A stretch of DNA of 64,000 bases. It comes from Bifidobacterium lemurum. GTDB taxonomy: Bacteria > Actinomycetota > Actinomycetes > Actinomycetales > Bifidobacteriaceae. The position numbers and the translations under genes were made by a program. The stretch covers positions 930,001-994,000 of the forward strand of contig NZ_CP062948.1 in the NCBI RefSeq assembly GCF_014898175.1, written 5' to 3'. Every line of letters begins with the position of its first letter. The first letter of the stretch is position 1. Positions 1-64,000 of this stretch are shown here, piece after piece. Below the pieces are notes generated by a model. The model saw only the letters and a list, made by a program, of their open reading frames with translations, had not been told where the DNA came from and did not search any database.

Positions 1-1548
1 ATCTGGGAGACCCATATCAACGACTTCAGCCATGACGAGCATTCCGGCGTGCCCGCCGAGCACCGCGGCACCTACCTCGCGTTCACGCACGACGACACCA
101 GCGTGGACGGCGAAGGCCGGTTCCCCACCTGCGTGGCCTATCTCAAGCATCTGGGCGTCACCGCGGTGCAGCTGCTGCCCTTCTACGACTATGGCTCGGT
201 GGACGAGTCCGTCCCCCTCGGATCCGCCGACCGCGGCTTCAATTGGGGCTACGACCCGCTCAACTACAACGTGCCCGAAGGCTCGTACTCCACGGACCCG
301 TTCGACGGCGCGACGCGCATCGGGGAATGCAAACGCATGATCCAGTCGCTGCACGCCGCCGGCATCAAGGTCATCATGGACGTGGTCTACAACCACATGT
401 TCTCCACCGACAATTGGTTCGAGCGCATGATTCCCGGCTATGCGCTGCGCCGCCGTGCCGACGGATCGTTCGCCGACGGATCCGCCTGCACGAACGACGT
501 GGCCAGCGAGCATCCGATGATGCGCAAGTACATCGTCGATTCGGTGACCTACTGGGCGCGCGAATACCATATCGACGGATTCCGCTTCGATCTGATGGGC
601 CTGCTCGACGTGGACACGATGAACGCGATCCGCACCGCGCTCGACGCCCTGCCCGGAGGCGCGACGATTCTGATGCACGGCGAGCCGTGGGCGGCGCGCG
701 AGACCGCGCTCGACCCGTCCTCGAACACGATTCTGGCCGACAAGCGCGCGCTGGCCCGTTTGAGCCCCCGCATCGGCGCGTTCTGCGATTCGACGCGGGA
801 CGCGGTGCGCGGGCACGTGTTCTACCAGTGGGTGCCGGGTTATCTGACCGGCGCGGCCGACGATTACGCCGACGACATCCGCGCCGCCGTGGACGCCTGG
901 CGGGGGACCCCGCGCGAGCAGGCAAGCGTGGGCCAGGTGATCCAATACGTCTCCGCGCACGACGATCTGACCCTGTGGGACAAGATGTGCGCCGCGACCC
1001 GCCGCATGCCCACCGCGGCCGACTACGACGCCGAGGGCGAGGACCGCGCCGATCTCAAGGCGGCGAACCTGCTGGCCGCCGGCATCGTGTTCTCCTCGGC
1101 CGGAGTGCCGTTCCTGCTCTCCGGCGAGGAGTTCGCCCGCACCAAGCACGGCGTCTCCGACTCGTTCTCCAGCCCGGCCCAGCTCAACCAGCTCGATTGG
1201 CGGCGCGCCGAGCGAATGGCCGATCTGGTGGATCATTACCGCGAGCTCATCCGCACCCGACGCGAGAACCCCGCGTATTTCGGCGGGGCCCGCATGGTGG
1301 TGCCCCGCGAGGACGCGGCGGTGGTGTTCCGCGTCGGCAACGACTGCGTCGCCATCAATCCCACCGACGACACGCTCACGCAGCCCACGGAGCCGCTGGA
1401 GATCGCCGGCCCGTATGATGAGGTCGCGCAGATAGCGCCCAACGGCTGGATCTGCGCCTACTGCGCCGGCGCGGATAAGCCCGCCGCCTCCACCGACCGT
1501 CGGATCGTCCTGCCGCCGCACACCTTCGCCATCTGGCGCCGCGCCTAG
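1..1548 (+). CDS. pulA: Type I pullulanase (GH13), 5'-truncated
   Basis: This is the 3' part of a pullulanase, which cuts alpha-1,6 branch points in pullulan, starch or glycogen. The frame is open from base 1 (IWETHINDFS...), so the start lies outside the window; 515 residues are visible. The FNWGYDPLNYNVPEGSYSTD block is the type I pullulanase signature. Catalytic residues, numbered within the fragment, are the nucleophile Asp197 in FRFDLMG, the acid/base Glu228 in HGEPW and Asp321 in SAHDD. No signal or anchor can be judged because the N-terminus is missing. It sits upstream of malQ, consistent with debranching before disproportionation. The TraX-like gene starts 8 bases after its stop. Identification is firm; whether it acts inside the cell is unknown. 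Confidence 0.93.
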   Translation: MWETHINDFSHDEHSGVPAEHRGTYLAFTHDDTSVDGEGRFPTCVAYLKHLGVTAVQLLPFYDYGSVDESVPLGSADRGFNWGYDPLNYNVPEGSYSTDPFDGATRIGECKRMIQSLHAAGIKVIMDVVYNHMFSTDNWFERMIPGYALRRRADGSFADGSACTNDVASEHPMMRKYIVDSVTYWAREYHIDGFRFDLMGLLDVDTMNAIRTALDALPGGATILMHGEPWAARETALDPSSNTILADKRALARLSPRIGAFCDSTRDAVRGHVFYQWVPGYLTGAADDYADDIRAAVDAWRGTPREQASVGQVIQYVSAHDDLTLWDKMCAATRRMPTAADYDAEGEDRADLKAANLLAAGIVFSSAGVPFLLSGEEFARTKHGVSDSFSSPAQLNQLDWRRAERMADLVDHYRELIRTRRENPAYFGGARMVVPREDAAVVFRVGNDCVAINPTDDTLTQPTEPLEIAGPYDEVAQIAPNGWICAYCAGADKPAASTDRRIVLPPHTFAIWRRA

Positions 1549-1556
1549 GAGGAATC

Positions 1557-2309
1557 ATGAACCAGCAGCAAGCCGCCCGTCCCGCGCGGGGACTGTCCAA
1601 TCTCCGGCTCAAGACCATCGGCATCGTCCTCGTGGCGCTGTCCTGCGTGAGCGGAGTCGTATTCCCCTCCGGACTGTCCGGACTGGACGCGGCCGACGTG
1701 GATATGACGAGCCTCACCGTCGCCGTGCTGTGCGAGGTGGTCTCATGGGTGGCCGTGCCGGTGTACGCGTGGCTGACCGTCGAGGGCTACCGGCATACGC
1801 GCGACGTGCGGAGGTATGTCGTGCGGCTGCTCGCGCTGGCCGTCATCTCGGAGGTGCCGTACGACCTGGCCGCCACCGGCAAGGCGGTGGATTGGGGTTC
1901 GCAGAATCCGGTGTTCGCGCTGGCCATCGTCGTGATCGCCTTGGCGTTGATCGACGCGTTCCGCGACCGCCCGACCGTCGCGCGCCGGGCCATCTGCGTC
2001 ATCGTCGCGGTGGCCGCGCTGGCGTGGATGCTGCTGGGTCATATCGGGCTGCGCCAGCAGATCATGAGCGAGGGAGCGTTGATTCTGGTGCTGGCGTTGA
2101 TCTTCCGATATCTGCCAGCGCGGGAGAACACGATGATGATGCTCGCCGCCGCCTGCAGCGCCCTATGCTGCATTCTGCCGGCCTTCGGCGTGGCCATCCT
2201 GCACTACCGCAACGGCAGGCTCGGATACGACCGCGCGAACAGGCCCTGGGTGCAATGGCTGTTCTACGCGCTGTACCCCGCCACGCTGCTTGTCTTCTCC
2301 GTGCTCTGA
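1557..2309 (+). CDS. TraX family membrane protein
   Basis: A 250-residue integral membrane protein with about seven or eight hydrophobic segments. It has the TraX-family pattern: an early LRLKTIGI segment, a long loop after the first helix, then VSWVAVPVYAWLTVEGYRHTRD and ISEVPYDLA. TraX was named for F-pilin acetylation, but chromosomal homologues in Gram-positives have no settled function and may be acyltransferase-like. A strong AGGAGG site (1547-1552) lies just before the ATG and 8 bases separate it from the pullulanase stop, so the two are probably co-transcribed. Nothing in the sequence shows a direct role in sugar use. Confidence 0.8.
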   Translation: MNQQQAARPARGLSNLRLKTIGIVLVALSCVSGVVFPSGLSGLDAADVDMTSLTVAVLCEVVSWVAVPVYAWLTVEGYRHTRDVRRYVVRLLALAVISEVPYDLAATGKAVDWGSQNPVFALAIVVIALALIDAFRDRPTVARRAICVIVAVAALAWMLLGHIGLRQQIMSEGALILVLALIFRYLPARENTMMMLAAACSALCCILPAFGVAILHYRNGRLGYDRANRPWVQWLFYALYPATLLVFSVL

Positions 2310-2383
2310 CCGCTCTCCCGCCATCGACAACGCGCTCCGCGCCGCCGGTAGCCGCGCGCGGAGCGCACACTCGCCCGCATTGT

Positions 2384-2479
2384 TTGCAATCGTTGTCAAA
2401 ACAATGTATCTTTTATATATCAAAGTATTCGCAAACATCCAACAATGTCAGCGTCGAAGAAAATTGACGGACGTTTGCA
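2384..2479 (+). promoter_or_regulatory. malQ promoter with LacI-type operators
   Basis: TTGCAATCGTTGTCAA (2384-2399) is a partial palindrome centred on CG, as LacI-family operators are. It overlaps a -35 box TTGTCA (2393-2398), which is followed after 17 bases by a -10 box TATATC (2416-2421). A second half-site, ACGTTTGCAA, lies at 2470-2479. Overlap with the -35 box suggests repression. The same core recurs before the other maltodextrin genes up to about 13.6 kb. Confidence 0.65.
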
Positions 2480-2517
2480 ACACATGAAACGACATCAGCC
2501 AGCATAGGAGCCCACAC

Positions 2518-4683
2518 ATGGTCGATTCCATTCCCCCGTCCGAAAGCCCCGAACGCCTCGCGCGCCCGCTTATCCGCTTGGCCAAAGCCTGCGGCGTCGC
2601 CACCTCGTACATCGACCAGGTGGGCGACTATGTCGAAAACACCGACGAGGCGCTGATCGGCGTGCTCAAAGCGCTGGGCATCGACGCGTCCTCGCCCGAA
2701 AGCATCCTCAACTCCCTGGACCACGTCGAACAGGCCGCGAGCGAACGACCGCTCCCACCGACCATCGTGGCCCACGTCGGAGAGCCACGATCCGTCACGG
2801 TGAACCGCGCCGCCGAGGCCGCCACCATCACCCTCACGTTGGAGTCCCCGCACGGCGACGATGCCGTACGCGAGTTGAAGGCGACGGTCGATCCCCATAC
2901 CGGCGAAACCAAAATCACCCTGCCCGACGATCTGCCGGCAGGCTACCACACGCTTGCCGTCGACATGGACGGAGACCGCGCCGCCGCGACGGTGATCTGC
3001 GCCCCCGCGCGCATCCCGCTCCCCTCCGCCGTGGCCGAACACCGGCGCTGGGGCTGGATGACGCAGCTGTATTCCGTCCGCTCCCACGAATCATGGGGCG
3101 TGGGCGACTACGGCGACCTGCGCCGTCTGGCCGTCGACGCCGCGAAGAACGGCGCGGACTTCATGCTCATCAACCCGATCCACGCCTGCGCCCCCATCAC
3201 GCCGTTGGAGCCTTCGCCGTACCTGCCCGAGTCGCGACGCTTCCTCAACGCCACGTACATCCGCCCGCAGGACATTCCCGAATATGCCGATCTCGACGAG
3301 ACGGAGCGCGCGCGGGTGGACGAACTGCACGCCGAAGTCGCCGCCGGCAACGACGATCCCGCCCCGATGGACATCAACGCCGCATGGGACGCCAAGCGTC
3401 AGGCGCTGCGTGTGATCTTCGAGCACCCCCGTTCCTCCGCGCGCCAAGCGGCGTTCGATCAATTCAAACGCCAGTCCGGGCCCGATCTGGACTCCTTCGC
3501 GACATGGTGCGTGGCCTTCGAGGTCTGGGGCGCGCCTTGGGGCGACGATCCCTGGTTCTCCACGCTTTCGCTCCGCTCCCCCGAAACCGCCCGTCTCGCC
3601 CGCGAGCACACCGATCTGCTGGAGTTCAACCGCTGGCTGCAGTGGATCGCCTGCGAACAGGTGGACGACGCGCAGAGCGCCGCGAAGGACGCGGGCATGG
3701 CGCTGGGACTGATGCATGACATGGCCGTTGGCGTGCACGATCTCGGCGCGGACGTGTGGGCCAATCCCGAACGTTTCGTCACCGGCGTGACCGTGGGGTG
3801 CCCGCCTGATTTCTACAACCAGCAGGGCCAGGATTGGGGCCAGCCGCCGTTCAATCCGAATTATCTGGAGGAGACCGGATACCTGACCTACCGTGAGATG
3901 GTGCGCTCGATCTTCGCCCATGCCGGCGCCGTGCGCATCGACCATGTGCTGGGATTGTTCCGCCTGTGGTGGATCCCCGCCGGACACACGGCCAAGGACG
4001 GCGCCTATGTGATGTACGACCATGACGCGATGCTCTCGGTGCTGGCCATCGAGGCCACGCGCGTGGGCGGCATGGTCATCGGCGAGAATCTGGGAACCGT
4101 GCCGGACTACGTGCGGCAGGTTCTCGCCGAGCGCGGCGTGCTGGGCACCGAGGTCGAGTGGTTCGCCCGTGTGGGCAATTCCGGAACCGCGGGAGACCCG
4201 TATCTGCCGCCCAGCGACTATCGCCGGCAGGCGTTGGCGTCGGTGACCACGCATGACCTGCCGCCCACCGCGGGCTATCTGGATTTCGAACATGTGCGCC
4301 TGCGCGAGCGGCTGCAGCTGCTCACCGAGCCGGTGGAGGTGTTCCAGCGTTCGGCCATGGCGGAACGCGACGCGATGATGACGCGGCTGGTGGAGGAGGG
4401 ACTGATCTCCCCCGAGGTCGCGTCCGATGTGAGCGCGCACGAGCAGGAGATCGTCGAAGCCATGCATGCGATGCTCACGTCCACGCCTTCGCTGCTGTTG
4501 CAGGCGGCGCTGGTGGACGGCGTGGGCGAGCACCGCTCGCAGAACCAGCCGGGCACGTCGTATCAGTATCCGAACTGGCGGATTCCGCTTACCGACGAGC
4601 ATGGCCGGGTGGTGCGCACGGACGAGGTGTTTTCGCTGCCGCGCATGCGGTCCCTGTGCGCGGTGATGCGCGGCGGGCGCTGA
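2518..4683 (+). CDS. malQ: 4-alpha-glucanotransferase (amylomaltase, GH77)
   Basis: A cytoplasmic enzyme of 721 residues that transfers alpha-1,4-glucan segments between maltodextrins, releasing glucose and longer chains. It has the long N-terminal region (about 150 residues before the catalytic barrel) seen in the MalQ type of actinobacteria and enterobacteria. GH77 catalytic residues are visible: nucleophile Asp475 in RIDHVLGLFR, acid/base Glu523 in IGENLGTVP and Asp580 in THDLPPTAGYL. The ATG at 2518 follows AGGAG (2505-2509). It is monocistronic, with its own promoter and LacI-type operator. It lies between a debranching enzyme and a LacI regulator, fitting intracellular maltodextrin breakdown. 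Confidence 0.96.
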   Translation: MVDSIPPSESPERLARPLIRLAKACGVATSYIDQVGDYVENTDEALIGVLKALGIDASSPESILNSLDHVEQAASERPLPPTIVAHVGEPRSVTVNRAAEAATITLTLESPHGDDAVRELKATVDPHTGETKITLPDDLPAGYHTLAVDMDGDRAAATVICAPARIPLPSAVAEHRRWGWMTQLYSVRSHESWGVGDYGDLRRLAVDAAKNGADFMLINPIHACAPITPLEPSPYLPESRRFLNATYIRPQDIPEYADLDETERARVDELHAEVAAGNDDPAPMDINAAWDAKRQALRVIFEHPRSSARQAAFDQFKRQSGPDLDSFATWCVAFEVWGAPWGDDPWFSTLSLRSPETARLAREHTDLLEFNRWLQWIACEQVDDAQSAAKDAGMALGLMHDMAVGVHDLGADVWANPERFVTGVTVGCPPDFYNQQGQDWGQPPFNPNYLEETGYLTYREMVRSIFAHAGAVRIDHVLGLFRLWWIPAGHTAKDGAYVMYDHDAMLSVLAIEATRVGGMVIGENLGTVPDYVRQVLAERGVLGTEVEWFARVGNSGTAGDPYLPPSDYRRQALASVTTHDLPPTAGYLDFEHVRLRERLQLLTEPVEVFQRSAMAERDAMMTRLVEEGLISPEVASDVSAHEQEIVEAMHAMLTSTPSLLLQAALVDGVGEHRSQNQPGTSYQYPNWRIPLTDEHGRVVRTDEVFSLPRMRSLCAVMRGGR

Positions 4684-4723
4684 TCCGGCTGCGGATGCGC
4701 GGGTTTTCACGACGCCCTCGCTG

Positions 4724-4739
4724 ATGCTATCGTTGTCAC
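4724..4739 (+). promoter_or_regulatory. LacI-type operator before LacI regulator 1
   Basis: ATGCTATCGTTGTCAC shares the ATCGTTGTCA core with the malQ operator. It lies about 60 bases before the regulator start and suggests autoregulation or control by the paralogous regulator at 10890. Confidence 0.55.
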
Positions 4740-4802
4740 AGCATGGAACGGCCCTGTCGCCGTTCCTTCTCGCGCACAGCATCGGCGCCGAGAGGAGGGA
4801 TG

Positions 4803-5849
4803 ATGGCGAAAGCAAGCATTCAGGCGGTGGCGCGCGCCGCCGGCGTATCCGTCTCCACGGTGTCGCGCACCTTCGCCAAGCCGGATCTTGTGCTGCCCGA
4901 CACCCGCGATAAGGTGCTGGCCGCGGCCGAACGGCTCGAATACCGCGTCTCGCGTTCGGCCGCGGCGCTTAAGTCGGGCCAGACCCTGCGCGTGGCGCTG
5001 CTGGCCAGCGAGCGCATCAGCACGTGGTTCAACGCGAACGTGTTCGCCGGCCTCGACGCGGTGCTGCGTCCGGCGGGGTACGACATCGCGCCGTTTCCCA
5101 TGAGCAGCGCGGAGGATCGTCAGCGGTTCTTCGCGGACCTGCCCGTGCGCCGCAACGCGGATGCGGTGATCGTCAGCTCGTTCAACATCGAGCCGGACGA
5201 GGTCGAACGGCTCAAGAACATGCATGTGCCGGTGATCGGCGTAAACATCCCCGCCACCGAGGGTTTCGACGCGGGCGTCAGCATCGACGACCACGCCGCC
5301 TCACGCCGGGCCGCGGAGCATCTCATCGCATTGGGGCATCGGCGCATCGCCTTCGTCGGAGGCACCGCGACGCGCTCGGGGATGCGGTTCAGCGCCGAGG
5401 CCCGACTGCAGGGCATCATCGACGCGTGCGCGCGGCATGCCGGAGTCGAGGCCGTCCCCTTGATGATCAACCGCAGCGGACTGGACGTCAACTCCTCGCT
5501 GAACGCCGTGCTTACCGCCTCCCCCGACCTGACCGCGGTCTGCTTTCAGGACGACGAGCTAGCGCTGCCCGTGCTCTACCGGCTGCGCGGCTACGGCAGG
5601 CAGGTCCCGCGGGATCTGTCCATCATCGGATTCGACGACATCGATTTGGCCGCACAGATGGGATTGACCACCATCCACCAGGATCCTTTCGCCATGGGCT
5701 CGCTGGCCGCGGAGAAGACCTTGGCCGCCATCGCCGACGAGCCGATCGAAACGCCGTTCGAAACACCCGACGCCCCGCTCATCCTTCGCGAAACCACCGC
5801 CCCGCCGCAGTCGAAGGATCTCAAGCCCGTGGCCTCACAGGCCGTGTGA
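4803..5849 (+). CDS. LacI-family regulator 1 (maltodextrin region)
   Basis: A sugar-responsive DNA-binding protein of 348 residues. The N-terminal helix-turn-helix and hinge are clear (SIQAVARAAGVSVSTVSRTF, then SRSAAALKSG). A periplasmic-binding-like effector domain follows, with DLSIIGFDDIDLA near the C-terminus. Two adjacent ATGs exist at 4800 and 4803; the AGGAGG (4793-4798) gives more usual spacing to 4803. It is closely similar to the regulator at 10890, so the two are paralogues and may read the same operators. Its stop overlaps the convergent DUF624 gene by 15 bases. The effector is probably a malto-oligosaccharide, by context only. Confidence 0.9.
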   Translation: MAKASIQAVARAAGVSVSTVSRTFAKPDLVLPDTRDKVLAAAERLEYRVSRSAAALKSGQTLRVALLASERISTWFNANVFAGLDAVLRPAGYDIAPFPMSSAEDRQRFFADLPVRRNADAVIVSSFNIEPDEVERLKNMHVPVIGVNIPATEGFDAGVSIDDHAASRRAAEHLIALGHRRIAFVGGTATRSGMRFSAEARLQGIIDACARHAGVEAVPLMINRSGLDVNSSLNAVLTASPDLTAVCFQDDELALPVLYRLRGYGRQVPRDLSIIGFDDIDLAAQMGLTTIHQDPFAMGSLAAEKTLAAIADEPIETPFETPDAPLILRETTAPPQSKDLKPVASQAV

Positions 5850-6461
5850 CACCTCTCCCTCGCCGGCGGTGTAGCGGCGCAGGGCGTATTCCAGAATCGG
5901 CACATGCAGCATGATGATGGTGCCGTAGCCGAACACCAGCAGCAGGAACAGCCCCTGCGGCATCATGAACCATGAGGCGACCAGAAGCCCGACGAACACG
6001 GCGTCGATGGCGGCGAGCGCCAGCGTATAGCCGATTTTCGATATGCCGAAGACGAAGGCGTTGCGCAGCGTCGCGCCGACGCCGTTCTCGAAACGCGCCT
6101 GCAGGGCGAAGGTCCATTCGAATCCGACCACCCACAGGATGGTGAACGCGAATTTGGGCACCAGCAGCGGCGTGATCTGCAGCACCACCCATGAGTACGC
6201 CAGTCCGAGGCCGACGATGAGATACGGCAGCCAGAGCAGCGTGGCCTTGGGCAGGTTCTCTTTGAACGCCTTGAAGTAGTTGGAGGTCACATGTCCCTCG
6301 CCGTCGAGGGAGCGCCTCGCCGCGTCATGTCCGGCGGCGAGCGCCGCGCCGATGGTGACGATGGGGATCGAGGTGACCAGCATCAGGATGTTGATCCATA
6401 CGGCGTCGGCGGCGTCGCTGAGTCCCCGCATCAGTCCCGAATCCGGTGATAGCCAGCCCAT
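5835..6461 (-). CDS. DUF624 (YesL-like) membrane protein
   Basis: A 208-residue membrane protein of the DUF624/YesL family, usually found beside carbohydrate ABC transporters; its biochemical role is not established. The family-typical N-terminal segment is present (AVWINILMLVTSIPIVTIGAA), followed by four more hydrophobic helices. The ATG at 6461 is preceded by GAGGAGG in the correct position; longer upstream in-frame starts lack a ribosome site. It runs against LacI regulator 1, their 3' ends overlapping by 15 bases, and diverges from the alpha-glucosidase at 6644. The shared intergenic region carries two operators of the regulon. Confidence 0.85.
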   Translation of the reverse strand: MGWLSPDSGLMRGLSDAADAVWINILMLVTSIPIVTIGAALAAGHDAARRSLDGEGHVTSNYFKAFKENLPKATLLWLPYLIVGLGLAYSWVVLQITPLLVPKFAFTILWVVGFEWTFALQARFENGVGATLRNAFVFGISKIGYTLALAAIDAVFVGLLVASWFMMPQGLFLLLVFGYGTIIMLHVPILEYALRRYTAGEGEVSHGL

Positions 6462-6524
6462 GGTCCTCCTCGCGTCGCCCAGCGTTCCGCGTTCCATTCT
6501 ACCCATGACCAGATTTGACCAAGA

Positions 6525-6606
6525 ATGACAACGACATGACCACGTTACCACCAAGTATTATGCGTGTTTTTAATTCTAATACATTTCTGCATGGTATCGT
6601 TGTCAT
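6525..6606. promoter_or_regulatory. Two LacI-type operators in a divergent intergenic region
   Basis: ATGACAACGACATGAC (6525-6540) and ATGGTATCGTTGTCAT (6591-6606) are inverted relative to each other and share the TCGTTGTCA core. They lie between the divergent DUF624 gene and the alpha-glucosidase, 66 bases apart centre to centre, which would suit DNA looping or control of both promoters. Confidence 0.6.
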
Positions 6607-6643
6607 CATAACCGCAATACCCGAGCACAAGAAAGGAAGCGCG

Positions 6644-8416
6644 ATGACCGCCAACAATCTCAACGACGACTGGTGGAAGCAGGCGGTGGTCTATCAGATC
6701 TACCCGCGCAGTTTCAAAGACGTCAACGGCGACGGCCTCGGCGACATCGCCGGCGTCACCGAGAAAATCGGATATCTGAAAGACCTCGGCGTCGACGCGA
6801 TCTGGCTGAGCCCCTTCTACCCCTCCGACCTGGCGGACGGCGGCTACGACGTGATCGACTACCGCGACGTGGACCCGAGGCTGGGCACCATGGACGATTT
6901 CGACCGCATGGCCGAAGCCGCGCACGAGGCCGGCCTGAAGGTGATCGTCGACATCGTGCCGAACCACACCGCCGACAAGCACGTGTTCTTCCAGGAGGCG
7001 CTGGCCGCCGGACGCGGCTCCGCGGCCCGCGACCGCTACATCTTCCGCGAGGGTCGCGGCGAGCACGGCGAGCTGCCGCCCAACGACTGGCAGGCGATGT
7101 TCGGAGGCCCGGCGTGGGAGCGCGTCGAGGACGGCCAATGGTATCTGCACCTCTTCACCAAAGAGCAGCCGGACGTCAACTGGAACAATCCGGACATCCA
7201 CGAGGAGTTCAAAACCACGCTGCGCTTCTGGTCCGACCACGGCACCGACGGTTTCCGCATCGATGTGGCGCACGGACTGGCCAAGGATCTCGATTCGGCG
7301 CCGTTGGAGGAGCTTGGCCGCAAGTACTCCGTGCAGCAGCCGCTGTGCCACGATTTCTCCGACCCGCTGTGGGATCGGCGCGAAGTGCATGACATCTACC
7401 GCGAATGGCGCGAGGTGTTCAATGAGTACGATCCGCCGCGCTTCGCTGTGGGCGAGGCGTGGGTGGTGCCCGAACACCAGCATCTGTACGCCTCCACCGA
7501 CGAGCTGGGGCAGGTGTTCAACTTCGAGTTCGCCAAAGCCAACTGGTCCGCGGCCGAAATGCGCGCCGCCATCGCGGAGGGCTTGGAATCCGCCGCCCAG
7601 ACCGGCGATTCCACCACCACATGGGTGATGAACAACCATGACGTGCCGCGCAGCCCCTCACGTTACGGCCTGCCGCAGGTGAAGTCCGCCGCGCATCATC
7701 AGCTGGCGCACGATTGGCTGATGCGCAACGGCGAAAGCTACACGGAGGACCGCGAACTCGGCACGCGCCGCGCCCGAGCCGCCGTGGTGATGGAGATGGG
7801 ATTGCCCGGTTCGGTGTACGTCTATCAAGGCGAGGAGCTCGGTCTGTTCGAGGTCGCGGACATCCCGTGGGACCGTTTGGAGGACCCGACCGCGTTCAAC
7901 ACGCACCGCAACTACACCGATAAGGGCCGCGACGGCTGCCGCGTGCCGATGCCGTGGAACGCCGAGGACATGCCCGAGACGGCCGCATGGAGTCCTTCCG
8001 ACGAACATCGGTTCGGCACCGGCGCGTCTTTCGGCTTCTCCCCCGCCACGCGCGCCGACGGCACGCCGTCCGCCGACCCGCATCTGCCGCAGCCGATGTG
8101 GTACCGGCAGTACGCGGCCGACATCGAAGCCGCCGACCCGGATTCCATGCTCAACCTCTACCGTCGTGTGATGGAGTTGCGTGCCCGACTGCTCACCGCC
8201 ACCGGAGACACCACGGCCGAGGTGCTCGATATGGGAGACGACGTGGTGGCGTACGAACGCGCGAGCGCAGACCCGGACGGCCGCAAGCTGGTCTGCGTGA
8301 CCAACTTCGGCAAGGAGCCGATCGCCCTGCCGCAAGGCGAGGTCGTGCTGGCCTCCGTCGCTCTGGCCGAAGACGGCAAGCTCCCCACCGACGCGGCAGC
8401 CTGGATTCTGAAGTAA
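6644..8416 (+). CDS. Alpha-glucosidase (GH13, subfamily 30-like)
   Basis: A cytoplasmic exo-acting alpha-glucosidase of 590 residues that would release glucose from short malto-oligosaccharides or related alpha-glucosides. The GH13 regions are complete: WKQAVVYQIYPRSFKD at the start, DIVPNHT, nucleophile Asp207 in GFRIDVAHG, acid/base Glu271 in VGEAW and Asp333 in NNHDVPR. The start at 6644 follows GAAAGGAAG; an in-frame ATG at 6515 would include the operator sequence and has no ribosome site. It resembles the enzyme at 34349-36040 more than the one at 32009, so the two are same-subfamily paralogues. Linkage preference cannot be told from sequence alone. Confidence 0.93.
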   Translation: MTANNLNDDWWKQAVVYQIYPRSFKDVNGDGLGDIAGVTEKIGYLKDLGVDAIWLSPFYPSDLADGGYDVIDYRDVDPRLGTMDDFDRMAEAAHEAGLKVIVDIVPNHTADKHVFFQEALAAGRGSAARDRYIFREGRGEHGELPPNDWQAMFGGPAWERVEDGQWYLHLFTKEQPDVNWNNPDIHEEFKTTLRFWSDHGTDGFRIDVAHGLAKDLDSAPLEELGRKYSVQQPLCHDFSDPLWDRREVHDIYREWREVFNEYDPPRFAVGEAWVVPEHQHLYASTDELGQVFNFEFAKANWSAAEMRAAIAEGLESAAQTGDSTTTWVMNNHDVPRSPSRYGLPQVKSAAHHQLAHDWLMRNGESYTEDRELGTRRARAAVVMEMGLPGSVYVYQGEELGLFEVADIPWDRLEDPTAFNTHRNYTDKGRDGCRVPMPWNAEDMPETAAWSPSDEHRFGTGASFGFSPATRADGTPSADPHLPQPMWYRQYAADIEAADPDSMLNLYRRVMELRARLLTATGDTTAEVLDMGDDVVAYERASADPDGRKLVCVTNFGKEPIALPQGEVVLASVALAEDGKLPTDAAAWILK

Positions 8417-8434
8417 ACGGCCCTACGCCCATCC

Positions 8435-8474
8435 AAAAGGACGTCCTCCGCACCCAAGCGGAGGACGTCCTTTT
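8435..8474. terminator. Strong intrinsic terminator after the alpha-glucosidase
   Basis: Perfect 17-bp stem (8435-8451 with 8458-8474), loop ACCCAA, with A and T runs at the two ends, so it may work in both directions. Confidence 0.85.
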
Positions 8475-8547
8475 CATAGCCTGGCAGGAGGCCTTCATCC
8501 CAAACGAAACGCGGCTTCACCGTCGTCCTGGACGGAGCGGCTTCCTC

Positions 8548-8627
8548 GTCATCCCGAGCGCAGTCGAGGGATCTCCATCCGTCATGAGATCCTTCGACTC
8601 CGCCCTGCGGGCTCCGCTCGGGATGAC
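8548..8627. repeat. Dispersed inverted repeat (GATCC-TTCGACT ... GGATGAC type)
   Basis: Two inverted arms: GTCATCCCGAGCGCAGTCGA runs outward from the left and TCCGCTCGGGATGAC closes the right end. The family recurs in this window at 16126-16151, 16274-16297, 30495-30535, 49661-49700, 49728-49763, 49791-49832 and inside tadA at 52799-52838. It is non-coding here. Confidence 0.75.
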
Positions 8628-8683
8628 GCAGAAAATGGCGTATTAGGTGGACGCCCTTCACCGCGCCGCCTCCGGCCCTGCGA

Positions 8684-8800
8684 TTATGAACCGCCTCCGG
8701 CGGACTCAACATCACCTTCGCCGACCCTGCCGGGCCGGCTCAGGCGGAAGCCTGTGGGCGCCCCACCGGGGCGCCCACCAAGGGTTGGCGACGCCAGTCG
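8684..8800. repeat. Dispersed palindromic element next to a permease 3' end
   Basis: The segment holds ACCGCCTCCGGCGG, CTCAACATCACCTTCGCC and a terminal hairpin TGGGCGCCCC-ACC-GGGGCGCCCA (8755-8777). A diverged copy with the same order of parts lies at 45064-45155, also directly after the stop of a MalG-type permease. It may serve as transcript terminator or stabiliser. Confidence 0.65.
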
Positions 8801-9643
8801 TCAGCCCTTCACCGCTCCCGCCATCACCCCGCTGACGATGTGCTTTTGGCAGATGAGGTAGAAGATGATGATGGGGATGATCGCCAGGACCAGGCAGGCC
8901 ATCATGGCGCCCATGTCGACCGAGCCGTAGCCGCCCTTCAGGTATTGGATGGCCACCGAAATGGTCTTGTAGTGGCGCAGGTCCAGCGTGAGGTAGGGCA
9001 GCAGGTAGTCGTTCCAGATCCACATGGCTTCGAGAATCGCCACCGACACGATGGAGGGCCGCATGATCGGCACCACCACTTGGAAGAAGATGCGCGGCAC
9101 GGAGGCGCCGTCGATCATCGCGGCCTCCTCCAACTCGACCGGAATGCCCTTGACCACGCCGGTGAAGATGAACACCGCGAGTCCCGCGCCGAAGCCGAGA
9201 TACACGAAGCACAATCCCCACGGGGTGTTGAGTCCCAGCATGTCGGCGATTTTGGACAGGGTGAACATGACCATCTGGAATGGCACGATCATATTGAACA
9301 GGAACAGCACATAGAGCAGCTTGGCGGCCCAATTGTTCACGCGCACGATCCACCACGCGCACATCGAGGTGCACACGAGGATCAGCAGCACCGAACCGAC
9401 GGTGATCAGCGCGGTCCAACCGAAGCTGGCGAAGAAATCCGTGACCTCGATGCCGCGCACGTAGTTCTCGAAGCCGACGAAGGCCTTGCCCGTGGGGATC
9501 GAGAACGCGTTCTTGGAGATATAGGCCTTCTGTTTGAAGGAGTTGATCACCACCAGCACGATGGGGAACACCCACGCCAGTGAGATCACCGTGAACAGCA
9601 GGGTCCATAATCCGCCGTGCTTGAGCTTCCTTCCCTCGTTCAT
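8801..9643 (-). CDS. ABC sugar importer permease (MalG type)
   Basis: A 280-residue inner-membrane permease with six hydrophobic segments and the EAA loop that docks the ATPase (EEAAMIDGASVPRIF). The C-terminal SGVMAGAVKG is typical of MalG-type subunits. The start codon overlaps the stop of the upstream permease (TGATG), so the two are translationally coupled. The likely partner binding protein is at 12049, separated by LacI regulator 2. No ATPase subunit is encoded nearby; bifidobacterial importers of this type commonly share a distant MsmK-like ATPase. The substrate is likely maltodextrin, from context. Confidence 0.9.
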   Translation of the reverse strand: MNEGRKLKHGGLWTLLFTVISLAWVFPIVLVVINSFKQKAYISKNAFSIPTGKAFVGFENYVRGIEVTDFFASFGWTALITVGSVLLILVCTSMCAWWIVRVNNWAAKLLYVLFLFNMIVPFQMVMFTLSKIADMLGLNTPWGLCFVYLGFGAGLAVFIFTGVVKGIPVELEEAAMIDGASVPRIFFQVVVPIMRPSIVSVAILEAMWIWNDYLLPYLTLDLRHYKTISVAIQYLKGGYGSVDMGAMMACLVLAIIPIIIFYLICQKHIVSGVMAGAVKG

Positions 9644-10497
9644 CACGCGGTCACCTCCTTGCTTGTCGTGAGCTTGTTCTGGATCAGCGCGACCACGGCC
9701 ACCAGCACGAAGAACAGCACGGCCTTGGCCTGGCCCACGCCCTCCCAGCCCACGCGGCCGTAGAAGGTGCGGGTGATGTTCATGGCCAGGCCTTCCGACA
9801 TATTGCTCGGCGCGCCGTTGGTCAACGCGAGGTTCTGGTCGTACAGCTTGAAGCCGTTGGTCACGCACAGGAAGGAGCACACGGTGATGCTCGGCATCAT
9901 CAGCGGAATGATGATGCGGAACATGGTCTGGGTGCCGGAAGCGCCATCCACGGCGGCCGCCTCGAGCACGTCGGTGGGCAGGGCCTGCAGTCCGGCGATG
10001 TAGATGATCATCATGTAGCCGATCTGCTGCCAGCAGACCAGGATGACCAGTCCCCAGAAACCATAGGTGGCGGAGTAGGTCAGCGACTTGGCCCAGTGGG
10101 CGAGCACGCCGTTGAGCAGCAGCATCCAGATATAGCCCAGGATGATGCCGCCGATGAGGTTCGGCATGAAGAACACCGAACGGAAGATGTTCGACCCTTT
10201 GATTTTCTTCGTGAGCATGTAGGCCACGGCGAACGCGGCCACGTTGATCACGATGGTGGTGACCACGGTCAGGGCGGTCGAGAAGCCGAGCGCATGCACG
10301 AACTCACTGTCCTGCAGGGCTTTGGCATAGTTTTTCACACCGACGAATTCGGCGTCGGTCACTGTGGTGAAATCGCAGAAACTCAGGTATACGCCCATAA
10401 TGAATGGAACGACGAACCCGATGATGAACGCCGCGAATGTGGGAAGCGCGAAAAGCGCCCACCACCGTCGCACCGCTTTACCGGCCATGCTGATCAT
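9643..10497 (-). CDS. ABC sugar importer permease (MalF type)
   Basis: A 284-residue permease: an N-terminal membrane helix (WWALFALPTFAAFIIGFVVP), five further helices and the EAA loop (EAAAVDGASGTQTMF). The ATG at 10497 follows GAGGAAGG; a longer frame to 10644 exists but has no ribosome site and low-hydrophobicity residues unlike the family. First gene of a two-gene operon with the MalG-type subunit. Its promoter region is shared with divergent LacI regulator 2 and carries three operator-like sites. Confidence 0.9.
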   Translation of the reverse strand: MISMAGKAVRRWWALFALPTFAAFIIGFVVPFIMGVYLSFCDFTTVTDAEFVGVKNYAKALQDSEFVHALGFSTALTVVTTIVINVAAFAVAYMLTKKIKGSNIFRSVFFMPNLIGGIILGYIWMLLLNGVLAHWAKSLTYSATYGFWGLVILVCWQQIGYMMIIYIAGLQALPTDVLEAAAVDGASGTQTMFRIIIPLMMPSITVCSFLCVTNGFKLYDQNLALTNGAPSNMSEGLAMNITRTFYGRVGWEGVGQAKAVLFFVLVAVVALIQNKLTTSKEVTA

Positions 10498-10889
10498 TGC
10501 GTGCCTTCCTCTTCGTTGAGCCTTGCCGCGCACGGCATCGTGCGAAGTTGGCGTCCGTACGGTTCGTTCCGCGACCCGCCGGTAATTGGCGGCCGGGAAC
10601 AACCGGCTTATGCTCATGCTAGCTTGTTGCGGCACGTCTGTCAAACGTTGTCATTTTATCGCTTGCAGAAACGCACAGACTGGCTTGTTTGCTCGTATTG
10701 CAATACTTCAAAATACCGCAAATTATGCACTTTTCACTGATTTCTTATGTATTGCAAACGTTTGTATACCAATCGTTTTCATATTGAGTTTCTCCCATAT
10801 CGCCATGTATGCTGGAGCAATCCGCTCGCTGCGCTGCGTCTCGGTGCCGCGAACGGGCCAGCCGTCCGCACAGAACACAAGAGGAACCG
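10498..10889. promoter_or_regulatory. Divergent control region, three LacI-type operators
   Basis: The 392 bases between the divergent permease operon and LacI regulator 2 hold TGTCAAACGTTGTCAT (10639-10654), TTGCAAACGTTTGTAT (10751-10766, the most symmetric copy) and TACCAATCGTTTTCAT (10766-10781). The last two are adjacent, so two repressor dimers could bind side by side. No other gene is seen here. Confidence 0.6.
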
Positions 10890-11906
10890 ATGAGCTCAAG
10901 CATTCAGGATGTGGCGCAGGCCGCCGGTGTTTCCATCTCCACCGTCTCCCGCTCCTTCACCAGACCAGATCTGGTATCGGCCCGCACGCGCGAGCGCGTG
11001 CTGAGCATCGCCGACGAGCTGCATTTCTCCCTGTCCCGATCCGCCGCCGCGCTCAAATCCGGCCGTTCCCTGCGCGTCGCGCTGCTGATGAGCGACCATA
11101 TCCGCCTGTGGTTCAGCGCTTCGGTGATCGAAGGCCTGAATCAGGTGCTGCACGCGAACAGCTACGATATCTCCATATTCCAGATCTCCAGCATCGAGGA
11201 ACGCAAGGAGTTCTTCGAGATGCTTCCCGTGCGCCGCAACGCCGACGCGGTGATCGTCGCTTCGTTCGACATCGACAACAACGAGATCACCCAGCTTTCG
11301 TCCGTGGGAGTGCCGATCGTGGGCATCAATTCGGTGCTGCCCCAGGAACGCGGGTTCACCGCCGCGGTGAACATCGACGACGTTCAGGGATCCACGCTGG
11401 CCGCCCGGCACCTCATCGCGCTCGGCCACCGCAACATCGCCTACGTGCGCACCAACCGCGACGTCTCACTGCATTTCAGCGTGCAGCAACGCTTCGACTC
11501 CTTTATGGAGGTTTGCGCCAAAGAGGGCATCACGCCGCGCGTCATCGACGTGCATGAGGGCGAGCACCGCATCGCCAGCGCCGTCACGCAGCTGATGAGC
11601 ATGGAATCCATGCCCACCGCCATCGCCTGTCAGGAGGACGGCATCGCCTTGCCGCTGATGTTCCAGCTGGAACGCAACGGATTCTCCGTGCCCGGCGACG
11701 TGTCGATCATCGGCTATGACGACAGCTTCTACACCGACGACATCGGCCTGACCACCATCCGGCAGGATCCGGTTCAGATGGCCCAGGAGGCGGCGCGCAC
11801 CACGCTTGAGCTGATCGATGGCGGCACTCCCGACACCCCGTTCCTGGTGTTCCCCGCGCAGCTGGTGGTGCGCGCGAGCACCAGCCGGGTCCGCGCGGAC
11901 GCATAG
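10890..11906 (+). CDS. LacI-family regulator 2 (maltodextrin region)
   Basis: A 338-residue LacI-type regulator: N-terminal helix-turn-helix (SIQDVAQAAGVSISTVSRSF), hinge SRSAAALKSG, then a sugar-binding domain with DVSIIGYDDSFYTDDIGLTT. It is a close paralogue of the regulator at 4803 across its length, sharing PVRRNADAVIV. The ATG at 10890 is preceded by AGAGGAACC. Its location between the permease pair and the binding-protein gene, with operators on both sides, points to local control of maltodextrin uptake. Confidence 0.92.
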   Translation: MSSSIQDVAQAAGVSISTVSRSFTRPDLVSARTRERVLSIADELHFSLSRSAAALKSGRSLRVALLMSDHIRLWFSASVIEGLNQVLHANSYDISIFQISSIEERKEFFEMLPVRRNADAVIVASFDIDNNEITQLSSVGVPIVGINSVLPQERGFTAAVNIDDVQGSTLAARHLIALGHRNIAYVRTNRDVSLHFSVQQRFDSFMEVCAKEGITPRVIDVHEGEHRIASAVTQLMSMESMPTAIACQEDGIALPLMFQLERNGFSVPGDVSIIGYDDSFYTDDIGLTTIRQDPVQMAQEAARTTLELIDGGTPDTPFLVFPAQLVVRASTSRVRADA

Positions 11907-11913
11907 CCCGACG

Positions 11914-12014
11914 CCGTCCCGAACGAACGTTCTCCGCCCGGGACGGCGAGACGGGAAGGCCATCGCCCAAGACAACGAGAAGGGGAGGCGGTTCAGGTCG
12001 AACCGCCTCCCCTT
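11914..12014. terminator. Two hairpins between convergent genes
   Basis: GCCGTCCCG pairs with CGGGACGGC (within 11914-11946), and a 15-bp perfect stem pairs 11980-11994 with 12000-12014 around AGGTC, followed by TTT. They separate LacI regulator 2 from the convergent binding-protein gene. Confidence 0.75.
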
Positions 12015-12048
12015 TGACGGGATTCAGCGAATCAGCGGACTCGCCCGA

Positions 12049-13371
12049 TCAGCTGTTGGCGTTGGCGTACTCGGTGGCCCAGTTGTCCACGAAAGCGGAT
12101 TCCACGGTGCTCCAGTCGCCGGTGCCCTGCGCGTATTCGAGCAGCGCGGAACCAAGCTGGTTCTTCCACTCCTCGGACGGCATCATCGTGAAGTTCCAGC
12201 TCACCTGGGTCTTGCCGGACGACTGATCCTCCACGGCGGCCGCGGTCAGCGGGTTGTCGGTCTCAACATCGTCGAAGGTCTTGAACGGGGTGGTGAAGCC
12301 CATATCCTCGCTCAGCGCCTTCTTGCCGGTGTCGGAGGTGATCACCCAGGCGAGGAAGTCGGCGGTGGCCTGCTGGTCGGCCTCGGAAGCCTTCTCGTTG
12401 ATGCACCAATAGTTCTCGGAACCGGTCGCAAGACCCTCGTTCGCGTCGTCCACGCCGAAGTAGATCGGCATCATGCCCACCTGGTCGGCGGTCATGCCGG
12501 CCTTCTCGAGGTCGGTCCAGGCCCAGGTGCCGTTCTGGTAGAAGGCCGCCTCGCCGAGCGCGAATTCGGAGTTCGCGTCGTCGCCGGTTTTGGAGCTCAG
12601 CTGGGTGGGCTCGGTGGTGGAGTCGGTGATGTACAGGTCGAAGATGTCCTTATAGTTCTCGAGATAGGTGCCCTTGATCTCGCTCGGCTGCTCGGTGACG
12701 TCGTCCTCCTGGAACTCGTAGTAGAGCGGCAGATTGGCCAGATGGGTCTTGAAACGCCAGTCGGACGACGAGTCGAAGCCGGCCGAGGTGAACGCGCCCT
12801 GGATGCCAAGCTCGTCCTTACGCGACTGCATGTCGTCGGCCACGGCCTTGAGCGCGTCGAAGGAGTCGATGTCCTCAATGGAGGTGGCCTTGGCGCCGTC
12901 CAGCGCGAAGTACTTGTTCAGGATGTCCTTGTTGTAGATCAGACCGTAGGTCTCCATCACGTACGGGATGCCGACGACCTTGTCGCCGTCGGTGAGCGCC
13001 ACATCCTGGTTCTGCAGCTGCTTGTACACCTCGGTGTCGCTCATGTCGGCGGTGTAGCCCTTCCAATTCTGGTAGCCGACCGGGCCGTTCACCTGGAAGA
13101 GGGTGGGGGCGTCCGTTTTCGCGATCTCCGACTTCAGCGTCTGCTCGTAGGTTCCGGAGGCGGCGGTCTGCACTTCGACGGTGACGCCGGTCTCCTCGGT
13201 GTACGCTTCGGCCAACGCGGTCCACTGATCGGCGGCCTCCGGCTTGAAGTTCAAAAAGTAGACCTTGCCTTCGGAGTCGCCGGCGGAGCTGCTTCCGCAT
13301 GCCGCAAGCGCGCCGATGGACATGGCCGTGATCGCGATCATGCTGACCGCCGCTTTGACTGTACGATTCAT
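12049..13371 (-). CDS. Sugar ABC transporter substrate-binding lipoprotein (maltose type)
   Basis: An extracellular binding lipoprotein of 440 residues. MNRTVKAAVSMIAITAMS is a signal peptide ending in a lipobox (LAAC), giving a lipid-anchored mature protein. The body matches the family-1 solute-binding fold (VYFLNFKPEAADQWTALAEAY at the start, FQVNGPVGYQNW, ENYWCINEKASEADQQATADFL). The start at 13371 follows GAAAGG; 15 codons more are open upstream but lack a ribosome site. It probably feeds the permeases at 8801-10497. Two operators of the regulon precede it. Substrate assignment to malto-oligosaccharides is by neighbourhood. Confidence 0.88.
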   Translation of the reverse strand: MNRTVKAAVSMIAITAMSIGALAACGSSSAGDSEGKVYFLNFKPEAADQWTALAEAYTEETGVTVEVQTAASGTYEQTLKSEIAKTDAPTLFQVNGPVGYQNWKGYTADMSDTEVYKQLQNQDVALTDGDKVVGIPYVMETYGLIYNKDILNKYFALDGAKATSIEDIDSFDALKAVADDMQSRKDELGIQGAFTSAGFDSSSDWRFKTHLANLPLYYEFQEDDVTEQPSEIKGTYLENYKDIFDLYITDSTTEPTQLSSKTGDDANSEFALGEAAFYQNGTWAWTDLEKAGMTADQVGMMPIYFGVDDANEGLATGSENYWCINEKASEADQQATADFLAWVITSDTGKKALSEDMGFTTPFKTFDDVETDNPLTAAAVEDQSSGKTQVSWNFTMMPSEEWKNQLGSALLEYAQGTGDWSTVESAFVDNWATEYANANS

Positions 13372-13844
13372 CGTCGAACCTTTCTCTATCAAGTTGCCCG
13401 ACTCACGCCGGAACATGATGCCTGGGTGGCACCATCACAACCCTCGACAGCATCTATTGTGCACCAGAATCGCCAATTTTGCAAACGATAGCATTTTTTC
13501 CTCTGCCCATTTATGGCACACAGCACCTCTCACATCTTATTTTCCTTGATTTTTCAACATTCTTCAGAACAGAATTAAGTACAAACGTTGGCAAAAATTT
13601 CGACGCTTCTCTCCTGAATGTCTATGGCTCACAGCGGACATGCGTCTGTGAACCACAAGAAGCGGACCAACCGTTCTCGCTACGGGGCGGAGCCAACCGC
13701 CGCCGGTTCCGATCCGGCGACCGGCGACCACGCCTGCGCCGCAGAGTCACGAACATCATAGGGCCACGAACATCACGGAAAGTCCCGCAACCGCGGGCCG
13801 ATCCAAGCCTATAGGCCAAAATGCCCCGTCCGAACCGGGAGTAA
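13372..13844. promoter_or_regulatory. Binding-protein control region with two LacI-type operators
   Basis: TTGCAAACGATAGCAT (13479-13494) and GTACAAACGTTGGCAA (13579-13594) match the regulon core and are 100 bases apart. The rest of this non-coding stretch is A/T-richer near the operators and shows no gene. Confidence 0.55.
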
Positions 13845-13845
13845 G

Positions 13846-13947
13846 AGTTTGGTGTGTCGGGCCATCGAGCCTCGCTCATGTAAAACGGTTGATTCTCAAG
13901 TTTGGTGTGGAGAATCGGCCTTGTTCAGCGAATCCGACACACCAAAC
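13846..13947 (+). repeat. TTTGGTGTG-ended dispersed element, copy A
   Basis: A roughly 100-base element with terminal inverted repeats TTTGGTGTGTCGG / CCGACACACCAAA and a third internal TTTGGTGTGG. Its inner segment CGAGCCTCGCTCATGTAAAA is shared with copy B at 55977-56081, which has opposite orientation. Confidence 0.75.
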
Positions 13948-13965
13948 CCGTTTCGCGATCTCAAA

Positions 13966-14664
13966 TCAACTATTCCAACGCTCGATGACGTTGTCGCCCT
14001 TGTACTGCCCAAGCACCGAATAATGCGCCGTGTCCAGGCGCAGCAGGCGCGCGAACCCAGGTTCCACTCCCAGCCACTGCGAGGTGAGGATGCGCAGGAT
14101 ATGCGCATGCGCCACCAGCAGCACGTCCCGTCCGGATTCGATCAGAGGCAGCACTTCGGCGATCGCGCCACGGGCGCGCGCCGCGGCCTCGTCCAACGTC
14201 TCACCCCGACCGTTGTGCACGGCGATCCGCTCTCCGCCGGGCAGAGTCTCCACCCAATCGCCCTCAAGCGACTCGGGCAACGCAAGCGAGCCGTCACGCC
14301 ACACATCCCATGCAAAACCGGCGGCCTCGCTCACCTGCCGACGAGTACGCCCCTCGGCCCGGCCGTAATCCCATTCGGCGATGCCGTCCAATGTGGCGCG
14401 TTCCGTGAAACCCGCCAGATCGGCGGTCTGCTGGGCACGGCGCAGGGGACTGGCGAATACGCATCCCTGCGCGAACCCGTCGGAAAACGCCTCCCGCAGA
14501 CGTTCGCCGGCCGCCACGGCCTGCCGCTCACCTTCGGCGGTCAACGGAATATTCGTGCGACCGGTATGCTGTCCGGATTCACTCCATACGGTCTGTCCAT
14601 GGCGCAACAGCACCAGACGGCCGGATTTCGTAGCTGCTTTGCCACCAACGCTCTGTGTTGTCAT
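13966..14664 (-). CDS. Histidine phosphatase family protein
   Basis: A 232-residue phosphoglycerate-mutase-like phosphatase. The phosphohistidine motif LVLLRHGQT is near the N-terminus, with a second catalytic histidine in LLVAHAHILRIL and the LTAEGERQA and SPLRRAQQTA blocks between. The substrate cannot be told; the length and PEWDYGRAEG-like region (AEWDYGRAEG) resemble small acid-phosphatase or fructose-2,6-bisphosphatase-like members. A TAGAGT box lies 7 bases before the ATG, so the transcript may be leaderless. A GTG at 14673 is an alternative start. Confidence 0.88.
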   Translation of the reverse strand: MTTQSVGGKAATKSGRLVLLRHGQTVWSESGQHTGRTNIPLTAEGERQAVAAGERLREAFSDGFAQGCVFASPLRRAQQTADLAGFTERATLDGIAEWDYGRAEGRTRRQVSEAAGFAWDVWRDGSLALPESLEGDWVETLPGGERIAVHNGRGETLDEAAARARGAIAEVLPLIESGRDVLLVAHAHILRILTSQWLGVEPGFARLLRLDTAHYSVLGQYKGDNVIERWNS

Positions 14665-14784
14665 ACGCTCCACTCTAGTCCACTCGCGCGCGTCGGATTA
14701 TGAGGAACGGCATGGTGTCGCGCACTTCGACGGAACCGGACGTCCCCATGACGATTTACGTGCCACGAACTACACTGGGAATCC

Positions 14785-15162
14785 ATGACTGACGTATACG
14801 CGGATTACCAAGACGGCTACGAGGGTTCTTCAGCGGACCGCATCGTCGCCCAGTTCCACGCCATCGACGACAAGGTGAACGCCATGCGAGACCAGCGACT
14901 CAACGATCCCGACTCCTTGGGAGACAAGCTCATCAAATTCACACTGCCCACACTCGCCGGTCTGGCCGCCGGCAAAGCCTTCCAGCTGCTGTGGGATCGC
15001 GGTCCGGGGCGCAAAACCGCCGGTGACGCGGCCCAACAGGGACTGGTGATGAGTCTGGCGTTCGCCGCCGCCTCCGCCGCGTTCGGAGCCATCGTCTCGC
15101 AGCTTTCCGACCGCGGATCCCAGGCACTGGTCGACCGCCGTCACCGCAAAGCCCGCCGCTGA
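14785..15162 (+). CDS. DUF4235 domain protein
   Basis: A 125-residue protein of the actinobacterial DUF4235 family, of unknown function. A charged N-terminal part is followed by two hydrophobic stretches (FTLPTLAGLAAGKAF and LVMSLAFAAASAAFGAIVSQL) and a basic C-terminus, suggesting a small membrane protein. TACACT lies 8 bases before the ATG, consistent with a leaderless or near-leaderless transcript. Confidence 0.75.
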   Translation: MTDVYADYQDGYEGSSADRIVAQFHAIDDKVNAMRDQRLNDPDSLGDKLIKFTLPTLAGLAAGKAFQLLWDRGPGRKTAGDAAQQGLVMSLAFAAASAAFGAIVSQLSDRGSQALVDRRHRKARR

Positions 15163-15185
15163 CTTTCCCTTATAGCGATATCCGT

Positions 15186-15214
15186 TTGGTTTTCCCCTTC
15201 GCTCCTGCGACAAT
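15186..15214 (+). promoter_or_regulatory. Promoter of the nitroreductase gene
   Basis: -35 TTGGTT (15186-15191), 17-base spacer, -10 GACAAT (15209-15214). The ATG is only 6 bases further, so the transcript is probably leaderless. Confidence 0.5.
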
Positions 15215-15220
15215 GGGCGA

Positions 15221-16012
15221 ATGAGTGAGCATATCATCGATAATCCGGTTGTCAGCACTCTGCTGAACCGTCGTTCCATCCGCAAATTCAAGAACGAGGC
15301 CGTCGACGCCGACACCGTCGCCACATTGGAAACCGTCGCGCAGCATGCCGCGTCAAGCCAGTTCCTCAACGACTGGTCGGCCATCCGCGTCACCGATCCC
15401 GAGGTCAAGGCGAAACTCGCCGAAATCGGACATCAGGATTACATCGCCACCGCGCCGCTGCTGTACGTATTCGTGCTCGACGAGCATCGCAACTCGCGCA
15501 TCGCAGCCGGCAAAGGCGTGGACGTCACCGCGGACGAGTACACGTTGACTTCCAGCTACCGCTACTCGCAGGCCCAAAACGACGCCGTGCTGGCCCTGCA
15601 CGCGATGGAGACCGCCGCCTATGGCCTCGGCCTGGGGTGCGTGATCCTCGGCTCTCTGCTGAATGATGTGCCGGCCCTTATCGAATTGCTCGAACTGCCT
15701 GAGCGCACCTATCCGGTGCTGGGACTGGCCATCGGCAAGCCCGACCAGGATCCCGAGGTCAAGCCGCGCATGCCGCGCTCGATGCAGTTCTTCGAGAACG
15801 CTTACCCCGCTGACGATGAGAATGAGGACGCCTTCCGCGCCGACCTCGCCGCTTTCGATGAGACTCTGCACCGGTACTACGATCTACGCGAAGCGGACCG
15901 TCCGGTCGATGCGTTCAGCGACCAGATCGCCGCCGTCGGCGTCGACCAAGGCGTGCTGAACAAGCCCGTCCTGTCTCCTTCCGAGGCTCAAGGCTTCCGT
16001 TTGGATCGATAA
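15221..16012 (+). CDS. Nitroreductase family oxidoreductase (NfrA-like)
   Basis: A 263-residue flavin-dependent NAD(P)H oxidoreductase. The N-terminal LLNRRSIRKFKNEAVD is the FMN-binding signature; QNDAVLALHAMETAAYGLGLGCVILGSL and PVLGLAIGKP match the long-form NfrA/FRP group. Likely substrates are nitro compounds, quinones or free flavin; nothing here chooses between them. It stands alone between DUF4235 and a terminator. Confidence 0.88.
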   Translation: MSEHIIDNPVVSTLLNRRSIRKFKNEAVDADTVATLETVAQHAASSQFLNDWSAIRVTDPEVKAKLAEIGHQDYIATAPLLYVFVLDEHRNSRIAAGKGVDVTADEYTLTSSYRYSQAQNDAVLALHAMETAAYGLGLGCVILGSLLNDVPALIELLELPERTYPVLGLAIGKPDQDPEVKPRMPRSMQFFENAYPADDENEDAFRADLAAFDETLHRYYDLREADRPVDAFSDQIAAVGVDQGVLNKPVLSPSEAQGFRLDR

Positions 16013-16053
16013 GGTTCGTCGGTTAGGTTCCGCCGGCTTTCAGCGCATATAAC

Positions 16054-16109
16054 AAACCCTCCGGCGGATGGAGGTCTCTTCTGAGAGCGCCCATCCGTCG
16101 GAGGGTTTT
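16054..16109 (+). terminator. Intrinsic terminator after the nitroreductase
   Basis: AACCCTCCGGCGGATGG (from 16054) pairs with CCATCCGTCGGAGGGTT and is followed by TTT near 16107-16109. Confidence 0.8.
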
Positions 16110-16362
16110 GACGTTTGGCGATGGGGATCCCTCGACTGCGCTCGGGATGACGGGGTGGTCGTTGCATCCCGCGTGGTCCGGTGTTGGATGGGGTTCCTGC
16201 CCGTGTTCGGACGGTGGGTCGTCCGGTTCGGGTTCCGGCATCGTCGCGCTGGTTTCGATTTCGCGTGCCGGTGTGATCCGACTGCGCTCGGGATGGCGGC
16301 TGTCCCTTCCCGTCGTCCCGGGCGGGGTCGGGGGTTCCGGTGTGGGTCCGGATATGGGAAGA
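16110..16362. other. Non-coding stretch with dispersed repeat arms
   Basis: No gene seen. Two arms of the dispersed repeat lie here: GATCCCTCGACTGCGCTCGG (from 16126, ending GATGAC at 16151) and a diverged one at 16274-16297. Confidence 0.6.
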
Positions 16363-16398
16363 CCCCGGGAGCCGTGTGGCTCGACCGGGGCCGTCCTG
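16363..16398 (-). terminator. rRNA operon 1 terminator hairpin
   Basis: On the minus strand CCCCGGTCGAGCC pairs with GGCTCCCGGGG around ACAC, directly after 5S. Confidence 0.65.
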
Positions 16399-16406
16399 TT
16401 CGTGTG

Positions 16407-16524
16407 GTGCGGCGGCGTGCTACTCTCCCACACCCTGTCGGGTGCAGTACCATCGCCGTGCTGGGCCTTAGCTTCCGGGTTCGGAATGGGACCGGGCGTC
16501 TCACCCAGGCCATGGCCGCCGCAA
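16407..16524 (-). rRNA. rrf: 5S ribosomal RNA, copy 1
   Basis: The minus strand reads GCGGCGGCCATGGCCTGGGT at the 5' side and GGGAGAGTAGCACGCCGCCG at the 3' side, with CCATTCCGAACCCGGAAG between, the conserved 5S core. The ends pair with each other as helix I. Ends are approximate to a few bases. Confidence 0.93.
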
Positions 16525-16687
16525 ATCTTTCTGTTATGCCCCGCGGTGGGGGTGTGTCGGTGGGTTGGGAACCGGCTAGCGGACGCGTGGTTTCGTGTTT
16601 GATCGCAGTGCGGACCGGAGTCGTGCTCCTTGTCGTCCGGTGGCTTGCCGGGTGATGCTTGCGGCCCCTCCCGGAAGGGAGGGATGG

Positions 16688-21738
<5,051 letters not shown>

Positions 21739-22048
21739 AAAAACCTCGTGGAAAGACATCGAATAGATGACTCTCAAACAATTATTTTCCAAAAGAAAAT
21801 GACGAGCACGTCCTATAAGGAAGGACGCCACTCACAAAAACCTCACCACCCATTAACCGCTCCCGCGGACCCGGCAAAACCAGGCGGGCAATGAACTGGC
21901 AATCATTGACTATAAAGAAGTAGTACAAACACGCTCTTGAGTTCTCAAACCACCACCACACACTCAGTCCGAAGCAATCTCTTGGAGATTTCCCCTCGCT
22001 GACCGGCAGCAAGATGAATAACTTACACACACCCGAACCAAAACGCAA
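21739..22048 (-). promoter_or_regulatory. rRNA operon 1 leader and promoter
   Basis: On the minus strand: -35 TTGCGT (22043-22048), 17-base spacer, -10 TAAGTT (22020-22025). A leader follows with a boxA-like TTTGAGAACTCAAGAGCGTG (21924-21950). The same hexamers and spacing precede operon 2, although the spacer bases differ. Confidence 0.7.
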
Positions 22049-22300
22049 ATCCACATCGGCAAGACATTGCCGAATCGTTGCAAACACTGCCTTTCATCGG
22101 CGTGTCGAAAACGCGTTTCAGTGAACAAAAATCCCCGCGGAAATACTTTGTCTCCAGAAAACGACGCAGTAACGCTTATTCGTCCACACACAATCACCAC
22201 AAAAGCGACGACACGCCCATGCCGCGCATCGTCTGATCTTCGCATGATGTTCCGTCTGGATGCGCGGCGTTCTCAGTCTCGTCCGAGATCTTCGCTCTGG

Positions 22301-23380
22301 TCATCGGGGCCTCCGAGTGCGATCACCTGGCGAGGCAAGCACATAGCCGGTGCCACGGCCGCCGCCGACTTTGACGATACGGCCTTCATCGACCAATTGC
22401 TTCAAGGCACGTTCTATGGTCGTCAGACTGATATCGGGACATTCGCGGTGAATCATCGCCTTGGTGATTTTGCCAGGACGCCGTTCAAACACGTCTTCGA
22501 CCCGTTGGGCTTTGGTTTTCCGCCCGCCGCCCGCCACCGTCTCGACTCGTTGCGCCAGGTCGCGATATGCGGCAAGCACCACGCCCAGCATGAACCGCAC
22601 GAATGGTGCCTCGTCATTGAGGTTTTCATCCCATCCGGCCGAACTTGCGGCGAGAGCGTCGTAATACAGGCTTTTGTTGTCTTCGATTAGCCGTTCCACA
22701 CTGATATAGCGACCGACCAGATATCCCGATTGCTCCATCAGCAGCACGGTCAGCAGCCGACTCATACGTCCATTGCCGTCATTGAACGGATGGATGCACA
22801 GAAAGTCGAAAACGAAACGAATGACCAGCAGCAGCGGATCATAGCGGTCCGCCTCCAGCGCATCACGGAAGGTCGAGCATAGCCGTTCCATGGCCGTGGG
22901 AGTGGCGACCGCAGGAACAGGTCGGAAACGCACCATGCGGTTGCCTTGGTCATCAAGCCCGACGATTTCATTGTCGCCATCCTTCCAACGCCCGCCATAC
23001 GACAGCGAGGTGTGGCGCATCAGATCCCGATGAAGCTGCAGAATCACATTGGGGCTAATGGCGATATAGTCATGCTGTTCGTGAATCAGCGCGAGCACAT
23101 CTCGATACCCCGCGATTTCCTCTTCGGCGCGACCTCGCGGTTCTATGCTGCGCACCATGAGATCCGCCAGGCGGCGTTCGGTGGTGACGATGCCTTCGAT
23201 ACGGTTGGACGAGCCGGTGCTTTCGATCTGAGCGACATGGATCAACGATTCCAGCACATCCGGCCGTGCGGTCAGCCATAGATTCTGCCGCCCCTTATGC
23301 TCGCGAATTTCGAGCAGCAGCTTGGTGATGCCGGGATCGGTAAGCGCTGCGGGCAGCGTGAGGTAATCGAAGTCATGCAT
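22301..23380 (-). CDS. Fic-family protein with C-terminal winged helix
   Basis: A 359-residue Fic protein; such enzymes usually transfer AMP from ATP to a hydroxyl of a target protein. The full active-site motif is present: His197 in HPFNDGNGRMSR (HxFx(D/E)GNGRxxR). An N-terminal inhibitory motif (S/T)xxxE(G/N) is seen as Ser58-NRI-Glu62-Gly63, so it is a class II, self-inhibited Fic. Residues about 290-355 look like a winged helix-turn-helix (ITKAMIHRECPDISLTTIERALKQL). It is the only gene between two identical rRNA operons, and a 25-bp inverted repeat spans its upstream region. It has no partner antitoxin gene. The target is unknown. Confidence 0.92.
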   Translation of the reverse strand: MHDFDYLTLPAALTDPGITKLLLEIREHKGRQNLWLTARPDVLESLIHVAQIESTGSSNRIEGIVTTERRLADLMVRSIEPRGRAEEEIAGYRDVLALIHEQHDYIAISPNVILQLHRDLMRHTSLSYGGRWKDGDNEIVGLDDQGNRMVRFRPVPAVATPTAMERLCSTFRDALEADRYDPLLLVIRFVFDFLCIHPFNDGNGRMSRLLTVLLMEQSGYLVGRYISVERLIEDNKSLYYDALAASSAGWDENLNDEAPFVRFMLGVVLAAYRDLAQRVETVAGGGRKTKAQRVEDVFERRPGKITKAMIHRECPDISLTTIERALKQLVDEGRIVKVGGGRGTGYVLASPGDRTRRPR

Positions 23381-23392
23381 ATCTCAGTTCTA

Positions 23393-23455
23393 CCTCATTC
23401 TCCTCTCTTTCTGCATCATTTTGTTAGACTTGATGCAGAAAAGAGGAGAATGAGG
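23393..23455. repeat. Long inverted repeat immediately upstream of the fic gene
   Basis: Arms 23393-23418 and 23431-23455 are inverted copies of TGATGCAGAAA(A/G)... with one bulged base, loop of 12. The arm nearest the gene ends 13 bases before the start and contains the purine-rich GAGAGGAGAATGAGG, so the hairpin could hide the ribosome site, or the repeat could be an operator. Confidence 0.85.
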
Positions 23456-23499
23456 CAAAATCGCCGATAACGCTTATTATGTCAGCTCCAAATACGAAA

Positions 23500-23529
23500 A
23501 AACCCGAGCACCATGTGGTGGTCGGGTTT
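23500..23529. terminator. Hairpin between fic and rRNA operon 2
   Basis: AAACCCGA (23500-23507) pairs with TCGGGTTT (23522-23529), continued by CACCA/TGGTG. It lies downstream of the 5S of operon 2 (minus strand). Confidence 0.6.
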
Positions 23530-23614
23530 GTCGTGTTGGCGGTTTGTCGTGTGTGTGGGTATGGGGACGGCCCCGGGAGCCGTGTGGCTCGACCGGGGCC
23601 GTCCTGTTCGTGTG

Positions 23615-23732
23615 GTGCGGCGGCGTGCTACTCTCCCACACCCTGTCGGGTGCAGTACCATCGCCGTGCTGGGCCTTAGCTTCCGGGTTCGGAATGGGAC
23701 CGGGCGTCTCACCCAGGCCATGGCCGCCGCAA
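23615..23732 (-). rRNA. rrf: 5S ribosomal RNA, copy 2
   Basis: Same sequence as copy 1; recognised by the CCATTCCGAACCCGGAAG core and paired ends. Ends approximate. Confidence 0.93.
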
Positions 23733-23895
23733 ATCTTTCTGTTATGCCCCGCGGTGGGGGTGTGTCGGTGGGTTGGGAACCGGCTAGCGGACGCGTGGTT
23801 TCGTGTTTGATCGCAGTGCGGACCGGAGTCGTGCTCCTTGTCGTCCGGTGGCTTGCCGGGTGATGCTTGCGGCCCCTCCCGGAAGGGAGGGATGG

Positions 23896-28946
<5,051 letters not shown>

Positions 28947-29255
28947 AAAAACCTCGTGGAAAGACATCGAATAGATGACTCTCAAACAATTATTTTCCAA
29001 AAGAAAATGACGAGCACGTCCTATAAGGAAGGACGCCACTCACAAAAACCTCACCACCCATTAACCGCTCCCGCGGACCCGGCAAAACCAGGCGGGCAAT
29101 GAACTGGCAATCATTGACTATAAAGAAGTAGTACAAACACGCTCTTGAGTTCTCAAACCACCACCACACACTCAGTCCGAAGCAATCTCTTGGAGATTTC
29201 CCCTCGCTGACCGGCAGCAAGAGATAAACTTACACGCCCTTGCCCTTTTACGCAA
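28947..29255 (-). promoter_or_regulatory. rRNA operon 2 leader and promoter
   Basis: On the minus strand -35 TTGCGT (29250-29255), 17-base spacer, -10 TAAGTT (29227-29232), then the leader shared with operon 1. Further upstream only short blocks such as CGGCGTGTC remain shared. Confidence 0.7.
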
Positions 29256-29635
29256 ATCGCAGGGCGCAGAAAAGCGAAGAACCGTTGAAAACACACGGTT
29301 CTTTCGGCGTGTCATAAAAGGGCTTTTTGCCCGCTTGAAACCAGAATATCGCTGATGAAGCGCTCCGAAAGTAATGAAATCAATTTCGATACGGCGTGTC
29401 GCAGCGGTCGTCCCACCGGAACGGACTCGGCGGCATCTTTCATGATGAAGCCGAACCACATCAGCCGCGATATCACGCATTCCGTAGTCCAGCGATACTC
29501 CTGCGGGACAGGACGGACCAACATGTGCGAGAACAGGACCTTGCCGATCACCAGCACGAATCTGGGAGTCTATCGGGCCAACGCGTGCGGGACGGGACGG
29601 TCCGATCCCATTCTTCGGCGACATCCGCCATCCGG
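29256..29635. other. Intergenic region upstream of rRNA operon 2
   Basis: No confident gene. A minus-strand frame 29312-29557 (81 codons, containing WFGFIMKDAAESVP and LISLLSERFISDIL) reads somewhat like protein but lacks a ribosome site and any recognised family; it may be a decayed gene. Confidence 0.3.
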
Positions 29636-29664
29636 TTGTACAGGAAACGGCGTGCGCGTATACC
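29636..29664 (+). promoter_or_regulatory. cobB promoter, probably leaderless transcript
   Basis: -35 TTGTAC (29636-29641), 17-base spacer, -10 TATACC (29659-29664). Seven bases separate the -10 box from the ATG, leaving no room for a ribosome site. Confidence 0.55.
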
Positions 29665-29671
29665 TATAGAC

Positions 29672-30424
29672 ATGACGAAAACAATCGCAGTGCTGACCGG
29701 CGCAGGAATCTCCACCTCCGCTGGCATACCCGACTTCCGCGGACCGGACGGCGTATGGACCAAGCATCCGGAGCAAACCAGCGTCTACGACATCGACCTG
29801 TTCCGAAACGACCCACAGGCGCGGGCCTACTCATGGCGTTGGCAGAAGGAATCACCGGTATGGAACGCCCAGCCGGGGGCCGCACACGCCGCGCTGGCGA
29901 AACTCGAACAGGCCGGCATGCTCAGCCTGCTCGCCACGCAGAATTTCGACGGACTGCACGAGAAGGCGGGCAATAGCGACGAGGTGATCGTGAACCTGCA
30001 CGGCACCATCGGCACCTCGCACTGCATGAAATGCCATCAGAAATATGACACGGCCGACATCATGGACCGGCTGGACGAGGAACCGGATCCGCATTGCCAC
30101 CGCAGGCTCCCCTACTCGGGTGATATGCCCTGCAACGGGCTGCTCAAAACCGATGTGGTGTATTTCGGAGAGATGCTTCCGGAAGGCGCGATGGAGAAAT
30201 CGTATCGTCTGACCGCACGGGCGGATGAGCTGTGGGTGATCGGCTCCACGCTGGAGGTGTATCCGGCGGCGAGCATTGTGCCGGTGGCAGCCGAGGCGGG
30301 AGTGCCGATCACCATCATGAATATGGGACGCACGCAGTACGACCGCTTGGCCACGCGGCTTATCCATGAGGATATCGCCGTCGCCTTGCCGCAGCTGGTT
30401 GAGGAGACCCTCGCCTCCGACTGA
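29672..30424 (+). CDS. cobB: NAD-dependent protein deacylase (Sir2/sirtuin)
   Basis: A 250-residue cytoplasmic sirtuin that removes acyl groups from lysines, using NAD+. The Rossmann motif is GAGIS (10-14) with GIPDFRG following; TQNFDGLHEKAG and catalytic His110 in NLHGT are in place. The zinc site is Cys118 and Cys121 (CMKC) with Cys142 and Cys154; the second pair is separated by 11 residues, wider than the usual CxxC, as in some actinobacterial members. The ATG at 29672 is set by the promoter; longer in-frame starts upstream run through non-coding sequence. A terminator follows at 30443-30476. Confidence 0.93.
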   Translation: MTKTIAVLTGAGISTSAGIPDFRGPDGVWTKHPEQTSVYDIDLFRNDPQARAYSWRWQKESPVWNAQPGAAHAALAKLEQAGMLSLLATQNFDGLHEKAGNSDEVIVNLHGTIGTSHCMKCHQKYDTADIMDRLDEEPDPHCHRRLPYSGDMPCNGLLKTDVVYFGEMLPEGAMEKSYRLTARADELWVIGSTLEVYPAASIVPVAAEAGVPITIMNMGRTQYDRLATRLIHEDIAVALPQLVEETLASD

Positions 30425-30442
30425 TCCGCCCCTGAATACGGA

Positions 30443-30476
30443 CTCGCCTCCGCTCAATGTTCTGAACGGAGGCGAG
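30443..30476 (+). terminator. Intrinsic hairpin after cobB
   Basis: CTCGCCTCCG-C-TCA (30443-30456) pairs with TGA-A-CGGAGGCGAG (30463-30476), one mismatch, short loop. Confidence 0.7.
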
Positions 30477-30601
30477 GCGTGGGTGGCTGCGATGGAGATC
30501 CTTGCGCCTCGCCCTTTGGGCACGGCTCAGGACGTACGAGGAACGCTCGAACGCAACCCGGGACGCACGAGGGACGCACAGGCGCGACTCGGGTCGGCGG
30601 G

Positions 30602-31867
30602 TCAGTAGATGCGGTTGGGGGTGAAACCGGCTTCCTTAAGCGCCGCGAGGATGCGGTCGATATGGTCGGGGCCGTTGGTCTCCACCGTGACGCCGAGCGC
30701 CACCGCGTTCGTGTAATGGCCGGACGCCTTGAACTGGTCGTGGTCCAGGGCGATGACGTTGGCGCGTTCGCGCGCGAGCAGCGTGGCCACCTTGACGAGC
30801 TGGCCCGGGGTGTCGGGCAGTTCGACCTCGAAGTTCATGATGCGGCCGCGGGCGATCATGCCCTTCTGGATCACCGCGCCCATGGTCACTGTGTCGATGT
30901 TTCCGCCGGACATGATCGGCACCACCACATGATCTCCTCCCGCGGCGGCGAACTTGCGCGAACGCAGGTTGAGATGTTCCAACGCGGCGAGCGACACCGC
31001 GCCGGCGGCCTCGACCACAAGCTTGTGCTTTTCGAGCATGAGCAGGATCATCTCGTTGATGTCGCGCTCGGTGACGGTGACTAGGTCGTCGAGGAACTCG
31101 TTGAGCAGCGCGAAGGTCAGGTCGCCCGGATGTTTGACGGCGACACCCTCGGCGGAGGTGACCACCTGGTCGGCCTCGACCACACGTCCAGCCGCGAAGG
31201 AATTCTTGAAAGCGGGGCTGCCCTCGGGGATCGCGCCTATCACACGCACTTCGGGCCTGAAGGTTTTGATGGCGAGCGCGACGCCGGCACCAAGACCGCC
31301 GCCGCCAAGCGGAACGATCACATCGGTGACGTTCGGCACGTCCTCGAGAATCTCCAGGCCGATGGTGCCCTGGCCGCACAGCACCTCATAGTCGTCGAAG
31401 GGCGGCACGTAGACCATGCCCTGCTCTTCGGAAAGCTTGGCGGCATAGGCCGCGGACTCATCGAACACATCGCCATGCAGCACGACTTCCGCGCCGTAGG
31501 CTTTGGTGGCGTCGACCTTCAGCGGCGGAGTGATGGTCGGCATGCAGATCGTGGCCTTGGCGCCGCGTTCGCGGGCCGCATAGGCGACGCCCTGGGCATG
31601 GTTGCCCGCGGAGGCGGTGACGATGCCGCGCGCCAGCTCCTCCTCGCTTAGGGAGGCGATTTTGTTGTAGGCGCCGCGGATTTTGAACGACCCGGTGACC
31701 TGCAGATTCTCCGGCTTCAAAATAATCTCGTGGCCGGTCATTTCGGACAGGGCGGGCGACGGAATCGGTTCCGTTCGACGGGCCGTGCCGTTCAATCGCT
31801 CGGCGGCGAGCTTCAATTCGGCCGCATGGTCACGCTGCAATGCTTTGAGGACGTCCTTTTGTTCCAT
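30602..31867 (-). CDS. ilvA: Threonine ammonia-lyase
   Basis: A PLP enzyme of 421 residues that deaminates threonine to 2-oxobutyrate, the first step of isoleucine synthesis. The PLP lysine is Lys62 in GSFKIRGAYNK, the phosphate-binding loop is PLGGGGLGAG, and a single C-terminal ACT-type domain starts near residue 330 (FEVELPDTPGQLVKVATLL), implying allosteric control. No isoleucine-synthesis genes are adjacent. A TACAAT box lies 7 bases before the ATG at 31867, so the transcript may be leaderless; an ATG at 31876 overlaps that box and is less likely. Confidence 0.93.
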   Translation of the reverse strand: MEQKDVLKALQRDHAAELKLAAERLNGTARRTEPIPSPALSEMTGHEIILKPENLQVTGSFKIRGAYNKIASLSEEELARGIVTASAGNHAQGVAYAARERGAKATICMPTITPPLKVDATKAYGAEVVLHGDVFDESAAYAAKLSEEQGMVYVPPFDDYEVLCGQGTIGLEILEDVPNVTDVIVPLGGGGLGAGVALAIKTFRPEVRVIGAIPEGSPAFKNSFAAGRVVEADQVVTSAEGVAVKHPGDLTFALLNEFLDDLVTVTERDINEMILLMLEKHKLVVEAAGAVSLAALEHLNLRSRKFAAAGGDHVVVPIMSGGNIDTVTMGAVIQKGMIARGRIMNFEVELPDTPGQLVKVATLLARERANVIALDHDQFKASGHYTNAVALGVTVETNGPDHIDRILAALKEAGFTPNRIY

Positions 31868-31942
31868 AGTGTGCATTGTAAGCGGCGGGCGGCCAAACGC
31901 CGGACGAACGACCAACGGATGGGATGATGCCGGTCCGATATG

Positions 31943-31975
31943 AAAACGCCCCGCACGACGCGCGTACGGGGCGAG
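31943..31975 (-). terminator. Terminator of the oligo-1,6-glucosidase gene
   Basis: GCCCCG (31948-31953) pairs with CGGGGC (31967-31972), extended inward by ACG/CGT, and is followed on the minus strand by TTTTC. Confidence 0.75.
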
Positions 31976-32008
31976 AGGTCTTGCCGTCAGAAAGGCAATC
32001 CGCGTGGC

Positions 32009-33835
32009 TTACAGGGCTACGACCACGCCTTCCCAACCGGCCAGCTCGTTGTTGGCGATGGAGACGACGGCGTGGGAGGCGCCACGCGTGGCGATCACGA
32101 CCTGGGATTCATCGATGCCGGAGGCCAGCAGGGCGGCGGATTCGGCGGGCAGGTCGACCGGACGGCCGGAGAGATTCACCATCACCAGCAGACGACGGCC
32201 GTCAAGCTCGCGCACGAAGGCGTACACATGCTCGTCGGACGCATCGACCAGATTCCAATCGCCGGCGGAGACGACGGGATTGTCGTGGCGCAGGGCGATG
32301 AGCTGCTTGTAGAAGCCGTACACGGAATCCGGATCGTCGAATTCGGCGGCCGCGTTGATCGCGGCATGGTTCGGGTTCACGCTGATCCACGGCTCGGTGG
32401 CCGCGTCAGGCGCGGTGAAGCCGGCGTACTTCGACCCATCCCATTGCATCGGAGTGCGGGCGTTGTCACGGCTGATCAGGGCCAAGGAGGCCATCATCGA
32501 TTCCGCGCCCTGCACTTTGGCTTCCTCGACCCGCTGGCGGAATCCGTTGATGGATTCCAGGTCGCGGTACTGGTCGAGGCTGGTGAAGTGGGCGCTGGTC
32601 ATACCCAGCTCCTCGCCCTGATAGACGTACGGAGTGCCGCGATGCATGTGCAGCAGCAAGCCGAGCGCCTTGGCCGAACGCACGCGGGCCTCCTCGGTGG
32701 AGTCGTCACCCCAACGGGACACCACGCGCGGCTGATCATGGTTGCAGAAGAACAAGCTGGCCCAGCCGGCCTTCTTGACCGCCGACTGCTGGTCCGCAAG
32801 ACGTTCGCGAAGGTTCTTCACCTCGAAAGGCACCACATCCCACTTGGAACCGCCGGGCTTCTGGTCCACGCCGACGTGGTCGAACAGGAAGAGCATATCG
32901 AGCTCCTTGTTCGCGGGATCGGTGATGTGCTCGTTGCGGGACGGGGTGACGCCGGGGGCTTCGCCCACGTTCATATAACCCTCGCGCTTCTCGAACACCT
33001 CGCGACGCATTTCGGCGAGGAACTCGTCGACGCGGGGTCCGTCCGAGCAGAAGGGGAACGGAGAGGAATATCCCTCCTCGCCCACCGGATTATCCTCGAT
33101 CAGAGAACCTTCCTCGCCCGGCAGCTTGCCGTTGGCGTCGATGGTCTTGGAGATCTGAGTGATCACGTCCATGCGGAAGCCGTCGATACCGCGATCCATC
33201 CACCAATTCATCATGTCGTACACAGCGCGACGCACCGCGGGGTTCTCCCAATTGAGGTCGGGCTGCTTCTTGGAATACTGGTGCAGGAAATACTCGCCGC
33301 GCTCGGGGCAGTATTCCCACGCAGAACCGCCGAAGTAGGATCCCCACTGGTTCGGTTCCGCGCCGGGGGTGCCGGGCTCGTGGCCGGGCTTGGCCGGACG
33401 CCACCAATACCAGTCGGCGTGCGGGTCGGTCTTGTCTTTGGACGCCTCGAACCACGCGTGCTCGTCGGAGGTGTGGTTCACGACCAGATCCATCACGATC
33501 TTGAGTCCCCGCTTATGCGCCTCGGCGAGCAGCTCGTCCATGTCCTCGAGCGTGCCGAACAGCGGGTCGATGTCCTGATAGTCGGAGATGTCGTAGCCGT
33601 TGTCGTCCTGCGGGGACTTGTACACCGGGGAGAGCCACAGCACGTCCACGCCCAGATCGGCCAGATAGTCGAGACGGGAGGTGATGCCCTTCAGGTCGCC
33701 GAAGCCGTCGCCGTTGCTGTCCTGGAAGGATCGGGGATAGATCTGGTACACCACGGCGTTCGACCACCACGGATTCGGAGTCGCGCCGTTGGTGCGCACG
33801 GCGTCGGGAAGAGTGGGGCGGTTCAAAGAAGTCAT
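32009..33835 (-). CDS. Alpha-glucosidase / oligo-1,6-glucosidase (GH13, subfamily 31-like)
   Basis: A 608-residue cytoplasmic GH13 exo-enzyme. Landmarks: WWSNAVVYQIYPRSFQD, LVVNHTSDEH, nucleophile Asp223 in GFRMDVITQISK, acid/base Glu292 in NVGEAPGV and Asp367 in CNHDQPR. The MDVITQISK segment and the long loop after the active-site helix match oligo-1,6-glucosidases acting on isomaltose-type sugars, though some relatives cleave alpha-1,4 bonds. The ATG follows AAAGGAA. It has its own promoter and terminator and lies at the edge of the lower-GC region. It is less similar to the two subfamily-30-like enzymes in the window than they are to each other. Confidence 0.93.
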   Translation of the reverse strand: MTSLNRPTLPDAVRTNGATPNPWWSNAVVYQIYPRSFQDSNGDGFGDLKGITSRLDYLADLGVDVLWLSPVYKSPQDDNGYDISDYQDIDPLFGTLEDMDELLAEAHKRGLKIVMDLVVNHTSDEHAWFEASKDKTDPHADWYWWRPAKPGHEPGTPGAEPNQWGSYFGGSAWEYCPERGEYFLHQYSKKQPDLNWENPAVRRAVYDMMNWWMDRGIDGFRMDVITQISKTIDANGKLPGEEGSLIEDNPVGEEGYSSPFPFCSDGPRVDEFLAEMRREVFEKREGYMNVGEAPGVTPSRNEHITDPANKELDMLFLFDHVGVDQKPGGSKWDVVPFEVKNLRERLADQQSAVKKAGWASLFFCNHDQPRVVSRWGDDSTEEARVRSAKALGLLLHMHRGTPYVYQGEELGMTSAHFTSLDQYRDLESINGFRQRVEEAKVQGAESMMASLALISRDNARTPMQWDGSKYAGFTAPDAATEPWISVNPNHAAINAAAEFDDPDSVYGFYKQLIALRHDNPVVSAGDWNLVDASDEHVYAFVRELDGRRLLVMVNLSGRPVDLPAESAALLASGIDESQVVIATRGASHAVVSIANNELAGWEGVVVAL

Positions 33836-34348
33836 CGTCGAGTTCCTTTCTTACGTTTTCCATTGCTCATCCGCTCTCAGCGACGATGCCGTGCGGCACT
33901 CCATCGAGCCAGACGTTTTTGTTTACATGACCCATGGTGTCAGACAAAGGTTTTTATTCCCATCTGGACGGTTCAGCTGGCGTGCCGGAAAGTAATTCCC
34001 TGCTGATTCCAATCTCACGGATATGCACAGCTTGGTTTAGCCGCATCGAGCATCAATATCGAACGGCTGGGCGGGCTCAATCCGCATGTCATCGAAAGCA
34101 ACGGCTTCGATAATCAACAGCGGACAAATCGCGGCGCGCACTTGGACTTGTCGAACTGCGTCGGTTTTCGATCCCACGCAGACAACCCACACGCCAGCCA
34201 CTATATTAGCTCGCAACATTTTGCGACGTATCGCCGCGCATGGGATCAGCAGATAGCATGTGTCGCCCACGAGTAACGCCTGCTCCTTCTGGCCGCACAA
34301 CTGCGGCGTAGAAGAGCTCCTTCTTGGACGGATACAGACGCCAGCAAA
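33836..34348. other. 513-base intergenic region, possible decayed gene
   Basis: The right part may hold a broken minus-strand gene. One frame just after the alpha-glucosidase stop reads RLYPSKKELFYAAVVRPEG, and a second, shifted frame (34037-34300) ends AVAFDDMRIEPAQPFDIDA. Neither has a start with a ribosome site and no family is recognised. The left part holds the promoter of the oligo-1,6-glucosidase gene, without a clear operator. Confidence 0.3.
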
Positions 34349-36040
34349 CTACTCGGCAACCAGCCAGACAGCGGTCTGCGGAGGAACGGATTCGACGGAC
34401 TCACCCGGCAACCATTGCGGATCGGACGAGAGCAGCACCGCCATGCCATCCGGCAATGGCTGGCATCGCACGGTGGAGAAGTTTACCAGCACATGCATGC
34501 CCGAGGGCAAAGACCAGCTCAACACATCATCCGCCGGATTCGCTCCATCGACCGCGCTCTCGACCGACCACCAGTCGAATCGAAGATCAACGCCTGCAGC
34601 AACCCACCGTCGACGCAAAGCCAGAGCCGCACGATACAGCTCCAGCATAGAACCGACGGTGCCGCACTGACGTTCCACCGCGTAGGAAGCGAACCAGTCA
34701 GGCTGAGGCAGCCAGCTAGAGCCTGTGTCGCTGAAGCCGAATGTCGGCCCATCGACAGTCCACGGCAGGGGGATTCGGCAGCCGTCGCGGCCTTTGAAAC
34801 GGTGTCCGGATCGCTCCCAATTCGGATCCTGCACCTGGCCCTCCGTCAAATCGAAATCCTCCGGCAGTCCGAGCTCATCACCTTGGTAGATGAACGCGGT
34901 ACCAGGAAGCCCCAGCATCACCAGAGCGGCGGCGCGGGCACGGCGGTCTGCGCTGGCGGGGTCGATGGGAGGATTGGTGCCGTTCGAGGTAACCCATGAC
35001 TCAATGTTCGCTCCAACGGGCAGTCCCAGACGCGATGCGATGCGTGGCACATCGTGGTTGCCAAGCACCCAAGTGGGAGATGTGCCGGCTTCAATCGCAT
35101 AATGGTGCGTTCGTTCGATGGCAGTGCGATACTCATCCGCGTTCCACGAAGCCTTCTGCAAAGAGAAATCGAACACCGCGCCGAGCTCATCGAGCCGTGC
35201 ATATTGGAAGATACGCGGAGTGAAAGGCGTCCAGGACTCTCCGACCGCATATTTGGCCGGCGCATACCGGTCAAATATCTCACGCCAGCCACGGTAGATG
35301 ACATGCACCTCGTCACGGTCCCAGATTGGATCGGAGCCGTCAGCGGACTGAGGCGCCATCAGGGTGGGTTCCGGGCGGTCACGCAGCGGCTCGTCGAGAT
35401 CTTTGGACAAACCATGCGAAACATCGACGCGGAATCCGTCGACTCCTTTATCACACCAAAATTCGAGGATGCGATGGAATTCCTCACGTACCTCGAAGTT
35501 GTCCCAGTTGAGGTCGGGCTGCTCGCGGGCAAACAAGTGCAGATAGTACCAGCCGTCGCCGCAGGGTTCCCATGCAGAACCACCGAAATTGCTCAACCAG
35601 TTGGTGGGAGGCAGTTCGCCGTGTTTGCCACGACCACGACGGAACACGTATCGAGCCGACTCAAGCGACTCAGGCCCGGCCGCAAGCGCGGCGCGGAACC
35701 ACGGATGCTGGTTGGAAGTGTGATTAGGCACAATGTCAATGATGACTTTGATGTCCCGCTGGTGCGCGCCAGCGACCAGTTCGTCGAATTGGCTCATGGT
35801 GCCGAAGCGCGGATCCACCGCACAATAATCGGCCACGTCATAGCCACCGTCCGCCAGCGGCGAGGGATAGAACGGTGAAAGCCAGACGGCATCGACACCG
35901 AGTTGGGCGAGATAATCAAGTTTGTCGACTACGCCTTGGATGTCGCCCTCGCCGTTACTATCACTGTCACGGAACGAACGTGGATAGATCTGGTAGACGA
36001 CGGCGTCCTTCCACCAATCGTCGGGGTGTTTATCGACCAT
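34349..36040 (-). CDS. Alpha-glucosidase (GH13, subfamily 30-like), second locus
   Basis: A 563-residue cytoplasmic exo-alpha-glucosidase. Landmarks: WWKDAVVYQIYPRSFRD, DIVPNHTSNQHPWF, nucleophile Asp206 in GFRVDVSHG, acid/base Glu268 in VGESW and Asp330 in GNHDVPR. It is a paralogue of the enzyme at 6644, but its codons are visibly less GC-rich. It ends an operon after a binding protein and two permeases, so it should act on the imported sugar. The start at 36040 follows GGGAGAA about 10 bases upstream; an in-frame ATG at 36100 lacks one. The 82-base gap after the permease shows no clear promoter. Confidence 0.92.
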   Translation of the reverse strand: MVDKHPDDWWKDAVVYQIYPRSFRDSDSNGEGDIQGVVDKLDYLAQLGVDAVWLSPFYPSPLADGGYDVADYCAVDPRFGTMSQFDELVAGAHQRDIKVIIDIVPNHTSNQHPWFRAALAAGPESLESARYVFRRGRGKHGELPPTNWLSNFGGSAWEPCGDGWYYLHLFAREQPDLNWDNFEVREEFHRILEFWCDKGVDGFRVDVSHGLSKDLDEPLRDRPEPTLMAPQSADGSDPIWDRDEVHVIYRGWREIFDRYAPAKYAVGESWTPFTPRIFQYARLDELGAVFDFSLQKASWNADEYRTAIERTHHYAIEAGTSPTWVLGNHDVPRIASRLGLPVGANIESWVTSNGTNPPIDPASADRRARAAALVMLGLPGTAFIYQGDELGLPEDFDLTEGQVQDPNWERSGHRFKGRDGCRIPLPWTVDGPTFGFSDTGSSWLPQPDWFASYAVERQCGTVGSMLELYRAALALRRRWVAAGVDLRFDWWSVESAVDGANPADDVLSWSLPSGMHVLVNFSTVRCQPLPDGMAVLLSSDPQWLPGESVESVPPQTAVWLVAE

Positions 36041-36122
36041 GATCGCAAAATTCTCCCAGTGCAACAAGATGACCGCCGAACTGATTACGGCGGCCATCAA
36101 ATGGAATTATAAAATTGGACGG

Positions 36123-36947
36123 TCAGCCCTTAACCGAACCAGCCAGCATGGCGCGGATGAAGTAACGCTGCAATATGATGAACAGAATCATAGTAGGAGC
36201 CATAATCAACAGCGCGCCCGCGTTCAGCAACACCACATCTGTCTGATATGTGCCAACAAACGTCTGGAGAGCGCCAGCCATCGTTCGTTTCAGTGGATCG
36301 TTGATCAGCACCACTGCCAGCAGGAACTGGTTCCATGTGGACAGGAAGGTCAGAATCGCCAGTGATGAAAGCGCCGGTAATGCCAAAGGCAACTGAATAC
36401 GGACGAACGTCTGAAAATCACCGGCGCCGTCAATACTGGCTGCTTCCATAAGATCCCGCGGCATCTGCTCGAAATGTTGGCGCATCCATACGACACCAAA
36501 GGACAGATTTAATCCGATAAGCGGCAGAATCAGCGCCCATCGGGTATTGAGAAGCCCAAGTCCGTCAATCTCGTAATACAGCGGCGTCACCAATGTCTCG
36601 AAAGGAATGGTCAGACCGATGATGAAGATTGCGTACAGTACGCCTCGTCCAGGGACGCGCAGCTGTGCCATGGCATATCCCGCCAATGCGGAGCATAGCA
36701 CCACGGTCGGCACCACAGCCAATACGAGGATGCAACTTGACTTAAGCAACGGCAGAATATTCGCCATATTCCACGCGTCGATAAAGTTCTCCCAGTGCGG
36801 AGTCGCGGTGAACTGGATGCCTTCCGGCATGGACCCCTGCGGCTGCAGGGCCGCAGACAGCATCGAGAAGAACGGTAATATCGAAAATGCAACCATGAAT
36901 ACCAACACGATATTACCGGCGGCACGAACAGAGAGCGGTTTTTTCAT
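36123..36947 (-). CDS. ABC sugar importer permease (MalG type), glycan locus
   Basis: A 274-residue permease with six hydrophobic segments, the EAA loop MEAASIDGAGDFQTF and C-terminal RAMLAGSVKG. The ribosome site AAGGAG lies inside the end of the upstream permease gene, two bases separate stop and start, so translation is coupled. Third gene of the binding protein-permease-permease-alpha-glucosidase operon. Confidence 0.92.
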   Translation of the reverse strand: MKKPLSVRAAGNIVLVFMVAFSILPFFSMLSAALQPQGSMPEGIQFTATPHWENFIDAWNMANILPLLKSSCILVLAVVPTVVLCSALAGYAMAQLRVPGRGVLYAIFIIGLTIPFETLVTPLYYEIDGLGLLNTRWALILPLIGLNLSFGVVWMRQHFEQMPRDLMEAASIDGAGDFQTFVRIQLPLALPALSSLAILTFLSTWNQFLLAVVLINDPLKRTMAGALQTFVGTYQTDVVLLNAGALLIMAPTMILFIILQRYFIRAMLAGSVKG

Positions 36948-36949
36948 AG

Positions 36950-37927
36950 TTAGCGCTCCTTCTTTCCCTCAACGAGTCGTTGCAGCGGACCTACCACCAG
37001 CAGCACCAATGCCATCAAAACCACAGCGAGCGCAGAAGCCAAGCCGACGCGGTTTTGCTGGAACGCCAGGCGATACACCATCACGCCAGGCACCATAGTG
37101 GACGTGCCCGGGCCACCTTGCGTAGACATAAACACGACGTCGAAGCTGGCAAGGGCCGCGACGATAGTCATCGTGAAGCACACACCGATCTGACCGCGTA
37201 GTCCAGGAATGGTAATGGAGAACAACTGCCGCCACCATCCCGCACCATCCAACGACGCGGCTTCGTACAACGACTGGTCGATGGCTCCAATACCCGAAAG
37301 CAGCAACACGATGCAGAACCCCAACTGAAGCCAGCATCCGATCACGCCCACCGCAGGCAATGCCGTACTCTGTTCGCCCAGCCATGAGCGGGTGATTCCC
37401 CCTAATCCCAGACCTTGCAGAATCTGGTTCACCGTTCCTGTATCCGCAAGCATCCAAGTCCAAGCCACGCCAGCGGCGGCACCGGGGATGATACGAGGCA
37501 AGAACAGACATACTTGGGCGACGCCTTTGCCGACTTGCGAACGCACATCCTTAATCAGCGCGGCGACTATAAGGCCCAGACACACCGGTATCACAGAGAA
37601 GAAGATAATGAGATAGAACGCATGGCCAATGCTGCCGAGGAGTTCGGAATCCGTGAACACACGAATGTAATTACCTAATCCGATGAAGGTGCTTTCATCG
37701 ATTCCATTCCAGTTGTAGAAGGAATACCACACCGTTTGAATGATTGGCCACAACTCAAAGAGTCCATAAAACAGCAATGCCGGCAAGATGAACACGTAAC
37801 CGCGAATCGCCCGCTTGACCGTCTGGGCTTTACGTCCAGGAACCGCTGCTTGACGCATGGGGGGCCGCCCCTGCCCACGTTCATTATCGTGGGCGAGGGA
37901 CGGCGCGACTGATGTCTTGGACGTCAT
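36950..37927 (-). CDS. ABC sugar importer permease (MalF type), glycan locus
   Basis: A 325-residue permease with a roughly 40-residue charged cytoplasmic N-terminus, then a first helix GYVFILPALLFYGLFELWP and the EAA loop YEAASLDGAGWWRQLF. Only three bases follow the binding-protein stop, and GGAG in that gene's last codons acts as ribosome site. No ATPase gene is in the operon. Confidence 0.92.
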   Translation of the reverse strand: MTSKTSVAPSLAHDNERGQGRPPMRQAAVPGRKAQTVKRAIRGYVFILPALLFYGLFELWPIIQTVWYSFYNWNGIDESTFIGLGNYIRVFTDSELLGSIGHAFYLIIFFSVIPVCLGLIVAALIKDVRSQVGKGVAQVCLFLPRIIPGAAAGVAWTWMLADTGTVNQILQGLGLGGITRSWLGEQSTALPAVGVIGCWLQLGFCIVLLLSGIGAIDQSLYEAASLDGAGWWRQLFSITIPGLRGQIGVCFTMTIVAALASFDVVFMSTQGGPGTSTMVPGVMVYRLAFQQNRVGLASALAVVLMALVLLVVGPLQRLVEGKKER

Positions 37928-37930
37928 CCG

Positions 37931-39250
37931 TTACTCTCCAAGCTCATCTTCATACTTCGCTTGGATGGTACTGCCGAAATCGGAGGGCTGCAACGAACCA
38001 TCAATCAGCTCCTGAACGGCCGGAATAAGAGCATTCGCCTGAATGCCTGCGGTCGAATTGTAGATATGCGTGGCGGTATTGCCACCTGCGATGAACTCGG
38101 AATAAGTCTCCAGCACGGATTGCATCACGGGATCATCACTGGTGGCTTCGCCTTCTCCCACGGGAGCATAACCATTCTCGATCATAATCTGGCGAGCCTC
38201 GTCGCTCATCAGGAAATTGATGAATGCCGCAGCGGCGTTCTTATGTTCGGCGTTGGTTGGGATGCCCCACGGAGTCGCGCCATCGAGCGCACCGCCTGAG
38301 CCCTCGCCCTCTTCGAGCGGAGGAACAGCGATGAAGCCCGCGGTATCGCCCATGGCTTCAGAGATGGACGAGGTATACCAATTACCTGCCGGGAAGAACA
38401 GGCCCTCGCCTTTGGTGAACCTGGACAGCGCGGTGGACGAATCGATGGCATTCACACCGTCGGGGAAATAGCCAGCTGCCGCCCAATCGGCGATATATTG
38501 CGCGGCCGTTGCTGTGCCGTCAGTATCGATGGTGGCACCGTCACGCTGCAAAGTGAACGCGCGAATGGCGTCGACGCCGTTCTCATTGATCAACAGACCG
38601 TCAAGAAGATGGATGACGCCCGCGTCCTTGGCATCAGCCATCATCGGCAGAACACCGGCTTCTTTAGCAATCGCCATATCTTCTTCAAGCTCCTCGATGG
38701 TCTTCGGAGCCTCGGTGATACCCAGCTCGCCCGCCAGTTCCTTGTTCCAGAAAATGCCGGTCATCGTGAATCCATCAGGGATGGCATAGCGGTCGCCCTC
38801 CCCCAGTTCCTGATCGTCATTCATGCTGTAGGTACTGGTTTGGCTCTCCGGAATGTCCCACCCGTAGGCTTCGGCGTATTCCTCAAGACTGATTACATGG
38901 CCACCACGAGCGGCAGAGCCGACATCGGTGATACGCGCGATGTCAGGAGTTTCAGAAGCGGAAATCACACGGGGCCCGTTCTGCGCGCTCACGTTGTCGG
39001 GATCATATGTGGCCGTGATGGTGATATTGGGGTATTTCGCTTCAAACGCCTCAATTAAGGCATCGTCCTTCGCCTTCAGGCCTGCGCCATCCCAAAGTTT
39101 GAGCTCGATTTGTTCATCGCCAAGATCGGTGCTGACAGCCTCATTCTGCGCGCCGTCATTCGAATTTGACGAACCTGGGCCACAAGCGGCAAGCCCAGAA
39201 GCCATGGCTACGATGACAAAGGCGGCAGCCATTCTGTTGAGATTTCGCAT
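37931..39250 (-). CDS. Substrate-binding lipoprotein, glycan locus
   Basis: A 439-residue extracellular binding lipoprotein of the family-1 sugar type. A signal peptide MRNLNRMAAAFVIVAMASG ends in lipobox LAAC, followed by a Ser/Asn/Asp-rich linker. The body has IELKLWDGAG, EAKYPNITITATYDPDNVSA and FFPAGNWYTSSI blocks. AGAGG lies 6 bases before the ATG at 39250. It is first in a four-gene operon ending with an alpha-glucosidase, and diverges from the alpha-mannosidase operon across a region with two matching operators. The ligand is unknown; an alpha-glucoside, possibly mannose- or fructose-containing, is inferred. Confidence 0.9.
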   Translation of the reverse strand: MRNLNRMAAAFVIVAMASGLAACGPGSSNSNDGAQNEAVSTDLGDEQIELKLWDGAGLKAKDDALIEAFEAKYPNITITATYDPDNVSAQNGPRVISASETPDIARITDVGSAARGGHVISLEEYAEAYGWDIPESQTSTYSMNDDQELGEGDRYAIPDGFTMTGIFWNKELAGELGITEAPKTIEELEEDMAIAKEAGVLPMMADAKDAGVIHLLDGLLINENGVDAIRAFTLQRDGATIDTDGTATAAQYIADWAAAGYFPDGVNAIDSSTALSRFTKGEGLFFPAGNWYTSSISEAMGDTAGFIAVPPLEEGEGSGGALDGATPWGIPTNAEHKNAAAAFINFLMSDEARQIMIENGYAPVGEGEATSDDPVMQSVLETYSEFIAGGNTATHIYNSTAGIQANALIPAVQELIDGSLQPSDFGSTIQAKYEDELGE

Positions 39251-39328
39251 GTTAACCTCTTTCCTTTCCGCACTGCTGTGCGATGTCTTCTTTGACAAAC
39301 ACCTATGAGTGCCGGGATTGACACATTA

Positions 39329-39504
39329 CATAAGCGTTTATGCAGCCGAGAATATCACGCCAGCAGATACTTGTCAAACCCGTTCGACACGCAGAAAAAA
39401 CGGCTATTTTGCAGCATTATGCCGGATTCTCGCAAAACCGGCACTCAAGATATCGGCACACCTACTATACTGCTAGATATTACCCCGATACCAAAGCGTT
39501 TAGC
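39329..39504. promoter_or_regulatory. Divergent control region with operators of LacI regulator 3
   Basis: CATAAGCGTTTATG (39329-39342, nearly a perfect palindrome) and CCAAAGCGTTTAGC (39491-39504) share the core AAGCGTTTA and differ from the CGTTGTCA sites of the maltodextrin regulon. One lies before each divergent operon. A TATACT -10-like box is at about 39464-39469. Confidence 0.6.
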
Positions 39505-39536
39505 ATATTGGAATGTCCCACAACAAAGGAGTTGAG

Positions 39537-42500
39537 ATGATCCTCAAACCCGAACAGCAGGTAGAACGCTGCAAGCGCGTCATGAAGGAACGCATAGAAC
39601 CGCGCATCCACCCAGTGCTTGAGCGCTGTTCCGTGAAAGCCTTCCGCAATCCCGGAGAACCGGAACCCGCCGACGATGTACTCGCTCGTGCCCAGCACGG
39701 CGCAATCCCCTTCATCGACGTCGCACAAAACGAGCCCTGGGGAACATCATGGGGCACCACATGGTTCAAAGTCACAGGGAACGCGCATCTTGACGAAGCG
39801 CAAGGCAGAGCCATCGAATTGGTGGCGCGGTTAGGCTACCTCGACGGTCCTGTCGGAGGTCAAGTGGAGGGTCTGGTATATCGCCCCGACGGCACGGTGA
39901 TTAAAGGACTGCACCCCCGCAATTTCACAATCCCTCTTGTCGACGCCGAAGGAAGGCGCGATTCGATAGTCGATGATTCCGGCAACTTCACCCTCTATAT
40001 TGAGGGAGCCTACAATCCCATGATTCCAGCTTTCCCGCAAACGAATTGGGGGAATGGTCCCACAGAGTGCGCTGATGTCAGATATGAATTCCGCGGCGTG
40101 GACGTCTGCGCCTACGAACATGAGCTGGCGGAATACCACATGGACCTCGACGCCATCAGCATGGCTTTGGAGCAACTCGACAAAGAGGGCGCCCGATATT
40201 GGCATCTCGCCAAAGCGCTGCAGCGTTCACTCAACATTTTTGACATGCGAGATCTCACAACGGTCAGACCCGCGCGGCAAGCTCTCACAGAGGTTCTCCG
40301 CGCTCCCGCCAACCATTCGTCCATTCAGCTGGCCGCCATCGGGCACGCGCATATCGATTCCGCTTGGTTGTGGCCGGTGCGAGAAACCAAGCGCAAAGTC
40401 GCCCGTACTGTGTCGAATGCGCTGCTTCTTATGGACAACGACCCTGACTACATCCATGCGATGAGTTCGGCACAACAATACGAGTGGCTTGAAGAAGCCC
40501 ATCCCGACTTGTTCGAACGCATGAAGCATCGCATTCAAGAAGGACGTTTCGTGCCCGTCGGCGCGATGTGGGTGGAGTCCGACGGTATGATTCCCACAGG
40601 GGAATCACTGATTCGACAAATCTCATTCGGGAAACGGTACTACCGAGAGAAACTCAACTGCGACACAGACATCATCTGGCTGCCGGACAGCTTCGGGTAT
40701 ACCGGCGCGTTCCCTCAAATTGCCCGTCGCGCAGGATATCGATATTTCCTGACACAGAAGATATCATGGAACGACACCACACGACTCCCCCACCACTCCT
40801 TTATGTGGGAAGGAATCGACGGATCGCGTATCTTCACGCACTTTCCTCCGGCTGACACCTATGGGGCGTTCGTCACCGCCCAAGAACTGGACTATGCCCA
40901 ACGAAACTTCAAGGACAAAGATCTTTCTTCGCGCGGAGCCTTGCTCTTCGGATATGGAGACGGAGGCGGCGGAGTGCCTCGCGAAATGGCCGGGAGGGTG
41001 CGTCGATACCGCGATTTCGAAGGTCTGCCGCGCACTGAATATATGTCCCCAAAAGCCTTCTTCGATACCGCATACCAAGAAATGCGCGATGAGGCAGGCG
41101 ACGAATTCCCCGTATGGAAAGGCGAACTGTACCTTGAACTGCATCGCGCCACGCTAACCGCGCAGCAGGCGATGAAACGCGGCTGCCGACTTACGGAGTC
41201 CATGCTTCGCGCCGCGGAGTATCTATGCGCCATGGCCGCTTTATACCAGGATGATTATACTTATCCCGTAGATGAGTTCACATCGATTTGGAAGCAGCTG
41301 CTACTCAACCAGTTCCATGACATTCTTCCCGGCTCAGGCATTGCGTGGCTGTACAGGCAGGCACGGGACGAATACTCACGCGACCTGCGAAGGTTGCACC
41401 GACTATGTGCCGACGCAGCCATAGCGCTAAGCAAGGCCTTGCCGCAGGCTAAGATCCTGACGCGAGGACGCATATCCCCCTTCTCAGCCCAGAAAGAAGA
41501 TGACCTTGCATGGCGAACCGTTCCCACAACCGTCACGACTCCCACCACACCAGTCACGATGCGTCCTCATGACGAGGGGTACGAAATCGACAATGGATTG
41601 CTTCGCGCCATCATCAGTTCCGATGGCGCGGTCACTTCCCTGTATGACATCGCAGCTGATCGCGAAATCATCCCGCAAGATACACGCATGGGACAGTACG
41701 AACTACTGAAGGACGAGCCCAGCGTATTCGACGCTTGGGATATCGAGCGCGACGCGTTTATCACAGCCAAACCCGTATCCGGAGGCCGACTGATATCGGC
41801 GAGGATCGACGGAACAGGCGCTGCCACTGTCCGATCTGAAATCCACGTGGAAGCAACCACCATCATCACGGATATCACATTACGTCCTGGATCGAGGCAG
41901 ATGGACTTTCATACACATGTGGACTGGCATACACAGGAGCAATTCCTCAAAGTGGACATTCCCATCGCCATTGAAACCACACGAGCAATCTATGACTGCC
42001 AATACGGTCTCACCGAACGACCAATCCAAAAGAACACCGTGCGCGACGAAGCAATGTTCGAAAGCTGCAGTCATCGGTTTATCCACATCACGGACCATCA
42101 ATATGCAACTGGGGTGGTCAATGCGTCCACTTATGGATCAGACGTGTCACCCATTCACGGCTCCCAACCCGGCACTATGGTCCGGCTTTCTCTGCTCAGC
42201 GGGTCCTGCGCGCCAGATCCGCAAGCGGACCAAGGCGAGCATGATTTCGATTGGGCTGTTGTCCCGTCTTATAGCTTGGAGGCAACAATCGCATCCGCAT
42301 ACACGTTAAATGCGCCCGTCATCGAGAATCTTCCAGAGATGTCCTCTCCTGTACGCATCTCATGCGCCGAAGGAACTGCGATCATCGACTGGATCAAACT
42401 GGCCGATGACGGATCTGGCGACCTCATCGTCCGCTTGTACGAAGCCGTCGGTGCAACAGTCCGCGCCACCTTGCAAACATACGGGCCTCTCGCCGATGCG

Positions 42501-42653
42501 GTCGTATCGGAAACCAATGAGCTGGAAGAGGGCATCCGATATACAGACGAACCTACAGCTTTGCAAGAGGACGGCATCCACGCGGATGGCGCACCACTCA
42601 CACTGAGACCGTTCCAGCTGGCAACGCTTCGCATCACTCCGACATCAAGATAG
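39537..42653 (+). CDS. Alpha-mannosidase (GH38)
   Basis: A large cytoplasmic alpha-mannosidase of 1038 residues. The metal-site motif GHAHIDSAWLW places His272 and Asp274; the nucleophile Asp384 is in WLPDSFGYTGAFPQI; GYGDGGGG and ELYLELHRATLTAQQAMKRG follow. The C-terminal beta domains run to the end. Length matches full bacterial GH38 enzymes. AAAGGAG lies 5 bases before the ATG at 39537; an ATG at 39513 is not supported. No signal peptide, so the substrate must be imported. It leads an operon with LacI regulator 3 and a GH172 enzyme, and diverges from an importer operon with the same operator type. Confidence 0.94.
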   Translation: MILKPEQQVERCKRVMKERIEPRIHPVLERCSVKAFRNPGEPEPADDVLARAQHGAIPFIDVAQNEPWGTSWGTTWFKVTGNAHLDEAQGRAIELVARLGYLDGPVGGQVEGLVYRPDGTVIKGLHPRNFTIPLVDAEGRRDSIVDDSGNFTLYIEGAYNPMIPAFPQTNWGNGPTECADVRYEFRGVDVCAYEHELAEYHMDLDAISMALEQLDKEGARYWHLAKALQRSLNIFDMRDLTTVRPARQALTEVLRAPANHSSIQLAAIGHAHIDSAWLWPVRETKRKVARTVSNALLLMDNDPDYIHAMSSAQQYEWLEEAHPDLFERMKHRIQEGRFVPVGAMWVESDGMIPTGESLIRQISFGKRYYREKLNCDTDIIWLPDSFGYTGAFPQIARRAGYRYFLTQKISWNDTTRLPHHSFMWEGIDGSRIFTHFPPADTYGAFVTAQELDYAQRNFKDKDLSSRGALLFGYGDGGGGVPREMAGRVRRYRDFEGLPRTEYMSPKAFFDTAYQEMRDEAGDEFPVWKGELYLELHRATLTAQQAMKRGCRLTESMLRAAEYLCAMAALYQDDYTYPVDEFTSIWKQLLLNQFHDILPGSGIAWLYRQARDEYSRDLRRLHRLCADAAIALSKALPQAKILTRGRISPFSAQKEDDLAWRTVPTTVTTPTTPVTMRPHDEGYEIDNGLLRAIISSDGAVTSLYDIAADREIIPQDTRMGQYELLKDEPSVFDAWDIERDAFITAKPVSGGRLISARIDGTGAATVRSEIHVEATTIITDITLRPGSRQMDFHTHVDWHTQEQFLKVDIPIAIETTRAIYDCQYGLTERPIQKNTVRDEAMFESCSHRFIHITDHQYATGVVNASTYGSDVSPIHGSQPGTMVRLSLLSGSCAPDPQADQGEHDFDWAVVPSYSLEATIASAYTLNAPVIENLPEMSSPVRISCAEGTAIIDWIKLADDGSGDLIVRLYEAVGATVRATLQTYGPLADAVVSETNELEEGIRYTDEPTALQEDGIHADGAPLTLRPFQLATLRITPTSR

Positions 42654-42666
42654 TCACCAAGCCCCA

Positions 42667-42703
42667 GCGCTCATCGGCGGTGTTGCCGCGCCCCGATGAG
42701 CGC
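42667..42703 (+). terminator. Hairpin between alpha-mannosidase and LacI regulator 3
   Basis: GCGCTCATCGG (42667-42677) pairs perfectly with CCGATGAGCGC (42693-42703). No T run follows, so it may be a partial terminator or an RNA-stabilising hairpin that lowers expression of the downstream genes. Confidence 0.6.
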
Positions 42704-42788
42704 ACACTTGCTAACCTATTGGAAGGAGACAGACACGTGTCCAGCCGCCGTAACGATGCGGACGGATGATGACATAAGGGAAAGAACG

Positions 42789-43802
42789 ATGAAAAAAGCG
42801 ACGATAGAGGATGTGGCGCTGAAGGCAGGCGTTTCGACGTTCACTGTTTCAAGGGCGCTGCGCGATAAAGAGCATGTCGCCCCGGCTACGAAACAGCGTG
42901 TCATCGAAGCCGCGAAAGCGCTCAACTACACCATATCGCGGTCCGCCACCGCACTTGCCAGTGGATGCACACGGCGAATCGCGCTGCTAGTATGCGAATC
43001 CATAGCGGCTTGGTTCAATGGAGAGATTCAGGAGGGCATCTACGATGTGCTCAGCCAAAACAAATACGATCTTCTCATTTATCGAGCCAGCAACGAAACC
43101 GAACGGCGGCACTTCTTTGACAATCTGCCGGCCGACCGCAATGCGGACGCTTTAATCGTATCGTTCTCACTCACCGATGACGAGCAGCATGCCGTCTCAT
43201 CAATGGGCATGCCAATCGTGACTATTAACGCGCTCAACCAGGATTACTGCCACGGATCGGTACGTATAGACGATATGCAGGCCGAGGGAGACGCGATTCG
43301 ATATCTTTCCGCGCTTGGCCATGCCAAATTTTGTTTTGTGGACAGGCCTTCACATCCATGGGGCCAGGATAACCGTATCGACGGCTATCGAAACACTGTC
43401 TTCTCTCTCGGCCTTACCGATTGCGGCACCTTTGAACTCACGAGCGACCCGGATCGTCCCGCAAAACACGCAACCGCGCAAATCCTCGCACTGCCACAAA
43501 GACCAACCGCCATCTGCGGCTGGTCGGATGACTGCGCCTTCGCCATCGTTCATGAACTCCGACGTGTTGGCATCCGGGTGCCGGATGACATGTCGGTTAT
43601 CGGCTTTGATGCGATCCCATCTTATCGTCTCGCTGGGCTGACATCAGTAATGCAACCGGCACACGACATCGGACGCATTGCCGCACAGAAAATACTGGAT
43701 CTGCTCGAAGGACGCCAGCTAGAGACTCCCCACACCATCGTTCCCACTCAACTCATACCCGGTGACACCACCGGTCCTGCCCCGCAACGCGACGCCAACT
43801 GA
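42789..43802 (+). CDS. LacI-family regulator 3 (glycan locus)
   Basis: A 337-residue LacI regulator: helix-turn-helix TIEDVALKAGVSTFTVSRAL, hinge SRSATALASG, then a sugar-binding domain with DDMSVIGFDAIPSYRLAGLT. It shares overall layout with the two maltodextrin regulators (ADRNADALIV against VRRNADAVIV) but is clearly more distant, in line with its different operators (core AAGCGTTTA). The ATG at 42789 follows AGGGAAAG. A strong Shine-Dalgarno 60 bases upstream (GGAAGGAG, 42721-42728) is not used by this frame. Likely controls both arms of the divergent locus. Confidence 0.9.
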   Translation: MKKATIEDVALKAGVSTFTVSRALRDKEHVAPATKQRVIEAAKALNYTISRSATALASGCTRRIALLVCESIAAWFNGEIQEGIYDVLSQNKYDLLIYRASNETERRHFFDNLPADRNADALIVSFSLTDDEQHAVSSMGMPIVTINALNQDYCHGSVRIDDMQAEGDAIRYLSALGHAKFCFVDRPSHPWGQDNRIDGYRNTVFSLGLTDCGTFELTSDPDRPAKHATAQILALPQRPTAICGWSDDCAFAIVHELRRVGIRVPDDMSVIGFDAIPSYRLAGLTSVMQPAHDIGRIAAQKILDLLEGRQLETPHTIVPTQLIPGDTTGPAPQRDAN

Positions 43803-43863
43803 AGAGACTGATCATATGACAGAGAGCTCTCATATGGACCATCAATCAGCAACGAGGAGAACC

Positions 43864-44961
43864 ATGCATAATATCCTTGACCTCACCAAAACCCAGCCTT
43901 TTGTCTCCCGTGCCATCAACGCAGAAAATCCCCATGGTAAACCGGGACAGGCAGCGATGACTCCCAGCATTCTAGGACCAAGTCGTAAAGGCTCACCCGC
44001 TTTGCGTAACATCGCCCCCGGAACCACAGTGACGCTTGCGGATATCTCAGGATCAGGAGAAATAAGCCATATATGGTTCACCCTGGACGAGCGAACCACC
44101 GATGCCGACTGTTTCGTTCTACGAGATCTCGTATTACGAATGTATTGGGATGACGAAACCGAACCAAGCGTCGAATGTCCAATCGGAGACTTCTTCTGCT
44201 GTGGATTTGGACGCGCCACCACCATAACCTCAATCCCAGTGGTGTCATTGCCCACACGCGGTCTCAACAGCTACTGGCCGATGCCATTTCGTTCGCACGC
44301 ACGCATCACAGTGGAGAATCAGCATCCTAACCCTATTCCCGACCTGTTCTACCAAATTGACTACAGGCTATATGATGAGCCGCTAGCGGAGAACACGACG
44401 ATGTTTCATGCGCAATGGCGGAGACAGAACCCAACACAGCCTGCAGAAGATTATGTGATATTGGACGGCGTCCATGGCAGCGGACATTACGCGGGCACAT
44501 ACCTAGCCCTGACCACGCTGGAACGCCACTGGTGGGGGGAGGGAGAAGTCAAATTCTACATCGACGAAGACACGAATTACCCCACTATCTGCAGCACCGG
44601 AACCGAGGATTATTTCGGAGGAGCCTGGAGTTTCGCCCGCCAACAAGATGGGCACACCGAAGAACAAACTTTCAGCACATCTTACCTAGGGTACCCTTAC
44701 TATTCACGCCATGACGAGCTCATCCACAACAATTATCACAACGATGACATACCGCCACAAAGAGGGCTCTACCGCTGGCATATACCCGATCCAATCGTTT
44801 TCCGAACCAATTTGAAAGTAACATTGCAACAAATTGGCTCAGCATACCGTGGTGCGTTCGAGCGCAGCGACGATGTTGCGACTGTTGCATATTGGTATCA
44901 GCAAGAGCCTCATTCGGCCTTCCCGAGTCTTGACGCCGCCGAGCAACGCTGGCCGCGCTGA
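43864..44961 (+). CDS. GH172 (DUF2961) glycoside hydrolase
   Basis: A 365-residue protein of the DUF2961 family, now GH172. Characterised members include a Bifidobacterium dentium alpha-D-fructofuranosidase acting on difructose dianhydride I and alpha-D-arabinofuranosidases. Family features: SRAINAENPHGKPGQAAM at the start, DISGSGEISHIWFTL, CPIGDFFCCGFG and ICSTGTEDYFGGAWSF. GH172 acidic catalytic residues are expected in the last block (Glu in GTEDYFGG). GAGGAG before the ATG at 43864 decides the start; in-frame ATGs at 43816 and 43834 lack such a site. No signal peptide, so it is intracellular. Which furanoside it cleaves here cannot be told. Confidence 0.88.
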   Translation: MHNILDLTKTQPFVSRAINAENPHGKPGQAAMTPSILGPSRKGSPALRNIAPGTTVTLADISGSGEISHIWFTLDERTTDADCFVLRDLVLRMYWDDETEPSVECPIGDFFCCGFGRATTITSIPVVSLPTRGLNSYWPMPFRSHARITVENQHPNPIPDLFYQIDYRLYDEPLAENTTMFHAQWRRQNPTQPAEDYVILDGVHGSGHYAGTYLALTTLERHWWGEGEVKFYIDEDTNYPTICSTGTEDYFGGAWSFARQQDGHTEEQTFSTSYLGYPYYSRHDELIHNNYHNDDIPPQRGLYRWHIPDPIVFRTNLKVTLQQIGSAYRGAFERSDDVATVAYWYQQEPHSAFPSLDAAEQRWPR

Positions 44962-44983
44962 CTCCATGAACCACTTGTCAAAA

Positions 44984-45011
44984 GGGGAAGCTCGATGTAA
45001 CGAGCTTCCCC
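44984..45011 (+). terminator. Intrinsic hairpin after the GH172 gene
   Basis: GGGGAAGCTCG (44984-44994) pairs with CGAGCTTCCCC (45001-45011), loop ATGTAA. Confidence 0.8.
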
Positions 45012-45063
45012 TAGGTGAGGCGAGCAGCTTACCGCGAAGAGCGAATCATTGACGGTGACTGCA

Positions 45064-45155
45064 ATTATGGACCGCCTCTGGCGGGCTCAATGCTACCTTC
45101 GCTCGGCTATCGCCTCGCTCAGGCGGTGCCTATGAACAGTCCACAGGACTGTTCA
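45064..45155. repeat. Dispersed palindromic element, diverged copy
   Basis: It has the same order of parts as 8684-8800: ACCGCCTCTGGCGG, CTCAATGCTACCTTCGCT, a CTCAGGCGG block and a terminal hairpin TGAACAGTCC-ACA-GGACTGTTCA (45133-45155), which ends at the stop codon of the permease. Confidence 0.65.
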
Positions 45156-46028
45156 CTTCACGGCACCGCGCATCACGCCACCAACGACCCACTTTTGGGC
45201 GAAGATGTAGACGACTAGGACGGGGGCCATGGCCATGAGGTAGCTGGAGAACGCCATCGGGTAGTTGGTGGCGAACTGCGAGCTGAACACGTACTGGGCC
45301 AGCGGGATCGTCTGGTTGCTCTGGTCGGTGAGCACGATCAACGGCAGCAGGAAGTCGTTCCACGCCCACAGGCAGGTGGTGATCGCGATGGTGGCGTTGA
45401 TCGGTCCCATCAGCGGGAAGATGATCTGCCAGAAGATGCGCCAGGTGCTGGCGCCGTCCATGCGGGCGGCCTCCTCCAGGGAGACGGGGATCGACTTGAT
45501 GAAGCCGGTGGCGATGAACAGGTTCGTGCCGAGGCCGAGGATCGTGTACAGCACGATCAGGCCGAGCTGGTTGTCCAGATGCAGCGTGCCCATCTGCTTG
45601 GCGATCGGCAGCATCACCACGGAGAACGGCACGAACATGGCCAGGATGAAGAAGTAGTACAGGAAGCGGAAGAACCGCTTGTCCTGGTTGCGCGCCACGG
45701 CGTAGGCCACGAAGGTGTTGGTGATCAGGGTGAGCACCACCGCGGCGACCGTGATGATCGCGGAGTTGAGCGCCGCCTTGGGGTAGTTCACCTTGTCGGA
45801 GGCGTCGAGGAAGTTATGCCATTCCCAGCTGGTCGGCAGGGCGAAGGTGCCGGCCTCGGCCGGGGTTTTCAGCGCCGTGACGATGGTGAAGTACAGCGGG
45901 ATCAGAATGGTCAGGGACAGGACGGCGACGACGGCGGTGAGCCACCAGTTGATGTTGCGGTCCTTGCGGAATTTGAGGTTCTTCGGCTCCGTGGCGGAGA
46001 CGACGGAGGTGTTGGTTGCGCTGGTCAT
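45153..46028 (-). CDS. ABC sugar importer permease (MalG type), raffinose-type locus
   Basis: A 291-residue permease with a charged N-terminus, six hydrophobic helices, the EAA loop EEAARMDGASTWRIF and C-terminal GGVMRGAVK. It is 18 bases after the MalF-type subunit and last in a three-gene operon led by a binding protein. The neighbouring ROK regulator and GH36 alpha-galactosidase point to raffinose or melibiose-type alpha-galactosides. Confidence 0.91.
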   Translation of the reverse strand: MTSATNTSVVSATEPKNLKFRKDRNINWWLTAVVAVLSLTILIPLYFTIVTALKTPAEAGTFALPTSWEWHNFLDASDKVNYPKAALNSAIITVAAVVLTLITNTFVAYAVARNQDKRFFRFLYYFFILAMFVPFSVVMLPIAKQMGTLHLDNQLGLIVLYTILGLGTNLFIATGFIKSIPVSLEEAARMDGASTWRIFWQIIFPLMGPINATIAITTCLWAWNDFLLPLIVLTDQSNQTIPLAQYVFSSQFATNYPMAFSSYLMAMAPVLVVYIFAQKWVVGGVMRGAVK

Positions 46029-46046
46029 AATGCTTACCCTCTACTC

Positions 46047-46952
46047 TCAGATCTTTTCCTGGCTGCTGGAGATCTTCAGCTGGACGATGGCGATCACGGC
46101 CAGCACGATGAAGAACAGCACGGCGTTCGCGGTCTGGTAGGCGTACTCGCCGCCGGTCAGGCCGCCCTTCCAAATGAGATAGGTCACCGTTTCGGTGGAG
46201 GAGTTCGGACCGCCTTCGGTCAACGCCACGACCTGGTCGAAGGTGTTGAGCGCGTTCTTGAGGCTGATCACCAGATTGATGGTGAAGAAGGGGCCGATCA
46301 GCGGGAAGGTGATCTTCCAGAACTTCTGCCAGGCGTTCACGCCGTCGATCGCGGCGGCCTCGTAGATCTCCTCGTCGATGGTCTGCAGACCGGCGAGGTA
46401 AAGCAGCACCGAATAAGCGACGGACTGCCACACGGCGAGGAACACGATCGGAATCCACGCGAGCTGCTCGTTGGTGAGCAGCGAGCTGGACAGCCACTCG
46501 ATGCCGAGCGCCTTGCCGAGTTCGGGCAGCGGGTTCATGAAGATGTATTTGAACACGTAGCCGATCACCAGCACCGACAGGGTGTAGGGGATGAAGAAGA
46601 TCGCGCGGAAGCCGTTCTTGAACGCGATCTTGCCGTTGAGCGCGACCGCGAGGAACATGGCGATGACGTTCACCAGAATGGTGATCACGATGGCGATCGC
46701 GAAGGTGAACAGGTAGGCGTGACCCACACGGTTGTCCTGGAACAGGGCGAAGTAGTTCTTCAATCCGATGAACTTGAAGTCGCCGTAGCCCTGGGAGTTC
46801 GTGAACGAGTAGAACACGCCCTGCAGGAACGGCACGTACAGGAAGATCGCGAAGATGATCGCCGCGGGCACGGCCATCCAATAGTAGGCGCGGTCGACCT
46901 TGCGGGTGGAGAAGGTGGACACCTTCTTCTTGGCGGATTTGGCGTTGCTCAT
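46047..46952 (-). CDS. ABC sugar importer permease (MalF type), raffinose-type locus
   Basis: A 301-residue permease: basic N-terminus (SAKKKVSTFSTRKVDR), first helix YYWMAVPAAIIFAIFLYVP, EAA loop YEAAAIDGVNAWQKF. Two adjacent ATGs (46955 and 46952) follow GAGGAG; the second has better spacing. It begins about 20 bases after the binding-protein stop. Confidence 0.91.
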   Translation of the reverse strand: MSNAKSAKKKVSTFSTRKVDRAYYWMAVPAAIIFAIFLYVPFLQGVFYSFTNSQGYGDFKFIGLKNYFALFQDNRVGHAYLFTFAIAIVITILVNVIAMFLAVALNGKIAFKNGFRAIFFIPYTLSVLVIGYVFKYIFMNPLPELGKALGIEWLSSSLLTNEQLAWIPIVFLAVWQSVAYSVLLYLAGLQTIDEEIYEAAAIDGVNAWQKFWKITFPLIGPFFTINLVISLKNALNTFDQVVALTEGGPNSSTETVTYLIWKGGLTGGEYAYQTANAVLFFIVLAVIAIVQLKISSSQEKI

Positions 46953-46975
46953 CATGTCTCCTCTTATCTAGTCGC

Positions 46976-48268
46976 TCACTCGAAGGTCCTGGCCTGGACC
47001 TTGTCCCATTCGCTCTGCATCTGGTTCAGGAAGCGGTCGGTGTCGCCGCTGGTCACCATCGTCTGCAGGTAGCCGCCGATGTTGATGGACGAGGGGATGT
47101 AATGGTCGCAGAAGTCGGCCAGACGGTTCTCCTCGAAGAAGGAACGCACGGTCTCCAGCGCCTCGTTGCCGAAGTAGGTCTCTTTAAGCGGGGTGATGGC
47201 GGATTGCGCGTCGGCGTAGGCGTTGAGCTGCTCCTCCTGCATAAGGAATTCGACGAGCTTCATCGCCTCCTCGGGATACTTGGTGTCGGCGCCGATGGTG
47301 AGCATCACGTCGTCGCCCGCGGTGAGGATCTGCTCGTCCGGATCGTCGGTGGCGGGCAGCTGCGCGAAGCCCAGTTCGATGTCGGGGTTGATGAGCAGGA
47401 TCTGCGGGATGGCGTAGGTGCCGAGCGGGATGATCGCGGCCTCGCCGTTGGCGAAGTTCTGCGTGCCCTGCTGGTAGGTGACGCCCGTGTCCGCGGTGGA
47501 GTAGGTGAACAGTTCGGCTTCCTTCTCCACGGCCTCCGTCCAAATCTCCTGGAAGGTGGTCTCTCCGGTTTTCAGGCCCGTGTACTCGCTTTCGGGAACC
47601 AGCGTGCCGGCCAGCGAGGCGAGCGGCGCCTGCGTGGTCCACGCGTCGGCGACCGTGCCCTGCAGCGGATTGATGCCGGCCTCCTGGAAGGTCTCCAGCA
47701 TGGCGGTGAACTCGCTCCACGTGGTCGGCGGGTTCTCGGGATCGAGCCCCACCTCGCGCCACAGCGCCTTGTTGTAGATGTATCCGGAGGCGTTGCCGGC
47801 GAACGGCAGGCCGTACAGACGCTTCTTGGACTGGTCGGTGGTCTGCACGAGGTTCTTGGCGATCTCGACCATGCCGGGGTTGAGGTCGTCGACGATCTCC
47901 TCGTCGGTGAAGTCATAGAACACGCCGGAGGCGGCGAAGTAGCCGAAGCTGATGTCGCCGTTGAAGGTGATCACGTCCGGGATGCGGTTCTTGACGAAGC
48001 GGGTGCGCAGGTCGGTCTGCGCGTTGGCGGAGTTGTTGATGGTGACTTTGATGGTCGGGTTTTCCGCCTCGAACTCCTCGATCATCGTTTTGAACTGGTC
48101 GGCGGCCTCGGACTTGAACTGGAAGAAATCCAGCGTCACCGTGCCCGCGGTGCTCGAACCACACCCGGCCAGGCCGACGCCCACGGCGACGGTGCAGGCC
48201 ACGGCCGCGGTGGTGCGCAGCGCGGCATGCAGCCGGCGGCTCTTGCGAGTGGGGGAATCGTCTTTCAT
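46976..48268 (-). CDS. Substrate-binding lipoprotein, raffinose-type locus
   Basis: A 430-residue binding lipoprotein. An extended basic N-terminus ([17 protein letters not shown]) leads a signal peptide ending in lipobox LAGC. The mature part, starting [22 protein letters not shown] and with [19 protein letters not shown], resembles bifidobacterial binding proteins for raffinose-family and isomalto-oligosaccharides. AAAGGAG precedes the ATG. It leads the importer operon and diverges from the ROK regulator. Confidence 0.89.
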
Positions 48269-48386
48269 TCGTTGACTCCTTTGTTCCTATCCTTCGCTTC
48301 CGAACGCCGCGGCTTCAATGCCGCAGGAGGAAGTTCACTCCACGATAACGATTCGCGGTTTTCATTCCCAGCGCTTGCGCGCCCCG

Positions 48387-48416
48387 TTGCGCCGACAACT
48401 AAAACCGCTGTATTTT
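48387..48416 (+). promoter_or_regulatory. Possible promoter of the ROK regulator gene
   Basis: -35 TTGCGC (48387-48392), 18-base spacer, -10 TATTTT (48411-48416). The spacing and T-rich -10 make it a modest candidate only. Confidence 0.35.
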
Positions 48417-48453
48417 TATACAGAAGGAAACAAAAAGTCATCGAAAGGGCGCC

Positions 48454-49662
48454 ATGGCCGACGAAAACGCGATTCCGCAATGGTTTTCCGGTTCCGAACA
48501 TACGCATAAGGTGGCGGCCACCATCGCGAAATACGGCCCCATCGCCCGCACGACGCTCGCCCAGATGCTGGGATTGTCGCAGGGCGCCCTGTCTCGCATC
48601 ACCAGCGATCTCATCTACGCCGGCGTGATCGAGGAACTGCCCGCCACCGCCGGCGGCCCCAAAGGCCGGCTACCGGAGGGATTCATGCCGAAGGAAAGCA
48701 CGGACCGACGCGGACGCCCGCAGACTTTGCTGGCTTTGTGCGCGAACGCCCGCACCTTCGTGGGGTTGAAGGTGCACGGGCATTACGCCGTGGCCGCGGC
48801 GGTCAACGCGCATGGCGAGGTGGTGTCGGGACGCCATGAGGAACCGTTCGAGAACCAGTCGCCGGCCTGTGTGACCGAGACGATCGCCAAACTGGTCGCC
48901 GGATGCGCCGCCGATGTCGTCGCGGCCGGACTCCCCTCGCCGCTGGCGGTGGGCGTCGCGGTCGGCGGCCATGTGCGGGAGGATTCGGTGGTGACTTTCG
49001 CGCCGTTCCTGCATTGGACCGAGGATATCGACCTCGGAGCGATGGTCCATGCCGCCACCGGACTGCCATGCGGGGTGTTCAACGACATCGATTCGCTGCT
49101 GGTGGATGCCTGCTGGTTCGGGCCCGGCGTGGGCTACGAGATGTTCGCCGTGGTGACCGTGGGCGTGGGCGTGGGATATTCGCTGGCCGTGCGTGGCGAG
49201 CCGGTCCGGTATCCCGATAAAAGCTACGGGCTGGTCGGGCATATCCTCGTGGATCCCGAGGGCCCCCGCTGCATCTCCGGACATGTGGGATGCTCGCAGT
49301 GCCTGACCGATGATTCCATCGCGGAACAGTATTCGACGATTATCGGACGGGCCGCCACATTCGAGGATTTCGCCGATGATGTGCGTCGCGGCGTGCCGCA
49401 GGCCTCGCAACTGCTCAACCGCACCTGCTTCCGCTTGGGCACGCTGATCGCCACCGTGGCGAATGTGGCGATGCCGGGCATGATAATGGTCGCCGGGGAA
49501 TCGGCGTTCCTCGCCACGATCGGCGTCGACTCGATTCGAGACGGCATCAGCCGGCATCGTCACAATCAGGCGGCACCGGTGAAATTCGTCATCGCCGACC
49601 ATGACTGGCAGCTGTGGGCCAAAGCCGCCGCCAGCCGCGTCATCGTCACCTATATCGGCTGA
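48454..49662 (+). CDS. ROK-family transcriptional regulator
   Basis: A 402-residue regulator: N-terminal winged helix (ARTTLAQMLGLSQGALSRITSDLI) joined to a ROK sugar-kinase-like domain. The ROK zinc site is partly visible as CISGHVGCSQCLTDDSI, and VGVAVGGHVREDSVV and FNDIDSLLVDACWFG match the ROK fold. The usual kinase catalytic Asp position reads FNDIDS, typical of ROK proteins, but the DNA-binding domain marks it as a regulator. It diverges from the importer operon and lies beside a convergent alpha-galactosidase, so it probably responds to alpha-galactosides. Confidence 0.92.
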   Translation: MADENAIPQWFSGSEHTHKVAATIAKYGPIARTTLAQMLGLSQGALSRITSDLIYAGVIEELPATAGGPKGRLPEGFMPKESTDRRGRPQTLLALCANARTFVGLKVHGHYAVAAAVNAHGEVVSGRHEEPFENQSPACVTETIAKLVAGCAADVVAAGLPSPLAVGVAVGGHVREDSVVTFAPFLHWTEDIDLGAMVHAATGLPCGVFNDIDSLLVDACWFGPGVGYEMFAVVTVGVGVGYSLAVRGEPVRYPDKSYGLVGHILVDPEGPRCISGHVGCSQCLTDDSIAEQYSTIIGRAATFEDFADDVRRGVPQASQLLNRTCFRLGTLIATVANVAMPGMIMVAGESAFLATIGVDSIRDGISRHRHNQAAPVKFVIADHDWQLWAKAAASRVIVTYIG

Positions 49663-49951
49663 GATCCTTGCGCCTCGGCTGCGCCCTCCGCTCAGGATAG
49701 GAGCATCGGAGGAGCGAGGCGTAAGATCCTTCGACTCCGCCCTACGGGCTCCGCTCAGGATGACGACGAAAAGAAAATGCATCTTCTTTTGTCATTCTGA
49801 GCGAAGCGTAGCGGAGTCGAAGAATCTCCACCTGTGCCCGCCGCGACGAGCGCAGGCCGTGCCTTGCTCCTTAATGACTTGAATAAGGACGGCCTGCTGA
49901 ACCGTCAAACGGAGAGTCCAGTGGACTCTCCGTAGGTGAAGGGAGCGGCTT
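49663..49951. repeat. Repeat-rich intergenic region after the ROK gene
   Basis: Contains three arms of the GATCC-TTCGACT/GGATGAC repeat (49661-49700, 49728-49763, inverted 49791-49832), a copy of the alpha-galactosidase 3' end (49839-49897), and a perfect 11-bp palindrome ACGGAGAGTCC-AGT-GGACTCTCCGT (49909-49933). No gene is seen. Confidence 0.75.
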
Positions 49952-49976
49952 CGCCGCGACGGGCGCAGGCCGTACC

Positions 49977-52250
49977 TCACTCCTTAATGACTTGAATAAG
50001 GACGGCCTGCGCCGGATGAAGCGCCGGCGGCCTGATGCCGTAGGTGCTCAGAATCTGGCCGGACAGCACCACGCCGTTATCGTTCCACCAGCCGAGTTCG
50101 CTCTGGCCACAGTGGATTTCAGATTCCCCTGACTTGACCGGCCTCATCGGCAGCACACGGTATGTCGCCCGCGGGTCGAGCCCCGGCAGATGCACGGGCG
50201 CGGCGGGATAGGTCTGGCTGGTGGTCAGCTGCGTGAACCGGTAGACAGCGGCCGAACGGTCGGGCTTGACCATGCCGTCGAGACGGACCGACTGGTCGGC
50301 GGAATCGGCGTGCACGCAATCGCCTTGCGCGAACCAATAGCGACGCTTCTTGAACGCCTCCACCCACTTGCCCAGCAGATCAATCGCCTCCTGCGGCTCC
50401 TTGTTGAGGTTCCATTCGATGCCCATATGACCGAAGAACGCCATCGCCATACGCATCTCCTGGCTGGTGGCGCGCTTGGTGGAGTGCGCGGGGCTGGCGC
50501 CCACATGCTCGCCCATCATCATCGGCGGCACCAGCAGCGAGGTGTAGCGCTGGATGTCGGCGCGTTCGACCGGATCCACACAGTCGGACACCCAAATGCG
50601 GCTGGCGTATTCCAGAATGCCGAGGTCCACGCGGCCTCCGCCGGAGGAGCAGCTTTCGATCTCCAGTCCGGGGTGGCGCTGGATCAATTCGCGGAAGATC
50701 GCATACACCGCTTCGGTCTGACGGTGCACGGCCGGACGGCACGTGCGGCGGGAGACGGCTTCGGTGACGAGCTTGTTGTGGTCCCACTTGATGTAGTCGA
50801 TGCCCAACTCGCCCACCAGCTGGTCCATGCAGCCGAGAATATAGTCGAACGCGTCCGGATTGGTCAGGTCGAGCACCTGCTGGTCGCGCCCCTGCAAGGG
50901 CAGGCGGCCTGCGGTGGGCGCGAGCACCCAGTCGGGATGGGCGCGCGCCACATCGGAATCGGGGTTGACCATTTCGGGCTCGAACCACAGGCCGAACTCC
51001 ATTCCCTTGCCGTGCACGTAGTCGGCGAGCGCCTTGAGCGACTTGTCGCCGTCCGGCCAGACTTCGGGCGAGATCTGCCAGTCGCCGAGGCCGGAGGTGT
51101 CGTCGCGGCGGGATCCGAACCAGCCGTCGTCAACCACGAAGCGTTCCACGCCGGATTCGACGGCCTTGTCGGCGAGCGCCGTCAGGGTGTCGAAGTCATG
51201 GTCGAAGTAGACGGCCTCCCACGTGTTGAGGATGACCGGGCGCGGCTTGGAGACGAGGCGTGGGTGGCGGGAACGCACATAGTCGTGGAATCGGGCGGAG
51301 ACTTCGTTGAGGCCGTCGCCGTAGGATCCGTAAACCCACGGGGTGGTGTAGGCGTCGTCCGCCCCGGACAGGACGATTTCGCCGCCGAACAGCAGTTCGC
51401 CGCCGCCGATCACGCCCTGCGTGTAGGGCAGGCGTTCGGCGGAGAGCACGGAGTTGCCGCTCCATCCCACATGCACGGAGTAGACCTCGCCGTGTTCGAA
51501 GCCGAAGCCGGGCACGCCGACGCTGAGCAGCAGGCTGGCGTCGAAGTCGGGACGGCCCGCGAGCGCGGATTTGGCGAAGCGGCCGATGGTGAGCTGTTGA
51601 CGCTGCGGGGAACGTTCGCGCAGATGGTGGCCTGTGGTGGTGAGAATCTCGCTCATCTGCGCGGGCAGCGGGAAGCCGAGTTCCACATGGCCGACTTCCA
51701 GCGGCGCGGCTTCGGCGGCGATGTTGCGCACGACGGCCCGCTGGCGGATCAGTCCGCCGGGCAGGAGTTCCATATGCCATGTGATTTCGACGCCCTGCTC
51801 GTCGTCGCGGGCGATGACGCTTACGCCGGGAACGGGCTGCGCCGCGGCGACGGGGCTGCCGTCGGCGGCGAATTCCCAGGGCGCGTCCAGCGTGCCCATA
51901 TCGTCGGCCACGGCGATGTCGGTAACGGTGAATTTGCAGAACAGCTCCACTCCGCCGCGGCGCAGCACCAGACGAGGCTCTCCGATCCAGGATTCCGCCT
52001 GCGTGGGCAGGATGGAGGGCCAGGCGGTGTCGTCGAGCGCTCCTGACACGCGTTGCGGTTTGAGCGCGTCATACAGCGCGAGCGCGGTTTCGGGATCGGC
52101 GAGGGGCCGTCCCCAGTGGACGAGACGCGGAAGTTCGTCGCCCGGTGCCACCAACGCGAACGCGACATCGGCGTCCGCCTGTTCGACGTAGAGCGCGGTG
52201 AGAGCGGTGCCGTTGGCCGAAGTGCCTTGGATTCGTTCGATGTGCGACAT
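49977..52250 (-). CDS. Alpha-galactosidase (GH36)
   Basis: A cytoplasmic alpha-galactosidase of 757 residues that releases galactose from melibiose, raffinose and stachyose. The N-terminal beta-sandwich is followed by a barrel with VDDGWFGSRRDD and FGLWFEPEMVNPDSD, nucleophile Asp490 in DYIKWDHNK and acid/base Asp556 in WVSDCVDPVERADIQR; SCSSGGGRVDLGIL lies between. Length fits GH36 subgroup I. No signal peptide. It faces the ROK regulator gene. The last 34 bases of the gene and 25 bases beyond it are duplicated 113 bases downstream (49839-49897). Confidence 0.95.
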   Translation of the reverse strand: MSHIERIQGTSANGTALTALYVEQADADVAFALVAPGDELPRLVHWGRPLADPETALALYDALKPQRVSGALDDTAWPSILPTQAESWIGEPRLVLRRGGVELFCKFTVTDIAVADDMGTLDAPWEFAADGSPVAAAQPVPGVSVIARDDEQGVEITWHMELLPGGLIRQRAVVRNIAAEAAPLEVGHVELGFPLPAQMSEILTTTGHHLRERSPQRQQLTIGRFAKSALAGRPDFDASLLLSVGVPGFGFEHGEVYSVHVGWSGNSVLSAERLPYTQGVIGGGELLFGGEIVLSGADDAYTTPWVYGSYGDGLNEVSARFHDYVRSRHPRLVSKPRPVILNTWEAVYFDHDFDTLTALADKAVESGVERFVVDDGWFGSRRDDTSGLGDWQISPEVWPDGDKSLKALADYVHGKGMEFGLWFEPEMVNPDSDVARAHPDWVLAPTAGRLPLQGRDQQVLDLTNPDAFDYILGCMDQLVGELGIDYIKWDHNKLVTEAVSRRTCRPAVHRQTEAVYAIFRELIQRHPGLEIESCSSGGGRVDLGILEYASRIWVSDCVDPVERADIQRYTSLLVPPMMMGEHVGASPAHSTKRATSQEMRMAMAFFGHMGIEWNLNKEPQEAIDLLGKWVEAFKKRRYWFAQGDCVHADSADQSVRLDGMVKPDRSAAVYRFTQLTTSQTYPAAPVHLPGLDPRATYRVLPMRPVKSGESEIHCGQSELGWWNDNGVVLSGQILSTYGIRPPALHPAQAVLIQVIKE

Positions 52251-52403
52251 TGCATACCTCTTGTTGATATGGTTGGCTGACTGGTTCCGATGGTACGTGA
52301 GTCGGGATTAGTTGCCTTGACGCGGAGTGTTCGCCCAAGCTGGAAAGTAATCCGCCCTTTCGCCGCCACTGCGCCATTGTCAGTCCGTGCGGCACGTGCC
52401 GCG

Positions 52404-52526
52404 CCTTTGACATCCCGAACGCAGCGTGCCTCACCTTTCGTCATCCCAAACGCAACATGACGCACCTTTTGATATTCCGAACGCAGCATGCCTTGCCTTT
52501 CGTCACCCTGCGCGCAGGCAGCAGGC
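52404..52526. repeat. Four tandem 30-31-bp imperfect repeats
   Basis: Units start with CCTTT at 52404, 52434, 52465 and 52496. The shared pattern is CCTTT-CGTCATCCC-AAACGCA-GCATGCC with scattered changes. They contain the CATCCCGAACGCA arm of the dispersed repeat. They lie between the alpha-galactosidase promoter region and the tadA 3' end. Confidence 0.75.
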
Positions 52527-52546
52527 CGGAGTCGAGAGATCTGCGG

Positions 52547-53230
52547 CTACCGGCGCGCGGCGAAGAAGTCGGTGAGCAGCGCGGCGCAATCCTGCTCGTT
52601 CACGCCTCCCACGACCTGTGGGACATGACCGACGTGCGGATCGCGCGGGATGTCCCATACGGAACCGCAGGCCCCCAGCTTGGCATCCCATGCGCCGAAT
52701 ATGATGCGGCCGATATGGGTTTGCAGACACGCTCCCGCGCACATGGGGCAGGGTTCCAGCGTGACGACCAGCGTGCAGTCGGCGAGGTTCCAGGCGGTGA
52801 GATCCCTCGACTTCGCTTCGCTTCGCTCGGGATGACGAGGGGAGGGAAGCTGGGAGACCTCGGGATGAGGGGAGGCGGGTTGGGAGTCTTCGGGACGACG
52901 GGAGGGGGGAGACTCAGCACCGGGATGAGGGGAGGAAGAGAGCTGAGAGGAGGCGGGCTGGGCGGCACCGGGATGACGGGAGGCGGGGGGCTGAGATGCC
53001 TCGGGATAAGGGGAGGCGGCGTCTTGGGATGAGCGGGACTGGGCGGCTTCGCGCATGGCGAGGATTTCGGCGTGGGCGAGCGGATCGCCCTGTGCTTCGC
53101 GGGTGTTGTAGCCACGGCCGATGATCCGGCCGTCGGAGTCAAGCACCACCGCGCCGACGGGCACGTCGCCGGACCGGGCGGCCTGTCGGGCGAGGTCCAA
53201 AGCCTGTCTCATGGCGTCCTGTGGGGTCAT
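52547..53230 (-). CDS. tadA: tRNA-specific adenosine deaminase with in-frame repeat insertion
   Basis: A 227-residue zinc deaminase that converts the wobble adenosine of tRNA-Arg(ACG) to inosine; normally essential. Zinc and catalytic residues are present: His53 and Glu55 in LAHAEILAMREA, Cys161 and Cys164 in TLEPCPMCAGAC. In E. coli TadA the catalytic Glu and first Cys are 28 residues apart; here it is 106. The extra 78 residues (roughly 62-140) are a Pro/Ser-rich tract made of about six 30-33-base repeats plus one arm of the dispersed repeat (RHPERSEAKSRDL). The frame is kept. A TACACT box 7 bases before the ATG suggests a leaderless transcript. Confidence 0.9.
   Translation of the reverse strand: MTPQDAMRQALDLARQAARSGDVPVGAVVLDSDGRIIGRGYNTREAQGDPLAHAEILAMREAAQSRSSQDAASPYPEASQPPASRHPGAAQPASSQLSSSPHPGAESPPSRRPEDSQPASPHPEVSQLPSPRHPERSEAKSRDLTAWNLADCTLVVTLEPCPMCAGACLQTHIGRIIFGAWDAKLGACGSVWDIPRDPHVGHVPQVVGGVNEQDCAALLTDFFAARR
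52799..53040. repeat. Minisatellite-like insertion inside tadA
   Basis: It starts with a full arm GATCCCTCGACTTCGCTTCG... ending CTCGGGATGACG (52799-52838), followed by about six units built on CTCGGGATGA-GGGGAGGCGGG. Unit length is near 30-33 bases, preserving the reading frame. Confidence 0.8.
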
Positions 53231-53411
53231 AGTGTTTAGTGTAGCGGCGCACGGACGCATCCCAGACATGCCCGCGTGCGACCCTCTCCAGAGGCCGAAA
53301 CGAACATCCATCCTCGGCTTTTGGCGGAATATGGCCAATCCCAATCAATCCGATCGAACATGACGTGTGCGGCTCCTGTGAGGAAGAGTCGCACGGGACG
53401 GACAGGAGGCT

Positions 53412-53638
53412 CACTCCGTGCGAACCCGTCCCACGAAACAAAAGCCCACGGCCGACAGAGGCGGACCTACTCCACACGAACCCACCCCGGAAACGGACGC
53501 CACGGCCGACAGAGACGGAATCGCTCCGCGCGAATCCAGCCCACACAAAACGGATGCCCACGACAGACAGAGACGGACCTACTCCACACGAACCCAGCCC
53601 ACACAAAACAGACGCCCACGGCCGACAGAGACGGACAC
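53412..53638. repeat. Four tandem 54-58-bp repeats upstream of the antiporter gene
   Basis: Units begin near 53412, 53469, 53523 and 53581. The shared pattern is ACTCC-ACACGAACCCAGCCC-ACACAAAAC-GACGCCCACG-GCCGACAGAGACGGA. The tract is open in the antiporter's frame but reads as low-complexity sequence and precedes the promoter. Confidence 0.85.
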
Positions 53639-53685
53639 CTGTCCCACATGCCACTACCTCAGCGGCGAGCGTAACGTGGATTTTC

Positions 53686-53691
53686 TATAAT
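53686..53691 (+). promoter_or_regulatory. -10 box of the antiporter gene
   Basis: A consensus TATAAT 36 bases before the ATG at 53728. No good -35 box lies at the usual distance. It places transcription start after the tandem repeats, so these are not coding. Confidence 0.5.
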
Positions 53692-53727
53692 CGAACAATC
53701 GCCATCCAACACCCCGAGAAGGAACCC

Positions 53728-55806
53728 ATGGAAGTTCTTGAGCTGATCCTGTGCATCGTCGCAGCAGTGGTATTGTCGTCGTTCCTGAGCCGGTTCATTC
53801 CCAAGGTATCGACGCCGCTGGTGCAGATCGCATTGGGCGTGGTCTTCGCGCAGCTGCCGTTCATTCCGAACATCCAGCTCGACCCGGAACTGTTCATGGT
53901 GCTGTTCATCGCGCCGCTGCTGTACCTTGAGGCGCATGAGATCGACAAGTCGGCGCTGCTCAAAACGCTGAAACTCAGCCTGAGCCTGGCCATCGGACTG
54001 GCCATCGCCACCATGGTCGCGGTCGGATTCGCGCTGCACGCCGCATGGCCCGCCGTTCCGCTGGCCGCGGCGCTGGCGCTCGGCGCGGCGCTCGGCCCCA
54101 CCGACGCGGTGGCCGTCAGCTCGCTCGGCAAAGAGGCCTCGCTCACCCAACGCCAGCGCAGCGTGCTCAAAGGCGAATCCCTGTTCAACGACGCGTCCGG
54201 CATCGTCGGCTTCCAGTTCGCCATCGCGGCCGCGGTGACCGGCGATTTCGCCGTCGGCGAGGCGACCGTGGAATTCATCGTCTCGTTCATCGGCGGCACC
54301 GTCTTCGGCCTGGTCGTCGCCGTCGTCGCCAACAAGATCTTCGAAACCGTGCGTTCGATGGGCTTGGAAACCACCACCACCCGCGTGCTGATGGAATTGT
54401 TTCTGCCGTTCCTGCTGTATTTGGGCGCCGAGCAATTCGACGTCTCCGGCATTCTCGCGGTCGTCGCCGCGGGATTGACCATCCGGTTCGACCGCACCGG
54501 CATCGGTCCGAACGTGGCGCGCACGAACATCGTCTCATCCAGCGTGTGGGGCGTACTGTCGTTCAGTCTCAACGGCGCGGTGTTCATCCTGCTCGGCATG
54601 CTGCTGCCCAACGCGATGCAGGCCAGCTGGTCCGATCCGTATATCAGCAACGGACTGCTCATCGGCATCATCCTTATGGTCACCGGCGTGGTCATCGTGA
54701 TGCGGTTCTTCTGGATCGCCGGCATGCTGCGCCTCGCCCGCGACGTGAACACCGGCCTGAGGCGCAAGATGAGTTTCGAACGCTGGCGAAGCGCCGCGAT
54801 CATGACCTTCGGCGGCCCCAAAGGCACCATCACCCTGTCGTTGATGTTCACCATCCCCTACGCCATCTCCGGCGGAAACGCCTTCCCCATGCGCGACGAA
54901 CTCATCTTCATCGCCTCGGGCGTGATCGTGTTCACCCTCCTGCTGGCGAACTTCCTGCTGCCGCTGCTCGCCCCCAACCACAACGGAGACAAGGCCGCCG
55001 AACTCATCCCCATCACCATCGACGTGCTGCGCGCCACCGTGGAGGAGCTCACCGGACGCATCACGACGGACAACCGCCGGGCGATGCTCATGGTCATCGA
55101 CTCGTACACCAAACGCATCTCCCGTCTCAAGCAGCGCATCGGAGAAGGCGATCCGCAGGGCTACGAACGGCTGCAGATCGAAGCCCTGCATTGGGAGAAG
55201 GAATTCGCGCGCGACCATCTCGCCGAGATCAAAGCCGACACGACCATGGACAAAGCCGAACAGGAACTCGAAGTGGAAGCCTGCGAGCGCATACTCGACC
55301 AGATCATGAACGCGCTGCGGCACGCCTCCACCGACGCCGACTCCAACAGCGGGCATACGGTGTCGCAGGTGCGCGGCCGACTGCGCGCGTTCCAGCGCCG
55401 CACCGGAACCCTCGCCAAGCGCACGGTGAGCAAGATCCGGCACACGACTCCGCTGGTGAGCGAGGACGAAATCTTCGCCCGCACCAGGCAGCTGCAGGTG
55501 GACGCCATCGAGCATGTGATCGAGCGTTTGGAAGAGGAGATGAGCCACGACACATACGACACCGAACACTGCTCGGCGCTGATCCTCGAATACCGACGCG
55601 CGGACGGTATGCTCCGCTCCCGACCGACCATGGAGGGCAGCGCGGCAGCCATCCGGCAGGCGGAGGACGTCAAACGCGAAAGCTACGGCATCGAGCTCGG
55701 CATCGTGCAGGACATGTTCGAGAACGGCGACATCACGCGCGCCCAGGCGCGAGCGCTGCGACGGAACATCTATGTGATGCAGGTCGATGCCGATTCCGGC
55801 ATCTAA
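53728..55806 (+). CDS. Na+/H+ antiporter (CPA1/NhaP type)
   Basis: A cation/proton antiporter of 692 residues. The first ~415 residues form about 12 hydrophobic helices, with the ion-binding helix LGAALGPTDAVAVSSL and GESLFNDASGIVGFQ, both CPA1 hallmarks. A cytoplasmic C-terminal domain of about 270 residues is charged and helical, rich in Glu, Arg and Lys (TMDKAEQELEVEACERILDQI), and probably regulatory. AAGGA lies 5 bases before the ATG at 53728. The upstream 121 open codons are tandem repeats and are excluded. Confidence 0.9.
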   Translation: MEVLELILCIVAAVVLSSFLSRFIPKVSTPLVQIALGVVFAQLPFIPNIQLDPELFMVLFIAPLLYLEAHEIDKSALLKTLKLSLSLAIGLAIATMVAVGFALHAAWPAVPLAAALALGAALGPTDAVAVSSLGKEASLTQRQRSVLKGESLFNDASGIVGFQFAIAAAVTGDFAVGEATVEFIVSFIGGTVFGLVVAVVANKIFETVRSMGLETTTTRVLMELFLPFLLYLGAEQFDVSGILAVVAAGLTIRFDRTGIGPNVARTNIVSSSVWGVLSFSLNGAVFILLGMLLPNAMQASWSDPYISNGLLIGIILMVTGVVIVMRFFWIAGMLRLARDVNTGLRRKMSFERWRSAAIMTFGGPKGTITLSLMFTIPYAISGGNAFPMRDELIFIASGVIVFTLLLANFLLPLLAPNHNGDKAAELIPITIDVLRATVEELTGRITTDNRRAMLMVIDSYTKRISRLKQRIGEGDPQGYERLQIEALHWEKEFARDHLAEIKADTTMDKAEQELEVEACERILDQIMNALRHASTDADSNSGHTVSQVRGRLRAFQRRTGTLAKRTVSKIRHTTPLVSEDEIFARTRQLQVDAIEHVIERLEEEMSHDTYDTEHCSALILEYRRADGMLRSRPTMEGSAAAIRQAEDVKRESYGIELGIVQDMFENGDITRAQARALRRNIYVMQVDADSGI

Positions 55807-55976
55807 ACCCGCATCCTTCGCGGCACAGCCGCTCACCTCGCCTACAGACAGCCCACCGGGCTGTCCGCTTAACGGCTCAACCAGCAAGAGCGGACCGGCA
55901 AAGCCGGCCCCAACATCACCTCGCCGCTGCCGCGCCTCGGCCTCGCCTACAGACAGCCCACTATAAGGAGGGGTTC
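55807..55976. repeat. Palindromic elements after the antiporter gene
   Basis: GACAGCCC-ACC-GGGCTGTC (55847-55865) is a complete hairpin of the co-varying family. A second start of the same hairpin (GACAGCCCAC, 55952-55961) is cut off shortly before the TTTGGTGTG element B. No gene is seen. Confidence 0.6.
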
Positions 55977-56081
55977 GAGTTTGGTGTGGCGGGGTTGGGA
56001 GACGGGGGCGATTTTCCACACCGAACTCTTGAATCAATCGTTTTACATGAGCGAGGCTCGACAGCTTCACACACCAAACTC
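55977..56081 (-). repeat. TTTGGTGTG-ended dispersed element, copy B
   Basis: About 105 bases bounded by GAGTTTGGTGTG and CACACCAAACTC. Read on the minus strand it matches copy A (13846-13947) in CGAGCCTCGCTCATGTAAAA and in the internal GGTGTGGA-AATCG segment; the variable tails differ. Confidence 0.75.
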
Positions 56082-56091
56082 GGAATTCCGC

Positions 56092-56919
56092 TTAACGGCG
56101 GGTGGCTTTGATGGCGACCCACAGGCTGCGGATAAGCAGCGCGGCGAGATAGAGGGTGAAGAGGATCGAACCCACGCGCGGGCTCACCGCGCCGGCCAGC
56201 CATGTGCCGAATGGGGTGATGCATGCGGCGATGATGCCGATGATCAGCGCGGCCTTCACATGCACCATGCGACGCTTGACGTTCGCCACCGTGGTGGTGA
56301 TGGCGTTGGGGAACATCGCCAACAGCGACGTGCCGCGGGCAATCAGATCGGAAGCGCCGAAGAGAATCGAGAGGGCCGGCACGCAGATCGCGCCGCCGCC
56401 GATGCCCAACAGTCCGGCGAGAATACCGGCGACCACGCCGAACACCACCAATCCCACACCGGTGAACGGCGTCAACACGATCTGCGAATCACGCGAGGGG
56501 ACGAACACCAACTGGTTGGCGATCACGAACACCAAAAACGCCACGAACGCCCAACGCAACACCAGCTCCGACAGACGCGCGAGCAGCCATGAACCGACCT
56601 GTCCGCCGACGAACATGCCCAGAAACACCAGCAAGGCCGCGATCCAATCCACATTGCCGTTCACCGCATAGGAGATCACGCCGGAGATGGAGGTGGGCAC
56701 AATGGCCAACATGGAGGTGGCCGCCGCATGACGCTGCGTCAGGCCGAGCCACACCAAGGCCGGCACGATCACCGTGCCGCCGCCGATGCCGAACAGGCCG
56801 GAGAGGATACCGACCACCACACCGACCGCCACCAGTATCGCCACGCCGCGGGGAGATTCGTCCAACCGGTTCTCGTCGGCGGCCATCGTCGAAAGCGTCT
56901 CTTCGTTTTCCTGTGTCAT
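56092..56919 (-). CDS. TauE/SafE family sulfite/organosulfonate exporter-like protein
   Basis: A 275-residue membrane protein with about eight helices. The internal two-fold repeat of the family is clear: GLFGIGGGTVIVPAL near residue 45 and GLLGIGGGAICVPAL near residue 170. Members export sulfite or sulfur-containing anions, but many are uncharacterised. AGAGGAG precedes the ATG, 25 bases after the stop of the gene at 57781-56945, so both are probably co-transcribed. Substrate not determinable. Confidence 0.87.
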   Translation of the reverse strand: MTQENEETLSTMAADENRLDESPRGVAILVAVGVVVGILSGLFGIGGGTVIVPALVWLGLTQRHAAATSMLAIVPTSISGVISYAVNGNVDWIAALLVFLGMFVGGQVGSWLLARLSELVLRWAFVAFLVFVIANQLVFVPSRDSQIVLTPFTGVGLVVFGVVAGILAGLLGIGGGAICVPALSILFGASDLIARGTSLLAMFPNAITTTVANVKRRMVHVKAALIIGIIAACITPFGTWLAGAVSPRVGSILFTLYLAALLIRSLWVAIKATRR

Positions 56920-56944
56920 ATCATGCTCCTCTGTTCGCTATTCA

Positions 56945-57781
56945 TCATTCTGTAGCGGCGGCGGACACCACCGCCGGTTCCAAAGAACCGCCCCACAGTT
57001 GCCGCAGCGACTCCATCTGCTCAACGTCTCCGAACACCACCCACTGGGCTCCGCTGAGCAGACGCCAATCACCCTGTGCACGCTCGTCTTCGGCATATTG
57101 CGCCAGCAGGTCGGCGACCCTCGTCTTCAGCAGCGCCTTCGACATCGCGGAGGAGGTCTCAGTATCGAAAGATACGAACGCCACCCTCGTATCGGCGCAC
57201 ATTTCGATGGTGGTGATGCCGGAATATCCGCCCGCGTCCAAGCCGCTCCAACCGGAGTCGCAAGATCCGGTGGCCTGCTCGATACCCGCTTCCATCTGCT
57301 CAACGCTCGCGATCGGCGCTTCATCGCGCAGCCGCGGCTGGATCAGCCCCTGCGGGAACAGCACGCCGACCGACACACCGAGGATCAGCAGCAGCACCGA
57401 CAGCACCAGCGTGATGATGCCGGCCGACGCCACGCCATGACGGCTGGCCCGACGCGGCAGCACCGCTCTCGCCGCGATGACCAGCATCACGGTGAGAGCG
57501 ACCAACGCCGCCGCCCCCAAAGCGATGTATCGGCCGGGAACCACACCGTTGGGATCGATGATGTTCGGCGCGAGCTCATGCGCGGCGGAGGCCGCGCCGG
57601 CGGCAACGGCGAGAACGCCGGTGAGCGCCGCGAACCGGCCGAACAGTCTCGAACGCGAGACACCCGCCCGTATCAGGCTCATGTTGCGGCCGCTGTTGTG
57701 GGCGCCATACGCGCTACGCGGCTTCCGAGCGCCGATGGCGCGACTGTCGTCTCCATCGTCGAAAAACCCGAAATCTCCCAT
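56945..57781 (-). CDS. Conserved membrane protein of unknown function
   Basis: A 278-residue protein with no family I can name. After an acidic start (MGDFGFFDDGDD) and a basic stretch come three or four hydrophobic segments (LTGVLAVAAGAASAAHEL, YIALGAAALVALTVMLVIAA, GIITLVLSVLLLILGVSVG). An outer domain of about 120 residues follows, with two cysteines (GSCDSGWSG, IEMCADTR) that could form a disulphide. AGGGGG precedes the ATG at 57781; a longer frame to 58000 has no ribosome site. Confidence 0.75.
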   Translation of the reverse strand: MGDFGFFDDGDDSRAIGARKPRSAYGAHNSGRNMSLIRAGVSRSRLFGRFAALTGVLAVAAGAASAAHELAPNIIDPNGVVPGRYIALGAAALVALTVMLVIAARAVLPRRASRHGVASAGIITLVLSVLLLILGVSVGVLFPQGLIQPRLRDEAPIASVEQMEAGIEQATGSCDSGWSGLDAGGYSGITTIEMCADTRVAFVSFDTETSSAMSKALLKTRVADLLAQYAEDERAQGDWRLLSGAQWVVFGDVEQMESLRQLWGGSLEPAVVSAAATE

Positions 57782-58147
57782 CGAGCCCCCTTGATCTTCA
57801 TTCACACCCCAGTGTAGACCCCGGCCACCGTGTATGGGCGTTGACCGCGCGGAGAGTTCGGTAGGTACAGCACCGGCATCGACCGGGACAAGTTCCACGC
57901 CCACACCCGATACATCGACGCCACCGGATAACAGGAACAGCCAGACACCCAATTGGCCCATAACCCCACAATTGGGACTATATCCCGCAATTCCAGTCAC
58001 ACAATTGACCTATAACCCCCGACGCCACCGAATAGCAGGAGCCACAAGACACACATTTTGGCCTATAACCCTCCCAATTGGACCTATGCCTCACGGATTC
58101 GACGGGCCCGACGGACTCGGCGAGTCCGGCAAATCCGGAAAAAAGAA
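57782..58147. repeat. Cluster of CAATTGG / CCTATAACCC motifs
   Basis: Within about 57960-58090 five degenerate copies occur, such as CCCAATTGGCCCATAACCCC, CACAATTGACCTATAACCCC and CCCAATTGGACCTATG. No gene is seen in the stretch. The copies could be a set of binding sites or decayed tandem repeats. Confidence 0.6.
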
Positions 58148-58170
58148 CCCCGGCGGGGGTGCCGCCGGGG
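58148..58170 (-). terminator. Orphan intrinsic terminator on the minus strand
   Basis: CCCCGGCGG (58148-58156) pairs with CCGCCGGGG (58162-58170). On the minus strand it is followed by TTCTTTTTT. No minus-strand gene lies directly upstream, up to dcd on the other strand. Confidence 0.7.
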
Positions 58171-58337
58171 AGAGAAAGGAGAGAGAAGAAGAAAGGGGTT
58201 CAATTGTCGGGAACTGCTGCGGTTCTCGGTCAACTTGTGCTGACATTTATAGATAACCACGCCATCCTGTGCCTAGTGATAATTTTGTCTGGGAATAACC
58301 TGAAAGCCTTTGCCTAAATGCGGAAACGGCGATATGG

Positions 58338-58502
58338 CATGTGCGTTCGTGGCTCCGCGAACGCACATGGGAGAACGCGTCGAACCAGCGATGGAGTTTC
58401 GAGGTGATCGCGGTTCCGCGAACGCACGCGGGAGAAGAAGTAGAGCAGAGGAAGCATGATGGGCAAACGAGGCCGCGGTTCCGCGAGCGCGCGGGAGAAG
58501 GA
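58338..58502. repeat. Hairpin and three direct repeats before dcd
   Basis: CATGTGCGTTCG (58338-58349) pairs perfectly with CGAACGCACATG (58358-58369). Three copies of a motif GG(C/T)TCCGCGA-CGCAC-GGGAGAA begin at 58351, 58412 and 58477, spaced 61 and 65 bases. Confidence 0.7.
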
Positions 58503-58558
58503 ACGGCGGGTTTGGCATTAGACTGGCATGTAGTAAAGCCCCATGATGAGGAGTTGTT

Positions 58559-59140
58559 ATGCTGCTGTCCGACCGCGACATTCTGGCCGCGCAGGCCGAA
58601 GGCCATATCTCGCTCGACCCGTGGACCCCTGAAATGGTGCAGCCCGCGTCCATCGACGTGCGTCTTGACCGGTTCTTCCGCCTGTTCAACAATCACGCCT
58701 ACACCTACGTCGATCCGGCGGAGAACCAGGGCGCGCTCACCGAACAGTTCGAAGTGGAGCCGGACGAACCGTGGATTCTGCATCCGGGAGAGTTCGCGTT
58801 GGGCGCCACGTGGGAATACGTGAAGCTCGACCCGACCATCGCCGCCCGTCTTGAAGGCAAAAGCTCACTGGGACGCCTTGGCATCCTCACCCATTCGACC
58901 GCCGGGTTCATCGACCCTGGTTTCGAGGGACATATCACGTTGGAGCTGAGCAATGTGTCGACGCTGCCGGTCAAGTTGTGGCCCGGCATGAAAATCGGCC
59001 AGATGTGCTTCTTCCAGCTCAGCTCGCCCGCCGAGCATCCTTACGGCTCACGGGAGACCGGTTCGCATTATCAGGGCCAGCGCGGTCCGACGCCCAGCCG
59101 CTCCTACGAGAACTTCTACCGCGCGCAAATCACGGACTAA
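58559..59140 (+). CDS. dcd: dCTP deaminase, probably bifunctional
   Basis: A 193-residue trimeric enzyme of pyrimidine nucleotide synthesis. It has the dCTP deaminase signatures [41 protein letters not shown] and C-terminal [16 protein letters not shown]. Actinobacterial homologues often convert dCTP directly to dUMP, and the C-terminal tail is compatible with this, but activity cannot be confirmed by reading. GAGGAG lies 5-6 bases before the ATG. A repeat-rich region precedes it. Confidence 0.95.
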
Positions 59141-59151
59141 CTCAGACGCCC

Positions 59152-59283
59152 GTTAACGAGTTGGCACTTGGGGCCTCTAGTTGGCACTCCCCTGGTTAAC
59201 CCGGCACGGAGATACCGCCATTCTTACGCCGAGCGCACCGAGACCGGTGCCAACTGGAAGATTCAAGTGCCAACTCGTTAATG
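59152..59283. repeat. Inverted repeat with four TTGGCAC boxes
   Basis: The left arm reads CGTTAACGAGTTGGCACTTG and then TAGTTGGCACT (59152-59192). The right arm carries the reverse order, AGTGCCAACTCGTTAATG with GTGCCAACTGG (about 59241-59283). Four GTTGGCAC boxes result, two in each orientation. Confidence 0.75.
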
Positions 59284-59294
59284 GCCGCTACGGG

Positions 59295-59330
59295 CGAGGG
59301 GCTCCGATTCGGAAGAATCGGAGCCCCTCG
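59295..59330. terminator. Strong terminator between dcd and the ATPase gene
   Basis: A perfect 16-bp stem (59295-59310 with 59315-59330), loop GGAA, between the convergent 3' ends. Confidence 0.85.
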
Positions 59331-59367
59331 TCAGTGTCGCCGTGATGGCCTTGATGGCCTCACCGGC

Positions 59368-62349
59368 CTAACGCTTCGCCATAGCGCGCAGCACAATCTT
59401 GCGCAGTTCGGAGGCGATGAGCACGATCGCGGCCAGGCCGATGCATTCGACCCAGGCGAGCGCGCTCAACGGCGTGGTGCCGAAGGCCGAGTTGAGGAAC
59501 GGCACGTAGATCACCACAAGCTGCAGCACGATGGACAGCCCGATCGCGCCCCACAGCCACTTGTTCGAGAACAGGCCGACGAACGCGGACTGCAGATGCG
59601 AACGAGAGGCGACGGCGTTGAACAGCTGGGCGAACACGAGGATCGTGAAGCCCATGGTGCGGGCCTCCACCATCTGCGCGTCGTGGCCGAGCGCGTCCAC
59701 GGAACGGTCGGTGAACAGGCCACCGGCCAGATGCATATCCATACCGATCAGCGTGACGACCGCCATGATCAGACCGATGTAGATGATGTCGCCCCACATG
59801 GAGGCGTCAATCACACGGTCGGTGAGCTTGCGCGGCTTGCGGTTCATCACGTCCTCGGTCTGCGGATCGACGCCCATCGCGAGCGCGGGGGCCGCGTCGG
59901 TGAGCAGGTTGATCCACAGCAGCTGCGTGGCGAGCAGCGGCACGGTGACGCCCTGCGTCTCGGGCTGGGTGATGCCGAGGAAGCCGGCGAACACCACGCC
60001 GAAGAACACGGTGAACACCTCGCCCACGTTGGAGCTCAGCAGGTAGCGCAAGAACTTGCGGATGTTGTCGAAGATCACGCGGCCTTCGCGCACGGCGGCC
60101 ACGATGGTGGAGAAGTTGTCGTCCGCGAGGATCATCTTGGCGCTCTGCTTGGTGACCTCGGTGCCGGTGATGCCCATGGCCACGCCGATGTCGGCGGTTT
60201 TCACGGCCGGAGCGTCGTTGACGCCGTCGCCGGTCATGGCCACGATGTTGTTCTGACGCTGCAGCGACTCGACGATCTTCAGCTTGTGCTCGGGCGCCAC
60301 GCGCGCGTAGACGGAGACTTCGGAGGTGGCTTTGTCGAGCGCGGCCTCGTCGGTCAGCTGGTCGAGCTGGTCGCCGGTGAGCGCCTTGCCGTCCTTCTCG
60401 ATGATGCCCAGATCGGAGGCGATGCGGGCGGCGGTGAGCGGGTGGTCGCCGGTGATCATCACGGCGCGGATGCCGGCGCGATGCGCCTCGGCCACCGAAT
60501 CGCGCACTTCGGTGCGCGGCGGATCGATGATGCCCACCATGCCCGTCCAGATCAGGTCGGTTTCGATGGCGTCGGACTGTTCCGCGATGTCGGAGATCTG
60601 CCCGGCGGCGTTGGACTTGATGCCGGGGACTTCGCTCAGGTTCGCGACGCCCAGCGGGCGGTACGCCTGGCCCAGCGTGCGGTAGGCCTCGCTGGAGAGG
60701 CGTTCGACGGTGGCGAGGATGTCCTGACGGTCGCCATCGGTGAGCGGGCGGACCGCGTCACCCACGGCGATACGCGAGCAGTAGCCGAGCAGCACGTCGG
60801 GAGCGCCCTTGGAGAATACGGTAAGGCTGCCGCCCTCCGCATTGTCTTTGGCGATGATCGACATGCGCTTGCGCTCCGAGGTGAACGGCACTTCGGCCAC
60901 GCGCTGGAATTGCGCATAGGCCTTGTCGGCGTGGGTTTTGCGGGCGGCGACGATCAGCGAGACCTCGGTCGGATCGCCGACGATCTCCCACTTGCCGTTC
61001 TCCTGGCGCAGGTCGCCGTCGTTCGCGAGCGCGCCGACCCCCAGGGTGGCGAGCGCTTCGGACTTCAACGCAGGCTGGTCGGCCAGCGACGAGCCGTCCG
61101 CGCCGACCATCTTGCCTTCCGGCGTGTAGCCGGTGCCGGTGATCTCCACTTCGCCGCTGGGGGTGACCACGCGTTCGATGGTCATCTCGTTGCGGGTGAG
61201 GGTGCCGGTTTTGTCGGAGCAGATCACGGAGGCGGAGCCGAGGGTTTCGACCGAATGCAGCTTCTTGACGATGGCGTTGTGCATGGCCATGCGCTGCACG
61301 CCAAGCGCGAGCACCACGGTCAGGATGGCGGCGAGGCCTTCGGGCACGGCGGCCACGGCCAGTGACACGGCGAGCAGCAGCGAGTCGATCACGTCGTGGA
61401 TGTCGTTGAAGCCTTCCAGAAGGGCGAGCGCCGCGAGCACGATCACCGCGATCACGCATACGGCGATGCCCAGGATCTTGGAGACGTAGTCCATCTCCTT
61501 CTGCAGCGGGGTTTTCTCGTCTTCGGTGGCGGAGAGCATGTCGGCGATTTTGCCGACCTGCGTGTTCATGCCGGTGCCGGTGACGATGGCACGGCCGGTG
61601 CCTTGGGTCACGGAGGTGCCGTTGAAGATCATGTTGGAGCGGTCGCCGAGCGCCTTGGCTTCGGCGAGGGTGTCGGGCTTCTTGCCCACGGGCACGCTCT
61701 CACCGGTCAGGCTCGCCTCCGCGATGCGCAGGGACGCCGCGGCGAAGAGTCGGCCGTCGGCGGAGACGGAGTCGCCTTCGCCGAGCACGATCACGTCGCC
61801 CGGCACCACTTCGGAGGTGTTGATGCGCACGACTTTGCCGTCGCGCAGCACCGAAGTCTGGGGCGCGGTCATCTGGGCGAGCGCTTCGACGGCCTGTTCG
61901 GCGCGGGCCTCCTGGATATAGCCGAGCACCGCGTTGACGATGAGGATCAGCACGATGACGATGGCGTCGAAGGGCAGCGCTTCGCCGCCTTCCGCTCCGG
62001 GCACCGCGTTGGCGCGTTCGATGAACCATGCGATCACGGAGATCACGGTGGCGGCGAGCAGCAGGTAGACCAGCGGGTCTTGGAACTGCTGGAGGAACTT
62101 CTTCCACTTGGGCACGGGAGGCGCGCCCGCGAGCTCGTTGGGGCCGAATTGTTCGAGTCGTCGTTTCGCTTCGTCCGAGCTCAGGCCGGTGTTCGGGTCG
62201 ACGCCGAGCGCCTCGGCCACGGCAGCCGCGTCGGTCAGGCTCGGGTCGACGTCAAGGGGCAGGGCCTCGTTCTGGTTGGATTGCGCGACGTCGGATGCGG
62301 ATGTGACGCCACTGCGAGAAGCGGATTGATCGATGTGATGATCAACCAT
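59368..62349 (-). CDS. P-type cation-transporting ATPase (P2 type, Ca2+-like)
   Basis: A 993-residue ion pump. Phosphorylation site Asp379 is in CSDKTGTLTRNEMT; the actuator TGES is in LTGESVPVGKK; the hinge GDGVNDAPAVKTADIGVAMG is complete. The fourth transmembrane helix reads VAAVPEGLAAI, and the N-terminal cation-ATPase domain (LSSDEAKRRLEQFGPNEL) is present, so it belongs to the P2A/P2B Ca2+ or related group; ion choice is not proven. The first 35 residues are a flexible tail. TAAGGAG lies 6 bases before the ATG. It has its own terminator. Confidence 0.93.
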   Translation of the reverse strand: MVDHHIDQSASRSGVTSASDVAQSNQNEALPLDVDPSLTDAAAVAEALGVDPNTGLSSDEAKRRLEQFGPNELAGAPPVPKWKKFLQQFQDPLVYLLLAATVISVIAWFIERANAVPGAEGGEALPFDAIVIVLILIVNAVLGYIQEARAEQAVEALAQMTAPQTSVLRDGKVVRINTSEVVPGDVIVLGEGDSVSADGRLFAAASLRIAEASLTGESVPVGKKPDTLAEAKALGDRSNMIFNGTSVTQGTGRAIVTGTGMNTQVGKIADMLSATEDEKTPLQKEMDYVSKILGIAVCVIAVIVLAALALLEGFNDIHDVIDSLLLAVSLAVAAVPEGLAAILTVVLALGVQRMAMHNAIVKKLHSVETLGSASVICSDKTGTLTRNEMTIERVVTPSGEVEITGTGYTPEGKMVGADGSSLADQPALKSEALATLGVGALANDGDLRQENGKWEIVGDPTEVSLIVAARKTHADKAYAQFQRVAEVPFTSERKRMSIIAKDNAEGGSLTVFSKGAPDVLLGYCSRIAVGDAVRPLTDGDRQDILATVERLSSEAYRTLGQAYRPLGVANLSEVPGIKSNAAGQISDIAEQSDAIETDLIWTGMVGIIDPPRTEVRDSVAEAHRAGIRAVMITGDHPLTAARIASDLGIIEKDGKALTGDQLDQLTDEAALDKATSEVSVYARVAPEHKLKIVESLQRQNNIVAMTGDGVNDAPAVKTADIGVAMGITGTEVTKQSAKMILADDNFSTIVAAVREGRVIFDNIRKFLRYLLSSNVGEVFTVFFGVVFAGFLGITQPETQGVTVPLLATQLLWINLLTDAAPALAMGVDPQTEDVMNRKPRKLTDRVIDASMWGDIIYIGLIMAVVTLIGMDMHLAGGLFTDRSVDALGHDAQMVEARTMGFTILVFAQLFNAVASRSHLQSAFVGLFSNKWLWGAIGLSIVLQLVVIYVPFLNSAFGTTPLSALAWVECIGLAAIVLIASELRKIVLRAMAKR

Positions 62350-62838
62350 AATTGTCTCCTTAGGAGCGCCGCGAAGTAGTCAGCCCTCGCGAAGACATGG
62401 CCGCAGGTCCGGCGGAAGTCGTTTCCGTCGTCGCTACGGCCATTCCTCGCGGCAAGACTGCGCGGTTGCGGGCACCGGGGCAAGTCGCGCCCGATGCATA
62501 TGTGTGCCATTATTCCACAGACCCCTTCCCGCAGGGCGTAATGATTGCGACGCGCATTCCTAGTCAGGCTGATTATGAACGCCACGTGAACAATTTCGTA
62601 GCCCCACCCTTTTTACGGGGGAATGACTGAGTGTCGTGCCATAAAAGAAGTAGAGTTGACAGGGTCAACATAATCGTCACGGCAAGATAGGCATCCACCC
62701 CATTATCGTGGATGGTCCCACCAGGCCGGCTGTCGAGGGCAGGGGCACCGACGGCCTGCCGCATATCGACGTCGACCGCCGATGAGACACACGACACCGT
62801 GGCGGTTCATGAGAAGAAGAGAGACGGGGAAAACGCTT
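62350..62838. other. Divergent intergenic region between ATPase and secreted protein
   Basis: No confident gene. A small inverted repeat GTTGAC-AGG-GTCAAC lies at 62655-62669 and may be an operator overlapping a TTGACA box. An open frame at 62397-62630 has no ribosome site or recognised family. Confidence 0.4.
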
Positions 62839-64000
62839 ATGCGGACCATACGAATCCGCCAGGCCGTGGCAATCGCCGCCGCTTTGGCTTTGACCGCCAC
62901 GATGCTGGGCACGACCCCGGCCTCCTCCTACGCCCTCGACACGGAGGGCAGCGGCAACACCGACAGCAGCATCATCGACAATGGCGCACCCGATGCAGCC
63001 GACAGCACGGCCGATGAAAGCGCCATCCCCGGCATCGGCGACACCTTCACTTCGTATGGTTTTGTGTACACCATCACGGATAATGAAAACTTCACGGTGG
63101 CGCTTTCTGGAGTCGATGGCGACGCCACCCTGCATCTGCTGCGACCCAGGGTGGATAATGACCAATCCATATATGATGTCACCTCAGTGGAGGAGCAGGC
63201 TCTGGCTTCACTGACCGGCAGGGTGATCATCTACGCGCGCGCGGCGAATATCGCCGCCGACGCGCTCGCCTCGGTTGGAAACGACGTCACGTTCTCCCTG
63301 CTGGTCAATGTCGATACGACACTGCAAAGCCCGTCTAGTTTCATGGCCAACGGCCATACCGTCACGCTGCCGCAGAATCGGACGTTCAACGAATTCCTGA
63401 CCGACGGCGGCGCCTCTCTTTCGTTCACCAACGACACCGGCTCACCGGTGGAGCTGTACATCATCGCCGAAGATTTCCAGCCGACCTATGACCCCATCAT
63501 CGTGGAACCTGGCGAGACCTTCGACAGTGCGACAGCATATCCAAGCCTTTACACCGGTTTCGACCTGCTCTATCGCGAGGTCGAATCACAGGATGGCTGG
63601 CAGCGACTGACCGTCACCGACATATACGACCGCTTTCATGAGATCCTTGTCGATTTGCCTTCGGGAATCGCCCATGACGCGACGCTTGAATTCGAATTGC
63701 AAAGCACGCCCGGTATCCAGGCCGGATACTTCACCAGCGACTGGGACACCACGCGCACGGTCACATTGAGCAGAGGGCAGGCGCAGGAGCCGCTGACGCT
63801 GTCGTCGCCGTACTATGGGGCGGAGTACACGCAAAACTACACCGTTTACATCTCCGTTGAAGACGCGCCCGAGGACGCAAGCAAGGCCGTATACATCGAC
63901 GGCGTCTACCATGACCAGAACTTCACCAGCGACGACGGCAGCATCGTCTTGGAATACGACGATGCCGGCAAACCGACGATCACACTGAACAATGCGACCA
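62839..64000 (+). CDS. Secreted or surface protein of unknown family, 3'-truncated
   Basis: An open frame of at least 387 codons running off the window. MRTIRIRQAVAIAAALALTATMLGTTPASSYA is a typical Sec signal peptide, cut after SYA. The mature part begins Asp/Ser/Gly/Ala-rich and continues as beta-rich sequence with aromatic and Thr/Asp residues (SYGFVYTITDNENFTVALSG, DGVYHDQNFTSDD). This resembles Gram-positive surface repeat domains, but no family or sortase motif is visible before the end. An in-frame ATG at 62809 is an alternative start with an extra basic N-terminus. Confidence 0.75.
   Translation, partial: MRTIRIRQAVAIAAALALTATMLGTTPASSYALDTEGSGNTDSSIIDNGAPDAADSTADESAIPGIGDTFTSYGFVYTITDNENFTVALSGVDGDATLHLLRPRVDNDQSIYDVTSVEEQALASLTGRVIIYARAANIAADALASVGNDVTFSLLVNVDTTLQSPSSFMANGHTVTLPQNRTFNEFLTDGGASLSFTNDTGSPVELYIIAEDFQPTYDPIIVEPGETFDSATAYPSLYTGFDLLYREVESQDGWQRLTVTDIYDRFHEILVDLPSGIAHDATLEFELQSTPGIQAGYFTSDWDTTRTVTLSRGQAQEPLTLSSPYYGAEYTQNYTVYISVEDAPEDASKAVYIDGVYHDQNFTSDDGSIVLEYDDAGKPTITLNNAT

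Follow-up and report, generated by a model that had tools for sequence, protein, structure and literature searches.

The locus described here lies in a genome that consists of a single contig of 2,965,103 bases, within a window of 64 kb (the whole stretch of DNA that was analyzed). It comprises seven genes, all of them with open reading frames, which form two divergent operons: one encodes a GH13 enzyme, two ABC permeases, and a sugar-binding lipoprotein, and the other a GH38 enzyme, a LacI-family regulator, and a GH172 enzyme (Table 1). Including its neighbors, the order along the window is GH13, GH13, permease, permease, binding protein, GH38, LacI, GH172, raffinose-type transporter, ROK regulator, and GH36-like enzyme. 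A Pfam scan of ten window proteins returned the families that an earlier, sequence-only reading had named (GH13, GH38, GH172, LacI, and an importer). The GH13 protein matches PF00128 with 342.6 bits and the GH172 protein matches DUF2961 with 306.4 bits, both permeases fall in BPD_transp_1 and the binding protein in SBP_bac_1, the GH38 protein contains four recognized domains, and the regulator belongs to the LacI family. By direct reading, the likely starts of the locus genes fall within the longest open reading frames, and these positions define a divergent promoter region at 39251-39536, in agreement with the earlier statement that the operons diverge from 39.25/39.54 kb. The same reading had noted that the enzymes lack signal peptides; none is seen by eye, and its logic of import followed by cleavage is supported.

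Table 1. Features of the locus and of its conserved neighbors, in window coordinates
Feature	Position	Strand	Basis and remarks
Second GH13, positioned as Bbr_1855 and closing the melezitose-type part	32009..33835	-	Pfam; 73-81% in L113-L116 and L120
GH13 alpha-glucosidase	34349..36100, likely start 36040	-	Pfam; in the place of Bbr_1857; database copy 563 aa
ABC permease, MalG type	36123..36947	-	Pfam; 91% in L111/L112
ABC permease, MalF type	36950..37927	-	Pfam; 80% in L111/L112
Sugar-binding lipoprotein	37931..39250, ATG at 39250	-	Pfam; lipobox LAAC; database copy 439 aa
Candidate LacI operator, motif 1 (ACATAAGCGTTTATGC)	39328..39343	.	Directly behind the -10 of the putative binding-protein promoter
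Second conserved palindrome, motif 2 (TGTCAAACCCGTTCGACA)	39372..39389	.	Overlaps the -35 hexamer of that putative promoter
Weaker motif-1-like site, 4 mismatches	39490..39505	.	5' of GH38; by eye
GH38 alpha-mannosidase	39513..42653, likely start 39537	+	Pfam, tree
LacI-family regulator	42696..43802, likely start 42789	+	Pfam, tree
GH172 (DUF2961), Ser-type	43762..44961, start 43816 or 43864	+	Pfam, phmmer alignment
Raffinose-type ABC transporter (two permeases and binding protein), conserved neighbor	45153..48268	-	Pfam on the binding protein alone
ROK regulator beside the raffinose-type transporter	48454..49662	+	Pfam
GH36-like alpha-galactosidase, conserved neighbor	49977..52250	-	Family named by appearance

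Comparison with the melezitose cluster and conservation in Bifidobacterium

The growth of Bifidobacterium breve UCC2003 on melezitose goes with Bbr_1855-1860, which encode a GH13 enzyme (Bbr_1855), a PF05691 protein (Bbr_1856), a further GH13 enzyme (Bbr_1857), two permeases (Bbr_1858 and Bbr_1859), and a binding protein (Bbr_1860), as given in Table 1 of PMC6045613. This cluster is controlled by the LacI-type repressors MelR1 and MelR2, and the raffinose cluster of B. breve is activated by RafR (PMC4908950; see also PMC4746261). As judged from families, gene order, and relatives, the window matches this cluster in the succession of two GH13 genes (one of them at the cluster end), two permease genes, and a binding-protein gene, and in its LacI gene with conserved candidate operators, the presumed counterpart of LacI control in B. 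breve. Both also have a raffinose-type cluster alongside: the title of a B. breve study reportedly places the raffinose cluster next to the melezitose cluster. Unlike B. breve, the window lacks PF05691 between its GH13 genes and adds GH38 and GH172, which flank LacI. PF05691 was found neither in the window, where a remnant was also sought in vain, nor elsewhere in its genome, while 20 of 112 genus genomes have matches. The locus had been called undescribed, a label that does not hold for the importer, GH13, and LacI genes, since these are arranged as in the melezitose cluster already in print.

To place the locus within the genus, we surveyed 112 Bifidobacterium genomes, that of the window included. 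Relatives of the binding protein at 48% or better occur, with the window counted, at 12 places in 10 of these genomes; the 11 places outside the window, in nine other genomes, range from 48 to 76%, and the next best match drops to 28%. Genomes G054 (locus L111) and G073 (L112) carry all seven genes in an identical order, which argues against a chance arrangement and answers the earlier suggestion to search other genomes for the gene set: the order is not confined to one strain. Because G054 and G073 are near-identical, they count as one further lineage; the locus is real and is conserved in two lineages. Neither L111 nor L112 has an IlvA or raffinose-type match within the 19.5 kb examined; the seven-gene unit thus stayed together while its chromosomal place differs.

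Genes of the relatives were located by protein-guided searches, longest-ORF calling being unreliable in these GC-rich loci. The island of the relatives runs IlvA, GH13, PF05691, GH13, two permeases, binding protein, LacI, raffinose-type transporter, and ROK; it is whole in L115, and L113 (from G043) has GH172 and further genes besides. The same IlvA gene ends the island in, for example, L113, L115, L116, and L120, the last of which shows neither a binding protein nor a LacI relative. PF05691 is found in six of the ten loci L111-L120 (L113, L114, L115, L117, L119, and L120). Among the ten genomes with a binding-protein relative at 48% or better, five carry GH172 in this kind of locus (those of the window, G054, G073, G043, and G071), with an extra binding protein standing before GH172 in G043 and G071, and three carry GH38 there (window, G054, and G073). 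GH38 adjoins GH172 in 3 of the 112 genomes. The core of importer and GH13 occurs with GH172 but without GH38 in L113 and L114, and without either in L115-L118; GH38 and GH172 therefore behave as separable additions.

The GH13 enzyme encoded at 34349..36100 shares 65-73% identity with the GH13 proteins of L113-L120 and 59% with those of L111/L112. Since the binding protein reaches 76% in G054 and G073, where GH13 stands at merely 59%, the GH13 gene may have been exchanged. Among solved structures, 8yif and 8yie (459 bits) come closest to this GH13 and are named alpha-glucosidase; we sought its specificity through them in vain, no description of that enzyme having been found among the papers that contain either code. 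The structure of the binding protein likewise gave no lead to the substrate, its best solved relative scoring 58 bits. We consider it probable, at roughly 0.6, that the locus is a widened melezitose-type (alpha-glucosyl-fructoside) utilization locus; the possibly exchanged GH13, the distance of the binding protein from any solved relative, and the missing PF05691 gene count against this reading.

Candidate operators in the divergent promoter region

Motif 1, with a consensus of about GCATAAGCGCTTATGC or GCATAAGCGCTTAGCA, occurs once in the window when up to three mismatches are allowed. It is present in the promoter region of L111-L118, exactly the eight of the ten loci L111-L120 whose LacI relative is full-length; L116 also has a remote second match. 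It was not found in L119, where the LacI relative is partial (222 aa matched), or in L120, which has none. A set of 11 further Bifidobacterium loci, 221,631 bases in total, contains it once; because the variants of the motif were picked after the sites had been seen, these counts are biased towards it. Pairs of motif-1 sites are spaced 158-161 bases apart in L111 (one member weak), L113, L117, and L118, and 176-190 in L114, and a single promoter site passed in L115 and L116. Among six aligned promoters, every one has motif 1 and five have motif 2, which is decayed in G051. Of the promoter-like sites, the best has a -35 hexamer that overlaps motif 2, although sites of this kind, at 11 found versus 7.0 expected (sd 3.0), are not clearly above chance. 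In the LacI tree, where long branches elsewhere draw warnings, the window protein falls in a ten-member clade (100/98) together with the LacIs of the other melezitose-type loci and that of G086, which adjoins a separate ABC-GH172 operon. The sequence-only reading had named unshared operators as a point that would speak against it; the candidate operators are shared with relatives, motif 1 being conserved in L111-L118. The divergent operons are probably co-regulated.

The GH172 and GH38 enzymes

The window GH172 retains the catalytic Glu pair (E270 and E291 of aFFase1) as well as W267 and D292 in a phmmer alignment (numbering from PMC8605356). At the -1 site, Gly299 of the fructofuranosidase aFFase1 admits fructose and Asn253 of the arabinofuranosidase ExoMA1 blocks it (PMC10509167); the window enzyme has Ser at this position. 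Lys147 of the aFFase1 +1 site is replaced by Pro, and Glu85 lies outside the aligned part. In overall similarity, ExoMA1 is the nearest solved GH172 (270.8 bits), ahead of aFFase1 (150 bits). No description of a characterized Ser-type GH172 was found in the parts of the literature available. The type is nonetheless common: among the best 80 named loci of at least 589 confirmed ones, a set that near kin of the window may lie outside, 62 are Ser-type (53 by pattern and nine of the 12 that the pattern missed, two of these nine holding a Gly type as well), and the others have Cys, Gly, or Ala. Each of the 30 Bifidobacterium loci examined, the window included, is Ser-type; these are the better matches, and the aFFase1-like proteins (about 43% in part) that occur in G028, G035, and G049 fall outside them.

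In the GH172 tree, from which 19 of 56 chosen rows missed by a motif filter had been dropped, the bifidobacterial enzymes of this group nest among those of Lachnospiraceae. As to whether GH172 entered the melezitose-type locus once or twice, the free tree separates the window type from that of G043/G071, although a single clade is not rejected (p-AU 0.157). As a raw count, 12 of those 80 named loci (nine Ser-type and three Gly-type) have GH32 close to GH172 within the roughly 4 to 21 kb of DNA covered per locus, and with eight proteins it is the commonest glycosidase family among the 166 of 258 neighbors scanned, a set that leaves out all of L075, L078-L091, and about a dozen others. This company favors an alpha-fructofuranoside as the substrate of the window enzyme; its closer overall similarity to ExoMA1 and the lack of GH32 in the window's own locus speak against it.

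Two described systems resemble the GH172 part of the locus. The difructose dianhydride I operon of B. dentium (BBDE_2040, aFFase1) also combines LacI, an ABC importer, and an intracellular GH172; it differs in having GH32 and in that the available part of its description does not list GH13 or GH38 (PMC8605356), and neither Gly299 nor Lys147 of aFFase1 is kept in the window enzyme. The D-arabinan locus of Microbacterium arabinogalactanolyticum shares an ABC importer and an intracellular GH172 (ExoMA1), but neither GH183 nor GH116 is among the ten window proteins scanned, and Asn253 is replaced by Ser. A search of the window's genome for the GH183 (DUF4185) endo-arabinanase gave no match, the control genomes being silent too. 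No arrangement of GH172 with GH38 in Bifidobacterium was found in the literature searched, which excluded most subscription journals, and tblastn over about 4 to 21 kb of DNA per locus placed GH38 near none of the 80 best named GH172 relatives.

The GH38 protein is closest among solved structures to 7uft (1297 bits), 7ufr, 7ufs, and 7ufu, which we take to be high-mannose N-glycan enzymes of B. longum. In the GH38 tree, it forms with its two counterparts a clade (100/100) on a long branch, sister to a lineage of five genomes, four of which have GH85. The window's genome has one GH38 match and none for GH125 or GH85; across the genus, GH125 matches occur in 29 of 112 genomes (28 over the cut-off) and GH85 matches in eight. 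Judged by sequence, the enzyme is kin to N-glycan-type mannosidases, but stands without GH125 and GH85 partners in this genome; from the B. longum enzymes it also differs in its own long branch and other gene company.

Possible substrates and rival explanations

For substrates and regulation, we infer the following scheme. The lipoprotein and the two permeases would import a small sucrose-like oligosaccharide, from which the GH13 enzymes, judged by their family, would remove alpha-glucose inside the cell. LacI would repress both operons through sites in the divergent region until the arrival of sugar releases it. The accessory enzymes GH172, most likely removing alpha-D-fructofuranosyl units, and GH38, removing alpha-mannose from imported oligosaccharides, would widen the range of sugars fed by one import system, whereas clusters of the usual type have a PF05691 enzyme instead. 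The locus thus looks like a variant of the known melezitose cluster, with two further intracellular glycosidases under apparently the same switch. In a more specific version, which we offer tentatively and regard as unlikely, the substrates are sucrose-like oligosaccharides with a fructofuranose bearing alpha-glucose or alpha-mannose (for example, glucosylated difructose anhydrides or mannosylfructose), handled by a single importer and a single repressor with an enzyme suited to each bond, the GH172 being of the Ser-type class common in Lachnospiraceae and Bifidobacterium. The locus as a whole ties GH172, a little-known family, to what looks like a characterized bifidobacterial sugar regulon, and draws attention to a large Ser-type group, frequent in ABC-transporter operons of gut Firmicutes, whose substrate could readily be tested. 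It also illustrates a way in which the sugar loci of bifidobacteria may be widened, with enzymes joining an importer and a switch that stay the same.

The sequence-only reading had proposed a single imported oligosaccharide with alpha-glucose, alpha-mannose, and an alpha-furanoside, taken apart by all three enzymes. The seven-gene order kept in two lineages at different chromosomal places, and a motif-1 site at the putative importer promoter with a weaker one before GH38, fit this proposal. However, L115-L118 have the core but neither GH38 nor GH172, and in L113 and L114 GH172 is the sole addition of the two; we consider a three-bond sugar improbable. We know of no natural glycan that combines the three linkages.

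The other rivals, D-arabinan salvage and leftover N-glycan use, also rank below a widened melezitose-type locus. Lipoarabinomannan contains alpha-mannose, and salvage of lipoarabinomannan-like pieces of actinobacterial cell wall that bear D-arabinofuranose and mannose would suit a GH172 nearer to ExoMA1 than to aFFase1; the mycobacterial-wall idea raised earlier is weakened because the window enzyme has Ser in place of the Asn said to block fructose, and GH32 near the GH172 relatives and the melezitose-type core point away from it as well, making it quite improbable. That GH38 is a stranded N-glycan enzyme, merely parked in the locus, agrees with its position as sister to the mostly GH85-bearing lineage, but is hard to reconcile with a genome that has a single GH38 match and neither GH125 nor GH85. 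We rate this, too, as improbable, given that the enzyme has a long branch and that the second lineage keeps it at the same spot.

GH172 surroundings in related loci

In two Bifidobacterium melezitose-type loci that carry GH172 without GH38 (L113:9155-13244 and L114:5398-10755), the first binding protein is retained and GH172 is accompanied by a paralogous second one, with 47-49% identity to the window's binding protein; GH172 may therefore have its own receptor there, with permeases in common. Elsewhere in the genus, a gene for a LacI related to the window's adjoins an ABC-GH172 operon that is separate and lacks the melezitose-type core (L129:5916-11415, genome G086). In Diplocloster, a Ser-type GH172 (Ser at the Gly/Asn specificity position) is immediately preceded by two GH32 genes (L050:6919-11095 and L055:6916-11050), an arrangement that is clearly a fructoside context.

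GH13 divergence

The GH13 genes of two near-identical Bifidobacterium loci with the window's seven-gene order (L111:13962-15572 and L112:13965-15575) share just 59% identity with the window's GH13, compared to 63-91% for the remaining six genes. Judging from these sequence identities, GH13 could possibly have been exchanged.

Other features of the window

The tandem rRNA operons have a spacing of 7208 bases.

Further features, in window coordinates
Feature	Position	Strand	Content	Basis
rRNA operon	16407-21739	minus	5S, 23S, 16S	Rfam
rRNA operon	23615-28947	minus	5S, 23S, 16S	Rfam
Further alpha-glucoside-like cluster	4743-13416		two LacI-type regulators, GH13, two permeases, binding protein	ORF reading only
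GH13 of this cluster	6515-8416			ORF reading only
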